Assembly: GCA_950097225.1 (NCBI GenBank)
Contig: CATNCE010000010.1
Location: 1-45,468, forward strand
Origin: an uncultured Bacilli bacterium
GTDB lineage: Bacteria; Bacillota_I; Bacilli_A; RF39; UBA660
Direction: 5' to 3'
Length of the DNA stretch: 45,468 bases
Positions within the stretch are counted from its first letter, which is position 1. Every line of letters starts with the position of its first letter. The position numbers and the translations under genes are program-made. Positions 1-45,468 of the stretch are shown piece after piece. The notes under the pieces are model-generated. The model saw only the letters and a list, made by a program, of their open reading frames with translations. It made no database searches and was not told where the DNA came from.

Positions 1-2
1 AA

Positions 3-74
3 AATGAAGATAAAATATCAGATTCATTAACGAAGAAAGAATTTGTAAACCCTTTTAAGGGTATGCTAAAGTAG
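3..74 (+). CDS. C-terminal end of an unidentified protein (partial)
   Basis: The only open frame at the left edge runs from the window start to a TAG at 72-74 and encodes 23 residues ending NPFKGMLK. It is charged and hydrophilic, and the hairpin terminators that follow suit the end of a gene. The fragment is too short to name a family. The rest of the gene lies to the left of the window. Confidence 0.5.
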   Translation, partial: NEDKISDSLTKKEFVNPFKGMLK

Positions 75-85
75 TCAATGCACTG

Positions 86-125
86 GGCTTGAACAAATTC
101 AAGCCAGCATCCATATGCGTGCTGG
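86..125 (+). other. Two adjacent hairpins sharing two bases
   Basis: GGCTTGAA (86-93) pairs perfectly with TTCAAGCC (98-105) over a 4-base loop. CCAGCA (104-109) pairs with TGCTGG (120-125). The right arm of the first and the left arm of the second share the CC at 104-105, so both cannot be fully paired at once. Neither has a clear T-run on the + strand. They could be part of a 3' UTR structure or a small RNA; nothing shows which. Confidence 0.4.
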
Positions 126-129
126 CAAG

Positions 130-150
130 AAAAAAGAGCCTTATAGGCTC
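130..150 (-). terminator. Hairpin plus T-run, minus-strand orientation
   Basis: GAGCC (136-140) and GGCTC (146-150) form a perfect 5-bp stem. Read on the minus strand it is followed by a run of six T (positions 135-130). It would be a second terminator behind the minus-strand gene ending at 239. Confidence 0.45.
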
Positions 151-154
151 AGAG

Positions 155-185
155 AAAACTACGTATTTAATGCGTAGTTTTTATT
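155..185 (+). terminator. Bidirectional intrinsic terminator
   Basis: AAAACTACG (155-163) pairs with CGTAGTTTT (173-181) and is followed by T-rich sequence. The A-rich left flank gives a T-run on the other strand as well. It ends transcription of the gene whose last codons are at 3-74, and may also act from the right. Confidence 0.65.
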
Positions 186-195
186 TGTACCACAT

Positions 196-232
196 TAAAA
201 AACTCGTTTCCATCTTTTGCTAGAAAACGAGT
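196..232 (-). terminator. Terminator of the minus-strand membrane protein gene
   Basis: ACTCGTTT (202-209) and AAACGAGT (225-232) make an 8-bp stem. On the minus strand it lies 7 bases after the stop codon at 239-241 and is followed by a T-run (A-run at 197-202 on the + strand). Confidence 0.75.
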
Positions 233-238
233 CTTTAT

Positions 239-892
239 TTAGTCTACTTCTTTTAACACTAAAAGTTTTCTTAGTTCCTCATCACTTTTTATATCTTTTT
301 GTTCTAAAAACTGAACCTGCGTCTTAGAATCTCTATCATCTAAAGCCTTTATTGTTTCTCTTATCTCTTTTAAAACAAATAGTTTTCCATTAGAGTCTTG
401 AGACATGTAATAATTAATAACTTTTTTATAATAATCATCATAAGTTTCAATAAATTCCTTATCAGTTGAACTTAAAAGAACATCAATAGATATTTTCTTA
501 GCCTCAGCAATATCTGATATACAAATAATACCTGGTGTTGCTTCGGCATCATCTATAATTGATTCAACACGAACATCATTTATCTCATCACACAACTCTC
601 CTAAATTGCGTATTGCTTTTCGTCTGCGCTTTCGCATAAATTCACTTTTTATAAAAGCGTCATATAGAGAATCAGCTAGACAAATAATATAAACATAAGC
701 AGAATCGAAAAGTGGTTTTGGTGTTCCAAATAAACTTGTTATAGTACTAATAATACCAATTAATATAGTGATAACTAAGTATATTGGCAAATTCTTTTTT
801 AGATACTTAAAGAAAATATCCATTAAATCTATATCAGCAGTAGCCTTATGAATATCCTTAGATAAATTCCCTTTATAATCTATCTCAAACAT
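239..892 (-). CDS. Hypothetical membrane protein
   Basis: Encodes 217 residues of unknown function. One clear membrane segment lies at about residues 36-56, and a second, weaker hydrophobic stretch at about 63-77. A basic cluster (RKRRRK, about 87-92) follows, suggesting the long hydrophilic C-terminal half is cytoplasmic. I chose the ATG at 892 and not the TTG at 901, because an AGAGG site lies 9 bases before the ATG but directly abuts the TTG. It is the only minus-strand gene in the window. It has its own terminators and forms no operon. No enzymatic motif is visible. Confidence 0.7.
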   Translation of the reverse strand: MFEIDYKGNLSKDIHKATADIDLMDIFFKYLKKNLPIYLVITILIGIISTITSLFGTPKPLFDSAYVYIICLADSLYDAFIKSEFMRKRRRKAIRNLGELCDEINDVRVESIIDDAEATPGIICISDIAEAKKISIDVLLSSTDKEFIETYDDYYKKVINYYMSQDSNGKLFVLKEIRETIKALDDRDSKTQVQFLEQKDIKSDEELRKLLVLKEVD

Positions 893-989
893 ACATTTCA
901 ACCTCTTGTTTCCAATGAAAAATTATAACACAATCATATTTAAATGTAAAATATAGGTACTAAGTTTATTTCCTTTTACTATTTTCCTG

Positions 990-998
990 CATACTATA
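990..998 (+). promoter_or_regulatory. Possible sporulation-type -10 element (CATAnnnTA)
   Basis: CATACTATA, 22 bases before the start codon of the CotD-like gene, matches the CATAnnnTA core described for SigK/SigE promoters of spore formers. No convincing -35 partner was found at the usual spacing. The match is short and could be chance in AT-rich DNA. Confidence 0.25.
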
Positions 999-1019
999 TG
1001 GTAGAAAGGAAGTAATTTA

Positions 1020-1295
1020 ATGAATCCAAGATGTTTTGAAAATGAAATGTCAACTGACATGCAAATGCCAGCAACACCAGCATCAATGCCAGGATGTGTA
1101 TGTCCTCCTATTTACGAATGCCCACAAGAGAGAATTTGTGAAAGATACATTGTTCATGAAGTTCCACATGTAATGCCAATAAATACTAAAATTGTAAATC
1201 ATCATATTTATCGTCATACATTTACTCCATGTTATACCATGAGTGAATGTGATACATGTGAAAACATTTATGATCCATGTCAAAAGAACTTCTAA
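1020..1295 (+). CDS. CotD-like spore coat protein
   Basis: Encodes a 91-residue protein rich in Cys, Pro, Met and His: nine cysteines and an N-terminal part with repeated Met-Pro. The middle segment (about residues 46-70, with VPHVMP then VNHHIYRHTF) resembles the conserved core of Bacillus CotD, where a His-Pro/VNHH pattern is typical. CotD is an inner-coat structural protein cross-linked through such residues. A good ribosome site (GGAAG) precedes the ATG. The gene stands alone, with a short hairpin after the stop. If it is not a coat protein, a small Cys-rich surface or metal-binding protein is the alternative. The family call rests on pattern only. Confidence 0.6.
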   Translation: MNPRCFENEMSTDMQMPATPASMPGCVCPPIYECPQERICERYIVHEVPHVMPINTKIVNHHIYRHTFTPCYTMSECDTCENIYDPCQKNF

Positions 1296-1312
1296 AAAGA
1301 AGCTCTTTTTAT
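1294..1312 (+). terminator. Short hairpin after the CotD-like gene
   Basis: AAAAAGA (1294-1300) pairs with TCTTTTT (1304-1310) over a 3-base loop and overlaps the end of the gene. The stem is weak (A/T-rich), so termination may be partial. Confidence 0.45.
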
Positions 1313-1313
1313 A

Positions 1314-1342
1314 TTGACAATTAAGTCTATATCGCTTATCAT
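1314..1342 (+). promoter_or_regulatory. Consensus promoter for adhesin-sortase genes
   Basis: A perfect -35 TTGACA (1314-1319), a 17-base spacer and a -10 TATCAT (1337-1342) form a strong vegetative promoter. The predicted RNA start near 1349 gives a leader of about 90 bases before the ATG at 1438. A terminator-like hairpin lies inside that leader. Confidence 0.65.
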
Positions 1343-1358
1343 ATATAGCCGTAGTAAG

Positions 1359-1402
1359 AAAAGAGAAGTACATTTATTTGGACTCTCTTTTTTCGTTTTT
1401 TT
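1359..1402 (+). terminator. Terminator or leader attenuator before the adhesin gene
   Basis: AAAAGAGA (1359-1366) pairs with TCTCTTTT (1384-1391) and is followed by a T-rich run to 1402. It lies just downstream of the promoter at 1314-1342, so it would stop transcripts from that promoter as well as read-through from the CotD-like gene. Confidence 0.55.
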
Positions 1403-1437
1403 AGGACAAAATAATAACGCTAAACAGAAAGGAATTT

Positions 1438-2904
1438 ATGAAATATAAAATATTAAGTATAGCAGTAATTATTTTAGCAGTAATTTTTAGTATTGATGTT
1501 TATGCCTTTGATTTTGATGGTTACTTTTATGAATCAGAGAAAATAGATGGCATATATTTTTATAAACATCGTGAAGACACCGAAACTGAAAAATATCAAT
1601 ATCACAATTTCCATAGTCAAGCCAGTATTTATCGTAATTCAAGAACAAACAATTTCGTCTATTGTGTTGAATCCTGGGTTCCGATTAGTGGAGCTACTGG
1701 TGGTGATTATGAAGATTGTGCAACTAGCAGTTTTTTAGAATGGGATGCCAAGTTAAGAGTTGAAGCTTTAGCATACTATGGATACGGTTATAAAGAAGGT
1801 ATTTATGATCATACAGATCCTAAATGGTATGCAATAACACAATACCTGATTTGGCAGGTAACGAATCCGAACATTGAACACTACTTTGTATCGTCCATTT
1901 CTTCTAAAACACCTATCTATCCATATGAAAATGAAATAGCCGAATTAAACTATTTAGTCAGAGAAAATCAACAATTGCCAGTCTTTAATGTCGAGAATAA
2001 AACTTTGCTTCTTGGAGAAACTAAAGTAATCGAAGATAAGCTAGGAATACTGCCATCATTCAAACTATATACTGGAGATGATATTTCCAAGCTTGATGTT
2101 GAAGTATTAAATGAAAAAAGTATAGCTATAAAGGCTAATGAAGTAGGTGAGCATGAGTTAGTATATTATCGCAAGTTTAATTATTATGATGATTATTATC
2201 GTTATTACCGCAGTGATAAATACCAAAATGTCTTTGAACCAGGAAACATGTCAACGGCCGTCTTAATAGACCACTATAATGTCATTGGTGGCAGTATAAA
2301 ATACACAAGTACTATAGAAGAAGAGGGGAACAAGCGTCCCTCACTAACTAATGTCTCTCTTTACCGAGCAAGTGATGATACTCTTGTGGAAACTAAATCA
2401 ACTGATGAAAATGGTTCTGTTTTATTTACTGATTTATTTGTCGGTGAGTACTATGTTTGTGAAGAACAGAACTTAGATGGGTATACATCAACAGAAATAG
2501 AAAATATGATAATAAATTTTGATACTCCTGATGTAATGGCTATCGCCGTTCATAAATTAAACAAAAAAGACGATTTAGTAATTCCTGGAGAAAACGAAGA
2601 TAAAGAGCCTACGCCTGGAGAAAGTGAAGATAAAAATCCACCCCTTCCAGAAGTGCCAGATAGAGACCCAAATCCAGAAGTTCCATCTCTTCCATCCGAT
2701 GAAAATACCCCAAATAAAGATGATAATTTAATGCCAGACGGTGAAACCCCACCAGCTGATATTATAGATCCACCATTAAGAGAACCTGAATATACCCAAA
2801 ATCCTATTGAAGTGGTTGTTCCAAAGACTTCAAAATCGTCCTTAAATATCATTTTTCTTTTATTATCACTCATCAGTCTAATGTATATTAAACATGCTAA
2901 GTAA
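1438..2904 (+). CDS. Sortase-anchored Cys-Gln thioester surface adhesin
   Basis: Encodes a 488-residue exported protein. A signal peptide (residues 1-23, ending VYA) is followed by a thioester-type domain at about 70-150. Its paired motifs are YC (Cys76) and TQYLIW (Gln135), the Cys and Gln that form the internal thioester in Gram-positive TED adhesins and bind host surfaces covalently. A SpaA-like prealbumin-fold repeat follows at about 285-375. The 376-455 region is a Pro/Glu/Asp-rich wall-spanning stalk. The end has the sorting signal VPKTS, a hydrophobic helix and a short basic tail. Ribosome site GAAAGGAA lies before the ATG. The next gene is a sortase overlapping it by 11 bases, so the two are co-translated. 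The family call is strong; the ligand is unknown. Confidence 0.8.
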   Translation: MKYKILSIAVIILAVIFSIDVYAFDFDGYFYESEKIDGIYFYKHREDTETEKYQYHNFHSQASIYRNSRTNNFVYCVESWVPISGATGGDYEDCATSSFLEWDAKLRVEALAYYGYGYKEGIYDHTDPKWYAITQYLIWQVTNPNIEHYFVSSISSKTPIYPYENEIAELNYLVRENQQLPVFNVENKTLLLGETKVIEDKLGILPSFKLYTGDDISKLDVEVLNEKSIAIKANEVGEHELVYYRKFNYYDDYYRYYRSDKYQNVFEPGNMSTAVLIDHYNVIGGSIKYTSTIEEEGNKRPSLTNVSLYRASDDTLVETKSTDENGSVLFTDLFVGEYYVCEEQNLDGYTSTEIENMIINFDTPDVMAIAVHKLNKKDDLVIPGENEDKEPTPGESEDKNPPLPEVPDRDPNPEVPSLPSDENTPNKDDNLMPDGETPPADIIDPPLREPEYTQNPIEVVVPKTSKSSLNIIFLLLSLISLMYIKHAK

Positions 2905-3454
2905 AATTATTAAAACACTTCTATGCATAACGGCAATGCTTTATTCTTTATTTTTTTGTTTTTCTCTTTACCATAAAGTAACAGATTATCAAATAAACAA
3001 CCAAAAAATAAGCTATTATAATACTCAAGAGGATCACAATAATCTTGATTTAAACAACGAATACATAGGTTATTTAGAAATACCAAAGATAGCTTTAAAG
3101 CGTGGATTTTACGATATAAAGTCCCCTCTAAATGATGTTAATAAAAATATTTATTATCTTAAAGAATCGTACCTAAATGATCACAATAGCATGATAATTC
3201 TAGCAGCTCATCGAGGGAATTCAAGTGTCTCTTTTTTTGATAAACTCGATCGCTTAGATATTGGTGCTAAAATCACACTATCAATTTATAATGAGACTTA
3301 CTCTTATCGGTTGAGTGATATCTATGACGAATTAAAAGATGGCGATGTAAATATTTATCATAATAAGTCTCGTCATGCATTAATATTAATAACTTGTAAT
3401 AAATATAAGAAGAAGTATCAAACTATATATGTATCATACAGAGAGGATGATTAA
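2894..3454 (+). CDS. Sortase (transpeptidase for the upstream adhesin)
   Basis: Encodes a 186-residue membrane-anchored sortase. An N-terminal signal anchor spans residues 5-26. The catalytic triad can be seen: His106 (LAAHRG), Cys168 (LITC) and Arg183 (SYRE). The enzyme cleaves a sorting signal and joins the surface protein to a wall or pilin nucleophile. The start codon lies inside the adhesin gene with no clear ribosome site, so translation is probably coupled. The adhesin ends in VPKTS, which is not classical LPXTG, suggesting a dedicated enzyme-substrate pair. Subclass (B-, D- or E-like) cannot be fixed by eye. Confidence 0.85.
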   Translation: MLSKIIKTLLCITAMLYSLFFCFSLYHKVTDYQINNQKISYYNTQEDHNNLDLNNEYIGYLEIPKIALKRGFYDIKSPLNDVNKNIYYLKESYLNDHNSMIILAAHRGNSSVSFFDKLDRLDIGAKITLSIYNETYSYRLSDIYDELKDGDVNIYHNKSRHALILITCNKYKKKYQTIYVSYREDD

Positions 3455-3455
3455 T

Positions 3456-3527
3456 GTGCTAATACTATTTATTATTTGTAGCATGATTTTATCTAGTCGT
3501 TGCTCTAGATTAGAAGAAAATATGTAA
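3456..3527 (+). CDS. Possible 23-residue hydrophobic peptide
   Basis: A GTG at 3456, directly after the sortase stop, has a GAGAGG site 9 bases upstream and opens a 23-codon frame ending at TAA 3527. The peptide is hydrophobic in its first 12 residues with two Cys and a polar end (RLEENM). It may be a real small membrane peptide, the decayed start of a lost gene, or chance. Confidence 0.25.
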   Translation: MLILFIICSMILSSRCSRLEENM

Positions 3528-3596
3528 ATATAATGTCATAAGTATTTATCAACTATAATTAATGTAGTATAGTATTATTATAGGAGAGTGAATAAT

Positions 3597-3800
3597 ATGA
3601 TTTATCCATCAATTGATAAGATACTAAACACAGTTGGATCAAAGTACATTTTAGTTCATGTAGCAAGTAGCCGTAGTAAACAGATGCGTGATACTGGACA
3701 TTTTCAAATGAAAGATAATGAATATGTTTCCAAACGCGAAATTGGAAGAGCATTAGAAGAAGTAGAAAAAGGATTAATCAACATAGAGAATAAAGATTAA
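3597..3800 (+). CDS. rpoZ: DNA-directed RNA polymerase omega subunit
   Basis: Encodes 67 residues matching the omega family: an N-terminal YPSIDKIL, SKYILVHVAS at 15-24, and a C-terminal alpha helix REIGRALEEVEKG. Omega binds the beta' subunit and helps assemble RNA polymerase. I chose the ATG at 3597 because AGGAG lies 10 bases before it, while the in-frame GTG at 3588 has the site only one base away. Its stop codon lies inside the terminator stem. In Bacilli rpoZ is usually next to gmk and priA; here it stands alone. Confidence 0.85.
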   Translation: MIYPSIDKILNTVGSKYILVHVASSRSKQMRDTGHFQMKDNEYVSKREIGRALEEVEKGLINIENKD

Positions 3801-3809
3801 TCCTTTTTT
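3769..3809 (+). terminator. Intrinsic terminator of rpoZ
   Basis: AAGGATTAATC (3769-3779) pairs with GATTAATCCTT (3795-3805), an 11-bp perfect stem followed by T residues. The last codons and stop of rpoZ lie in the loop and right arm. Confidence 0.85.
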
Positions 3810-3845
3810 GCGATAAAACTATTTAAAGAAAATAAGGGTGATTAT

Positions 3846-6434
3846 ATGAACTTTTATAATAAAAATATTAAAGATATATTTAACGAATTGCGTACTAAAG
3901 AAGAGGGTCTAACTGAAAAAGAAGCTGCTAGTAGGATCCGTCAGTATGGTGAAAATAACTTAGTTGAAAAAAATGGCAAAAGTAAATTAAAGATCTTTTT
4001 TAGCCAATTTAACGATATGATGATTATAATTCTTCTCATTGTTGCTATCATCATGGGGATCTATGGCTATTTTTATTCGCATGAATACACAGACTCTATC
4101 GTTATTGCCATCGTTGTTTTAATCAATGCAATTATGGGTTTTGTTCAAGAAGAAAAAGCCGAAGTAACGCTTGAAGGCTTAAAGAAATATTCAGTTACTA
4201 ATGTCATCGTTAAAAGAAATGGAAAAACTCTAAAAATTGATGCCAAATATTTGGTACCTGGTGATATCATTATTTTATCATCTGGTGATAAAGTTCCAGC
4301 TGATGCCCGAATTATCAGCGAAAGCAACTTATATGTAGATGAGTCTCCCTTAACTGGCGAATCTGTTCCTGTAAAAAAAAGCAACATAGTTATTAAAAAT
4401 GACAAGTTGCAAATTCAAGATCAAACAAATATGATTTTTTCCGGATCAAACATAACTGGAGGAAGAGTAGAGGCAGTAGTAGTAAAAACGGGAATGCTTA
4501 CAGAACTTGGTTTAATTGCTGTATCATTAAATACCCCTTACGAAGTAGAAACGCCACTCCAAATAAAAATAAAAGAAATATCTAAAAAGCTAACATTCTT
4601 AATTTTTATCATATTAATATTCATTTTTATCTTTGGGGTTATCAAAGGGTATAAGATATTAGAGATAGTCATGTTGTGTGTATCACTAGCAGTTGCCGCA
4701 ATTCCTGAAGGGTTGCCTGCCGTTATAACCATAACTTTATCAACTGGAGCTGCTTCTCTTGCTAAAAAGAATACGATTGTCAGACAGATGAATGCTGTTG
4801 AGACATTAGGGGCAACGGATATTATATGTTCTGATAAAACGGGAACTATTACTCAAAACAAAATGACAGTTGTATCTACAGATATTTTAAATGAAGATAT
4901 GTTTACTTATATTGCTGCCTTAGCTAATGATTCAACTATTGAAGGTGATACTTACATAGGTGATCCAACCGAAACTTGTCTTTATGAATACTTAGAAAAA
5001 CTAAATATTGATGTAAAAAAACTCAAAGATTCTAATCCGCGACTAATTGATGCGCCTTTCGATTCTGATCGCAAAATGATGTCATCGGTCAACAAAATAC
5101 AAGGGAAAAAATATCTTTTGGTAAAGGGAAGTCTCGAAAATTTATTAAAGCGTTGTTCACATATCAGCAATAATTCCAAAATAAACAAGATAACTAAAAA
5201 GCAAATTGAATCTGCAACCTTAAAAGAACAACAAATGGCTAGTGAGTCCCTAAGGGTAATCGGATTTGCCTACAAAGAATTAAGTAAGGTACCATCCTCA
5301 TCTGAGAAAGTTTTAGCATCTGAAGAAGATCTTACATTTGTCGGTTTAGTCGGAATTATTGATCCACCAAGAGAAACCGTCATTTCTTCTGTAGCTCAAT
5401 GTAAAAGTGCTGGAATAAGACCAATAATGATCACAGGAGATTCGTTAACAACAGCTTGTGCAATTGCTAAAAGTGTTGGAATTATCGAGAATGAAAGTGA
5501 GGGAATACTAGGTTCTTCATTAGATGAATATACGGATGACGAACTAGTTCAAGTCGTAAAAAAATATAATGTCTATGCTCGTGTTAGTCCTGAACACAAA
5601 CTGCGAATTGTCAAATCTTGGCAAAAAAATGGGAAAGTCGTAGCTATGACAGGAGATGGGGTAAATGATGCTCCAGCCATAAAAGATGCTCATGTTGGCG
5701 TTGGTATGGGAATAACTGGTACAGAGGTAACTAAATCAGTTGCCGATATAATTCTCCTTGACGATTCATTTTCAACAATTGTCGATGCCGTTGAAGAGGG
5801 AAGACGTATATTTGCTAATATTCGCAACAACGTCATATTCTGCATATCTAGTAATTTTGCAGAAATATTTACCATTTTAATTGGAATGCTTACAGGGCAT
5901 ACGATATTAATTCCTATTCACATCTTATTCGTCGACTTAGTAACCGACTCAATTCCTAGTATTTGTCTTTCTTTTGAACAAGGCGAGAATGGGTCCATGA
6001 GCAAGCCCCCAAGAGGAATAGATAAACCAATTTTTACGCCCTTTGTCAGTGCTTCCATCGTTACTTCTGCCATAATCGAAACCATTTTCGTTATTACAGT
6101 TTATTTTATTGCTTTAAAATATTACACTATAGGTGTGGCTGGAACTCTTGCCTTATTATCCCTAGTTATGCAAGAAATAATCTATTCCCTTGTTTGTCGT
6201 AATCCAAAAGAATTCATATATAAGCAAGGATTATTTTCTAATAAGAAGATGAATATTGGTCTAGTAATTGTCATTTTAATTGAATTAATTGTCTTCGCAA
6301 CCCCTGTAGGAAGACTTATAAATGTAACAACTATTTCCATGTCTCTGTTGCTAAAAGTAGTAATATTTAATTTTCTTAGTTTCATCATGTATGAAATATC
6401 GAAACCTATTTTAAAACATATATTTAAAGATTAG
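3846..6434 (+). CDS. P-type Ca2+-transporting ATPase (type IIA, SERCA-like)
   Basis: Encodes 862 residues with the full P-type ATPase plan. There is an N-terminal actuator with the TGES loop, and the phosphorylation motif DKTGT with Asp330. A nucleotide-binding domain and the hinge motif TGDGVND follow. The membrane helices carry type IIA features: AAIPEGLPA in TM4, a SSNFAEI helix in TM5 and LVTDSIPS in TM6, the places that bind Ca2+ in SERCA. It pumps Ca2+ (possibly Mn2+) out of the cell. Ribosome site AAGGGTG precedes the ATG. It is a single-gene unit closed by its own terminator. A different cation specificity is possible but the TM4-TM6 motifs favour calcium. Confidence 0.85.
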   Translation: MNFYNKNIKDIFNELRTKEEGLTEKEAASRIRQYGENNLVEKNGKSKLKIFFSQFNDMMIIILLIVAIIMGIYGYFYSHEYTDSIVIAIVVLINAIMGFVQEEKAEVTLEGLKKYSVTNVIVKRNGKTLKIDAKYLVPGDIIILSSGDKVPADARIISESNLYVDESPLTGESVPVKKSNIVIKNDKLQIQDQTNMIFSGSNITGGRVEAVVVKTGMLTELGLIAVSLNTPYEVETPLQIKIKEISKKLTFLIFIILIFIFIFGVIKGYKILEIVMLCVSLAVAAIPEGLPAVITITLSTGAASLAKKNTIVRQMNAVETLGATDIICSDKTGTITQNKMTVVSTDILNEDMFTYIAALANDSTIEGDTYIGDPTETCLYEYLEKLNIDVKKLKDSNPRLIDAPFDSDRKMMSSVNKIQGKKYLLVKGSLENLLKRCSHISNNSKINKITKKQIESATLKEQQMASESLRVIGFAYKELSKVPSSSEKVLASEEDLTFVGLVGIIDPPRETVISSVAQCKSAGIRPIMITGDSLTTACAIAKSVGIIENESEGILGSSLDEYTDDELVQVVKKYNVYARVSPEHKLRIVKSWQKNGKVVAMTGDGVNDAPAIKDAHVGVGMGITGTEVTKSVADIILLDDSFSTIVDAVEEGRRIFANIRNNVIFCISSNFAEIFTILIGMLTGHTILIPIHILFVDLVTDSIPSICLSFEQGENGSMSKPPRGIDKPIFTPFVSASIVTSAIIETIFVITVYFIALKYYTIGVAGTLALLSLVMQEIIYSLVCRNPKEFIYKQGLFSNKKMNIGLVIVILIELIVFATPVGRLINVTTISMSLLLKVVIFNFLSFIMYEISKPILKHIFKD

Positions 6435-6457
6435 GAATAAAATTATTCCTTTTTTTT
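6433..6457 (+). terminator. Terminator of the Ca2+ ATPase gene
   Basis: AGGAATA (6433-6439) and TATTCCT (6444-6450) pair over four bases, then a run of seven T follows. The stem starts inside the stop codon. Confidence 0.8.
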
Positions 6458-6498
6458 AATTTTTAAGTATAATAACATGTGAAAGAGAAGATGATAAC

Positions 6499-7914
6499 AT
6501 GGCTAAAACTAAATTAAATGATGAGATCGATAATTTCTTTTCAAAATATAAAAATCAAAGCATAACTAAAGATATTGTCAGTAAATCATTAAATATTAAA
6601 GCCGTCAATGAATACGGCAGCATACTTCATGCAATAGTGAACTACGAATATCCCCAAAAAAGCGTTCTAGAATTAATAGAAATATTATTAGATTTAGGGG
6701 TTGATCCTAACTATAAAGCCAAATTAACTGGATATACTTTTATTCATCTAATGTTTTATGGCTACACAAATTCTGAAGGAGAAGATATATCCTATAGTGA
6801 AGACTTCATTTTAAAAGTTCTAAAATTAGCAACTAGTCACGGTTTTGATGCCAACAGTGTCGATAATGACAAAGACACTATTGTTATGGCTGCCATAGCA
6901 AGTGAGGTCTATACTGGAAGTATTGAAGGTATTTTAAATGCCTTAAATGGAAAGTATAAAGTTGATGAAAAACTTCTTAAATTTTACGATGAGCAGTTGA
7001 ATGCTAGTGAATCTTATGAAGATGAAACAAAAGTGAAAAGCCCATGGCATACTCGTTTACAAGAAGAAAGAGATACTATCTTTAAGTATTATGAACAAGC
7101 TTCTGATATTGACTACAACCAAAAGATAAAAAGCATATTAGATAAGTTAAGCCCACTATTTAAAAATTTAAATTATCAATGGCTAAAAAATAATTATGAG
7201 AGTATTAAAAATCAATTACTAGAACTTGATGATCTTATTATAAAAGCCAAACCAAGTAATAGCATCACTAATGCCAAAAAGCAATTCACATCTTTTAATG
7301 AGCGTATTAGTGCTGTCTTAACTAAGAAAATAGCAACGATAAAGAAGGCTCCTGATAGCTCTCAAATTGCCGAAATATTAGTAATAGTTACATTCTTGAA
7401 ACTAGATAACTTAATTAAACAAGTTACCACTATTAAAGGCGACTATGAATCATACCTAGCTTCCTTACATTCAAAAAGCCAAAGCCTTAGCACAATAAAT
7501 CAATGTGAAGAGTTTTTAGCAGAAGTTCAACACTCTGAAATATATGATCAACTAAAAAAATCTGTCTTTGCCACTAAACAACACTTAGAAGATATCATCG
7601 AAAAATATCTAAAATGTTACGAAGAATATGAAAAACTAAGTGATGCACTTTCTCTAAATAGTACTGAAAAATTTATTCGTTTAGATTGTCCTAATGCAGA
7701 AGAGAAGATTATTTTAGAAAAAACTGAATCACTAAAAGAATATAATTTAAAATATCATCTATTAGTAAGAGATTATATTTCTGAAGCTTATTTTGAAATC
7801 CTTAAAGAGTTTGAAACGCTTATAGATATGGGCTATCTAACTCGTGATGATCTTGTTACTTGTTTAGATAAAAGTCTCAAGCTAATAGCCGATGGAAGGC
7901 CTAACCATGAATAA
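6499..7914 (+). CDS. Unknown protein with ankyrin-like N-terminal repeats
   Basis: Encodes 471 residues. The first ~150 look like degenerate ankyrin repeats: GSILHAIVNY...LIEILLDLGVDPNYK, then YTFIHLMFYG...LKLATSHGFDANS, then DTIVMAAIA. Residues ~170-470 are charged, helical and probably coiled-coil. There is no signal peptide or membrane segment, so it should be cytoplasmic. A TATAAT hexamer at 6468-6473 may be its -10. Its last eight bases overlap the next gene, so the two probably work together. Ankyrin repeats mediate protein-protein contact; no catalytic motif is visible. Confidence 0.65.
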   Translation: MAKTKLNDEIDNFFSKYKNQSITKDIVSKSLNIKAVNEYGSILHAIVNYEYPQKSVLELIEILLDLGVDPNYKAKLTGYTFIHLMFYGYTNSEGEDISYSEDFILKVLKLATSHGFDANSVDNDKDTIVMAAIASEVYTGSIEGILNALNGKYKVDEKLLKFYDEQLNASESYEDETKVKSPWHTRLQEERDTIFKYYEQASDIDYNQKIKSILDKLSPLFKNLNYQWLKNNYESIKNQLLELDDLIIKAKPSNSITNAKKQFTSFNERISAVLTKKIATIKKAPDSSQIAEILVIVTFLKLDNLIKQVTTIKGDYESYLASLHSKSQSLSTINQCEEFLAEVQHSEIYDQLKKSVFATKQHLEDIIEKYLKCYEEYEKLSDALSLNSTEKFIRLDCPNAEEKIILEKTESLKEYNLKYHLLVRDYISEAYFEILKEFETLIDMGYLTRDDLVTCLDKSLKLIADGRPNHE

Positions 7915-10900
7915 AATACTAGATGAATTTTATATAAGAAAAAGTAGTTCTGAATATATAAAAAAAGCGATGGTAGACTTAGATAATAATTACATTACTA
8001 AAAGCAAAGATGAAATAACCTCTTCCCTAAGAAGCATTCTCATCGATTATCATATGTCTTCTCCCTCTAATAAATTTGATGATACAATTGATATCTTATC
8101 CTACATAGAAAAATATTCAAACTATTTTACTCCTAACAATATTTTGCAAATATATTTCTATATTCCTCAATATGAATTATTGGAAAAATTTATCCAAAAT
8201 CATTATGGCATATTAAAAGAGGCATTTAAAACGCACTACATTGCTTTTGATCATTTAGATAATATAGGGGAAATTGACACTGATATTTTTGAATATCAGC
8301 TGCTTGGAGAAGCCACTTATAATAGAGCCATTGACTATGATGAAATAATTATTGCGCCAAAAATATATAATCATCGCGAATTCAACTACTTATTATATAA
8401 ATACTTCTTTGATGATCTCCAATTCATTTTTTATGATAATCATCATCAAAATAATCGATATTATGGCATTTGTACTCAATTATCTTGGACATATTTACAG
8501 GAAATTATTATTGATTTACTAAATAAAAACGATTATAAAACAGTTGATACATTAATAGAAAAGTACATCAGTGTATTTGATGGCGAAAATGATAACTTAG
8601 AATATCCTTTTAATACTTGTTGGTTTTTAAAAAAGATTTTTAATTTAAGAATCAAAAATAAACCAAGGGATTATAATGATTTATATTGTCGCTCTATTAA
8701 ATGGGAAAATAAAATGCGTTCGCGGCTAGAGCCAAGTACTTCCACGTCATCAAGTGTCTTCAGTGAAGAGTTTTTTGCCAATCTTAACTACTTAAGGCAA
8801 ATACCCAGAATAAAGTGGAAAGAAATCCCTCTTTATGAGAGAAATTTTCAAATGTTTAATAACTACCTATCAGAGATTTTCTCATACGATATTTCTGAAT
8901 GTGCATCCATAATAAGAGCCCTTTATCACCGCCTTATTATGGGAGAATCTCTTATAAAAATTCTTAAATTAGAAAGTAGGACATCTCTTCATCATTTTTA
9001 TAAAACAAATGAAGTATTAGACTTTGATTCTAATGAAGATTGGCTAACCTATGTTAAAAATTACACAACCAAACAATACTATGATATAAAAAAAATATTT
9101 AGTGTCGATAAAAGCGAATATATTTCCTTTTTTTACACTTTCTGTAGTGATCGCATGAATCGTGATGTAATTAAGTTTCTATATTATCTTCCCTACGACT
9201 TATTAAAAAGACTTATTTTAAATAAAGTAGAAACTAGCACTTTACTTAAAATCTGTTCTCATTCTTTTGCAAGTTCAGAAGCAAAAGACTTATTTATCAA
9301 ATTAATAAATGATCGAATGGATGAATTTACAAATAATATTCATAATTTAGATGCCATTTTTAAAATGTTTGACTATTTATATAGTCAAGGATTTAAACAT
9401 ATAACCTTGCCACAAATTATTAAGAGAATATATTCTATTGACAATTTGTTAATGCCTAATTGTTATAATATAGCTCCCTCTTTAAATCTCCTTGATAATG
9501 TCAACAAGGGAAATCCTACAATGGAAAAAATAAACGGGATCTTGTTATATGACACATATCGTAGTCGCGAGTACTCTAGTATTCCTGACATTAAAGGGAC
9601 GTATAGCTCTTTAGAATATGAAACAGTTGATATGCATAGTCCCGAGATAATTTCTAATGGAATAGGGAGGTATTTACATTCTAATACTAGTGTTACGGCA
9701 TCAAGTTGTCTTACACCAAATGGAAAGGCATCGAGCTGTTTATTTCATGGAGCAACAAATGTTCATGGCCGTTTCTTTAAAATTACTTATCAAGGTATGA
9801 TAGTTGCTTATAGTTGGCTATGGCGAGCTGGAGATATAATGTGTTTTGATAATATTGAAGTAACCAGTGAAGCACTTAGATTTCGTGGGTATGCAAAAAT
9901 TATCATTGATATTTATAAGAAGGCTAGTGAAGAATTTTTAAGTATAAGCAGTAATAGTGAGGAAAGACCAATTAAAGCCATCACGATTGGGCGCAATGAT
10001 CTAGATGTCATAAAGGAGCCTTTAATAGAATTACCAGAAATACCAGAGTGCTCTTCCTTAAAGCCTAATTCAAAAGAAAATCTTTATATGCTCGATTCTT
10101 CTAAACATCAATATCTTTTAAATGGAAGCCTAAGTAATAACATTATAACCGAAGATGTAAAACCTATGTATAAGTATAAACATCCAGAAGCGCTCATGAC
10201 AGACTCTAACGATCCTGATATCATTAAGCAATTAAATTCTATTTATTTTGATTATTGTATTTTAACTAATAAAAAATATAATCCCTTAAAGCCTAATTAT
10301 ACTAAATGTTACATCGGTGATAACTGGTTTATTGGTTTTTATGAAAATGAAACTTATGATTTTTATTATCGCTTTATTGATGATGATGTCATAAATTCGG
10401 TAAGTCCTTATATAAAACGCCCACAGATAATAGTATATAAGCCGGTGATAAAGGGGGATTATCCAGATTTTCGTCGTTATTTGGATGAACAAAATTATGT
10501 TTATAATAAAGATGAAGTATTAGAATATTTAAAAAATATAAAAACGAAAATTAGTATTGGTGAGAATGATTTTTTTCACACGCCATCAACACTTGCCAAT
10601 CTTGGGAAAATTCTTTATGATCGTGCCATAACATCTTCCTTTTATGGGCATCATGATGGAGGGTTAGGAGCTAATGGAAATCATTTTATATGTGTAGCTA
10701 GGATAAATTCACATCTATTTCATTCTTTAAAATCTCAGGGTGGTTTTATCATCGATAAAGATATTTGTGCCTTTGAAACACAAAAAGCCCTTTGCATAAA
10801 AGAAGCTCCCAAAGAGGAATTCTTTAAAAATAGTCGTTATCCAATTCGGGAAATGGGCGAATTAGAGGAACTACAAGTCTTAGATTATATTTCTCTTGAT

Positions 10901-11053
10901 TCTGTAAAAGCACTTCTAGCAAGTCCTAACATAGTAGATTTGGGAATTATTACTTATCTTCAAGAACTAACAGATAACGATCTACCATTAATAACACCAG
11001 AATTATATTCTATTGATCCAAAAGAAATAAAACGACTAATTAAACTAAAATAA
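7907..11053 (+). CDS. Large unknown protein with GNAT-like segment
   Basis: Encodes 1048 residues with no recognised full-length family. I chose ATG 7907 because GGAAGG lies 7 bases upstream; the in-frame ATG at 7892 has no site. Residues 1-530 look helical and Asn/Tyr-rich. At about 590-690 a beta-rich stretch (HGRFFKITY, then IVAYSWLWR, then DNIEV, then RFRGYAKIIIDIYKKA) resembles the core of a GNAT acetyltransferase, with RFRGYAK in the place of the acetyl-CoA loop. A second globular part at ~880-960 has GHHDGG. It overlaps the ankyrin-like gene by eight bases. No signal peptide is seen. The acetyltransferase idea is an inference from fold pattern only. Confidence 0.6.
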   Translation: MNKILDEFYIRKSSSEYIKKAMVDLDNNYITKSKDEITSSLRSILIDYHMSSPSNKFDDTIDILSYIEKYSNYFTPNNILQIYFYIPQYELLEKFIQNHYGILKEAFKTHYIAFDHLDNIGEIDTDIFEYQLLGEATYNRAIDYDEIIIAPKIYNHREFNYLLYKYFFDDLQFIFYDNHHQNNRYYGICTQLSWTYLQEIIIDLLNKNDYKTVDTLIEKYISVFDGENDNLEYPFNTCWFLKKIFNLRIKNKPRDYNDLYCRSIKWENKMRSRLEPSTSTSSSVFSEEFFANLNYLRQIPRIKWKEIPLYERNFQMFNNYLSEIFSYDISECASIIRALYHRLIMGESLIKILKLESRTSLHHFYKTNEVLDFDSNEDWLTYVKNYTTKQYYDIKKIFSVDKSEYISFFYTFCSDRMNRDVIKFLYYLPYDLLKRLILNKVETSTLLKICSHSFASSEAKDLFIKLINDRMDEFTNNIHNLDAIFKMFDYLYSQGFKHITLPQIIKRIYSIDNLLMPNCYNIAPSLNLLDNVNKGNPTMEKINGILLYDTYRSREYSSIPDIKGTYSSLEYETVDMHSPEIISNGIGRYLHSNTSVTASSCLTPNGKASSCLFHGATNVHGRFFKITYQGMIVAYSWLWRAGDIMCFDNIEVTSEALRFRGYAKIIIDIYKKASEEFLSISSNSEERPIKAITIGRNDLDVIKEPLIELPEIPECSSLKPNSKENLYMLDSSKHQYLLNGSLSNNIITEDVKPMYKYKHPEALMTDSNDPDIIKQLNSIYFDYCILTNKKYNPLKPNYTKCYIGDNWFIGFYENETYDFYYRFIDDDVINSVSPYIKRPQIIVYKPVIKGDYPDFRRYLDEQNYVYNKDEVLEYLKNIKTKISIGENDFFHTPSTLANLGKILYDRAITSSFYGHHDGGLGANGNHFICVARINSHLFHSLKSQGGFIIDKDICAFETQKALCIKEAPKEEFFKNSRYPIREMGELEELQVLDYISLDSVKALLASPNIVDLGIITYLQELTDNDLPLITPELYSIDPKEIKRLIKLK

Positions 11054-11099
11054 TGCTGATATATATATATAAATTTACTGTTTTTTTCACAAAACTGCC

Positions 11100-11127
11100 T
11101 TGACAGTTCATAAATATATGATATAAT
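11100..11127 (+). promoter_or_regulatory. Promoter of the infC-rpmI-rplT operon
   Basis: TTGACA (11100-11105), a 16-base spacer and TATAAT (11122-11127) are both perfect hexamers. This is one of the strongest promoters in the window, as expected for a translation operon. Confidence 0.85.
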
Positions 11128-11134
11128 CATATTG

Positions 11135-11290
11135 TTTTAAAAAGGAAAGCGATGTATCCACATCCACCTGAGTAGCGAATAGCACTAGGTAAAAAAAGCC
11201 AACAATTGAACATATTATTTTATAAATAATGTTATTTATTCGGTTTTTAAGTGGATGCGTATGTATTCACTTTTTATTATAATTAATGGA
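11135..11290 (+). promoter_or_regulatory. L20-type leader with transcription attenuator
   Basis: A leader of about 165 bases precedes infC. GTGGATGC (11251-11258) and GTATTCAC (11263-11270) form a stem with two wobble pairs followed by T5, a terminator. CATCCAC (11161-11167) is a perfect complement of GTGGATG (11251-11257) and would break that terminator. This matches the known infC leader of Firmicutes, where excess ribosomal protein L20 stabilises the terminator. The exact L20 site cannot be assigned by eye. Confidence 0.65.
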
Positions 11291-11301
11291 GGTGCGTTAT
11301 C

Positions 11302-11841
11302 ATAGGAAACGTAAACAAGAAAAATGATGATTTATTAATCAATAATCAAATCAAGGTTCCCGAGCTAATGGTTATTGGGCCAAATGGTGAACAAATGGGA
11401 ACGAAGAAGTTGGCTGATGCTCTAACAATTGCTAACTTTGCTGGGTTGGATTTAGTTTTAATGAATCCCGGATCAGATCGTCCAGTTGCTAAAATTATCG
11501 ATTATAACAAATATAAGTATGAAAAAAATAAGAAGCAAAAAGAAGCATTAAAAAAACAACGCGAGAATATGAAGGATACTAAAGAATATCAGTTATCTTA
11601 CAACATCGATATTCACGACTTTGATACTAGACGTAAAAATGCTCAAAGCTATCTTGAAAAAGGGCACAAGATTAAAGTTACTATCCGCTTCCGTGGAAGA
11701 GAACTTGCTCATACCAATTTAGGTAAAGAAACAATGCTTAGATTTGCTGAAACATTAAAAGAATACTCAGACATCGAAAGTGATCCGAAACTTGAAGGAA
11801 AAACTATGATGATGATGCTTGCTCCAAAAAAAGAAATATAG
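11302..11841 (+). CDS. infC: Translation initiation factor IF-3, non-canonical start
   Basis: Encodes about 179 residues. The N-terminal domain starts near INNQIKVPELMVI; the linker is Lys-rich; the C-terminal domain carries IRFRGRE and ends MMMLAPKK, both IF-3 hallmarks. IF-3 binds the 30S subunit and rejects wrong start codons. No ATG, GTG or TTG occurs in frame at the expected position; the first ATG (11368) would cut off about 22 residues. A GGAGGTG site at 11288-11294 points to ATA at 11302 (9 bases after GGAGG) or ATC at 11299 (6 bases). Rare starts in infC are a known self-control device. ATA is my preference by spacing. It leads the operon infC-rpmI-rplT. Confidence 0.88.
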   Translation: MGNVNKKNDDLLINNQIKVPELMVIGPNGEQMGTKKLADALTIANFAGLDLVLMNPGSDRPVAKIIDYNKYKYEKNKKQKEALKKQRENMKDTKEYQLSYNIDIHDFDTRRKNAQSYLEKGHKIKVTIRFRGRELAHTNLGKETMLRFAETLKEYSDIESDPKLEGKTMMMMLAPKKEI

Positions 11842-11853
11842 GAGGAAATATAT

Positions 11854-12042
11854 ATGCCAAAACAAAAAACACATAAAGCTACATCTAAAGTTTTAAAGAA
11901 ACATAAAAGTGGCTTAATTACTTACAAAAAAAGTGGTGGAAATCACCAAACTGCTAAAGATACTTCTAAAGCAGTTAGACAAAGAAGAAATAAAGGACAA
12001 TTAGCGAAAGGAATAGCTGACAGACTTAAGAAAGTCATCTAA
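11854..12042 (+). CDS. rpmI: Large subunit ribosomal protein L35
   Basis: Encodes 62 very basic residues starting MPKQKTHKATSK, the typical L35 opening, and rich in Lys, Arg and His throughout. L35 is a small 50S protein. A strong AGGAGG lies 8 bases before the ATG. It stands 12 bases after infC and 12 before rplT, the normal Bacillota order. Confidence 0.95.
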   Translation: MPKQKTHKATSKVLKKHKSGLITYKKSGGNHQTAKDTSKAVRQRRNKGQLAKGIADRLKKVI

Positions 12043-12054
12043 TGGTGAAGTATA

Positions 12055-12591
12055 ATGACAAGAGTTAAAGGTGGAGCTGTTGCAAAAAACAGACGTAGAA
12101 AAGTATTAAAAAATGCTAAAGGTTACTTTGGATCAAAACACAGATTATTTAAAACTGCTCAAGAACAATTATTCCATAGTGGCGCTTATGCATATCGTGA
12201 TAGAAAACAAAATAAACGTAACTTTAGAAAATTATGGATTACAAGAATCAACGCGGCTTGCCGTCTAAATGGTATTTCATATTCAAAATTCATCAATGGA
12301 CTATCAACTGCAGGTGTTGAAATCAATAGAAAAATGCTATCAGAAGTAGCTATTGATAATCCAAAATTATTTGCATCTTACGTAGCTATTGCTAATGATG
12401 CTCTAGCAGGTAAAAATGTAAAAAAAGAAGCTTCAAAGGTTAATAAAGAAGTAGAGGCTTCTCCAAAAGAAGATAGTGCTGATATCAGTGCACTAACTGT
12501 AGCAGAACTAAGAGAAATGGCTACAGCAAATGGTATTAAAGGTGCATCTTCAATGAAGAAAAGCGAATTATTAGAAGCTTTAAATAAATAA
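12055..12591 (+). CDS. rplT: Ribosomal protein L20 with Rho_N/SAP-like C-terminal extension
   Basis: Encodes 178 residues, while L20 is normally close to 118. Residues 1-118 are ordinary L20 (MTRVKGG opening, [14 protein letters not shown]-like core, final [10 protein letters not shown]). Then comes a Lys/Glu/Ala linker (~120-142) and a compact helical unit at ~143-178 ([10 protein letters not shown] then KKSELLEAL) that resembles Rho_N or SAP modules, which bind nucleic acid. L20 is needed early in 50S assembly and represses its own operon through the leader. The extension could bring extra RNA contact. The core call is certain; the role of the tail is inference. Confidence 0.93.
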
Positions 12592-12601
12592 TTAATATAT
12601 G

Positions 12602-12628
12602 TGACTTCCCGCGTTGAAGTCATTTTTT
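12602..12628 (+). terminator. Terminator of the infC-rpmI-rplT operon
   Basis: TGACTTC (12602-12608) pairs with GAAGTCA (12616-12622), followed by six T. Confidence 0.85.
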
Positions 12629-12655
12629 GTGTTTTTTTATAATTTATGCTAGAAT
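12627..12655 (+). promoter_or_regulatory. Extended -10 promoter overlapping the terminator tail
   Basis: TTGTGT (12627-12632) is a weak -35; 17 bases on is TAGAAT (12650-12655) preceded by TG one base upstream (TGCTAGAAT), an extended -10. The -35 sits in the T-run of the preceding terminator. Confidence 0.5.
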
Positions 12656-12684
12656 ATCAAGCAATAAAAAAGGGGGGATTTTTT

Positions 12685-13146
12685 ATGATTTTTTGTATTG
12701 GTCATGAAAAAAGTTTAAAATTATCTAAATATATATGTGATATTCTTGATATTCTAGCCGACGATCCAGGCATCGATGCTGTTTTAATGCAAAGTCATAT
12801 TATTCATAAGCCATTATATGATCCTTTTAATAGTTCTGAGTTTATTGATGGATTGAACATAATAATTACCTATGTTGAATCAGGAAGAACTTCTTTTGAT
12901 ATCAATCTTTTAAGACTCTTGAAAGCTGAGTGTTTAAAAGAACTAAATTATAATATTATTATAGTTAGACGAATGCGTGCTAGTATTCCTGAAAATTTTA
13001 ATAGCCAAAAAATAAATTTTAATGATGTAGATATATTATGTGATAAAACAGGGGAGATGTTTTTCTATAAGTCGTTCTCTTTGGGAAGCGACATTCCGAC
13101 AGCTGTAACTTATGAACCACACTTAGAAATAAAGAGGAGGAAATGA
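12685..13146 (+). CDS. Hypothetical protein
   Basis: Encodes 153 residues of unknown function. The ATG at 12685 is chosen because a G-run site (AGGGGGGA) precedes it; an ATG at 12646 has no site and overlaps the promoter. The sequence begins MIFCIGHEKS and has alternating hydrophobic strands and helices, so it is likely a small alpha/beta cytoplasmic protein, ending in a basic KRRK tail. A single base separates it from the next gene, which it probably accompanies. No known motif is seen. Confidence 0.65.
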   Translation: MIFCIGHEKSLKLSKYICDILDILADDPGIDAVLMQSHIIHKPLYDPFNSSEFIDGLNIIITYVESGRTSFDINLLRLLKAECLKELNYNIIIVRRMRASIPENFNSQKINFNDVDILCDKTGEMFFYKSFSLGSDIPTAVTYEPHLEIKRRK

Positions 13147-13147
13147 C

Positions 13148-14395
13148 ATGTATATTAAAAACGATGATTTGCAGTATATAATTAAAACGTTTAAATCTTT
13201 TAATTATTCTAAAAAAGAAATAAATAAAATCATTAAAAACTTTAATTATTATAAAAAGCATTTATTTAAAATACAATCTAGTTACGAGTTCTATAATACA
13301 AAAATGCTTGAATTTGGTTATAGTGAAGAAATTATCCACGCTCTTTTTCTGGAATTTCCAAAAGTGATGTTTTGTCGTTTTCGTAATAACAAATTACGTC
13401 AGGAATACTTGGATTTTATTGATCAATATCAAACATGCCAAAGGGCAAAAGAATCCGCTTTAGTTTCAGAATTTCACTATGAATTTGATAAAATAAAGCA
13501 AATACTTAAATTTTATGATGTCGATGATGAAAGAATTAACAATGCCTTTGCACATAAGTTGCCTATAATATTTATGGATCCGGATCAATTAAGTAAAAAT
13601 TTAAGCTTTTATATAAAAAATGGTCTTACCAAAGAAGAATTAAGAACCATCCTTAAACTTAACCTTAATAGCGTATGTTTTACTGATGATGAACTAGAAG
13701 ACTTTACAAAAATTATTGTTGCATTTGGTTTGACCATTGAATCATATCTTGAAATTGTAAAGAAAATGTTGGCTCGCAATTCTGTTATAACTCTCAAGGA
13801 GAGTTTAGAATTTTTTACATGGGCACACAGTAAGAAATTTGACTACCAAAAAATAGGAAATGGAATTAAAACAAGTTCAATATTATTAAAAAGTAATCCT
13901 GATTATCTTGAACGTAGTTATAATGATATTATGGATTTAGGCTACACGGAAGAAGATACCTGTTCTATAATCAGCGGAGCTCTAACTATTTTAGGTGTCA
14001 AAGGGAAAAACTTAAAAAATAAGCGTGATGTATTAAAAGAGTTTGATTTCAGTGAAGAAGAGATTATTTATATAACGATAGTTTTTCCTGCTTACTTTAC
14101 TATGGGGGAGGAGAATCTCCGCGAAAAATTAAAAGTAATCGTACATCATAATCTAGTTTCGGCAATACTTGATAATCCTAGAAACCTTATTCAGGGAGCC
14201 AAGCTTACAGAGGCGCGTTGTAACTATTTAAAACTTTATTATCCAAATATCCAACCTACAGAATTGGCCAAAGATATATTTAAGAAAAAATGTGATTTTA
14301 ATAAAAAATATGGAAATAGAGAAGATAATGTAATAAATGAACCGGAATCAAGCAATGATTCAAGTGTCAATTTACAGTACAAAAACACCCTATAA
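13148..14395 (+). CDS. Helical-repeat protein resembling mTERF
   Basis: Encodes 415 residues, almost wholly helical. Repeated units of about 35-40 residues show a pattern like G[YF]S/T-EE-[IL]-[IL]..[IL]...P..[FL]......L..K...L: GYSEEIIHALFLEFPKVMF, GLTKEELRTILKLN, GYTEEDTCSIISGA, DFSEEEIIYITIVFPAYF. This spacing and the buried Pro resemble mTERF repeats, a superhelical nucleic-acid-binding fold known mostly from organelles. The C-terminal ~40 residues are polar. It has a strong GGAGG site and is paired with the gene before. The resemblance is by eye; another alpha-solenoid is possible. Its stop lies inside the terminator. Confidence 0.6.
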   Translation: MYIKNDDLQYIIKTFKSFNYSKKEINKIIKNFNYYKKHLFKIQSSYEFYNTKMLEFGYSEEIIHALFLEFPKVMFCRFRNNKLRQEYLDFIDQYQTCQRAKESALVSEFHYEFDKIKQILKFYDVDDERINNAFAHKLPIIFMDPDQLSKNLSFYIKNGLTKEELRTILKLNLNSVCFTDDELEDFTKIIVAFGLTIESYLEIVKKMLARNSVITLKESLEFFTWAHSKKFDYQKIGNGIKTSSILLKSNPDYLERSYNDIMDLGYTEEDTCSIISGALTILGVKGKNLKNKRDVLKEFDFSEEEIIYITIVFPAYFTMGEENLREKLKVIVHHNLVSAILDNPRNLIQGAKLTEARCNYLKLYYPNIQPTELAKDIFKKKCDFNKKYGNREDNVINEPESSNDSSVNLQYKNTL

Positions 14396-14412
14396 TAAGG
14401 GTTGTTTTTTTA
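14384..14412 (+). terminator. Terminator after the helical-repeat gene
   Basis: AACACCCT (14384-14391) pairs with AGGGTTGTT (14398-14406) with a one-base bulge, then a T-run follows. The stop codon lies in the loop. Confidence 0.75.
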
Positions 14413-14449
14413 TACTCAAAAATAAAACGTCAAAATGACACAAACAATA

Positions 14450-14478
14450 TTGACATGTGTATAAATGACGCATATAAT
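14450..14478 (+). promoter_or_regulatory. Perfect consensus promoter of the dTMP operon
   Basis: TTGACA (14450-14455), a 17-base spacer and TATAAT (14473-14478) match the vegetative consensus exactly. A short inverted repeat GTCA-AAA-TGAC lies just upstream (about 14429-14439) and ATGACG occurs in the spacer, which could be operator sites. Confidence 0.85.
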
Positions 14479-14502
14479 TGATGATGTAAGGAGAGTAAGA
14501 AA

Positions 14503-15120
14503 ATGATAAAAAGTTTTGTCGGGCCTATGTATAGTGATAAAAGTGCCCATTTAGTTGAAATTTACAATAGTATATGGAACAAGGCGATTATCTTAGCTTT
14601 TAAGCCTAAGATTGATACCCGGGACGGAAGTGCCATAAAGTCTAAAAAGTACGCTGGCATTGAAATACCCGCCATCTTTGTTGACAGCATTGATGAAATT
14701 AAAAAACATGTTATCACCAGCAACTGCCGCACTGTTTTTATTGATGAAGCTCAATTTTTAACAGGGGATGTTCATGAACTAGTCGATTTATCTGTAATAT
14801 TGGGAATTGATTTTTATATCGCTGGACTAAACATGACTAGTGAACAAGAACCTTTTGGACTTATGCCAAACATTTTAGCAGTATCAGATGATATCGTTAT
14901 AGTAAATGGTTACTGCCAGGATTGCAATAAACCATCTGTTTATAGCTACTCACTAGATACTGAAAAAATCGAAAAAATAAAAGTTGGCAATGAATATATT
15001 TCCTTATGTCCAAGTTGTCTTAAAAGGCGTATCTTAAAATCTAATAACATGGCGAAAACTCTTAGATTAGAGCCATTTTTCATAGAAAAAAGTTCGGAGG
15101 AAGAACCATGCTTTACTTAA
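14503..15120 (+). CDS. tdk: Thymidine kinase, divergent P-loop
   Basis: Encodes 205 residues with the type II thymidine kinase plan: an N-terminal nucleotide loop, FIDEAQF with catalytic Glu82, GLN...EPFGLMP near 108-122, and a zinc site of two CxxC pairs (Cys138/141 and Cys169/172). TK phosphorylates thymidine to dTMP. The P-loop is unusual: GPMYSDKS, where the family has SGKS or SGKT, so Asp12 replaces the Gly next to Lys13. The usual DFRG before EPFG is also changed. It may still work or may be a changed sensor or kinase. First gene of the operon under a consensus promoter; the next gene overlaps by 13 bases. Confidence 0.75.
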   Translation: MIKSFVGPMYSDKSAHLVEIYNSIWNKAIILAFKPKIDTRDGSAIKSKKYAGIEIPAIFVDSIDEIKKHVITSNCRTVFIDEAQFLTGDVHELVDLSVILGIDFYIAGLNMTSEQEPFGLMPNILAVSDDIVIVNGYCQDCNKPSVYSYSLDTEKIEKIKVGNEYISLCPSCLKRRILKSNNMAKTLRLEPFFIEKSSEEEPCFT

Positions 15121-15674
15121 TGCGTCATGGTTTAGATGATGAAACCTATGTTGGCGGTTGGAGTGATGTCGGTCTAGTTTCAAAAGGAATAGATCAAGTT
15201 ATTGAGTCTGCTAATAGTTTAAAAAATAGTGATGATATTATCATAAATAACATAGTGTCATCGAGTGTTAAAAGAGCAGAAGAGACGGCCCAAATAGTTG
15301 CCCAAATAATGGGGATTAATAGCTATAGTGTATCATCAACGCTTAAAGAGCAGAATAAGGGTGACTTAAATGGAATGCCCATCGAAGAGGTAAATAGTTT
15401 ATATCCTGAATATGCCTCTAATGTTGATATTAATACTACCTATCCAAATGGAGAGAGCTTAATCGATTTATATAAGCGTATCAAAGATAATCTTGAATAT
15501 TTTAATAGTTTAGCAGATGGAACTCTGTTAATAACTCATCGGGGAGTCATTAATATGCTTTATTACATCTTAAATGATATTCCTCTTGACATGGATAAGG
15601 GGAAATTCGCAGTTACTCATGCATCTATCCACGAATATGATTCTAAAAATAAATCAATAAGAAAGGTTTTATAA
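15108..15674 (+). CDS. Histidine phosphatase (phosphoglycerate mutase family)
   Basis: Encodes 188 residues. The RHG motif with the phospho-accepting His7 is at the N-terminus. Other family residues are Arg56 (SSSVKRAEETA), Glu81 (LKEQNKGDLNG) and the second His144 (LLITHRGV). Members remove phosphate from sugars, nucleotides or cofactors; the exact substrate cannot be read from the sequence. Placed in a thymidine/dTMP operon, it may act on a nucleotide, for example as a phosphatase in salvage. GGAGGA lies before the ATG, and the start overlaps tdk by 13 bases. Confidence 0.8.
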   Translation: MLYLMRHGLDDETYVGGWSDVGLVSKGIDQVIESANSLKNSDDIIINNIVSSSVKRAEETAQIVAQIMGINSYSVSSTLKEQNKGDLNGMPIEEVNSLYPEYASNVDINTTYPNGESLIDLYKRIKDNLEYFNSLADGTLLITHRGVINMLYYILNDIPLDMDKGKFAVTHASIHEYDSKNKSIRKVL

Positions 15675-15677
15675 AAT

Positions 15678-16832
15678 ATGTTAAAAATAGTACTAACAGG
15701 TATTTCCAGTAGTGGGAAAACAACAGTCATAAATAATGTCGTTGAAAGGTTTACTGAACAAGGATACCGCGTCTTCGTTGTTCCTGAGACAGCAACAGAA
15801 TTAATTTTATCAGGGGTTTCTCCCGCTGGAAAAAATAGTATTGATCCTGCTTTTTTCCAAGAAATAGTTTTAAAAAAACAATTAGCAAAAGAAAAACTAT
15901 ATGAAAGTATAGCAAATACTCTTGGGAATGATAACGTAATTATCTTATTTGATCGCGGAACACTAGACGGATATGCCTACGTTGAAACCTCTGCTATGCA
16001 AAGTGTTGTAGACAAACTTCATCTAAATAAGCGAAGTCTCCTAAGTAATTATGATGCTGTTTTGTTTTTAGAAGGTGCTCCAGAATTTTTCACTAAAGAA
16101 AATAATCCGGCTCGCTATGAAGCGGATGCTGATGCTGCTAGTAGTCTTCGTCCTAAATTATTAGCTGCCTACTTAGGCCATGATAATATTCACATTATAA
16201 GACCTAGAGAAGATATAAAAGATAAAAAAGATGAAGTTACAAATATCATCGCCAATATGCTTGGAAAGCCAACACGCATTAAAATTCAACAGAAATTCCT
16301 AGTTGAAGACATTGATACGTCATTACTAAATAATATGGCTTCGAAAGTTGACATCACACAAGATTACTTATCTTTAAATGGGGATTTAGAATGTCGTGTT
16401 CGTAAGATGACACAAAATGGCGAGACTTCTTATCACTTAAGCGTTATGCAAAAGGGTGAGAATGGCAAAAGAACAATCATCAAAGAAGACGTCATTTCGC
16501 TTTCTGAATATAATAATTTGCTTCTATTTAAAAATCCCAAACTACAGACAATAGAGAAAACACGTTATTCATTTGTTTATGCCAATCAATATTACAAATT
16601 AGATATATTTGCCGATGGGTTAATTATATTAGAAGTAAACTTAACTAAAGAAAATCCTGAAATGACCTTACCAGAGTTTATCAAAGTATCTGATGATGTA
16701 ACTAATAATCCTGAATACAATAACTTTAATATTGCTAATAGAAAGGAGGCGGAGTATGAAAAAGGGGAAACTAATTGTAATCGAGGGCACAGATTGCTCA
16801 GGGAAAGAAACACAATCGAAACTGCTTGTTAA
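15678..16832 (+). CDS. P-loop kinase fused to CYTH (triphosphate tunnel) domain
   Basis: Encodes 384 residues. Residues 1-190 form an AAA_28/nucleoside-kinase-like domain: Walker A GISSSGKTT (Lys14), a DRGTLDGYAY motif near 95-105, and an Arg-rich lid region around ARYEAD. From about residue 200 a CYTH-like beta domain begins at KIQQKFLVE; the family signature is ExExK, so both acidic residues are replaced by Lys and Gln here. CYTH proteins hydrolyse or bind triphosphates, and a kinase-CYTH fusion is known in plant TTM proteins. The last 25 residues lie in a different frame over the start of tmk, a 77-base overlap with odd composition, so the native end may have been earlier. Confidence 0.65.
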   Translation: MLKIVLTGISSSGKTTVINNVVERFTEQGYRVFVVPETATELILSGVSPAGKNSIDPAFFQEIVLKKQLAKEKLYESIANTLGNDNVIILFDRGTLDGYAYVETSAMQSVVDKLHLNKRSLLSNYDAVLFLEGAPEFFTKENNPARYEADADAASSLRPKLLAAYLGHDNIHIIRPREDIKDKKDEVTNIIANMLGKPTRIKIQQKFLVEDIDTSLLNNMASKVDITQDYLSLNGDLECRVRKMTQNGETSYHLSVMQKGENGKRTIIKEDVISLSEYNNLLLFKNPKLQTIEKTRYSFVYANQYYKLDIFADGLIILEVNLTKENPEMTLPEFIKVSDDVTNNPEYNNFNIANRKEAEYEKGETNCNRGHRLLRERNTIETAC

Positions 16833-17580
16833 AAAATTAAATGATTTAAATGAACCAACATTTTATGCCAGTTATCCAAATTATGAGACGCCTACTGGAA
16901 AAATTATAGGGCTCCCATTACTTGGAAAATCTTATCTAAGTGAAAAGCTAGTTAAAGATCATGCTGAAAGTATTCAAAAGTGTGTGCGGGAAGAGTTAAA
17001 CGATGAGTATGATGAAAAAGTCGTTGAGGCAACTATTAATGCGACCGCAAAACATTTAGGGATTGGTTGGTTTCCCGAAACAGCACCTAGTGTTGATCCT
17101 AAAATTTCTAGTGCATTTTTCGCCATTGATCGTGCTTATAATCGCTCTAAAATTGATGAATTACTTGCAAAAGGGAATGTAGTGCTTGATCGATATGTTT
17201 ATTCTGCTATGGCTCATCAGGGTGGTAAAATAGCTAAAACTAAAGAGCGTCGTGAATTTTACGAGTGGGAGCACAAACTAGAGTTTGAAATGTTTGGCTT
17301 GCCTGAGGACGATATTCGCATTTTCCTTCATATGCCAACTAAATATACTGAGCTTTTGAAAAAACGTCGAGTTGAAGAACTAGATGAGAACGAGAAAAAT
17401 TCCAAACATTTACTCGATGCTGAGAAGTCATTTTTAGAATTATCTGCATTATATGATTTTAAAAAAATTAAATGTATAAAAAAAGAATCAAATCCAATAT
17501 CTTTTGATGATATAAAAACACCAGAGGAGATTCATGAAGAAATTTGCCAAATCATTTTAGAATATTTAAATTTAGGATAA
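16756..17580 (+). CDS. dTMP kinase-like P-loop kinase
   Basis: Encodes 274 residues, longer than the ~210 of typical dTMP kinase. It has Walker A GTDCSGKET (Lys17), the NYETPTG region that resembles the thymidylate-binding part, and LDRYVYSAMAHQ, matching the DR motif of dTMP kinases. A lid-like RR pair (LLKKRRVEEL) is present. The reaction would be ATP + dTMP to dTDP. Start ATG 16756 is chosen for AGGAGG 6 bases upstream. Last gene of a likely salvage operon starting with tdk. A separate dTMP kinase may exist elsewhere, so this could be a specialised paralogue. Confidence 0.75.
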   Translation: MKKGKLIVIEGTDCSGKETQSKLLVKKLNDLNEPTFYASYPNYETPTGKIIGLPLLGKSYLSEKLVKDHAESIQKCVREELNDEYDEKVVEATINATAKHLGIGWFPETAPSVDPKISSAFFAIDRAYNRSKIDELLAKGNVVLDRYVYSAMAHQGGKIAKTKERREFYEWEHKLEFEMFGLPEDDIRIFLHMPTKYTELLKKRRVEELDENEKNSKHLLDAEKSFLELSALYDFKKIKCIKKESNPISFDDIKTPEEIHEEICQIILEYLNLG

Positions 17581-17606
17581 TCGTGTCAATATGATTATCC
17601 TTTTCT
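17574..17606 (+). terminator. Terminator of the dTMP operon
   Basis: AGGATAATC (17574-17582) pairs perfectly with GATTATCCT (17593-17601), then TTTTC. The stop codon is in the left arm. Confidence 0.8.
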
Positions 17607-17668
17607 TATGTCAAAAAAAATTCATAAAAACGCCTAAAAGAGAAAGGAACTATTGTAAAAAATAATAC

Positions 17669-17733
17669 TTTCATTTATAATTAAATTAGTGTATTATATT
17701 CTAATACGTTTGCAATTTATTTAAATTTGCAAA
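17669..17733 (+). promoter_or_regulatory. Putative promoter and operator before the type IV secretion operon
   Basis: A weak promoter (TTTCAT at 17669-17674, TATTAT at 17692-17697, 17-base spacer) is followed by an inverted repeat: TTTGCAA (17709-17715) and TTGCAAA (17727-17733), ending four bases before the ribosome site. It could be an operator for a dimeric repressor or a hairpin that controls translation. No regulator gene is next to it. Confidence 0.35.
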
Positions 17734-17750
17734 AATGAGGAGTGAGCTAT

Positions 17751-20120
17751 ATGATGTTACCAATGATGGCCGATTGGTTAAATAATGCTTTAACATTCAT
17801 ATTTATCGATTTAATCGATAGTGTTGCCTATGGTATTTTATCCATTGCTTATAATATTTTTTATGCTGTTGCTCAATTAGATATATTTGGTGGAGGACAA
17901 GCTGGAGTTCAACTATATGATGGAATAACTCAAAGACTATATATGGTGTTATCTGTTGTCATGGTCTTTGTTTTTGCCTATCATCTTATCATGATGATAA
18001 TTGATCCGGAAGGAAAGGGCAAAGGAGCAACATCAACTCTAGTCAAAGACACCATGTTTTCAATTATTCTTCTTATCGTTTTGCCATTGGTCTATAGATA
18101 TATGGCGGTATTTCAATATCATGTGCTCGAAAATAACACAATACCTGCTATAATTCTCGGGACAAATCCTACTGATAGTGATCATGATCCAGGGAAAAAT
18201 GTTGCTATGATGGTTTTAATATCTTTCTTTCATCCTAATGGAACGACTTATACGACTTTCTTTGATGAGTCTGGAAATGTTCGTGGAGACGCCGTTGATA
18301 GATGCCTTGGAGATACCGCTGCTGAGGATGGTGAGGAGCATACTAAAACCTGTGAAAAATATACCCAAGCTTTGATTAATTGGAAAGCCAATAATGGTTG
18401 GGTAACTGCCCTAACTTCAAAAGAGAAAAAATTGCGTCACTGGGTAGGAGATACTATGACGTATCAGTTTGTTATATCTACAATTGCCGCAATAGCAGTG
18501 GCATGGTGCTTCTTCATCTATTCGGTTGATATTGGAGTACGTGCAGTTAAACTAGGAGTTTTACAACTTATCTCACCAGTTCCTGTTATATTAAGAATTT
18601 TTCCATCAACGCGAAAGAGTTTTGAGACATGGTTAAATCATCTGAAGAAAACCTATTTGGAACTATTTATTCGTATAGCTGTTATTTTCTTTGCTTTAGA
18701 AATTGTTAAACTAGTTCCTGTATTTATTTCTATTATTTTCCAAGCTAGTGGTCAAAGTACAGCAGGAACGTTTACTAAATGCTTAGCAACTGCTATTTTA
18801 ATATTTGGTATCCTTCGTTTTGGACAAGATGCTCCATCCTTATTTAAAGAAATCTTCTCAACAGGGGGCAATCTGTTCGGTGGCATTAAGCTAAGCCCGC
18901 TAAATCCTAAATCGCGTATTACCGAGAACAAAGCAGCAATGTGGACAGCTGGAAAAGGCCTTGCTGCCTTCGGGGGAATGAAGAGTCAATTTGATCGCCA
19001 ATATAGAGCTAATAAAGCTGCAATGATGGATGTTACAGGGGATGCTCATACTTTGCGTAACATATTTAGTTCGGCACCATCGGCATTGCGTGGTGTAGTA
19101 ACTGGTTTACGTCAAAAGGATACAGCTTTGAAAGATATTGGTAAAAATGCTTATCGTCAAGCTGTAATTCGCGGAGCAGATGCAGCCAATACTCAATTTG
19201 AAAAAAGTGCTAAATTACAATACAAAGCTAAAAATCAAACTGAATATCTTTCCCACTTATCAGAAATTGGCCAAACTTCTGATCGTATTTCCGAAAGAGC
19301 TGTCAGTGGTCTTAAAAATAGAGCTGAATACATTAAAGACAACTTTAGTGATTACATAGATTATCGTAAAGGCATTAAAGAAGATCGCGAACACGAGAAT
19401 AAATTATACAAACAACGTATTAGTAGTGAATATGGACAAACCAATCAAACTGCTAACACATTATCAGCAATCATTGATCAATTTGATGCAATTAAAGAAC
19501 AAACTAAGAAAGCTACAGAGAGTCAAACTAACTTGATTAAAGATTTACAAAGTGTTGTTAACCAATCAACAGTTAAGACTGATCCTGGTGTATTCAATCG
19601 CCGAGTTCCTGTTTTCAGTGGGAATGAAGCTGATCGCCCAGCTTATGAACAGGCTAAAGCTCAATATGACTTAGAACTTGATATGTATAAACAAAATAAA
19701 GCAGCTTATGACAAATATATTTCTGCTAAAAATCAAATTGATGAGGCAAAACGTAAAAAAAACGAAATTATTGCTTCCGAATTGATGAAAAGTCAAGCTG
19801 GGAAAACATTTACTGCTAATGGCTTAGATAAAGTTCTTAGTGAACTTAAAAATCTACCATTTATGGCTGACCCTAACGATCCAACTAAGAATCTTGTTGA
19901 TACATATACTGCTCAAGTTAAAGAGTTACGCTCACGTGCTAAAGATGGTATATTAACAGCTGATGATTCTGAATTAATGACAAATATTTCAAAAGCATTG
20001 ACTAATGCTCGTGTATACTCAAATGCCCTTAGTAAACAAAATCAGGCAAGCACACAGGGATTCAATGGAACATCTGGCGGAGCTGGCTCTAGTGATGGAG
20101 GCAAAGGGGATAAAAAGTAA
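17751..20120 (+). CDS. VirB6/TrbL-like type IV secretion channel protein
   Basis: Encodes 789 residues. About six membrane segments lie at approximately 10-40, 60-84, 100-122, 240-262, 305-335 and 345-360, then a hydrophilic tail of about 420 residues rich in Lys, Gln, Ala and Asn with coiled-coil character, and a Gly/Ser-rich end. In Gram-positive conjugation systems the first polytopic protein before PrgI and VirB4 is the VirB6/TrbL/TcpH-like inner channel, and the layout fits. Start: GAGGAG lies 8 bases before ATG 17751, whereas a GTG at 17742 overlaps the site. Name depends on topology and gene order, not on a diagnostic motif. Confidence 0.65.
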   Translation: MMLPMMADWLNNALTFIFIDLIDSVAYGILSIAYNIFYAVAQLDIFGGGQAGVQLYDGITQRLYMVLSVVMVFVFAYHLIMMIIDPEGKGKGATSTLVKDTMFSIILLIVLPLVYRYMAVFQYHVLENNTIPAIILGTNPTDSDHDPGKNVAMMVLISFFHPNGTTYTTFFDESGNVRGDAVDRCLGDTAAEDGEEHTKTCEKYTQALINWKANNGWVTALTSKEKKLRHWVGDTMTYQFVISTIAAIAVAWCFFIYSVDIGVRAVKLGVLQLISPVPVILRIFPSTRKSFETWLNHLKKTYLELFIRIAVIFFALEIVKLVPVFISIIFQASGQSTAGTFTKCLATAILIFGILRFGQDAPSLFKEIFSTGGNLFGGIKLSPLNPKSRITENKAAMWTAGKGLAAFGGMKSQFDRQYRANKAAMMDVTGDAHTLRNIFSSAPSALRGVVTGLRQKDTALKDIGKNAYRQAVIRGADAANTQFEKSAKLQYKAKNQTEYLSHLSEIGQTSDRISERAVSGLKNRAEYIKDNFSDYIDYRKGIKEDREHENKLYKQRISSEYGQTNQTANTLSAIIDQFDAIKEQTKKATESQTNLIKDLQSVVNQSTVKTDPGVFNRRVPVFSGNEADRPAYEQAKAQYDLELDMYKQNKAAYDKYISAKNQIDEAKRKKNEIIASELMKSQAGKTFTANGLDKVLSELKNLPFMADPNDPTKNLVDTYTAQVKELRSRAKDGILTADDSELMTNISKALTNARVYSNALSKQNQASTQGFNGTSGGAGSSDGGKGDKK

Positions 20121-20143
20121 AAGAATAAAAAGGAGGAATAAAA

Positions 20144-20464
20144 ATGAATCAATTTTTGATTCCCGCCAATTCCAAACGCTCAATGTTAGTTTTTGGATTG
20201 TTTACACCAATTGACTTAATAATAGTTAGCATCGGAGGAACAATAACAGGATTATTAATGTTAATAATCAATGCAGAGACCTTACAGGATATCGGCATAA
20301 TACTTACCCCCGTGCTTATAGCAGGAGCTATGGTTGCTCCTGTACCAAATCATAGAAATGTTTGGAATTTGACTGCAAATATCTATAACTTCTATGCAAA
20401 AAGAAGAACTTATTATTGGAGAGGATGGTGTATGACCAATGGCGAAGAAACAACGCAAAAATGA
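20144..20464 (+). CDS. PrgI/VirB3-like small membrane protein
   Basis: Encodes 106 residues with two membrane segments (about 18-44 and 50-68), an N-terminal FLIPANSKR and a basic C-terminal portion containing RRTYYWRGW. PrgI/VirB3 proteins have this size and topology, always sit directly before VirB4, and link the ATPase to the membrane channel. AGGAGG precedes the ATG. It overlaps the next gene by 26 bases. Assignment is by position and topology; the sequence is divergent from well-known PrgI proteins. Confidence 0.6.
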   Translation: MNQFLIPANSKRSMLVFGLFTPIDLIIVSIGGTITGLLMLIINAETLQDIGIILTPVLIAGAMVAPVPNHRNVWNLTANIYNFYAKRRTYYWRGWCMTNGEETTQK

Positions 20465-21032
20465 AAACACTAGTAAACATACGGAAGATTGGTTACCAAT
20501 TAAATCTATTCAGGGCGGTTTAATTACTGTTCCTGGGGGCTTAATTGAAGGAGACCAAATCGTTACTGGTGTTCGAATTGAGCCTAAGAATATCTTTATT
20601 TCAGACATGGAAACTCAAAATCGTACCATTATGGCTATTCGTAATTTCTATAATACAATGGACTATGAATTTTGGCTTGTATGCTGCGATCGTCCTGTAG
20701 ATATTAATCTATATCGTTCAGAATTAGAGATAATGTATAATGAAGCTCCAACTCAACAAGCACGAAAATTAATTTTACAAGATCTAAATAAAATTGAAAA
20801 ATTTATTGGACCAGAAATTAACGCCGTTGATACCGAATTTTATCTCTTATTTAAAGATGATGCCAAAAACAAAGAGCGTATTCAAAAACGCATTCATAAT
20901 ATCATTGGTGGGTTTGCCTCTGCTGGTTTAAATGCAAGACAACTTACTGATGAAGACATCCGAGTTTTACTTGATAGTTTCTTTAATGATTCAAAAAGAA
21001 CAGAGTTTGGGACGGTGATGACTGATGTCTAA
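20439..21032 (+). CDS. VirB4 N-terminal part as a separate protein
   Basis: Encodes 197 residues without a membrane segment. It shows patterns of the VirB4/TraC N-terminal domain: a polar start, VTGVRIEPKNIF, an NFYNTMDYEFWLVCCDRPVDI strand-helix piece and DTEFYLLFKDDAKNKE. The ATPase part of VirB4 is in the next gene, overlapping by 8 bases. So the normally single ~800-residue VirB4 is split into two co-translated polypeptides that probably assemble together. A sequencing frameshift is possible, but the clear ATGTCTAA overlap and separate start argue for a true gene split. Confidence 0.6.
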   Translation: MAKKQRKNENTSKHTEDWLPIKSIQGGLITVPGGLIEGDQIVTGVRIEPKNIFISDMETQNRTIMAIRNFYNTMDYEFWLVCCDRPVDINLYRSELEIMYNEAPTQQARKLILQDLNKIEKFIGPEINAVDTEFYLLFKDDAKNKERIQKRIHNIIGGFASAGLNARQLTDEDIRVLLDSFFNDSKRTEFGTVMTDV

Positions 21033-22818
21033 AATGACACAAAAATCAGAAATAGCTCCAAAAGGGATGCATTTTAAAATAAACGAATTTATGATAAGCG
21101 ATAAATATGCCACCATCCTAACGGTTTTAGAGTATCCTAAAGCTATAGGTTATGGATTCTTAAGCAATATAACTAATATTCCTGGTGCTAAAGTAGTCGT
21201 AAAACATATTCCTATTGCATTTTCAACAATGACTAAAACAATTAATAAAGAAATAGCTGAGTTAAAAGAAGCATATGCAAAAGAACATGATCATACCTTA
21301 AAAGAAAGATTGCGTCTTGATTATGAATCGATGGAAGAATTTGTTAATATGTTAGCTGCAACACAATCTAAAATATTTGATTTCCAACTTCATATCATGA
21401 TAACTGCGGACACAAAAGATTCGCTTGATGCGCGCAAATTACAAGTAAAAAACTTTTTAACTTCACTTAACATGCGTGCCATTCCAATGATGTTTGAACA
21501 GGAAAAAGTTTTAAAAAGTATGTTGCCAATATTTCCTAAACAAGATGTTGAAGACCGTATTGGTATACCTATACCAGCTCCAACAATAGCTGCTATGTAT
21601 CCTTTTGTTTTTGATAGCATTAAGGATCCAGGCCTATCGACATTGTTTGGACTTGATAATTCGGGTGGAGTAGTTCTATTTAATCAATTTTTATATCAAA
21701 TTAGAAAAGAGCATAATCGTAACAATGCTAACATGATTATTTTAGGTACTTCCGGATCCGGAAAATCAACAGCCGCTAAACTTCAGTTGCGTAATCATAT
21801 TCGTAATGGCTATCAGATTGTTGCTATTGATCCTGAAGGAGAACTTGAACACATGACCGAAATCAATGGTGGAACCAATGTTGATTTAGGCAAAGGTGGA
21901 GCTTATGGTTTAGTCAATCCATTAGAAGTTATAGTTGATTCTGATGAAGAAGAATTAGCTCAAGGATTAGGTTACACTGTTTTGACTCGTGCCCTTCAAT
22001 CAATTAAGGCATTCATGAAATATTATAGTCCTTCAATTGAAGAAGATGTCTTAGCTATGTTTTCAGAAATAGTTCAAGAGACATATAAACGTTTTGGAAT
22101 AGATTTTAATACCAATTTTGCAGCTTTTAAACCGGAAAATTATCCAACATTCGATGATGTGTATACGACCATTAGAGGGAAACTCTTATCTATGCCTGAG
22201 GCCACTCGTGAACGCGACGTTATGGAACGCCTTGAATTGCGTGTTCGTCCTTTTGTAAACGAATTAAGATATTACTTTAATGGACATACAACGGTTAATA
22301 CTGATACAGATTTTATTGTATTTAACATAAAAGAAGTAATGAATAGTGATGCAAACATTCGTAATGCTTTATTCTTTAATATCTTAAAGTATGCTTGGGG
22401 TTTATGTCTTGATAAGAGCAAAAATACTGTAATGATGGTAGATGAGGCTCACATATTATTATCGGGAAGCAATGAATTAGGTGCTGAATACTTAGCTCAA
22501 ATGCAAAGAAGAGCAAGAAAGTACAACACTGGAACCATCATTATTACTCAACAACCAACTGACTTTGCTGATGAACGTGTTATCATGCATGGCAAAGCTA
22601 TATTTGATAACGCATCATATTACCTTGTCATGGGGCTTCGTAAACAAGCTGTTGAGGACTTATCTAAACTAATAGATTTAAATGATAGTGAAAAAGAGAA
22701 TATTAAACAATATACACAAGGACAGGCATTATTTATATGTGGATCTCGTCGCATGAATATTAATGTTGTCCTAACCCAAGATGAATTAGATTCATTTGGA
22801 ACCGGTGGCGGTTTATAG
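21025..22818 (+). CDS. virB4: VirB4 ATPase
   Basis: Encodes 597 residues. Walker A GTSGSGKS (residues 241-248, Lys247) and Walker B VMMVDEAH (Asp473, Glu474) define a VirB4/TraC-family ATPase. MQRRARKYNTG and TQQPTDFAD follow, both typical of VirB4. It powers assembly and substrate transport of type IV secretion systems at the inner face of the membrane. Residues 1-200 contain the rest of the N-terminal domain. The start overlaps the VirB4-N gene by 8 bases. This is the most certain gene of the secretion operon with virD4. Confidence 0.9.
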   Translation: MSKMTQKSEIAPKGMHFKINEFMISDKYATILTVLEYPKAIGYGFLSNITNIPGAKVVVKHIPIAFSTMTKTINKEIAELKEAYAKEHDHTLKERLRLDYESMEEFVNMLAATQSKIFDFQLHIMITADTKDSLDARKLQVKNFLTSLNMRAIPMMFEQEKVLKSMLPIFPKQDVEDRIGIPIPAPTIAAMYPFVFDSIKDPGLSTLFGLDNSGGVVLFNQFLYQIRKEHNRNNANMIILGTSGSGKSTAAKLQLRNHIRNGYQIVAIDPEGELEHMTEINGGTNVDLGKGGAYGLVNPLEVIVDSDEEELAQGLGYTVLTRALQSIKAFMKYYSPSIEEDVLAMFSEIVQETYKRFGIDFNTNFAAFKPENYPTFDDVYTTIRGKLLSMPEATRERDVMERLELRVRPFVNELRYYFNGHTTVNTDTDFIVFNIKEVMNSDANIRNALFFNILKYAWGLCLDKSKNTVMMVDEAHILLSGSNELGAEYLAQMQRRARKYNTGTIIITQQPTDFADERVIMHGKAIFDNASYYLVMGLRKQAVEDLSKLIDLNDSEKENIKQYTQGQALFICGSRRMNINVVLTQDELDSFGTGGGL

Positions 22819-22830
22819 TAGGTGCATTTT

Positions 22831-25161
22831 ATGAAAAAAAGAGCTAATTTAAAAAGAATATTGTTGCATAAAGGTATAAATACTTGTACCTTTTTTGCAA
22901 TGCTATTGTTTTTTAGCGTCTTTATTATTGGTAATGTATATGCTTATCAATTTAAATTTAGTGAATTTGATTGGGATACTTTTTATGCCGATAAAAAGGG
23001 ATTCTGGGATGATGCCTGTAAGAATAGTACTGATGAAGACTGTGATGAAGAAATCATTAAAACTCAAAAGCAATTTTATACTAAACTATATAAATCTTTA
23101 GCTGTCTATGAAAAAGATGGAGTTTTAATACCTGGAACTAAAGAATATGAGTACGCTGATGATATTATTTTAGAGACGGTTTTTTATGAAATGACGCCAT
23201 CTCAGTTTTCTGATACAGGAGAAGAGTATGTCGATACGTATGAGCCAAACTCTAACAAGGGTTTATACTCAATAGATCAAGAAGACCTTGAAAATCCTGA
23301 GATTAAAATAGATTATAACGATCCTGATGTTTTAACTTATTTTGAAGAAGAAACTGATACTATAAAGACTTTAGTACAAAATCTTATAGCTAATACCACA
23401 GATTGTTATGGAATATATGGGCCACCAACATACATAACAACTGAAAATGGTGAAAAATATGCTAAGTGCGATATTGGTTCTGTCATGAATTTACCAACGC
23501 GTGGAGAAAAGTGTGCAGTGCATATTCAAAATAATGAACTTGGCTTTTGGAAATATTATATTAGTAAAGTCCAACATGACGAGACTCTGCCTTGGTATAC
23601 AAGGGGAGCAGTAGTGTTATTTCTTGGACGTAATACGATTGATGAAAACTATGAAACTTGTAAGAGTTATAAATCTTCCTATCCAGAAGGAACGACATAT
23701 ATTTTTAACGATAATCCTAAATTAAGTACAGATCGCTTCTTTGATTTTTTAAGCTATAATAAATACTTTGATGGAAAGCCTCATTTACAAAGAAAGTTTA
23801 AAGAGACGATTTTAGATCCAGCTAAAGTTGATTGTATGACTAGTGATGTCTGTGATAATTCCTTAGAAGCATTAGGAGAGGATAAGTACGATTATTATGA
23901 AGGTGAAGCTATTGAAGTTCGTCGTTTGATAATCGAAGATATTATCAGTATTTTAGAAAATTACGGCTTTGATGTATTTTATGACCCTGTAAATGGTAAT
24001 TCATATAATGCAGTTGAAGGAGCTACAGCCACTCGTAAAAGTTTCTTTTGGCCGATTGGTAGTGATGAGACTGAAGAACGAAATGGCGTTATATATGCTG
24101 ATGGTGAGCCGGCTAGCACCGATATTGTATCTCCATTTGGAACTCGTGAGAACCCTATAACTGGGGCTGTTGAAGAACACTATGGAATTGATATAGCAGG
24201 GGTTGAGGGAAGTACTAATGTCATAGCCGTGTATCGTGGTGAAGTAGTGGGTGTCGTTAACTCTTGTAGTGTTGGAGATTACGAATGCAATGAGGGGTAT
24301 GGAAACATGGTCATCATTGCTCACCCTAATAATGACTACACAGTTTATGCTCAATTGGCAAGTATTGAACCTAGTATAACTATGGGATCTAGCGTTGATA
24401 AAGGCCAATTACTTGGGACCGTAGGAGCTACTGGAGCAACTAAAGAAGCAGTTTTACATTATGAACTTCGAAAAGGCGGTAATGATGTATTACATGCTGT
24501 AAATCCTGTAGAATCGACTGATCCTTCCAATCCGCGTCCTAAGGTCGCTGAAGGAGACTTCTCAGTTCATGAAACTTCTTTAACTCGTGAAGAATTCGCA
24601 TCGCTCTTGCGTGCTTACTGTGTATCAAATAAGTGTTCATCGACATTTATGAATGTTTTCGTTGCTAATGCTGAACAAGTATATGATGATTCCATTGCCA
24701 ATAATGTTAATCCTGAATTAGTAGTTATTCGTGGAGCTAAAGAGGGAATGAGTCCTGGTGGAAATACCCATAATTACTGGGGAATAGGTTGCGCAAATGG
24801 TGCTGGAGTTGGTGCTTGTTACCGCTATAGTTCCCTAAGCGATGGTATTCGTGGATTTGCTAATGTTGTTGCTAAATACGATACCGTAAGTGAAATGATG
24901 AGTAAATATGCTTATATTGGAGCCGTTTGGTATAATCCTGGAAGTTGGAGTTTGGGTGGATGTAAATATTACCCATATATAAATGAATACATGAGTCCAG
25001 GTCGTTCAAGCGAAGTAAGCTATATTTGTAATAATGGACCATCTTGTGGTAACAAAAGCGACCCAGGTTGTTCACCTACCACAGATGAAGATCAAATGGC
25101 TTATGCCATGTATAATGCCAGTGGAATGGTAAATATGCGTTACGTTGCATTTGGATTATAG
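22831..25161 (+). CDS. Exported wall protein: degenerate M23 domain plus glucosaminidase-like domain
   Basis: Encodes 776 residues. Signal/anchor helix at ~20-40 (FFAMLLFFSVFIIGNVYA). A long unknown region with Cys follows. At ~415-560 is an M23/LytM-like fold: zinc ligands His450 and Asp454 (HYGID) and His543 are present, but the two catalytic histidines are replaced by Gln508 (YAQLAS for YxHL) and Val541 (VLHYE for HLHxE). The C-terminal ~590-776 has a FlgJ/GH73-like stretch with RGAKEGM, NYWGIG and GIRGFANVV. It matches the VirB1/TcpG class of wall enzymes that open a path for the secretion channel. The start is ATG 22831; a GTG at 22822 lacks a site. Confidence 0.75.
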   Translation: MKKRANLKRILLHKGINTCTFFAMLLFFSVFIIGNVYAYQFKFSEFDWDTFYADKKGFWDDACKNSTDEDCDEEIIKTQKQFYTKLYKSLAVYEKDGVLIPGTKEYEYADDIILETVFYEMTPSQFSDTGEEYVDTYEPNSNKGLYSIDQEDLENPEIKIDYNDPDVLTYFEEETDTIKTLVQNLIANTTDCYGIYGPPTYITTENGEKYAKCDIGSVMNLPTRGEKCAVHIQNNELGFWKYYISKVQHDETLPWYTRGAVVLFLGRNTIDENYETCKSYKSSYPEGTTYIFNDNPKLSTDRFFDFLSYNKYFDGKPHLQRKFKETILDPAKVDCMTSDVCDNSLEALGEDKYDYYEGEAIEVRRLIIEDIISILENYGFDVFYDPVNGNSYNAVEGATATRKSFFWPIGSDETEERNGVIYADGEPASTDIVSPFGTRENPITGAVEEHYGIDIAGVEGSTNVIAVYRGEVVGVVNSCSVGDYECNEGYGNMVIIAHPNNDYTVYAQLASIEPSITMGSSVDKGQLLGTVGATGATKEAVLHYELRKGGNDVLHAVNPVESTDPSNPRPKVAEGDFSVHETSLTREEFASLLRAYCVSNKCSSTFMNVFVANAEQVYDDSIANNVNPELVVIRGAKEGMSPGGNTHNYWGIGCANGAGVGACYRYSSLSDGIRGFANVVAKYDTVSEMMSKYAYIGAVWYNPGSWSLGGCKYYPYINEYMSPGRSSEVSYICNNGPSCGNKSDPGCSPTTDEDQMAYAMYNASGMVNMRYVAFGL

Positions 25162-25173
25162 GAGGATAAAACA

Positions 25174-25713
25174 ATGATTAATGTCAGTGAATCGGAGAAA
25201 AAAGTTTTAAGTATTTGGGGTGGAGTAGCCATCATTATCTTTATAAGTGTTATTCTAATCGCTGTTTTTACTAAGGGAAATAATACAAAAGATGATATAG
25301 ATAGCATTACTGCTGGAAATACGAATCATTTACTTGATCGCAATCGTTATTACACAGTTGCATCCGTGATCTCTAAGTATTATGCATATCTTAATCAAAA
25401 AGATTATGCATCAGTTCTTAAAATTCTCGATTCTAACTACACTAAAGAAAAAAGCATATCAGAAAGTAATTTAACTACATACATAAAAACTTATGATGTA
25501 GTTACAACTTATAATCCTCACATCATGTGTGTAAAATCCGTTGACAAAGGCATATATACTATTCTTACTAATGGTGAAGAGATAAGTTCTAATACAGGAA
25601 AAATATATGGGACACCTTACTATCAAGTAATCCTAGATGGTAACACAACTCATTTTTCTCTAAAGCCAATAAGTGAACAAGAATATCAAGAGGGATGCCA
25701 TGAAAGAAATTAA
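25174..25713 (+). CDS. Single-span VirB8/TcpC-like protein 1
   Basis: Encodes 179 residues: short cytoplasmic start, a membrane helix at ~13-33, then an extracytoplasmic domain that begins with a helix (SVISKYYAYLNQKDYASVLKIL) and continues as strands, as in the NTF2-like fold of VirB8 and TcpC. Such proteins are assembly factors of type IV secretion channels. GGAGG precedes the ATG and the gene follows the wall enzyme by 12 bases. The next gene has the same layout. Family call is by topology, position and fold pattern only. Confidence 0.5.
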   Translation: MINVSESEKKVLSIWGGVAIIIFISVILIAVFTKGNNTKDDIDSITAGNTNHLLDRNRYYTVASVISKYYAYLNQKDYASVLKILDSNYTKEKSISESNLTTYIKTYDVVTTYNPHIMCVKSVDKGIYTILTNGEEISSNTGKIYGTPYYQVILDGNTTHFSLKPISEQEYQEGCHERN

Positions 25714-26200
25714 AAAGTTTATTGTTGAAAATAAGTTCTTAGTAATACTATTTGTCTTTATAATAGTCAGTTTTATAGGGATAGCTATTTATAATCACAC
25801 AAGAAATGAGCGTATTTATGAAACTCAAAAACCTGATGGTTCATCTTATGTAAAAAAAGAGTATGATGCTAATGAGTATCGCCCTGTAACGATCGAATTA
25901 ATTGATTTATTAAACGAATATTATAAGTTTTTTATAAAAAAACAGATAAATACTCCCGAAGAAGCATATGCTCTGTTATCGCAAACCAGTAAAGAGCGTT
26001 TTAATAATGATTATCAAGAATATTTAAAATATGTCAAAGATATAACAACTATAAATTCTATAAAAAATGAGATAAAAGAATATCGTATTAATTCCGATAA
26101 CAAACACATCTATGAAATAATCGATACTGAAGATAATAAATATGCAATTCATGAAAAAGCAGTATGGGACATTGAAATAAGTATAAATGGAAAAAGATAA
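25700..26200 (+). CDS. Single-span VirB8/TcpC-like protein 2
   Basis: Encodes 166 residues with a membrane helix at ~13-33, then a helical start (LIDLLNEYYKFFIKKQINT) and a probable NTF2-like domain. Its plan repeats that of the preceding gene, with which it overlaps by 14 bases; low identity suggests an old duplication or two parts of one trimer. I chose ATG 25700 because of AGAGGGA just before it; the upstream ATG at 25673 has no good site. Confidence 0.5.
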   Translation: MKEIKKFIVENKFLVILFVFIIVSFIGIAIYNHTRNERIYETQKPDGSSYVKKEYDANEYRPVTIELIDLLNEYYKFFIKKQINTPEEAYALLSQTSKERFNNDYQEYLKYVKDITTINSIKNEIKEYRINSDNKHIYEIIDTEDNKYAIHEKAVWDIEISINGKR

Positions 26201-26211
26201 GAGGTGATTTT

Positions 26212-27693
26212 ATGAATCAAGGTATTAAAGCCGCCGCATCAGCTGGAGTAAGCAAAGCTTCCTCTACTGGAGGAAGTGCTGTATCTGCAGGCGCTAGTAA
26301 ACTATCATCTGCTGGTGCTACTCAAGCTTTAGAAGGCGCAAGTAATCTCCCTAATAGCCCAGCTACTGGGACAGTTCTAAATAATACTAAAAAGAATACC
26401 TTGGCTAATAATAATAACCCCGCTGTATCTAATAATAACCCAGCAATATCTAACAATGTATCTCATGATATGCCAGCTTTAAAAGACGAAAAAAGTAACA
26501 ATATAAATGCCAATAATAATGTTAATAATACCGATTCCCTAAATGATGTTAGCAGGGAAAATTCCATTCCCGAAAATCAACAAGGCACTGGCGAAAATCA
26601 AAATATTTCAAATAACCAGAATGGTAGTGGAAACCAAATTCCTGAAGAACAAAAACCTAAAAAAGGGGATAAAGTCGATACAGGAAAGCAAATAGGTGAC
26701 AATGGTGAAATTGAAGATTCTAGTACTAAGAAAACTTTAAAAGCAGTCGGCAGAGGAGCAGCTGCATACTTTAGTGGCGGGCAATCTATTGGCGCTGATA
26801 AAGAAATAGCTAATATGAAGCCAGTAGATAAAACATTAGGAGTCGTATCTGATCAATTAGATAAAGTTCCAGGAGTAGAAAAAGTTACCAAGGAACTTGA
26901 TGATGCAGGTTTAGCAGACGGAGTTAATGATGCTTTAGATGTTGTAGGTAGTGCCAAAAATGGGGACATAAAAGGGACAGTAGAATCTGCCAAAAAATTA
27001 AAAAAAGATGGTAAAAAGTTAAAAAAATATACTGCTAAAAAATTACTCATTTTTGGCGTAATTCTATCGGTGCCAGTTTTCTTTATGGCTGTTTTAGTAA
27101 CTGTTGTCTTTGGACCTGTTCTTGGTGGATTTTTAGATGTTGTTGAAACTGCTGGTGATGGAATTGGTGAAGTTGCCGATAGTATTGGTGGTTTTATATT
27201 TGATGATGATGAAGAAGATATGACATCAGATATAGTCACTGAAGTTGAAGATTTTGAATCTCTAAGTGAGACTCGCCAAAAGATAGTAACAGCTGCAGCA
27301 ATGGCTGTGTCAGCTAAAATCCCATATAGTTATGGATCGCACCCTTATAACTCTGGTTTAGTAGGAATTCCAACTGATGGATTGGACTGTGCAGGATTTG
27401 TTCAGTGGGCTCTTTGGACGGGACTTGAATCCAACCCAGGGTATTTAACAACTAGTGTCATCAGTGGACGTATTGGTAATGATTTCATCCAAATTGAAAA
27501 GTCCGAATTAAAACCTGGTGATATTGGGCTAAAAAAACTTGGCTCATCGGCGAGTGATGAATATAATCATACGGGAATTTATGCTGGATCTGATCAATGG
27601 TTTCATGCTGCTGGTGGAAATACTAAACAAGTTGTCCGCAATAACTATACAGGATTTACCATTTTCTTAAGGTATAAAGGAGTGGATGGCTAA
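26212..27693 (+). CDS. Membrane-anchored NlpC/P60 peptidoglycan hydrolase
   Basis: Encodes 493 residues. Residues 1-180 are low-complexity (Ala/Ser/Gly then Asn-rich with repeated NNNPA). A membrane helix lies at ~277-306. The C-terminal ~355-493 is an NlpC/P60 domain: Cys393 (LDCAGF), His453 (YNHTGIY) and His465 (WFHAAGG), the third polar position of the triad. The family cleaves the peptide stem of peptidoglycan. Tn916 Orf14 and related conjugation hydrolases have the same enzyme class. It is the second wall enzyme in the operon and the one with intact catalytic residues. Its stop overlaps the next start by one base. Confidence 0.8.
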   Translation: MNQGIKAAASAGVSKASSTGGSAVSAGASKLSSAGATQALEGASNLPNSPATGTVLNNTKKNTLANNNNPAVSNNNPAISNNVSHDMPALKDEKSNNINANNNVNNTDSLNDVSRENSIPENQQGTGENQNISNNQNGSGNQIPEEQKPKKGDKVDTGKQIGDNGEIEDSSTKKTLKAVGRGAAAYFSGGQSIGADKEIANMKPVDKTLGVVSDQLDKVPGVEKVTKELDDAGLADGVNDALDVVGSAKNGDIKGTVESAKKLKKDGKKLKKYTAKKLLIFGVILSVPVFFMAVLVTVVFGPVLGGFLDVVETAGDGIGEVADSIGGFIFDDDEEDMTSDIVTEVEDFESLSETRQKIVTAAAMAVSAKIPYSYGSHPYNSGLVGIPTDGLDCAGFVQWALWTGLESNPGYLTTSVISGRIGNDFIQIEKSELKPGDIGLKKLGSSASDEYNHTGIYAGSDQWFHAAGGNTKQVVRNNYTGFTIFLRYKGVDG

Positions 27694-28415
27694 TGAAAAA
27701 AATATTTTTATTAATTATATCTGTTTTTGTCTTTATTCAACCAGTATATGCTGCCAGATATTACCAAAATGTTGCTATTAAAGCTAGTTTTTCTGAAGAA
27801 GTAAATCTTAGTGATATTAAAACTATTGAAGTCGTTTTCGAAGATGCAAGTGAATATTCTAAGAGTTATATCTTAAAAAAAGAGAATAATTTCGAATTAA
27901 ACCTTGAAAATATCCCCGTCGGTCCTTTTATTTTAAGATATAGTATTGTAAATGATGATGTAATAGGTTATTATAGTGCACAAGCAGAAGTGACTGAAAA
28001 TGAATTGCAAAATTCTCTAGATGTAATGGTTACTATTGCTCTACAAAATAATAAAAAAAATACTACTGATGATAATAAAATATCAAATCTAATTGATCAA
28101 ATTAATAAAAAAACTCCTAGTAACTCTCTAAACAATGGAGCTACTAATACTACAACAAGTTCTAATAATTCATCGGGAATTATCATTGACGATGAGGACA
28201 GCTCTGATGATGATAATGAAACTGATCATGATCCAAATTACAAGCCGACTAATCCCATCGCCAATAGTGGATCTGATGAAAAACGTCAAGAAGAGCGTGC
28301 AAAAAATCGTCAAAAGAGTAATTTAATAGGTACAATTATGTTTTCTATTATAGGTGTTTTTCTATTATTTGGTGTTATAATCACTAGTATAAAATTTATT
28401 AAAGCTAATAAATAA
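27693..28415 (+). CDS. Exported, C-terminally anchored protein of the secretion operon
   Basis: Encodes 240 residues: a signal peptide (1-20, ends VYA), a small beta-rich domain at ~22-115, a polar stretch rich in Asn, Ser and Asp (~118-205), and a C-terminal membrane helix at ~213-233 with a basic end. No enzyme motif. It may be a surface-exposed part of the channel or an adhesin that contacts the target. It is translationally coupled to the P60 hydrolase gene (TAATGA). Confidence 0.6.
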   Translation: MKKIFLLIISVFVFIQPVYAARYYQNVAIKASFSEEVNLSDIKTIEVVFEDASEYSKSYILKKENNFELNLENIPVGPFILRYSIVNDDVIGYYSAQAEVTENELQNSLDVMVTIALQNNKKNTTDDNKISNLIDQINKKTPSNSLNNGATNTTTSSNNSSGIIIDDEDSSDDDNETDHDPNYKPTNPIANSGSDEKRQEERAKNRQKSNLIGTIMFSIIGVFLLFGVIITSIKFIKANK

Positions 28416-28441
28416 ATATAGAAAATTATTAATAATTAGGT

Positions 28442-28447
28442 TATAAT
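28442..28447 (+). promoter_or_regulatory. Possible -10 box before virD4
   Basis: A TATAAT hexamer lies 24 bases before the virD4 start in a 56-base gap, the largest inside the operon. No good -35 was found 16-18 bases upstream, so a separate promoter is doubtful. Confidence 0.3.
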
Positions 28448-28471
28448 ATTAATGAAGAAGGAAGGGCTACT

Positions 28472-31180
28472 ATGAAAATAAAAGTTACAGGCAAAGATTT
28501 AGTAATTTTTAGCATTTTTTGCGTATTTTTATTATACTTTAGTGCCATAGCAGTTCTTAATGTTTTTACACTTATTAATGATGGCGAATTTTATGGCCTT
28601 GTCCCATTTGAGGCTTTTACAGGCAAGTATCTGTTTGCAACATTGCTTGTATTTTTTGCTGTGTTAATATCTGTTTTCTTCTCTGTTTCATCATCTATCT
28701 TTGAACGCAAAAGTGGATTTGGGTTGGAACTAGGTAATAAAGAAGAAAAGGGATACTCGCGTTGGCTAAAAGAAAAAGAAATGAAAAAGGCCTACAAGGT
28801 TTTTCGTGTGGGAGTTAAAGATGAAACAGCTAGTGCTGGAGGAATTGTTTTAATTAATGATGGAAAAAACATGTGGGTAGATGATTCTGAGTTCCATACA
28901 CTGGTAATCGGAGTTACTGGATCAGGTAAAACCAGTGCAGTAGTTGATCCATTAACTTATAGTTTAGTAAAACATGGTGAAAGTATGATATTTACCGATC
29001 CTAAAGGAGAGATCTACCGTGACCATGCCGAACTTTTAAAAGCTCGTGGCTATAAAATTATTGTTCTTAACTTTCGTGATCCCCAAATGGGAAATGCTTG
29101 GAATCCTTTAACTTTACCATATAAGTTATATAAAGAGGGTAAAACTGACAAAGCTAAAGAGCTCGTTGAGGATATCGCTAACAATATCGTTAAAGACAAA
29201 AAAGCTCAAGATCCATTCTGGCAAAACTCAGCAGCCGATTACTTTGCAGGTTGTGCTATTGGTTTACTAGAGGATGCTAAAGAAGAACAGGTAAACTTAA
29301 ACTCGATTAGTTTAATGACAACGGTCGGTGAAGAGAAATTCGGGGCTGGATCAACATACATAAAAGAGTATTTCACTATGAAAGGTGAGCAATCAAGCGC
29401 TTACACTTCAGCTAGTAACACGATTAACTCGCCAACTGAAACAAAAGGTGGAATTCTTTCAACATTCCGTCAAAAAATACGTATTTTTTCATCCCGTGAA
29501 AATTTATCAGAAATGCTTTCATATTCGGATTTCAATATAAGTGATATTGGTCGTGAGAAAACAGCAGTATTTATGATTATCCATGATGAAAAAACTACAT
29601 ACCATGCATTAGCAACTATTTTCATTAAGCAGTGTTATGAAAATTTAATCGCTGTTGCTCAAGAGAACGGTGGAAAATTACCAGTTAGAACTAACTTCAT
29701 TCTTGATGAGTTTGCCAACATGCCAGCTTTAAAAGACGTAACGACAATGGTAACTGCTGCCCGTTCAAGACAAATTCGCTTTACCTTCATCATCCAAAAC
29801 TTTGCTCAATTAAATGAAGTTTATGGTAAGGAAGACGCGGAAACCATTCGTTCTAACTGTGGTAACTTAATCTACATTTTAACTACTGAGCTTGCCGCTT
29901 TAGAAGAAATTTCCAAATTATGTGGAGAAGTGAAGAGCAAAAAAGATGATAAAACGGAGTCGCATCCACTAGTAACTATATCAGATTTACAGAAAATGAA
30001 GATGAATGAGGTTATCATCTTAAGAAATCGTCAACATCCGTTTAAAACACGCCTTGTTCAAGCTTATACAGTTGACTGGGGAACTTCTAGTTTTGGAAAA
30101 GCGGATCTATATAGTCGTGATAAAAAGGAAATTCAACTTTTTGATGTCAAAGAGTTTGTTCAAGTTCGTAAACGTAGTAAAATGGGCATTGATGAGAAAA
30201 ATCCAGGATCTAAACCATTAGGTGGATTAGGTGGAATGCCAGATTTTTCATCCCTTGCTGCAAATGGAATGGGGAGCATGCAGTCTCCTCCTAAGATTCC
30301 TACATTTGAAGAGTTTATGGCTGCTAGAAATGCCAATAAAGCTGCATCTCCAGCTCCGAAAAAGCCTAATATGCCATCTTTTGATGTTGATGACTTAGTT
30401 AAACGAATAGATGCTAAAATTGCTGAATTAGAAGCTCAAGAAAAAGCCGAAGAGGAAGCAAAGAAAAGTGGTACATCTCCAATATCTAATGGGCCAACTT
30501 CTAGTGATTTATTTGGAACTAACCCAACATTTAATCCGCCAAAAAGCGAACCTGTTGTTAACATGCTAGAAAGTGCATCAATTCAGGAAGTTAAAGCAGA
30601 ACCAGTTAATAATTTAGGTTTCAATCCTTTCAATAATGAAAATAAAACTACCGAAAACGCTTTTAAGGACAAAGATGTTATCGACAATCTAGAGGAGCCG
30701 ATAGCAACAACGCCAATTGAAGCACCTGTTATTAAGAGTGCTCCTGTTCCTGATCAAAATCCACCAGAACAGATTGAAAAGTTTTCCGATTTAATGAATC
30801 AAAGTGCACCAATGGAAGTTGAATATCGAGTAGATATTCCTAAGGATTACAGTGCTAATAAACCAACACCGCCGGTTTTTGAACCATTAGAAACTAAACC
30901 ATTAGGTGGTATAGTAGATCCGTTAACACAACCAACGCCAATCGAGGCTCCTGCTCCGTCGATTTCGGAAATATCAAAAGCGCCATTCTCAACTGTGGAA
31001 TCAAAACCAATAGAGCAAATTCAGCCGGCTCCAAATCCTAGTGTCTCTGCAAGTACGACATTCATTGACACTAAAGCTGGGGCGACAGTGCCTAATAATC
31101 AAAATATTGGAAATAATTATCAGGTTCCTAGTGGAGTGTCCGATGATGCTTTCTTTGATGATTTTTTTGAAGAAGAATAA
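28472..31180 (+). CDS. virD4: VirD4/TraG coupling ATPase with long C-terminal tail
   Basis: Encodes 902 residues. Two N-terminal membrane helices (~10-35 and ~50-72), Walker A GVTGSGKT (147-154), a TDPKGE motif, Walker B FILDEFAN (Asp412, Glu413) and TFIIQNFAQL identify a VirD4/TraG coupling protein, which selects substrates and passes them to the channel. The ATPase ends near 580; the last ~320 residues are a low-complexity Pro/Ala/Glu-rich tail with repeated short acidic-proline units and a strongly acidic end (DDAFFDDFFEEE). Tails like this bind substrate or adaptors in some systems. An IS element lies 16 bases after the stop. Confidence 0.92.
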   Translation: MKIKVTGKDLVIFSIFCVFLLYFSAIAVLNVFTLINDGEFYGLVPFEAFTGKYLFATLLVFFAVLISVFFSVSSSIFERKSGFGLELGNKEEKGYSRWLKEKEMKKAYKVFRVGVKDETASAGGIVLINDGKNMWVDDSEFHTLVIGVTGSGKTSAVVDPLTYSLVKHGESMIFTDPKGEIYRDHAELLKARGYKIIVLNFRDPQMGNAWNPLTLPYKLYKEGKTDKAKELVEDIANNIVKDKKAQDPFWQNSAADYFAGCAIGLLEDAKEEQVNLNSISLMTTVGEEKFGAGSTYIKEYFTMKGEQSSAYTSASNTINSPTETKGGILSTFRQKIRIFSSRENLSEMLSYSDFNISDIGREKTAVFMIIHDEKTTYHALATIFIKQCYENLIAVAQENGGKLPVRTNFILDEFANMPALKDVTTMVTAARSRQIRFTFIIQNFAQLNEVYGKEDAETIRSNCGNLIYILTTELAALEEISKLCGEVKSKKDDKTESHPLVTISDLQKMKMNEVIILRNRQHPFKTRLVQAYTVDWGTSSFGKADLYSRDKKEIQLFDVKEFVQVRKRSKMGIDEKNPGSKPLGGLGGMPDFSSLAANGMGSMQSPPKIPTFEEFMAARNANKAASPAPKKPNMPSFDVDDLVKRIDAKIAELEAQEKAEEEAKKSGTSPISNGPTSSDLFGTNPTFNPPKSEPVVNMLESASIQEVKAEPVNNLGFNPFNNENKTTENAFKDKDVIDNLEEPIATTPIEAPVIKSAPVPDQNPPEQIEKFSDLMNQSAPMEVEYRVDIPKDYSANKPTPPVFEPLETKPLGGIVDPLTQPTPIEAPAPSISEISKAPFSTVESKPIEQIQPAPNPSVSASTTFIDTKAGATVPNNQNIGNNYQVPSGVSDDAFFDDFFEEE

Positions 31181-31196
31181 AAGAATGAAAAGTATT
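31180..31196 (+). terminator. Left half of the virD4 terminator, split by an IS
   Basis: AAAGAATGAA (31180-31189) is the left arm of a hairpin; the matching right arm TTCATTCTTT with its T-run is at 32556-32568, after the IS. If the IS and one repeat copy are removed, the arms lie five bases apart and form a perfect 10-bp terminator stem. Confidence 0.75.
31188..31196 (+). repeat. Direct repeat at the left end of the IS (target duplication)
   Basis: AAAAGTATT occurs here and at 32549-32557, directly touching both IS ends. IS3-family elements normally duplicate 3-5 bases; if the ends extend two bases further out the duplication is AAGTA. Confidence 0.7.
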
Positions 31197-31222
31197 TGGA
31201 GTTGTAAGATAAAAGTGGACAC
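31197..31222 (+). repeat. Left terminal inverted repeat of the IS
   Basis: Starts TGGAGTTGTAAG and matches the complement of 32523-32548 at 25 of 26 positions. Confidence 0.85.
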
Positions 31223-31278
31223 ATAAAAAGATGTGAACCACTTTTTGTTTGTTATAATTAAATAAAGGAGTTGATACT

Positions 31279-31587
31279 ATGGCAAAAAAAGGACAAAAGT
31301 ATAAACAATGGACTGCTGAAGAAAAGTTAAAAATTATAGAACCAATAATAAATTTTGAAAAGAGTTCATCACAAGTGACAAAAGAAACAAATATAAACAA
31401 TGGTATGATTACTAGATGGATACATGAATATAATGTTTTAGGATTAGAAGGATTAAAGCCTAAAAAGAAACCAGGTAATCCATTAGCAAAATATAATTCC
31501 AAAAAGAATTTATCAAAAGAAGAACAATTAGAATATGAAAATATGAAATTAAGAATCGAGAATGAAATGTTAAAAAAGGATACCTAA
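31279..31587 (+). CDS. IS3-family OrfA (HTH, transposase N-terminal part)
   Basis: Encodes 102 residues: a helix-turn-helix (WTAEEKLKIIEPI then NINNGMITRWIHEY) and a C-terminal leucine-zipper-like helix (EEQLEYENMKLRIENEML). This is the DNA-binding half of IS3-family transposase. It ends after an A-run (A6G at 31572-31578), the type of slippery site where ribosomes shift -1 to enter orfB. AAAGGAG precedes the ATG. Confidence 0.88.
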   Translation: MAKKGQKYKQWTAEEKLKIIEPIINFEKSSSQVTKETNINNGMITRWIHEYNVLGLEGLKPKKKPGNPLAKYNSKKNLSKEEQLEYENMKLRIENEMLKKDT

Positions 31588-32512
31588 TGAAAGAAGATGG
31601 TACGTATGTAAAATTCATGAAGTAACACAATTAAAATATGAAATTATAGAAACATTAAGCAAAGAATATAGTATTAAATCATTATGTGAGATTATGAAAG
31701 TATCTCGATCAGGTTATTATAAATGGCTAGAAAATAAGAATAATTTAAATATTTATGAAATTAATCGAATGGACTTGAGCGAATTAATAAGAGATATTCA
31801 TAAAAGAAAACCGAGTTACGGATATCATAGAATTAGAAAAATAATACTAACAGAAACTGGCTGGATAGTTTCTGATAATTTAGTTCATAAAGTATGTAAA
31901 ATATTAAATATAAAATCAAAAGCAAAACATTATAAATATAAAAAGCCTGGTGAAGAATCAATTAAATACGAAAATATAATTCATGGAGATTGGAATACAT
32001 CAAGGCCTTTTGAAAAAGTTGTTTCAGATACAACTACATTTTGGTTTAAAAAGAAAAAATATGATTGGACTTTTTATTTAGATGTTTTTAATAACGAAAT
32101 AGTTGGTTATGATGTAAGAGATTCAATGCATGGCAATGGTATCCTAAACCACAGAGAAGCCTTAAAAAACATGTTAAATAACAAAATAAAAAGAGGATAC
32201 GAAAACCTTGAGACAATTGTTCATACAGATCAAGGGGCCGTTTATTCCTCAGTGTCATTTAACAATATATTTGATTCTTATAAAGTTACAAGATCTATGT
32301 CTAGAGCTGAAACCCCAACAGATAATCCAGTTATCGAATCTAAAAACGGCTGGATTAAGAAAGAAATGTATATTGATTTTGACATAAATAATTATAACAC
32401 AGTTCAAGAGTTTATTGATGATATTGTATGGGATAATAACAATTATCGTCCAAGTTATGCATTAAAATATAAAAACCCAATTGAGTATAGAACCCAACTA
32501 GGTTTTAATTAA
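31574..32512 (+). CDS. IS3-family OrfB, DDE transposase (5' frame disrupted)
   Basis: The catalytic part is clear: Asp (VVSDTTTF), Asp (VHTDQGAVY) and Glu (NPVIESKNGW), at 112, 179 and 215 counted from the internal ATG at 31694, plus the KVSRSGYYKW start typical of OrfB. The frame is open from 31574. This frame is +1 to OrfA, while IS3 elements use -1. In the -1 frame the reading stops at about 31625, and one missing base near 31619-31622 would rejoin them. So the OrfAB fusion may no longer be made. Confidence 0.8.
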   Translation, partial: KRIPNERRWYVCKIHEVTQLKYEIIETLSKEYSIKSLCEIMKVSRSGYYKWLENKNNLNIYEINRMDLSELIRDIHKRKPSYGYHRIRKIILTETGWIVSDNLVHKVCKILNIKSKAKHYKYKKPGEESIKYENIIHGDWNTSRPFEKVVSDTTTFWFKKKKYDWTFYLDVFNNEIVGYDVRDSMHGNGILNHREALKNMLNNKIKRGYENLETIVHTDQGAVYSSVSFNNIFDSYKVTRSMSRAETPTDNPVIESKNGWIKKEMYIDFDINNYNTVQEFIDDIVWDNNNYRPSYALKYKNPIEYRTQLGFN

Positions 32513-32522
32513 TTCTTTTTTA

Positions 32523-32548
32523 GTGTCTACTTTTATCTTACAACTCCA
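32523..32548 (-). repeat. Right terminal inverted repeat of the IS
   Basis: Ends CTTACAACTCCA; complement of the left repeat with one mismatch. Confidence 0.85.
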
Positions 32549-32557
32549 AAAAGTATT
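32549..32557 (+). repeat. Direct repeat at the right end of the IS
   Basis: AAAAGTATT, identical to 31188-31196. Confidence 0.7.
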
Positions 32558-32569
32558 CATTCTTTTTTT
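32556..32569 (+). terminator. Right half of the split virD4 terminator
   Basis: TTCATTCTTT (32556-32565) followed by more T. It is the complement of 31180-31189, now 1.36 kb away. It can no longer form a compact hairpin with it. Confidence 0.7.
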
Positions 32570-32604
32570 GTAACCAAAAAAACACATAACGCATATACTA
32601 AAGT

Positions 32605-32817
32605 ATGAAAAGAATAAAAAAAGAAGATTATCAACATGATGGGATATACATTGATTTAGATATTAATTATATTCCATATCAAAAATTAATATATGACACT
32701 GAGAAGTATTTAAGTTATAACAAAAAATATTACTTTTATTGTCGTCATGGTATTAAGAGTAAAGAAGTTGTTATGAGCTTAAGCGAAAAGGGGTATAATG
32801 TAACTCAAGTAATATAA
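32605..32817 (+). CDS. Short rhodanese-like protein
   Basis: Encodes 70 residues. YYFYCRHGIKSKEVV with Cys46 forms the rhodanese active-site loop, followed by the helix and GYNV strand that end this fold. Full rhodanese domains are ~100 residues, so this is a minimal single-domain version like GlpE-type proteins but shorter. Such proteins carry sulfane sulfur on the Cys. There is no clear ribosome site, so translation may be weak. The short N-terminal part still has a DLDINYIPYQKL stretch typical of the fold. Confidence 0.65.
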   Translation: MKRIKKEDYQHDGIYIDLDINYIPYQKLIYDTEKYLSYNKKYYFYCRHGIKSKEVVMSLSEKGYNVTQVI

Positions 32818-32824
32818 CCCCTTT
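32787..32824 (+). terminator. Hairpin overlapping the end of the rhodanese-like gene
   Basis: AAAGGGGT (32787-32794) pairs with ACCCCTTT (32817-32824). The T-run after it is poor, so it may be a weak terminator or an RNA end-protecting stem. Confidence 0.4.
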
Positions 32825-32865
32825 AATTATTGTCAAATATATTATATAATGTAGTAGTGACGAAT

Positions 32866-33480
32866 ATGAATTTTTATGATATAAACATAACAGAAATAGT
32901 TCAAAATATTGATGCTTATACAGAATTGTTTTTAAATAATTTAGGGATTTGGGGAGCTATTATCAGTTGCTTACTTATAGTGATTGAAAGCATGCTTCCT
33001 ATTTTGCCGTTGTGTGTATTTATTACTTTATTATTTTATACATTCGGTAACATTTTTGGTTTTATTATCAGTTGGCTTTGTACGGTTTTAGGGTGTATGT
33101 TGTCATTTACTCTGTTTAGAACCAAAATAAAAAACTGGTTTGAACGGCGAATGATTAACAAGAAAACAGGACGCGAAGTAAAAAAGATAATGGACTTTAT
33201 CGATAATATTTCGTTAAGCGGGCTAGCTATTTTAGTTGCTATTCCCTTTACACCAGCTTTTGCAGTCAATATTGCCGCAGGCCTTTCCAATATTCCACGC
33301 AAGAAATTCTTTATAGGTATCCTTATCGGGAAGATGTTCATGGTATATTTCTGGGGATACATTGGAACAACTTTTATCGAATGTTTGACGCATCCAATAT
33401 ATTTAGTAAGAATACTTGTGCTGCTAGTCATGGCTTACATCATAAGTAAGATTGTTAACAAATACTTTAAATTAGATTAG
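32866..33480 (+). CDS. DedA/TVP38 (VTT domain) membrane protein
   Basis: Encodes 204 residues with about five hydrophobic helices. The segment VAIPFTPAFAVNIAAGLSNI followed by a basic-aromatic RKKFFIG and GK matches the VTT/SNARE-associated core of TVP38 and DedA proteins, which are lipid scramblases or flippases needed for envelope balance. I chose ATG 32866; a TTG at 32830 would lie within a possible promoter, since TATAAT is at 32845-32850 and the mRNA would then start only ~9 bases before the ATG. No strong ribosome site is seen. Confidence 0.75.
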   Translation: MNFYDINITEIVQNIDAYTELFLNNLGIWGAIISCLLIVIESMLPILPLCVFITLLFYTFGNIFGFIISWLCTVLGCMLSFTLFRTKIKNWFERRMINKKTGREVKKIMDFIDNISLSGLAILVAIPFTPAFAVNIAAGLSNIPRKKFFIGILIGKMFMVYFWGYIGTTFIECLTHPIYLVRILVLLVMAYIISKIVNKYFKLD

Positions 33481-33489
33481 GAGAAGTGT

Positions 33490-34569
33490 ATGGATATAAA
33501 TGTAGTAATAATTTTTTTGTTAATCGGGATCTTAATAATTCAACTTGTAAGTATGCTTAAAAAAAATAAAATTGATAATACAGAATTAATAAAAGAATTA
33601 GGGGAATTTAAAAATAATATTACAGAGAGTTTAGGGGCTTTCAAATATGACCTATCTAAAGAAATGTTACATGATTTTACGTCTCTTAATGAAAGAATCG
33701 AAAATCGTTTAAATCAAATTAATGATAAAGTAAATGAGCGTCTTGAACAGAATTTTGAAAAAACAAATAAAACTTTTACTTCTGTTTTAGAAAGATTGAC
33801 CAAAATTGATGAAGCTCAAAAAAATATTGATTTACTATCTAAAGATATAATTAACTTGCAAAGCGTTTTAACTGATAAAAAAACGCGTGGAACTTTTGGA
33901 GAAGTCAATTTAAATTATATATTAACTAGTATTTTTGGCGAAAAGAAAGTAGTATACGATATTCAGCATAAGTTATCTAATGACACCATAGTTGATGCTT
34001 GTATATTTGCACCATCTCCACTAGGAACAATTTGTATTGACTCTAAATTTCCTTTGGAAAACTACGAACGAATGACTGATAAGAATCTCGATAAATTAAC
34101 GCGTGAGCAAGCTTTAAAGCTATTTAAAAGTGACGTTAAAAAGCATATTGACGCTATTGCTGATAAATATATTATTCCTGGGGCTACTGCTAATGAAGCT
34201 ATCATGTTCCTACCAGCGGAAGCTGTTTTTGCTGAACTAAATGCTTATCACCCTGAACTTTTAAAATACGCCTATGAAAAAAAGGTTTGGATTTGTGGGC
34301 CAACAACTCTAATGTCAACTCTTTCAACCATCAGTATGATCTTAAAAAACATCGAAAGAGATAAATATACTAAAGTAATCCATGAAGAATTAAATAAATT
34401 GGGAATTGAATTCAAAAGATATAAGGATCGTTGGGATAAATTATCTAAAAGCATTGATTCTGTTTCGACTGAAGTTCGCGACATCCATACCACTACAGAT
34501 AAGATCTCCAAAAAGTTTGAATCGATTAATTCCGTTAATATAGACGTGTTAACTACTAAAGACGAATAA
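33490..34569 (+). CDS. rmuC: RmuC-family DNA recombination protein
   Basis: Encodes 359 residues: an N-terminal membrane anchor (~4-20), a coiled coil (~25-125), and the RmuC nuclease-like domain (~130-330) with TRGTFGEVNL, VDACIFAPSPLG, ICIDSKFPLENY and FLPAEAVFAEL, conserved pieces of the family. RmuC limits inversion events at short inverted repeats in E. coli and is related to PD-(D/E)XK nucleases. GGAGAAG precedes the ATG. Confidence 0.88.
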   Translation: MDINVVIIFLLIGILIIQLVSMLKKNKIDNTELIKELGEFKNNITESLGAFKYDLSKEMLHDFTSLNERIENRLNQINDKVNERLEQNFEKTNKTFTSVLERLTKIDEAQKNIDLLSKDIINLQSVLTDKKTRGTFGEVNLNYILTSIFGEKKVVYDIQHKLSNDTIVDACIFAPSPLGTICIDSKFPLENYERMTDKNLDKLTREQALKLFKSDVKKHIDAIADKYIIPGATANEAIMFLPAEAVFAELNAYHPELLKYAYEKKVWICGPTTLMSTLSTISMILKNIERDKYTKVIHEELNKLGIEFKRYKDRWDKLSKSIDSVSTEVRDIHTTTDKISKKFESINSVNIDVLTTKDE

Positions 34570-34598
34570 TATTTGCTTTTGTTATAAAAAATTGTTAT

Positions 34599-34604
34599 TA
34601 TAAT
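34599..34604 (+). promoter_or_regulatory. Possible -10 box before the kinase-like gene
   Basis: TATAAT in the 59-base gap after rmuC; the -35 side (TTTTGT-like) is weak. No terminator is seen after rmuC, so read-through is likely too. Confidence 0.35.
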
Positions 34605-34628
34605 CTCTCATAGAAAAAAGGGAGATTT

Positions 34629-35453
34629 ATGGAAACAATTAGTAAACGTGAACTTGATTTAAAACACATGGAACGACTTAACTGTAAAACGTATGAAAGT
34701 AATCTTTATCGAGATAAAAAGTTGCTTTATAAAATATATAAACAATATCGTTTTGTTGCTAGAAATAATTGTCTTTTGCGCGCTAACGAAAAGAAAGTTC
34801 GCATATTACATGACTATTGTGATATAGATGCTCTTATTAAAGCCAAAAGATTAGTAAAATCTGATAAAAAACTAGAAGGCCTTGAGATGGACTATATTGA
34901 AGATTCGTGTAGCTTATATTATTTTTGGCATGTATCTAAACGTTTTAATAAGTTTTTAGAGATTGTTTGTAAAGCCTCTTTTACTTTAGAGAATATTCAC
35001 AATGATCCAATTGGTATTGTTGTATCTGACTTGAATTTTGAAAATATCTTATTTGACCGTCTAGGAAATGTCTATTTTTGTGATTCTGATAGCTACAGTG
35101 TAGCAGGAATCCCGTCCACATCGATTGGAAGATCTTTGGACGAATACTATAGACGTCGCAATATGAGTATCGAAGATGGACTTATAAGTAACGATAATCT
35201 GCAAATGTTTTTAAACTTCTTCATGTCCGTATTTAATAGCTATATTGACTCCATTTCCACATATGACTACGACATGCTAAGTGAATACATTGTATCTCTA
35301 AAGAATATGCGCAGTTATTTTTTGAAACTTAAAAATTCGCGTGCTATTCCAGAGCTTCCATATATTCATGAACTCATTGATCCAAAAGACTTAAATCGTC
35401 CAATAATATATCATTCTTCAAGTGTCAAAAATGGTAAAATTTTAGTAAAATAA
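34629..35453 (+). CDS. Divergent protein kinase-like protein
   Basis: Encodes 274 residues. Two motifs of the protein-kinase fold are visible: a catalytic-loop form VSDLNFENILF (Asp134, Asn139) and a metal-binding form YFCDSDSY (Asp152/Asp154, in place of DFG). A Lys at ~35 (LLYKIYK) could be the ATP-binding lysine. The C-terminal lobe is short and helical. The ID-DS variant of DFG occurs in kinases of the TerY-linked type. It might be a small kinase or pseudokinase. Context (RmuC before; unknown gene after) does not show its target. Confidence 0.6.
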   Translation: METISKRELDLKHMERLNCKTYESNLYRDKKLLYKIYKQYRFVARNNCLLRANEKKVRILHDYCDIDALIKAKRLVKSDKKLEGLEMDYIEDSCSLYYFWHVSKRFNKFLEIVCKASFTLENIHNDPIGIVVSDLNFENILFDRLGNVYFCDSDSYSVAGIPSTSIGRSLDEYYRRRNMSIEDGLISNDNLQMFLNFFMSVFNSYIDSISTYDYDMLSEYIVSLKNMRSYFLKLKNSRAIPELPYIHELIDPKDLNRPIIYHSSSVKNGKILVK

Positions 35454-35482
35454 TTGACGACGAAATGTAAATATAATAAAAT
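35454..35482 (+). promoter_or_regulatory. Promoter of the His-tailed protein gene
   Basis: TTGACG (35454-35459), 17-base spacer and TAAAAT (35477-35482). The start codon follows at 35505. Confidence 0.55.
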
Positions 35483-35504
35483 AAAAACACAAGGAGAGGT
35501 ATTT

Positions 35505-36548
35505 ATGAATAACTATGCAAGACAGAATGCTCATTTTGTAGCCCCTTATCAAGAGTATAAAAAAGCAAAAAAATTAACTCCTAAACAAGAATTAAAAGAA
35601 TTAGAAAGAGACGTAGCACGAATTGGAAGACCAAAAGAGTTAAAGGAATTTGAACGTCAATTATTATCTAATCCAACTAGCAAAAATAGCTACATATTTA
35701 AAAGTTTTAACAATCCAGTTTCTAATGACCGTGTCAATTTTACAGGAGTTGAATTTACTCAATATCAAAAGACAAAAAAAGAAGAGATAATTCATGGAGT
35801 AGTTGAGTTATCGGGCTATGCCAATGATGGAACCATTAAAGTTATGCGTAGGGAAGATATCTATGTCTATCAACCACGTTTTGAAGGAAGCAAAGGCTTT
35901 GTTCTTGGACCACATTATCGCAATGGTCTTTTAAAGACTAATGCGGCATATTTTTTTAAGGCACCTGATAATGGCCAAATTTATATTGGGAACATCCCTA
36001 AGCGTGAAATTACAACAGGAATGCAGTTTGACTTTGATTCCCGAAATGAAGATAATTTTAAAATGACTTGTGATAAATTGTTAGATAGTACAGATCTATT
36101 AACAATTAGTAAATTCATTACTATTAAATATGATGAAGCTTCGCCTGGAACGATTAAAAGTGTAGATTTATCTGATAAAGAAGCATATAAAAAATTACAG
36201 GATTATTTAAAGAAAAACTCAAATTCATTAAAAGGCGAGTCTACATTAAATACTTATCTTCAACACGTGAAAGCTCAGTTAGAAATAGCTCAGAAGAAAG
36301 ATGCTGAAATTGAAGCAAGTGTTCGTCGTAATGAAGTAGCTGAGGATTTAAGAGAACAACAAGAAGCGACACAAACTCAATCTAACGAACAAAGTGTTGC
36401 TGATCAAAATGCCAAGTACATTAACGATTTACTTAAGTATGGAATTCGTCCTTCGTATGGGTCTGCTTTTAACCCGAATGACCAAGGCCCAGAAGTTCCT
36501 CCGCATCCGCCACATGAGCATGAGCATGGACATGGACCAAGACGTTAA
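35505..36548 (+). CDS. Unknown protein with His-rich C-terminus
   Basis: Encodes 347 residues, predicted cytoplasmic. The N-terminal third is Lys/Glu-rich helical; the middle (~90-200) is beta-rich; ~215-300 is a coiled coil; the end is a Pro/His tail (HPPHEHEHGHG) that could bind metal. The ATG at 35505 follows GGAGAGG; further upstream starts lie in the promoter. No family is recognised. It is a single-gene unit between a promoter and a strong terminator. Confidence 0.65.
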   Translation: MNNYARQNAHFVAPYQEYKKAKKLTPKQELKELERDVARIGRPKELKEFERQLLSNPTSKNSYIFKSFNNPVSNDRVNFTGVEFTQYQKTKKEEIIHGVVELSGYANDGTIKVMRREDIYVYQPRFEGSKGFVLGPHYRNGLLKTNAAYFFKAPDNGQIYIGNIPKREITTGMQFDFDSRNEDNFKMTCDKLLDSTDLLTISKFITIKYDEASPGTIKSVDLSDKEAYKKLQDYLKKNSNSLKGESTLNTYLQHVKAQLEIAQKKDAEIEASVRRNEVAEDLREQQEATQTQSNEQSVADQNAKYINDLLKYGIRPSYGSAFNPNDQGPEVPPHPPHEHEHGHGPRR

Positions 36549-36566
36549 TTTATTAAGATCATTAAG

Positions 36567-36593
36567 AGAACAACTTATCTGTTGTTCTTTTTT
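36567..36593 (+). terminator. Intrinsic terminator
   Basis: AGAACAAC (36567-36574) and GTTGTTCT (36581-36588) pair perfectly, followed by T-rich sequence. Confidence 0.85.
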
Positions 36594-36605
36594 ATGTTCG
36601 TCGAT

Positions 36606-36634
36606 TTGACAAATTCACACAAAATTCATATAAA
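36606..36634 (+). promoter_or_regulatory. Promoter of the ftsEX operon
   Basis: TTGACA (36606-36611), 17-base spacer, TATAAA (36629-36634). A second TATAAT at 36652-36657 may serve an additional start. Confidence 0.65.
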
Positions 36635-36678
36635 TAATTTGCTCTCTATGTTATAATTATTAGTAGTAGGGTGATAAT

Positions 36679-37380
36679 ATGGAATTCATAGAATTAAAAA
36701 ATGTATTTAAAGTTTATACAAATGGTGTTACAGCTCTAGCTGACGCTAACCTCTCGATTGAAAAGGGGGAATTTGTATTCATCATTGGTCAATCTGGTTC
36801 TGGTAAATCAACATTAACTAAGCTTTTATACCGTGAAGAAAAGCCGACAAAAGGTTCTGTTTTTGTTGGTGGGGTAAATGTTAGTAAATTAAGAGATAAC
36901 AACGTATACAAATTAAGAAGAAAAATAGGTGTTGTATTCCAAGACTTTAAGTTATTACCTAAATTAACTGTTTATGAAAATATTGCCTATCCTTTGGAAA
37001 GCTATGGAATGGCCTCAAAAGATATTCGCGATAAAGTATTAAGTGCGGTAGAGCGAGTTGGATTAAAAGAAAAAATCCGTAGTTATCCCAATCAATTATC
37101 AGGAGGAGAACAACAAAGAGTTTGTATAGCTCGTGCTATAGTAAATGAACCAAAATTAATAATATGTGATGAACCAACTGGAGACTTAGACCCTAAAATA
37201 AGTCAAGAGATTATGGAGGTTTTAAAAAACATAAATAAAGATTTGGGTTCAACTATCATCATGGCGACTCATGATAAAGAAATCGTTAACACTATGAAAC
37301 AACGCGTTATATGCATTCATAATGGCGTAATAGTATCGGACAAGAAGAAAGGAAGTTACATCGAAAATGAAGATAATTAG
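36679..37380 (+). CDS. ftsE: Cell division ABC ATPase FtsE
   Basis: Encodes 233 residues with Walker A GQSGSGKST (Lys43), signature LSGGEQQR and Walker B LIICDEPTGDLD. The Q-loop region VFQDFKLLPKLTVYEN is typical of FtsE. FtsE with FtsX forms a membrane machine that switches on peptidoglycan hydrolases at the division site. ftsX starts within its last codons (14-base overlap) and a hydrolase gene follows, the standard functional trio. Confidence 0.95.
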   Translation: MEFIELKNVFKVYTNGVTALADANLSIEKGEFVFIIGQSGSGKSTLTKLLYREEKPTKGSVFVGGVNVSKLRDNNVYKLRRKIGVVFQDFKLLPKLTVYENIAYPLESYGMASKDIRDKVLSAVERVGLKEKIRSYPNQLSGGEQQRVCIARAIVNEPKLIICDEPTGDLDPKISQEIMEVLKNINKDLGSTIIMATHDKEIVNTMKQRVICIHNGVIVSDKKKGSYIENEDN

Positions 37381-38257
37381 AATAGTTAATAAAAATTTTA
37401 AAGATGCCTTTAAAAGTGTTTTTCGTAACTTCTCTTTAAGTATGGCTTCTGTTTCCTGTACAGCTATAACTTTAATTCTAGTATCTATCGCGTTACTAGT
37501 TACCTACAATGTTAACTCAATTACAGAAGATATTGAAGATGTACTAACTATTGTTGCTTTTGTCGATAACAAGGCGACTCAAGATGAAATAGACGCTATT
37601 GATAATGAGCTTTCCAAAATGGAAAATATCCTCGATTATCAATATAATACTAAAGATAAAATTAAAGAAAATTTAAGTGCTGATGAAGATTTAAAACAAA
37701 TACTTGAGTCATTAGATGAAAATCCTATTCAATCGACATTCGTTGTTAATGTCAAAGATATAAGAGAGATAAGTAAAACAGCCAATAACATAAAAAATCT
37801 TAACAAAGTAGTCTCTGTTAAATACGGAGAATCATTAGTAAATAAGCTTGTTTCCATGTTTGATGTCATTAGAAATGCTTGTTTAATAGCAGTCGTTGCA
37901 TTAATTATTGTTACAGCATTCTTAATAGGTAATACAATTAAGATAACTATTTTTTCACGTCGTAATGAAATTGCCATCATGCGTCTTGTTGGAACTAGTA
38001 ATATTGTTATTAAGATGCCTTTCCTAATTGAGGGGGCCGTTTTAGGACTTATTGGTTGTATTATTCCCGTATTACTTACTGTGTATGGTTATACATTCCT
38101 TTATGATTTTGTCGGAGGGAAATTGTTTACTGATCTTATCGTACTAGTAAAACCGAGCATTTTAATCTACAAAGTTAGTTTGGTTTTGATAATAGTTGGA
38201 GTTATCGTTGGTATGTTTGGTTCTCTAAGAGCTGTAAGGAGATATTTAAAAGTATGA
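37367..38257 (+). CDS. ftsX: Cell division membrane protein FtsX
   Basis: Encodes 296 residues: an N-terminal cytoplasmic tail, a first membrane helix (~22-44), a large extracellular loop (~45-165), and three C-terminal helices (~170-195, ~220-245, ~265-288) with the RRNEIAIMRLVGTS motif of the family. The loop contacts the hydrolase outside the membrane. Overlaps ftsE; its TGA overlaps the start of the hydrolase gene. Confidence 0.92.
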   Translation: MKIIRIVNKNFKDAFKSVFRNFSLSMASVSCTAITLILVSIALLVTYNVNSITEDIEDVLTIVAFVDNKATQDEIDAIDNELSKMENILDYQYNTKDKIKENLSADEDLKQILESLDENPIQSTFVVNVKDIREISKTANNIKNLNKVVSVKYGESLVNKLVSMFDVIRNACLIAVVALIIVTAFLIGNTIKITIFSRRNEIAIMRLVGTSNIVIKMPFLIEGAVLGLIGCIIPVLLTVYGYTFLYDFVGGKLFTDLIVLVKPSILIYKVSLVLIIVGVIVGMFGSLRAVRRYLKV

Positions 38258-39468
38258 TGAAGAAAATATTAAAAACAACTTTTATTTTATTGCTAGTTGT
38301 CTCTATTTTAATTCCTACATTTAATGTATCATCAGCCGAGTATGTTGCCGATGGTGATAAAACTTTAAAACAAGTAAAACAGGATTTGGCCAAATTTAAA
38401 GCTGAACAAAATCAAATTGATAGTAACATTAGTAAAAATAAAAATGAAGTAACATCTTCTAAAAATAGTATTGCTTCAAAACAAAAAGAAATTGAGGATA
38501 ATCAACAAAAAGTTGTTGATGCAACTAATGAAAGTGCTAGATTAGAAAAAGAAATAAAAGAAGGTAAAGCCGAATTAGAAAATTTAGTAAAAAACTATCA
38601 AATAGCTAATGGAGAAAACATTTATCTAGAGTATATTTTTGAAGCTGAGAGCTATGAAGATTTAATTTACCGTTATGCTGTAATGGAACAAATAATGAAC
38701 TATCAAGAAGATAAAATAGCTTCTTGGCGTGATAAAATTGAAAGAAACGAGCAATTAAAAAAGGACTTAGCAGCTCGTGAAATATTATTAAATGATCAAA
38801 TAAATAATTTATCAAAAGAAATAGATGAATTAAATAAGGCAATAAAAGACTTTTCTGAAGAAAGATTGTCAGTTCAAGAAGAAATACAATCTGTTCAGTC
38901 GACAATTGATAGTTTAGTTAATCTAGGTTGTAAGGACGATCAGAAAATATCTACGTGTTTGAAGGATGCTGATACGAGTTTTAGAAGACCTTTAACAAAA
39001 GGTGTTATCACATCTGTTTGGGGATATCGTACGCATCCAACAACGGGAAAACCAAACACTTTCCATAATGGAATAGATATTGGTGGGAATTCTGTTGGAA
39101 CGCCGATATATGCCGCGGCTAATGGTACAGTTGGCAAAGTAATATGGAAATCATCCTGTGGTGGAAATCAAGTATACATATATCACACGATAAATGGTAA
39201 AAAGTATACAACATCGTATCTTCATTTAAATTCAATCAATGTCAAGGTTGGTCAATTTGTAAAAAACACAGCTGTTATTGGTACTGTCGGCGGTCAAAAG
39301 GGGACAGGAGATAATTGTACAACTGGAGCCCACTTGCATTTTGGAATGGGAACTGGTTGGTATGGTCTAGACTACATAAGTGGAAGTACATGGCAAGCAC
39401 GTTCTGTAAATCCAACTAGTCAAATATCTTTCCCTGCTAAAGGAAAATATTTCTATTCGAGGTATTAG
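38254..39468 (+). CDS. FtsEX-linked coiled-coil M23 peptidoglycan hydrolase (PcsB/EnvC type)
   Basis: Encodes 404 residues: signal peptide (1-28), a long coiled coil (~30-220, Lys/Glu/Asn/Gln-rich), then an M23 domain. All catalytic and zinc residues are there: His271 and Asp275 (HNGID), His324 (YLHL), His360 and His362 (HLHFG). FtsX binds such coiled coils and releases the enzyme's activity. Gene order ftsE-ftsX-hydrolase supports this. It is a useful comparison for the M23 domain at 22831-25161, which has lost two of these histidines. Confidence 0.88.
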   Translation: MMKKILKTTFILLLVVSILIPTFNVSSAEYVADGDKTLKQVKQDLAKFKAEQNQIDSNISKNKNEVTSSKNSIASKQKEIEDNQQKVVDATNESARLEKEIKEGKAELENLVKNYQIANGENIYLEYIFEAESYEDLIYRYAVMEQIMNYQEDKIASWRDKIERNEQLKKDLAAREILLNDQINNLSKEIDELNKAIKDFSEERLSVQEEIQSVQSTIDSLVNLGCKDDQKISTCLKDADTSFRRPLTKGVITSVWGYRTHPTTGKPNTFHNGIDIGGNSVGTPIYAAANGTVGKVIWKSSCGGNQVYIYHTINGKKYTTSYLHLNSINVKVGQFVKNTAVIGTVGGQKGTGDNCTTGAHLHFGMGTGWYGLDYISGSTWQARSVNPTSQISFPAKGKYFYSRY

Positions 39469-39476
39469 GAGGAATC

Positions 39477-40271
39477 ATGAAAAAGCGAGCAATTAGCGCA
39501 GTAATAATGGCACTTATTATAGTGCCACTCATATATTTTGGTGGTTTACCTTTCAAAATTGGCATAGGAGTTATTGCCATTGGAGCATTTTATGAATTGA
39601 TGCGTATAAAAAAACACATGAAAATTCCTAATTTAATGTGGATTATCGGTTTAATATGCATGCTATCACTGATATTTATAAAAACTGATGAACACTCTCT
39701 TGTTTTCGGATTAAGCTTCGAAGTGCTTTCCTTAGTATTTTTGCTTATTCTTGGACCAACAGTATTCTTACGCGAAACTGGATATAAAGTCGATAATGCC
39801 TTTTATTTAGCTGCGATAACGATATTTTTAGGAACAATATTTAACTTACTTATAACCCTTCATAGTGAATCAATTGAGTTATTTGTACTACTAATAATTA
39901 TTTCTTGTACAACTGATATATTTGCCTATATTGCTGGTAAGCTAATCGGACATCATACTTTCACTAGCATTTCGCCTAATAAGACCATTGAAGGCTGTGT
40001 AGTTGGGTCTATTGTATCAACTATCGTTTCAACGACCTATTATGCTACTATCGTAAATAATTCAAATATCAATATCGTATCAGTAGTAATAATATTTCTT
40101 ATTTTAACAATAGTTGGGCAAATAGGGGACTTATTCTTTAGTCTTATAAAAAGAGAAAATAATGTAAAAGATTTTTCTAACCTTATTCCTGGCCATGGAG
40201 GTATATTAGATCGAATAGATAGCATAATATTTATATTGATAGCACTTTTAAGTTTAAAAACATTTTTATAG
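39477..40271 (+). CDS. cdsA: Phosphatidate cytidylyltransferase
   Basis: Encodes 264 residues, about eight membrane helices. The C-terminal signature SLIKRENNVKDFSNLIPGHG followed by GGILDRIDS is that of CDP-diglyceride synthases. It makes CDP-diacylglycerol from phosphatidate and CTP, the branch point of phospholipid synthesis. AGGAGG precedes the ATG. rseP follows 9 bases later, as commonly found in bacteria. Confidence 0.92.
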   Translation: MKKRAISAVIMALIIVPLIYFGGLPFKIGIGVIAIGAFYELMRIKKHMKIPNLMWIIGLICMLSLIFIKTDEHSLVFGLSFEVLSLVFLLILGPTVFLRETGYKVDNAFYLAAITIFLGTIFNLLITLHSESIELFVLLIIISCTTDIFAYIAGKLIGHHTFTSISPNKTIEGCVVGSIVSTIVSTTYYATIVNNSNINIVSVVIIFLILTIVGQIGDLFFSLIKRENNVKDFSNLIPGHGGILDRIDSIIFILIALLSLKTFL

Positions 40272-40280
40272 GAGGATAAC

Positions 40281-41591
40281 ATGACAAAAGATACTAAAAC
40301 TAAAAAAGACGAAACAAAGAAAAAAGATGAAGTAAAAAAAATAGACAAAAAAGAAGAAATAATTGAGCAAGCAGAACAAAAAGAGCAATCTCCACTTATT
40401 AGTGCCATTGAACTATTGTTAATAATTATTTTTATTGCTGTTGTTTTAATTTTATTTCCTGGTACCGTAGTTTGGAATATTGTCGTATTGCTTTTGATTT
40501 TAACTTTGCTGATATTTGTTCACGAATTTGGACACTTTATCACTGCTAAAATGTCAGGCGTACACGTTTATGAATTTGCCCTTGGAATGGGACCAAAAGT
40601 ATTAGGATTTAAACGCAAGAATGATCCTACTTTATACTCGCTTAGAGCTTTACCAATTGGTGGATATTGCCAAATGGCTGGTGAAGAAGGAGAAGACGAT
40701 AGCTCTTTACCAAAAGACAAATTTATGTGCAATAAAAGTAAAATCCAAAGAGTTGTTATTTTAGTTGCAGGTGTAACGATGAATTTCATTACTGCCTTTA
40801 TTCTATTATTTTGTATTGGTCTTGCCTGGGGATCAACGGAACAAAGAAGTTATATTGGCGGGGTTGAAGAAGACTCTGTTGCCTATGAAGCTGGAATTAA
40901 AGCTGGTGATAAAATTGTGGCTTGTAATGGTTATAAAGTTTCAACTTGGGATAAATTATCAGTAGTGACCAGTTTAAAAAATAAAAATGATTACTTTGAA
41001 TATACCATTGAACATGCTGATGGAAAAACTGAAAACTATAAATTAATTCCTGGTGAGTATGTATCATTCGATGATAAAAATATTCGCATAACAGAAGAAA
41101 ATACAAAAGAGAAAATTCTTGAAGAATATAACAAAAAAGAAGATGAGGTAGCTATTACTAAGATGATTGGTATTAAAGCTCCTTCTGAAAAACTAACGGG
41201 ATTTATGAATGCTATTCGTTATGCTGGCATCAAATTTGCTAATATAGTTGTCATGATGCTAATGATCATTTGGGGACTATTTACTGGTAAAATCGGGTTA
41301 AGTGCTTTATCTGGTCCCGTTGGAATGTACACTGTAATTGGTACAGCTGCAAAATATGGTTTTGCCAACCTTATCTATCTAGCCGCTTATCTATCAATCA
41401 ATTTAGGAGTATTAAACATACTACCATTCCCAGCCTTTGATGGAGGACGTGTATTATTCGTTGGAATAGAAGCAATAACTCGTAAGAAAGTTAACCCTAA
41501 CATTGAAGGAATGTTCCACACTATTGGGTTCATTTTATTAATGATCTTAATGTTAGTAATTACTTTTCATGATATATTAAGATTCTTTTAA
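40281..41591 (+). CDS. rseP: Site-2 intramembrane metalloprotease RseP/RasP
   Basis: Encodes 436 residues. It has HEFGH (His81, Glu82, His85) in the first conserved membrane helix, a PDZ domain at ~185-260, and NILPFPAFDGGR, the second zinc-ligand motif, near the end. It cuts single-span proteins in the membrane after a first cleavage. The N-terminal ~40 residues are an unusual Lys/Glu-rich extension plus an extra hydrophobic helix, absent from most homologues. Confidence 0.92.
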   Translation: MTKDTKTKKDETKKKDEVKKIDKKEEIIEQAEQKEQSPLISAIELLLIIIFIAVVLILFPGTVVWNIVVLLLILTLLIFVHEFGHFITAKMSGVHVYEFALGMGPKVLGFKRKNDPTLYSLRALPIGGYCQMAGEEGEDDSSLPKDKFMCNKSKIQRVVILVAGVTMNFITAFILLFCIGLAWGSTEQRSYIGGVEEDSVAYEAGIKAGDKIVACNGYKVSTWDKLSVVTSLKNKNDYFEYTIEHADGKTENYKLIPGEYVSFDDKNIRITEENTKEKILEEYNKKEDEVAITKMIGIKAPSEKLTGFMNAIRYAGIKFANIVVMMLMIIWGLFTGKIGLSALSGPVGMYTVIGTAAKYGFANLIYLAAYLSINLGVLNILPFPAFDGGRVLFVGIEAITRKKVNPNIEGMFHTIGFILLMILMLVITFHDILRFF

Positions 41592-41615
41592 AAACATCAT
41601 TTTGATGTTTTTTTT
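41590..41615 (+). terminator. Terminator of the cdsA-rseP unit
   Basis: AAAACATCA (41591-41599) pairs with TGATGTTTT (41603-41611) followed by T. The stop codon touches the left arm. Confidence 0.82.
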
Positions 41616-41647
41616 CGTCATATCGCCAAAATACTACGCCATAATCA

Positions 41648-41677
41648 TTGTAAGTAAAATAAATTTCATGATACAAT
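41648..41677 (+). promoter_or_regulatory. Promoter of the surface protein gene at 41702
   Basis: TTGTAA (41648-41653), 18-base spacer, TACAAT (41672-41677), with an extended -10 (TGA before TACAAT). Almost the same sequence, with the same distance to the ATG (25 bases), occurs 3100 bases downstream at 44748-44777. Confidence 0.7.
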
Positions 41678-41701
41678 ACTCATGAGAATAGGGTGTTGCT
41701 T

Positions 41702-43384
41702 ATGAAAAAGAAAAGTATCATATATTTCTTTGTTATCGCACTTGTAATTGGGTTTGCTAGTGTAACAGCAAACTTAATCATAAATAATACTTTAAATATC
41801 GGTTTTAATAATGCCTTCCTAGATAATGTTATATTTATAAATACTAAAACTGATGGTAAGGCATCCATTAGTTTAGATGGAAAAACAATCAGTTATGAAG
41901 CTAAAGAGTTAACTAGCATAAATGAAGAAAATATATTAACATTCTGGATAAAGAATGAAAATACTCAGTATGATGTTGAAGCCATTATATCTTGTAGTAT
42001 CGATAATATATCAGAGAATATTAAAGACTTAGTAAGTATATCAGTTGAGCCTAAAAACTTCACTTTAGTTAGCAATGAAGTAAAAAGTGGAGAAGTCAGG
42101 ATAGAAATGACTAGTGTTGTTACTGAAAGTATAGATGGAAATTTTACCTGTGAATTAATAGCAACCCCAGTAGAAAGAGAAGAAACTGGTGTAATAACAG
42201 ATACATGTGTCAATGCATTAAATGGAGCAGAGCCTGTGATAAATGGCAAGTTAATACCTGTTAAATTAGACAATAATGGTGTTGTTACATACTCTGATGA
42301 GAGTGAATCTTGGTACAACTATTGTGAGCAAAAATGGGCCAATGCAGTTATACTGATTGATAGTCCAAGTAAAACTTATAACGTAGGTGATACAATCCAG
42401 GAAAGTGATATCGAGTCATACTTTGTGTGGATACCAAGATATCGATATAGGTTATTCCATACGGACCAAGCTGATGGAACAGAAACTAAATTAAATAGTA
42501 GTATAGCGCAGACAATTGATCTTGAGTTTGAGAGTAAAGATACACTAGTATCAAATGGAAGTAACGACGGAGAATGGTTAACCCATCCCGCTTTCACAAA
42601 CTTTGATGTAAATGGGTTGTGGGTAGGTAAATTCGAAACCGGCTATAAGGGATCAACTAGTAAGACAACAGCAGAAGTAAGTTCCTCAGATCCAACAAAA
42701 ATTCAAGTAAAGCCCAATGTAAATTCATGGCGTTCAAATTCTGTTGGTAATTTCTTCAAAGCTACGTATAATTATAATCGTGAACTTGATTCGCATATGA
42801 TGAAGAATACAGAATGGGGAGCTGTTGCTTACTTAAGTCATTCCAAATATGGAATAAATGAAGAAGTGCGAATCAATAACAATTCCAACTTCTTAACAGG
42901 CTATGCGGCAAACACAAAAGATGCTAATGCAAGTGCAACCAATAATCAACCATATAATACAGCAATTGGCTATCTAGCATCAACGACAGGAAATATAACC
43001 GGTGTGTATGATATGTCAGGAGGGTCCTGGGAATATGTGGCAGGTTACCTTGATGGGGCTACAGGAGATAGTGGACTAACATTAGATGAGATAAGAAATA
43101 CCTATAGTAAATATATAGATGTATATGCAAGTGATTCCACTGATATAACATATAGTAAAAGAATCTTAGGAGATGCAACGGGAGAGATGGGCCCATTTTA
43201 TGACGAAGGGATTTATCGAAATAACTGGTATAATGATACATCCTATTTTGTAAATGAATCTTTGGCGTGGTTTGTTAGAGGGGCTGGATGTAGCAGTGCT
43301 TCTTACACAGGTCAGTTTACATTTAGTAGGTCATCCGAAGCTGGTGATAGCTATGCTAGTGCTCGTCTTGTGCTGCTTGGATAA
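41702..43384 (+). CDS. Exported surface protein with FGE/C-type-lectin-like C-terminal domain
   Basis: Encodes 560 residues. A hydrophobic N-terminal segment (~5-28) may be a signal or anchor; residues 30-165 form a beta-rich domain shared with the protein starting at 44802; Cys-containing NYCEQKWANAV follows. The C-terminal half (~240-560) has WIPRYRYRLF, HPAFTNF, NTEWGAVAYLSHSKYG, YDMSGGSWEYVAGY and WFVRGAG..., patterns of the sulfatase-modifying/C-type-lectin fold often used for ligand binding in surface and phage proteins. I start at ATG 41702, which follows AGGGTG; a GTG at 41693 is less well placed. Probable cell-surface binding protein. Confidence 0.7.
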   Translation: MKKKSIIYFFVIALVIGFASVTANLIINNTLNIGFNNAFLDNVIFINTKTDGKASISLDGKTISYEAKELTSINEENILTFWIKNENTQYDVEAIISCSIDNISENIKDLVSISVEPKNFTLVSNEVKSGEVRIEMTSVVTESIDGNFTCELIATPVEREETGVITDTCVNALNGAEPVINGKLIPVKLDNNGVVTYSDESESWYNYCEQKWANAVILIDSPSKTYNVGDTIQESDIESYFVWIPRYRYRLFHTDQADGTETKLNSSIAQTIDLEFESKDTLVSNGSNDGEWLTHPAFTNFDVNGLWVGKFETGYKGSTSKTTAEVSSSDPTKIQVKPNVNSWRSNSVGNFFKATYNYNRELDSHMMKNTEWGAVAYLSHSKYGINEEVRINNNSNFLTGYAANTKDANASATNNQPYNTAIGYLASTTGNITGVYDMSGGSWEYVAGYLDGATGDSGLTLDEIRNTYSKYIDVYASDSTDITYSKRILGDATGEMGPFYDEGIYRNNWYNDTSYFVNESLAWFVRGAGCSSASYTGQFTFSRSSEAGDSYASARLVLLG

Positions 43385-43409
43385 TTGAAATAGAATAGAA
43401 GGTATATAA

Positions 43410-44633
43410 ATGAAAAGAAGAAGTGTATTATTACTGGGTATGTTGTTTCTTATGGTCGGATTTGCAGCAGTAACATCTACGTTAGTAATAAATGGTAATG
43501 CTAGAATAGCTAGTAATGATGACGATTTTGATGTGTATTTTTCGGCATCATTCGAAAATGGAAAAAAGAAAAATAGTCTAATCAAGGATGATACCCATAT
43601 CGTGTTTGATTATGATATTAGTATGGTTGGTGAAACCTATACATTAGAATATGATGTAACAAATGGAAGTCGTGAGTATGATGCAAGTGTAAGTATAAAT
43701 TGTACTAATAGTACAGAGTACTTGGGTATAACTAATGAGTTCGATGAAGAAACTAATCTCTTAGCAACTGAAACTAGAAAAGGAACATTAAAAATTGAGT
43801 TAATCAAGGCTTATGCAGGAGAAACAACTGATGTAGAGGTAACATGTGAAATAGTTGGAAGTGCTGTTTCAAGAGAAGAAGTGTCTGATGGAACACCAGC
43901 TGATAAAGTAAAAAGTGCATGGGAGATAACTGAGGATAATGATAATAATGGAGAGGTATCTGTAGGAGACTTAATCACCTTAGGTAGTGAATCGTTCTAT
44001 GTCTATAATATCGAAGGAGATAATATATCAGCAATAGCTAGATACAATTTGCACGTTGGAGGGATCTTAGCAGATGAATCAGGTGATGTTACCCCAATAG
44101 AAAATCCAACTGGATTACAAGATCCAAGTTCTAAGGGAGCAATGTATGAAGATAATGGAGCAACCACAAGTGGTTTTCCATGGTCAGGAGTAGTGCCATA
44201 CACAACTGAAGAAAAGTATAATCAAGCCAATGAAGGATTATCAGAAGAAAACAAATTAAAACCAAATAATTATGGTATAAGTGTAGTTAAAGAATATGTT
44301 GATGAATATGCAACAAAATTAGCTGAGTTAGATGGAGAAGTAAAAACAACACGATTAATAACAAAAGAAGAGTTAGAAAGTGTTGGATGTGATCCAAATA
44401 AATATTCATGTAAAGCCGGATATAATTATAATAACATGACAGAAGATGCCGAAGTTGCAGGAGCGCCAGAATACATGTATACAACATCGTACTGGACTTC
44501 TTCGCCTTATGAAGGGTTTGATGATGTAGTGTGGTATGTCCGCTCTATTGGCGGCTTTGGCTACGACCGCGTTAACTTCGACGGCGCGCTTGGTGTGCGC
44601 CCTGTTATCGAAATCTCTAAGTCTTTGTTTTAA
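43410..44633 (+). CDS. Exported surface protein with high-GC variable-type end
   Basis: Encodes 407 residues. A signal anchor (~5-27) is followed by a beta-rich domain similar in plan to its neighbours, an unknown middle, and a C-terminal domain containing YWTSSPY, WYVRS and GVRPVIEI. That last pattern is typical of a family of surface domains whose end can be a diversity-generating retroelement target. The final ~100 bases switch to about 60% G+C with runs of NNC codons. It lies 25 bases after the previous gene and has AGAAGG before the ATG, so it is co-transcribed. Confidence 0.7.
   Translation: MKRRSVLLLGMLFLMVGFAAVTSTLVINGNARIASNDDDFDVYFSASFENGKKKNSLIKDDTHIVFDYDISMVGETYTLEYDVTNGSREYDASVSINCTNSTEYLGITNEFDEETNLLATETRKGTLKIELIKAYAGETTDVEVTCEIVGSAVSREEVSDGTPADKVKSAWEITEDNDNNGEVSVGDLITLGSESFYVYNIEGDNISAIARYNLHVGGILADESGDVTPIENPTGLQDPSSKGAMYEDNGATTSGFPWSGVVPYTTEEKYNQANEGLSEENKLKPNNYGISVVKEYVDEYATKLAELDGEVKTTRLITKEELESVGCDPNKYSCKAGYNYNNMTEDAEVAGAPEYMYTTSYWTSSPYEGFDDVVWYVRSIGGFGYDRVNFDGALGVRPVIEISKSLF
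44529..44620 (+). other. Putative variable region (DGR-like) at the 3' end of 43410-44633
   Basis: By count, 44 of 72 bases in the core are G or C (61%), against about one third around it. Many codons end in C (CGC, GGC, GGC, TAC, GAC, CGC, AAC, TTC, GAC, GGC), as expected if they arose from AAC codons by adenine mutagenesis. A GC hairpin, GGCGCGC (44583-44589) with GTGCGCC (44595-44601), sits near the end. No template repeat or reverse transcriptase is in the window. Confidence 0.5.
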
Positions 44634-44646
44634 ATACAAAAACTCC

Positions 44647-44677
44647 AAAGAGCTCCTTTATAAAAAGAGCTTTTTTT
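44647..44677 (+). terminator. Terminator after the second surface protein
   Basis: AAAGAGCTC (44647-44655) pairs with GAGCTTTTT (44667-44675), one wobble, followed by a T-run. Confidence 0.75.
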
Positions 44678-44747
44678 GTTAATGAAAATATATTAATTAA
44701 TAAATATTCATAAACTTCTTTTCGACAAAACACCTACAATGTATTTA

Positions 44748-44777
44748 TTGTAAACAAAATCGATTTTATGATACAAT
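44748..44777 (+). promoter_or_regulatory. Promoter of the surface protein gene at 44802
   Basis: TTGTAA (44748-44753), 18-base spacer and TACAAT (44772-44777), extended -10. Closely matches the promoter at 41648-41677. Confidence 0.7.
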
Positions 44778-44801
44778 ATTAGCAGAATAGGAAAGAGCAA
44801 T

Positions 44802-45468
44802 ATGAATAAGAAAAATGTAAGTATATTGATAATCGTGTTAGTTTTAACAATAGGATTTGCAGGAATAGCAACTAACTTGGTGATAAATGCTAGTTTAAAA
44901 GTTGGATATAATAGTACATTCTTAGATGATGTTGTGTTTATAAAAACAAAAACTGAGGGAAATGCCAGTATAAGTGAAGATGGAAAAACAATTACATATG
45001 ATGCCAAAAAGATAAGTAGTATAGGAGAAGAGACTAGTTTAGTCTTCTTTGTTAAGAATAGAAATACTCAATATGATGCCGATGTAACAATTAATTGTGG
45101 ATTAAATGATGCATCAAGTACTTTAAATAGTCTTGTTAATATATCAGTAAATCCAAGTAGTTTTACATTAGTAAGTAATGAGTTTAAAACAGGAGAAGTA
45201 AAGATCACATTAAATGGAGTAGTAACAGAGGAAACAACAGGGGTATTCACTTGTGAGTTAGTGGCAACTCCAAGTGAGAGAGAGACGCCAGGTGTAATAA
45301 CAGAAGATAATATATGTGTAGAGGATCTAAATGGAGCAGAGCCTGTAATAAATGGTGAGTTAATTCCAGTAGAATTAGCAGATAATGGTGATGTAACATA
45401 TTCAGATCAAGGATATGATTGGTATAATTATTGTGATAAGAAATGGGCTAATGCAGTAATATTAGTTG
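44802..45468 (+). CDS. Exported surface protein, paralogue of 41702-43384 (partial)
   Basis: The frame is open from ATG 44802 to the window end (222 codons seen). The N-terminal hydrophobic segment and the following domain align closely with residues 1-220 of the protein at 41702: LDDVVFIKTKTEGNASIS, FTLVSNEFKTGEVKI, LNGAEPVINGELIPVEL and WYNYCDKKWANAVIL all have a near-identical counterpart. GAAAGAG precedes the ATG. The C-terminal part is beyond the window; it would be expected to carry a similar lectin-like domain. Confidence 0.75.
   Translation, partial: MNKKNVSILIIVLVLTIGFAGIATNLVINASLKVGYNSTFLDDVVFIKTKTEGNASISEDGKTITYDAKKISSIGEETSLVFFVKNRNTQYDADVTINCGLNDASSTLNSLVNISVNPSSFTLVSNEFKTGEVKITLNGVVTEETTGVFTCELVATPSERETPGVITEDNICVEDLNGAEPVINGELIPVELADNGDVTYSDQGYDWYNYCDKKWANAVILV

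Follow-up and report, generated by a model that had tools for sequence, protein, structure and literature searches.

Order-wide conservation of a relaxase-unlinked type IV secretion locus in RF39 suggests a chromosomal contact machine working with a Tad pilus

The window (the whole stretch of DNA analysed here, 45,468 nucleotides) carries the body of a type IV secretion system (T4SS) in ten plus-strand genes at positions 17742-31180. Such a block had been claimed in an earlier note on this DNA, and all ten genes are indeed present, with each ORF confirmed in place and open and with support from Pfam/NCBIfam. The block encodes VirB6, a VirB3/PrgI-like protein, VirB4 in two genes, two wall hydrolases, two VirB8-like proteins, a surface protein and VirD4. 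VirB4 together with VirB3, VirB6, VirB8-like and wall hydrolase genes in a single cluster is the gene set of a monoderm (MPF_FATA-type) T4SS, and the block is a monoderm MPF_FATA-like T4SS body. The first gene (17742..20120) encodes a VirB6-like polytopic membrane protein with a C-terminal cytoplasmic part of ~400 residues, matching TrbL (PF04610) above the cut-off at 29.4 bits (8e-7). It starts at GTG 17742 or at ATG 17751, the latter with a better spaced GAGGAG, and its orthologues in relatives lie immediately 5' of virB3/virB4. The next gene (20144..20464) encodes a small VirB3/PrgI/TcpE-like membrane protein. The evidence for its proposed identity comprises a weak TcpE match (0.036, below the cut-off), a place ahead of VirB4 that is kept in 64 loci, and a family profile that matches the PrgI-like gene on the zrk4 plasmid. 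VirB4 follows as an N-terminal part in its own gene (20439..21032), a TrsD-like arrangement, and a C-terminal ATPase part (21025..22818). The two genes match successive segments of one NCBIfam model, NF045975 (positions 91-281, 1.8e-15, and positions 297-891, 4.8e-103, below the model cut-off), and the split that had been proposed is thus judged genuine. The P-loop of the second gene matches AAA_10 (4.5e-14) and TraG (2e-11) of Pfam, and Walker A is present in 80/81 VirB4 orthologues.

Downstream of VirB4 lies a wall hydrolase with an M23 peptidase domain (22822..25161; PF01551, 71.9 bits, 5e-20), for which a VirB1-type role is likely. The two proteins that had been called VirB8-like (a, 25174..25713; b, 25673..26200, with ATG 25700 as the likely start) both model as a single TM helix with an NTF2-like domain, extracellular in protein a (AlphaFold pLDDT 90.9 and 87.5, respectively), in accordance with that assignment. 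Foldseek alone matched neither model confidently; in a second look with VIA-align, the conjugation protein 3ub1 ranked first among solved structures for one model, protein a (3ub1_B, Z 10.1, rmsd 2.9, 106 residues), whereas protein b matched NTF2 folds, with 3ub1_B (Z 8.0) level with the others. A membrane-anchored NlpC/P60 wall hydrolase with a long, low-complexity N terminus (26212..27693; PF00877, 27 bits, 5e-6, above the cut-off) is followed by a secreted or surface protein with a C-terminal TM helix, as assigned from sequence topology (27693..28415). The latter has orthologues in 7 near loci, and unrelated c9/c20-type proteins take its place in other genera. The last gene (28472..31180) encodes a VirD4 coupling ATPase with a Pro-rich tail of ~350 residues (T4SS-DNA_transf, PF02534, 197.6 bits, 5e-58), which belongs to the CD1115 family (NF045973, 308 bits, cut-off 250). 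Inspection of the locus revealed no candidate protein substrate.

On the 5' side, a putative intrinsic terminator after tmk (17574..17601, +; a 12-pair stem, then a T run) would set the secretion genes apart from the housekeeping operon upstream, and a putative sigma-70-like promoter, TTGTAA-17-TATAAT (17653..17681, +; 10/12 consensus matches), precedes virB6. Both sites are kept as putative because terminators of this kind are about as frequent in shuffled sequences and AT-rich sequence commonly yields such promoter matches by chance. On the 3' side, an IS3-type insertion sequence (31197..32548, +; orfA 31279-31587, orfB 31694-32512) with terminal inverted repeats identical at 34/40 positions and with rve and HTH domains splits the hairpin of the operon terminator into a left half (31181..31196, +) and a right half (32549-32567). 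The 9-bp AAAAGTATT flanks the element on each side; with the element taken out and the two halves joined, the restored site has a folding energy of -9.8 kcal/mol (z -3.1). The element is a later insertion outside the machine. Beyond it, rhodanese-like, DedA/VTT (PF09335) and RmuC genes (32605..34569, +) form a conserved chromosomal neighbourhood, and the order VirD4-rhodanese-DedA-RmuC recurs in other genera. As to the claim of housekeeping genes on both sides, the tmk-side neighbour is kept only in close relatives of the window's genome, and the gene directly 3' of the block belongs to the IS3-type element.

We found an orthologous core VirB4 in 97/117 genomes of the family, a sample with nearly one genome per genus (a tally of 99 takes in two genomes with an ICE VirB4 only, hence the core count of 97), and in 126/146 genomes of the order RF39, including a single-contig chromosome of 1.26 Mb (G199). 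At an equal match level, VirB4 was found in 0/23 genomes of other families. The core gene is single copy and is often followed by VirD4 and rhodanese-DedA-RmuC. Its divergence tracks that of the flanking housekeeping gene RmuC (r=0.91, p=0.001), a marker linked to the VirB4 locus and not independent of it, and VirB4 is the more conserved of the two. In the VirB4 tree, the core sequences form a separate clade (support 99/96), apart from ICE and plasmid VirB4s, including those of ICEs that these genomes also carry; the deep branches toward TrsE, CD1110 and ICE forms are weakly supported. The T4SS is missing in about 15% of genomes. Some losses look real, since G066, at 98% completeness, lacks both the T4SS and TadZ, and in G113 and G124 the Tad operon persists without the adjacent VirB2-like and T4SS genes; the T4SS is therefore not indispensable. 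Another apparent loss (G009) was dropped, VirB3 at a contig end pointing to an assembly gap. The locus is best read, from the comparison of genome sequences, as a vertically inherited and chromosomally fixed part of RF39. The earlier suggestion of a fixed machine and not a mobile element is supported by the order-wide conservation with chromosomal neighbours and by the separate VirB4 clade, and none of the checks proposed with it that were run spoke against it.

Most other genera carry, immediately upstream of VirB6, the operon for a Tad pilus together with an arrayed set of VirB2-like pilin genes, and the order CpaB-CpaF-TadB-TadC-flp-tadE-TadZ-VirB2-VirB6-VirB3-VirB4n-VirB4c-...-VirD4-rhod-dedA-rmuC is found, in full or in part, in many genera. 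CpaF (PF00437) and CpaB (PF16976) are matched by profile; TadB, TadC, TadZ and tadE are assigned by order and topology only because they have no Pfam match, and the flp/pilin assignment likewise follows order and topology. TadZ and the VirB2-like pilin occurred in 23/23 genomes of the family and in 0/14 others, and a TadZ search in plasmids gave no match. Near virB4, 48/59 counted loci have 1-8 VirB2-like pilins, for which the profile PF18895 scores above the cut-off in one locus (L097) and more weakly in others. We do not claim VirB2-like pilins as a trait unique to the RF39 machine, because the ICE of the window's genome encodes a small protein with weak TrbC/VirB2 matches and pGO1-type plasmids carry CagC-family proteins. 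The Tad pilus and the VirB2-like pilins linked to the machine had escaped the earlier note.

The machine is best read as larger than the ten-gene block, with the pilin and Tad genes apparently belonging to it as well. It might be argued that the Tad pilus and the T4SS body are independent machines sharing only a gene neighbourhood, given that G113 and G124 have Tad without a T4SS and that both are encoded apart from each other in G199 and in the genus to which the window belongs. In the window's genome, contigs C7 and C12 carry the Tad and pilin genes, with the VirB2-like pilin on C7, and rearrangement has parted these genes from the T4SS body; they are also apart in two congeners (G001 and G006), and 108 kb from the body in G199. 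However, their adjacency is conserved across many genera, both are kept after separation in several genomes, including the two congeners, and a distant Mycoplasmatota plasmid bears the same combination. We therefore regard independence as somewhat unlikely. Tad and T4SS co-occurred in 29/30 vs 12/29, a figure explained in part by their adjacency, given that the assemblies are fragmented.

The presence of pilus genes of two kinds beside the T4SS in most relatives suggests a use in contact with a partner cell. We propose, with a probability of roughly 0.72, that the block encodes the body of a T4SS that has been domesticated, is vertically inherited and fixed in the chromosome, and is used with the Tad pilus and VirB2-like pilins for partner-cell contact. 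The Tad pilus, with its CpaF motor, TadB/C platform and small pilins, would draw a partner cell near, and the VirB2-like pilins may assemble into a short fibre or channel, with VirB6/VirB3/VirB4 as the platform on which they polymerise. Judging from their families, the M23 and NlpC/P60 enzymes would make an opening in the cell wall, and the two VirB8-like proteins with their NTF2 fold would line the passage; VirD4 would recruit substrates and VirB4 would power transfer, as is known for these families. We consider the most likely use in these auxotrophic bacteria to be macromolecule exchange between neighbouring cells, delivery of effector-type proteins being slightly ahead of DNA import. A machine for DNA import or exchange like archaeal Ced/Ups, in which a type IV pilus brings cells together and chromosomal DNA passes among relatives through a VirB2/VirB4-like channel without a relaxase, is a reading that we consider unlikely: a type IV filament is likewise paired with VirB2-like and VirB4-like parts (PMC9905601, PMC12102498), and RF39 is without de novo nucleic acid synthesis (PMC13155120), but the locus retains a canonical VirD4 coupling ATPase, normally of the export type.

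The relaxases also bear on a conjugative use. Within 50 kb of the locus, none was found among the 117 family genomes for the four families searched (PF03432, PF01076, PF03389, PF02486); the same-contig relaxases nearest to a core VirB4, in four genomes, are 55-115 kb off. The sole relaxase detected in the window's genome, on contig C29, is part of another conjugative element, which itself encodes a VirB4 and a VirD4. As to the claim that no relaxase or integrase is seen, the genome thus does contain a relaxase, and the IS3-type element at the 3' edge brings a transposase with an integrase-core domain, though no ICE integrase. A chromosome-kept conjugation channel could serve in trans mobilisable elements with relaxases elsewhere in the genome: 59/97 T4SS carriers have a relaxase of a tested family somewhere that might use the channel, and VirD4 falls in the conjugative CD1115 family. 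We judge this improbable, since 38/97 carriers have none of the four families, T4SS and relaxase presence are independent (p=0.63), the relaxase of the window's genome is encoded along with a dedicated VirB4 and VirD4, and a long vertical fixation solely benefiting such elements is unlikely. The block has no relaxase of the four families, no integrase with att repeats and no variable, acquired location, and no direct repeats were found at its boundaries (the best, 36 nt at 72%, lies within coding sequence). A decaying or recently inserted ICE that lost its relaxase is hardly credible despite the IS3-type element and homologous ATPases in ICEs of mycoplasmas and Firmicutes, for all ten genes are open, Walker A is nearly universal among the VirB4s, flanking repeats are missing, and orthologues with conserved neighbours in most genera of the order rule out an ICE remnant.

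RF39 is a widespread, uncultured gut group with small genomes, here found with an inherited transfer machine minus the DNA-spreading enzyme; the genomes are reduced, with many auxotrophies (PMC6784871). Among open-access publications, we found no paper on RF39 with a T4SS or Tad pilus. According to a recent review, Gram-positive T4SSs are nearly all DNA-only, the exception being Patescibacteria, where the T4SS has a role in survival and comes with VirB2-like pilins (PMC12857230). If the proposed reading is true, the relaxase-free, vertically inherited T4SS of RF39, with VirB2-like arrays and a Tad pilus, would be a second monoderm case, and there would be a concrete reason to seek partner cells when culturing these common gut bacteria. 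A bolder and only tentative proposal, with the odds somewhat against it, is that the composite of Tad and T4SS is a dedicated non-conjugative device, fixed throughout the order, for physical contact and exchange of macromolecules with partner cells. It would be either related to the machine that Patescibacteria use for epibiosis or convergent with it, and RF39 would depend on contact with other gut cells as their partners or parasites.

Several known systems resemble the RF39 machine in part. The T4SS of the S. suis 89K pathogenicity island is also Gram-positive and has a reported non-DNA role, effector secretion (PMC4897608, PMC12857230), but the portions of these sources consulted mention no Tad operon or VirB2 array. 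The archaeal Ced/Ups DNA import pair likewise joins a type IV filament to a relaxase-free VirB2/VirB4-like channel (PMC9905601, PMC11868833), though with other parts, and RF39 VirB4 matches the CedD ATPase model distantly. The Mycoplasma ICE VirB4 family (Mbov_0397, NF045975) provides the best curated VirB4 model for both RF39 halves, yet RF39 scores 345 against a family cut-off of 590 bits, and those proteins belong to mobile ICEs. The pGO1-type T4SS (TrsA-TrsK) of staphylococcal and lactobacillar plasmids shares the TrsD/TrsE-type split of VirB4, a wall hydrolase and a CD1115 VirD4, but its VirB4 is just 24-26% identical, it is found on conjugative plasmids with MOBQ relaxases, and a Tad operon is not annotated in the plasmid stretches examined. 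The plasmid of Mycoplasmatota bacterium zrk4 (CP074574.1) carries VirB6, a PrgI-like VirB3, a gene at the VirB4-N place, VirB4 (28% identical) and VirD4 together with a CpaB-AAA ATPase-CpaF-TadB-TadC-pilin set, and no relaxase is annotated; it differs in being plasmid-borne, in its reversed module order (T4SS, then Tad) and in a separately placed VirD4, and its VirB4 falls outside the RF39 clade. Patescibacteria/Saccharibacteria share the monoderm MPF_FATA-like VirB3, TrsD-like VirB4-N, VirB4, VirB6 and wall hydrolases (PMC12102498), as well as the presence of a type IV pilus alongside the T4SS and small auxotrophic genomes. Their T4SS, too, is chromosomal and lineage-wide, with the relaxase unlinked and with divergent VirB2-like pilin arrays, features that we find in RF39. 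Unlike in Patescibacteria, where VirD4 is rarely near virB4, VirD4 lies within the RF39 locus; RF39 also has two VirB8-fold proteins, a Bacillota host and a pilus of the Tad type, its operon adjacent in most genera. On published descriptions, the RF39 machine appears to closely parallel the relaxase-free Patescibacteria T4SS, which bears VirB2 arrays and is essential together with T4P for epibiosis (PMC12102498, PMC12857230).

The window is contig C10 (bases 1-45468) of a metagenome-assembled genome (1.61 Mb, 58 contigs, 92% complete). Ten co-directional genes on its + strand, at 17742-31180, code for the body of a monoderm type IV secretion system (T4SS). Its VirB4 is split in two: the genes at 20439 and 21025 match consecutive N-terminal and C-terminal parts of a single VirB4 model, an arrangement called TrsD/TrsE in plasmids of the pGO1 type (PMC12102498). 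The guess of the earlier note that two proteins are VirB8-like gained support from high-confidence structure models, in which both are predicted to consist of a membrane helix and an NTF2-like domain. The closest solved structure to the first is 3ub1, an NTF2-like conjugation protein (Z 10.1; the next row 9.2), and for the second, 3ub1 is only one of several tied NTF2 folds. A terminator-like site lies between tmk and the operon, and a promoter-like site upstream of virB6. At the 3' edge, an IS3-type element (31197-32548; terminal repeats matching at 34/40) was inserted in the hairpin loop of the operon's own terminator, which it splits, and is bordered on both sides by the 9-bp AAAAGTATT. Flanking repeats of 9 bp are long for the IS3 family. 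The window also encodes, at 1438-2904, a surface protein in which a thioester domain (TED) is combined with SpaA-type domains and which is probably an adhesin of the covalent kind.

The block is fixed and not mobile, as the earlier note had proposed. A VirB4 orthologue (core VirB4) is present in all 8 congeners searched (83-93% identity) and, at about 63-77% identity, in other genera of the family UBA660, and was found in none of 23 genomes from other families. Larger draws gave core VirB4 in 97 of 117 family genomes spanning 116 genera, and in 126/146 genomes of the order RF39, every one from this same family; most genomes are fragmented, so that counts of absence and adjacency are approximate, and at least some absences, such as that in G009, are contig breaks. 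In the single-contig 1.26-Mb chromosome of G199, core VirB4 lies at 698 kb. The order VirB6-VirB3-VirB4n-VirB4c recurs in 80 loci on public genome contigs, 48 of which have VirD4 within reach downstream, 37 of these together with rhodanese, DedA or RmuC. One locus (L207, contig C18 of G132) contains a second full-length VirB4 (40% identical) between VirB6 and VirB3. The flank with rhodanese, DedA and RmuC recurs in other genera; the tmk side (infC-L35-L20-tdk-pgm-CYTH-tmk) is common to close relatives only. The pairwise divergence of VirB4 correlated with that of RmuC, a marker linked to the locus, at r=0.91 (22 loci), and that of VirD4 with RmuC at r=0.81, VirB4 being more conserved than RmuC.

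The absence of a relaxase, also suggested earlier, held in a search with four Pfam families, outside which the classes MOBF, MOBC and MOBM fall. PF03432, PF01076, PF02486 and PF03389 occurred in 28, 61, 2 and 0 of the 117 family genomes, respectively, none within 50 kb of core VirB4 on the same contig. Of the 97 core-VirB4 carriers, 38 had no member of any of the four families, and T4SS presence was independent of relaxases (Fisher p=0.63). The one relaxase detected in the window's genome is on another contig, C29, with a VirD4 and a different VirB4 (20% identical); this stretch is a separate conjugative element with a MOBP relaxase and a VirB2-like small protein. The VirB4 tree, proposed for comparison with integrative conjugative elements (ICEs), separated the core clade (support 99/96) from ICE and plasmid forms, with weak deep branches.

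The T4SS block is part of a larger gene set with pilins and a Tad operon. In many other genera, one to eight VirB2-like pilins (PF18895 over the cut-off in one, weak in others) directly precede virB6, and before them lies a Tad operon encoding CpaB, CpaF, two TadB/TadC-type membrane proteins, small Flp-like pilins and TadE-like and TadZ-like proteins, where assignments other than CpaB and CpaF follow from gene order and topology. In the 58 loci whose sequence extends 6.5 kb or more upstream of VirB4, TadZ was within reach in 32 and a short VirB2-like gene in 45. The order CpaB-CpaF-TadB-TadC-(pilin)-tadE-TadZ-VirB2-VirB6-(VirB3)-VirB4-...-VirD4 is complete in three genomes (G060, G078, G149) and is followed in G144 and G009 as far as the stretch or contig end. 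TadZ and pilin profiles matched 23/23 family genomes and 0/14 outside the family. For one pilin cluster (c0, in L036-L115), 56 of 157 proteins positive for the pilin profile have at least 250 residues. In nearly all of these long proteins the pilin domain falls within the C-terminal half, so that they are VirB2-like domains fused to secreted ectodomains.

In the window's genome, the set is dispersed: contig C12 carries CpaB, CpaF, TadB and TadC (about 2.7-7.7 kb), and C7 carries pilins, TadE-like and TadZ-like genes and a VirB2-like pilin (about 33-38 kb). Since the pilin module still adjoins virB6 in two congeners, G002 and G003, the set was probably divided only recently. This genome, G001, G006 and G199 have all retained the two separated halves, which speaks for their importance to the cell, jointly or each alone. 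In G113 and G124 the Tad operon is kept with neither VirB2-like pilin nor T4SS next to it, so Tad can function by itself. A surface-protein family of ~400-560 residues (MKRRS..LGFA.V.STLVINGN) has several copies in this genome (window 41693-44633; 7854-9095 of locus L140, on C7), one of them within the pilin/Tad module.

From what is known of these protein families, VirD4 would pick substrates, VirB4, VirB3 and VirB6 would form a membrane pump, the NTF2-type VirB8-like proteins would line the cell-wall passage, and the M23 and NlpC/P60 enzymes would open the wall. VirB6 might be the base on which VirB2-like pilins assemble into a fibre, and cells might be brought together by the Tad pilus. The main rival explanation is DNA import as in archaeal Ced/Ups.

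A distant parallel to the proposed fixed secretion machine is the plasmid CP074574.1 of the cold-seep Mycoplasmatota strain zrk4, whose VirB4 (28% identical) is the best among the plasmid matches listed. Like the RF39 locus, it carries VirB6, a PrgI-like VirB3 and VirD4, with a CpaB-ATPase-CpaF-TadB-TadC-pilin set alongside; no relaxase is annotated, and MOB-suite called it 'non-mobilizable'. Downstream lies the gene for a 1650-residue protein, and next to VirD4 one for a 576-residue protein that matches no Pfam family. As this plasmid combines Tad and T4SS, the association is not confined to one order and, we infer, may have begun on a plasmid. The nearest functional precedent is the machine of Patescibacteria, a relaxase-free T4SS with VirB2 arrays that these cells, when growing on a host bacterium, cannot do without, any more than without their type IV pili (PMC12102498, PMC12857230). 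Candidatus Coprovivens, assigned to RF39 (PMC12788396), carries the T4SS locus in its genome (L115); named relatives of this kind place the window's family in RF39, probably as UBA660. RF39 bacteria, which are uncultured, likewise have reduced genomes, from which the biosynthetic pathway for fatty acids is missing along with several others (PMC6784871).

Follow-up and report, generated by a model that had tools for sequence, protein, structure and literature searches.

A GC-rich gene tail in an uncultured Bacilli bacterium is very probably the variable region of a diversity-generating retroelement acting from elsewhere in the chromosome

The usual picture of a diversity-generating retroelement (DGR) is of a single reverse transcriptase (RT) with a single template and one target or a handful; targets that lie far away escape surveys based on metagenome contigs (Roux et al., in the part of PMC8144416 drawn on here). 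In the DGR of the Bordetella phage BPP-1 (mtd, avd, TR, brt), an RT with SQ and YMDD motifs is accompanied by an Avd-like gene and a template (TR) with mutable adenines, and the variable region (VR) lies at the 3′ end of the target. Other systems reach further, at least in the sections of the reports considered here. In Treponema denticola (TvpA family) one RT and one TR serve several dispersed FGE-type targets, with at most seven target genes per isolate, and remnant targets occur (PMC4891356). Cyanobacterial DGRs act on remote variable proteins, paralogues dispersed in the genome and linked by VR/TR homology; 121 VR genes were found in 21 genomes, with kinase and peptidase fusions and mostly cytosolic products (PMC7517822). 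Thiohalocapsa PB-PSB1 carries several DGRs in one genome, nine loci for 15 targets with NTPase-type sensors, which are diversified in trans (PMC10907252). Where does a short GC-rich gene tail in a Bacilli bacterium fit among these systems?

The gene lies in a draft genome (G000) of 1.61 Mb in 58 contigs, 92% complete. One entire contig of this draft, C10, is the window, that is, the whole stretch of 45,468 nucleotides that was analysed. The features at its right-hand end are as follows; DGR1 and DGR2, with templates TR1 and TR2, are the two retroelements of this genome, and C35 is the contig with a sister copy of the VR.
41693..43384, plus strand: neighbouring paralogue with an FGE-sulfatase-like C-terminus (E=0.0008, below the cut-off), of the TR1-diversified family
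43243..43384, plus strand: old VR of the 41693 gene, approximate, placed by protein-level resemblance only with the register taken from the TGG at 43268
43410..44633, plus strand: DGR2 target gene, 407 aa, from the ORF call
44538..44603, plus strand: VR2 core, homologous to TR2, from the alignment to TR2 and the C35 sister
44541..44588, plus strand: stretch holding 18 of the 19 differences between the window and C35 over 225 aligned bases
44583..44601, plus strand: 7-bp G+C hairpin with one G-T pair (by eye), judged incidental
44592..44603, plus strand: GC-rich VR 3′ end, GGTGTGCGCC, invariant in all five VR2 copies, candidate initiation-of-homing site (IMH)
44802..45468, plus strand: third tandem paralogue, truncated by the contig end (ORF open at its 3′ end)

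The product of the 43410 gene has a hydrophobic N-terminal segment, an N-terminal domain common to a large paralogue family and a C-terminal domain that bears the VR. A protein search of its own genome returns 67 matches including itself, mainly through the N-terminal domain, and the C-terminal part resembles DUF6273 (E=0.0029) and Lcl_C (E=0.025), both below the Pfam thresholds. The sequence-only reading had placed a DGR variable region at 44500-44633, where G+C was said to rise abruptly from a third to about 60%. The rise is real but limited to about 70 bases: G+C is 34.2% over 43410-44500, 49.3% over 44500-44633 and 61.4% over 44537-44606. The NNC-rich codons are present in the GC-rich tail as described, and the motifs WTSSPY, WYVRS and GVRPVI all fall within the 407-aa frame. 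The identification as a VR is borne out by an RT, a template and adenine-specific differences, but the mutable core spans only about 66 bases. It ends 30 bases before the end of the stop codon (44633), at the 3′ end of a coding gene. Another part of the same gene, 44060-44200 (residues ~218-262), is strongly variable among paralogues and carries indels, without template-like DNA.

Which enzymes could rewrite such a tail? A PF00078 search of the genome finds exactly two RTs, neither of them in the window:
C16, locus L002 1288-2289, minus strand: RT2, with IGNMVSQ and YMDD, behind a 113-aa Avd-like ORF
C49 (a short contig), locus L001 903-1904: RT1, with IGNFTSQ and YMDD, preceded by a 63-aa Avd-like ORF cut short by an in-frame TAA
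C49, locus L001 ~187-328: TR1, with 27 further matches in the genome at E<=2.9e-12, on 18 contigs

An (I/V/L)GxxxSQ motif in RT region 4 is given as the hallmark of DGR enzymes in the part of PMC3521204 consulted. The SQ and MDD columns are invariant in an alignment of 11 RTs (RT1, RT2 and nine relatives). The top PDB match of both, ahead of group II intron RTs, is 8ub7 (E=9e-21 for RT1, 4.7e-45 for RT2), which we take to be the RT of the BPP-1 DGR. Both small ORFs match bAvd and NF033474 (DivGenRetAVD) weakly, the latter at E=1.8e-11 and 8.8e-6, all below curated cut-offs. RT2 and its Avd-like gene are uninterrupted frames. The assembled DGR1 cassette looks damaged: its Avd-like gene has an in-frame TAA at L001:742-744 and the C-terminus of RT1 departs from its relatives, so its present activity seems uncertain. 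A partial second copy at C33:1-180 (L228) has the last part of the Avd-like gene and the first part of RT1, then unrelated sequence, and is apparently a decayed DGR1 duplicate.

The sequence-only reading had asked for a near-identical repeat differing at A positions beside a DGR RT, and had held that the lack of both RT and template would speak against it. Both are found on C16. TR2 is the AAC-rich stretch VNSIGNFDNNNVNNDNDLGVRP at the 3′ end of the gene adjoining the Avd2-like gene. Over the 66-base core, the window differs from it at 15 of 21 adenines and at 2 of 45 other positions (p=2.2e-8), and the C35 copy does likewise (15/21 and 2/45). Searching the genome's DNA with the window VR yields six related places (the VR itself counts as one) and four short matches of 14-23 bases; no better second copy of TR2 was seen in the assembled genome. 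DGR2 has five VRs, namely the window copy, C35, C1, C5 and a heavily decayed copy on C7. The most telling comparison is between two paralogous copies of one genome, the window and C35. Upstream of the core they are identical over all 123 readable bases (the C35 contig begins there), and within it 17 of the 21 template adenines are changed between them, as against 1 of the 45 remaining positions (Fisher p=4.0e-11). Over the whole alignment, 17 of the differences fall at TR2 adenines, with an outlier downstream at ~44627. Chance is excluded as the source of this pattern.

As had been suggested for this tail, the abrupt change in composition could also arise with no adenine-specific mutagenesis at all, if a GC-rich cassette of foreign origin had entered the 3′ end by gene conversion or transfer. 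The flanks common to the window and C35 do show that paralogues exchange sequence or were recently duplicated. An unrelated donor would ignore the adenines of a template, whereas these same-flank copies differ almost only there, and an RT and template exist in the genome. Since the differences are confined to adenines, a foreign cassette is rejected as the main explanation and must be considered highly improbable. The genome thus holds an RT, an Avd-like gene, a template with adenine-specific differences and a sister copy whose flanks match but whose VR carries other mutations, and the GC-rich end of the 43410 gene can be read, with a probability of about 0.96, as the VR of a DGR that acts on it from elsewhere in the chromosome.

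How would the tail be written? As in other DGRs, an RNA containing the AAC-rich TR2 would be copied by the adjacent RT2 together with its Avd-like partner, and the template adenines would be read almost randomly during copying. The cDNA would then replace the matching 3′ end of the gene beside the GC-rich GGTGTGCGCC segment. In this way AAC codons would turn into NNC codons, none of which is a stop, and G+C would rise. By analogy, this scheme includes an RNA intermediate and retrohoming, and the protein would be displayed at the surface and bind a ligand. A candidate homing site is 44592..44603: GGTGTGCGCCCT is common to all five VR2 copies and its counterpart in TR2 is GGTGTGCGCCCA, while directly after GGTGTGCGCC TR2 reads CCCA and the VR2s read CCCT. 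The hairpin near the end of the VR, noticed earlier as a possible homing element, does exist, but its 5′ arm lies in hypervariable codons. It is missing from three of the four other VR2 copies (C35, C1, C7) and reduced in C5 to a 5-bp GGCGC/GCGCC match (by eye); it is therefore not conserved. As a homing signal it is ruled out, and it is best seen as a by-product of the variable codons.

A few positions depart from the expected pattern. The ATC of TR2 is ATT in the window and C35, its GA is GG in all five VR2s, and the final variable codon also changes at a position that is C in the template. These mismatches suggest that the template that wrote the VR2s was slightly different, or that TR2 has been altered since. 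The frame of TR2 itself is unusual: it is open over 404 codons, and its full-length product is a paralogue sharing 88% identity with the window protein, whereas the TR-like segment in 10 RT2-type relatives is free-standing, within a frame of only 38 to 110 codons (L220, with no clear TR, and L216, with a different repeat type, were omitted from this comparison). By eye, the sequence 3′ of TR2 on C16 looks like the flank of the TR in the relative L218 (AGCTTTCTTTAAAACT and AGATTCTTTAAAAACT, respectively). Recombination between a VR and a TR with a deletion would yield such a fusion; assembly collapse would too. A template fused to a target gene is not described in the portions of the DGR literature compared here, a search not wide enough to call it unreported. 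Is the window VR then the work of a DGR that no longer functions, its tail now ordinary inherited sequence? The non-adenine mismatches to TR2 (2/45 in the window), the fusion of TR2 to a gene and the apparent lesions of the DGR1 cassette would fit this. The intact RT2 and Avd2-like gene do not, nor do the differences between the window and C35, which sit almost solely at adenines and so place the last rewriting recently on the scale of point mutation. A fossil VR is accordingly unlikely, if far from negligible.

The second retroelement has the larger repertoire. A scan with TR1 gave 34 non-self TR1-like places, of which the best 29 were analysed over a 121-base core and the 5 most diverged dropped. 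Eighteen dispersed VRs form a recent class, defined by no more than 8 mismatches at the 85 non-adenine positions. Here 325 of 648 adenines (50.2%) are changed, to G in 176 cases, to T in 102 and to C in 47, against 42 of 1530 other positions (C 15/576, G 13/468, T 14/486). Tested one by one (Fisher), the adenine bias reaches p<1e-3 in 22 of the 29 VRs and p<1e-6 in 18; five (L135, L105, L102, L140, L113) have no non-adenine mismatch to the TR1 core at all. The ends of these VRs coincide with gene ends. Just downstream of the core, TR1 has CTCA and the VRs CTCG in 28 of 28 cases (one of the 29 has an insertion there and was left out), as expected from an IMH*/IMH pair, a role that these sites may play. 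Could a binding loop under positive selection, or undergoing ordinary antigenic variation, give the same picture if its codon use is biased? The target protein looks exported and belongs to a multigene family, which would fit. But since selection sees amino acids, it should not single out the positions that are A in a separate template, and in the recent VRs C, G and T are changed at only 2.6-2.9%; the window-C35 pattern speaks likewise. Selection on its own is hardly credible as the source.

The other 11 VRs have more non-adenine changes. Of those counted in the older class, 133 of 181 are synonymous against the 29.6% expected under uniform change, and 91 of the 181 are C to T. From this mainly synonymous drift, the older VRs seem no longer to be rewritten, yet kept as proteins while their DNA drifts toward that of the AT-rich genome. 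Judged from the mutational pattern rather than from a dated history, purifying selection still seems to maintain them as frozen variants. The DGR1 set comprises at least 18 clearly recent VRs and a tail of older ones. The neighbour of the window target provides an example: by eye, the C-terminus of the 41693 gene can be aligned to translated TR1 and is altered at the Asn codons of the template, yet its VR was missed by the TR1 DNA scan that recovered the others, and it appears to be an old, ameliorated copy. A genome search with the C-terminal part of its protein gives 54 matches, though some are pieces of the same gene. Many contigs start or stop inside target-family genes; the repeats therefore seem to break the assembly, and the family counts are lower bounds. 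Together, the two RTs account for at least 23 VRs scattered through the 1.6-Mb genome.

How might these proteins be exported? A SipW-type signal peptidase (TIGR02228) has six matches over the cut-off in G000, on C1, C6 and C16, and one at C16:12582-13052, near target genes, may bear on export of the target family. A SipW/TasA reading of the target N-terminus was dropped, as family searches gave no match. For the variable domain, which in a DGR target would be expected to have a C-type lectin fold, a profile search gives a match to 5vf4 (E=9.9e-5), which is presumably a DGR variable protein. An AF2 model of the window protein from the single sequence is of low confidence (mean pLDDT 42.9). The 41693 paralogue, modelled together with 14 homologues, reaches a moderate 68.1 but is weak over the VR, and Foldseek with it returned low-TM matches only; the structure of the domain is not argued from either model.

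Similar systems occur in relatives. Among 60 genomes searched, the bacterium's own included, RT2-like matches (E<=1e-10) are found in 18 and RT1-like matches in 19, with cross-hits possible between the two, and FGE-type paralogues in 19 (46 in the same-genus G002, 27 in G012, 18 in G036). Several relatives have a TR and a VR side by side with the expected A pattern. The copies in G002 are mostly older: only 2 of 16 places have 10% or fewer non-A differences (of the 17 places besides the TR, one whose locus contains the TR, so that the scan returned the TR itself, was excluded), which weakens any claim that a large live repertoire is general. The named relatives of RT1, at 66-70% identity, are uncultured gut Bacilli MAGs, many with isolate names containing ‘Lapin’, which we read as rabbit origin. 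A phage origin of the RTs was rejected: none of the 80 viral matches listed for RT1 exceeds 45% identity, against 66-70% reached by chromosomal relatives. RT2 has one viral relative, at 27% identity. Searches of viral contigs with the target C-terminal domain gave no match, and neither did a contig search with the full target alignment.

The relatives also show other arrangements. In RT1-type loci of several of them (L333 3249-4796, L330, L316, L319, L344, L326) the target has a type IV prepilin-like N-terminus (GFTLIELLAVIVILAIIA) and a variable FGE-like C-terminus, possibly DGR-diversified pilins. One relative, L310, has several tandem TR-like AAC-rich copies at one DGR locus (~3318, 3781 and 4339). 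In L312, L311, L313 and L212 a small ORF of the type LFKSGKFYIF.EDCD lies upstream of the RT near the TR, replacing or beside Avd; it is reminiscent of the MutS N-terminal domain.

What might these parts amount to? Tentatively, a protein-coding target gene has acquired a DGR template as its 3′ end, and a single transcript may then serve both as the message for an unmutated ‘germline’ protein and as the template that rewrites paralogues in trans; with the second DGR, it would maintain more than 20 live variable genes and a larger frozen archive under purifying selection, in a cycle of birth, diversification and freezing. The graded series from fresh to ameliorated VRs makes it testable whether DGRs write variants that are later kept as stable genes, which single-target systems cannot answer. 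Families of this kind fragment MAG assemblies and are likely undercounted.

Against the systems described so far, the tail of the 43410 gene is a DGR VR rewritten in trans, a known kind of system. The system shares with BPP-1 the RT motifs, the Avd-like gene, the mutable-A template and the 3′ position of the VR; it differs in being chromosomal and bacterial, with many remote targets, template and target on separate contigs and TR2 fused to a target. Treponema denticola has the same economy of one RT and TR for dispersed FGE-type targets, but here there are 18 recent TR1 VRs and five TR2 VRs. The dispersed paralogues recall those of cyanobacteria, the family here being exported-looking and confined to one 1.6-Mb genome, and Thiohalocapsa PB-PSB1 shares the multiple DGRs acting in trans, with two RTs here for at least 23 VRs. 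In the part of PMC6642488 consulted, the VR copies of some TRs number from a dozen to hundreds, and a single ORF holds 21, so no record is claimed. The repertoire is unusually large for so small a genome, and its size and age structure, together with the gene-embedded template, are the features that merit attention.
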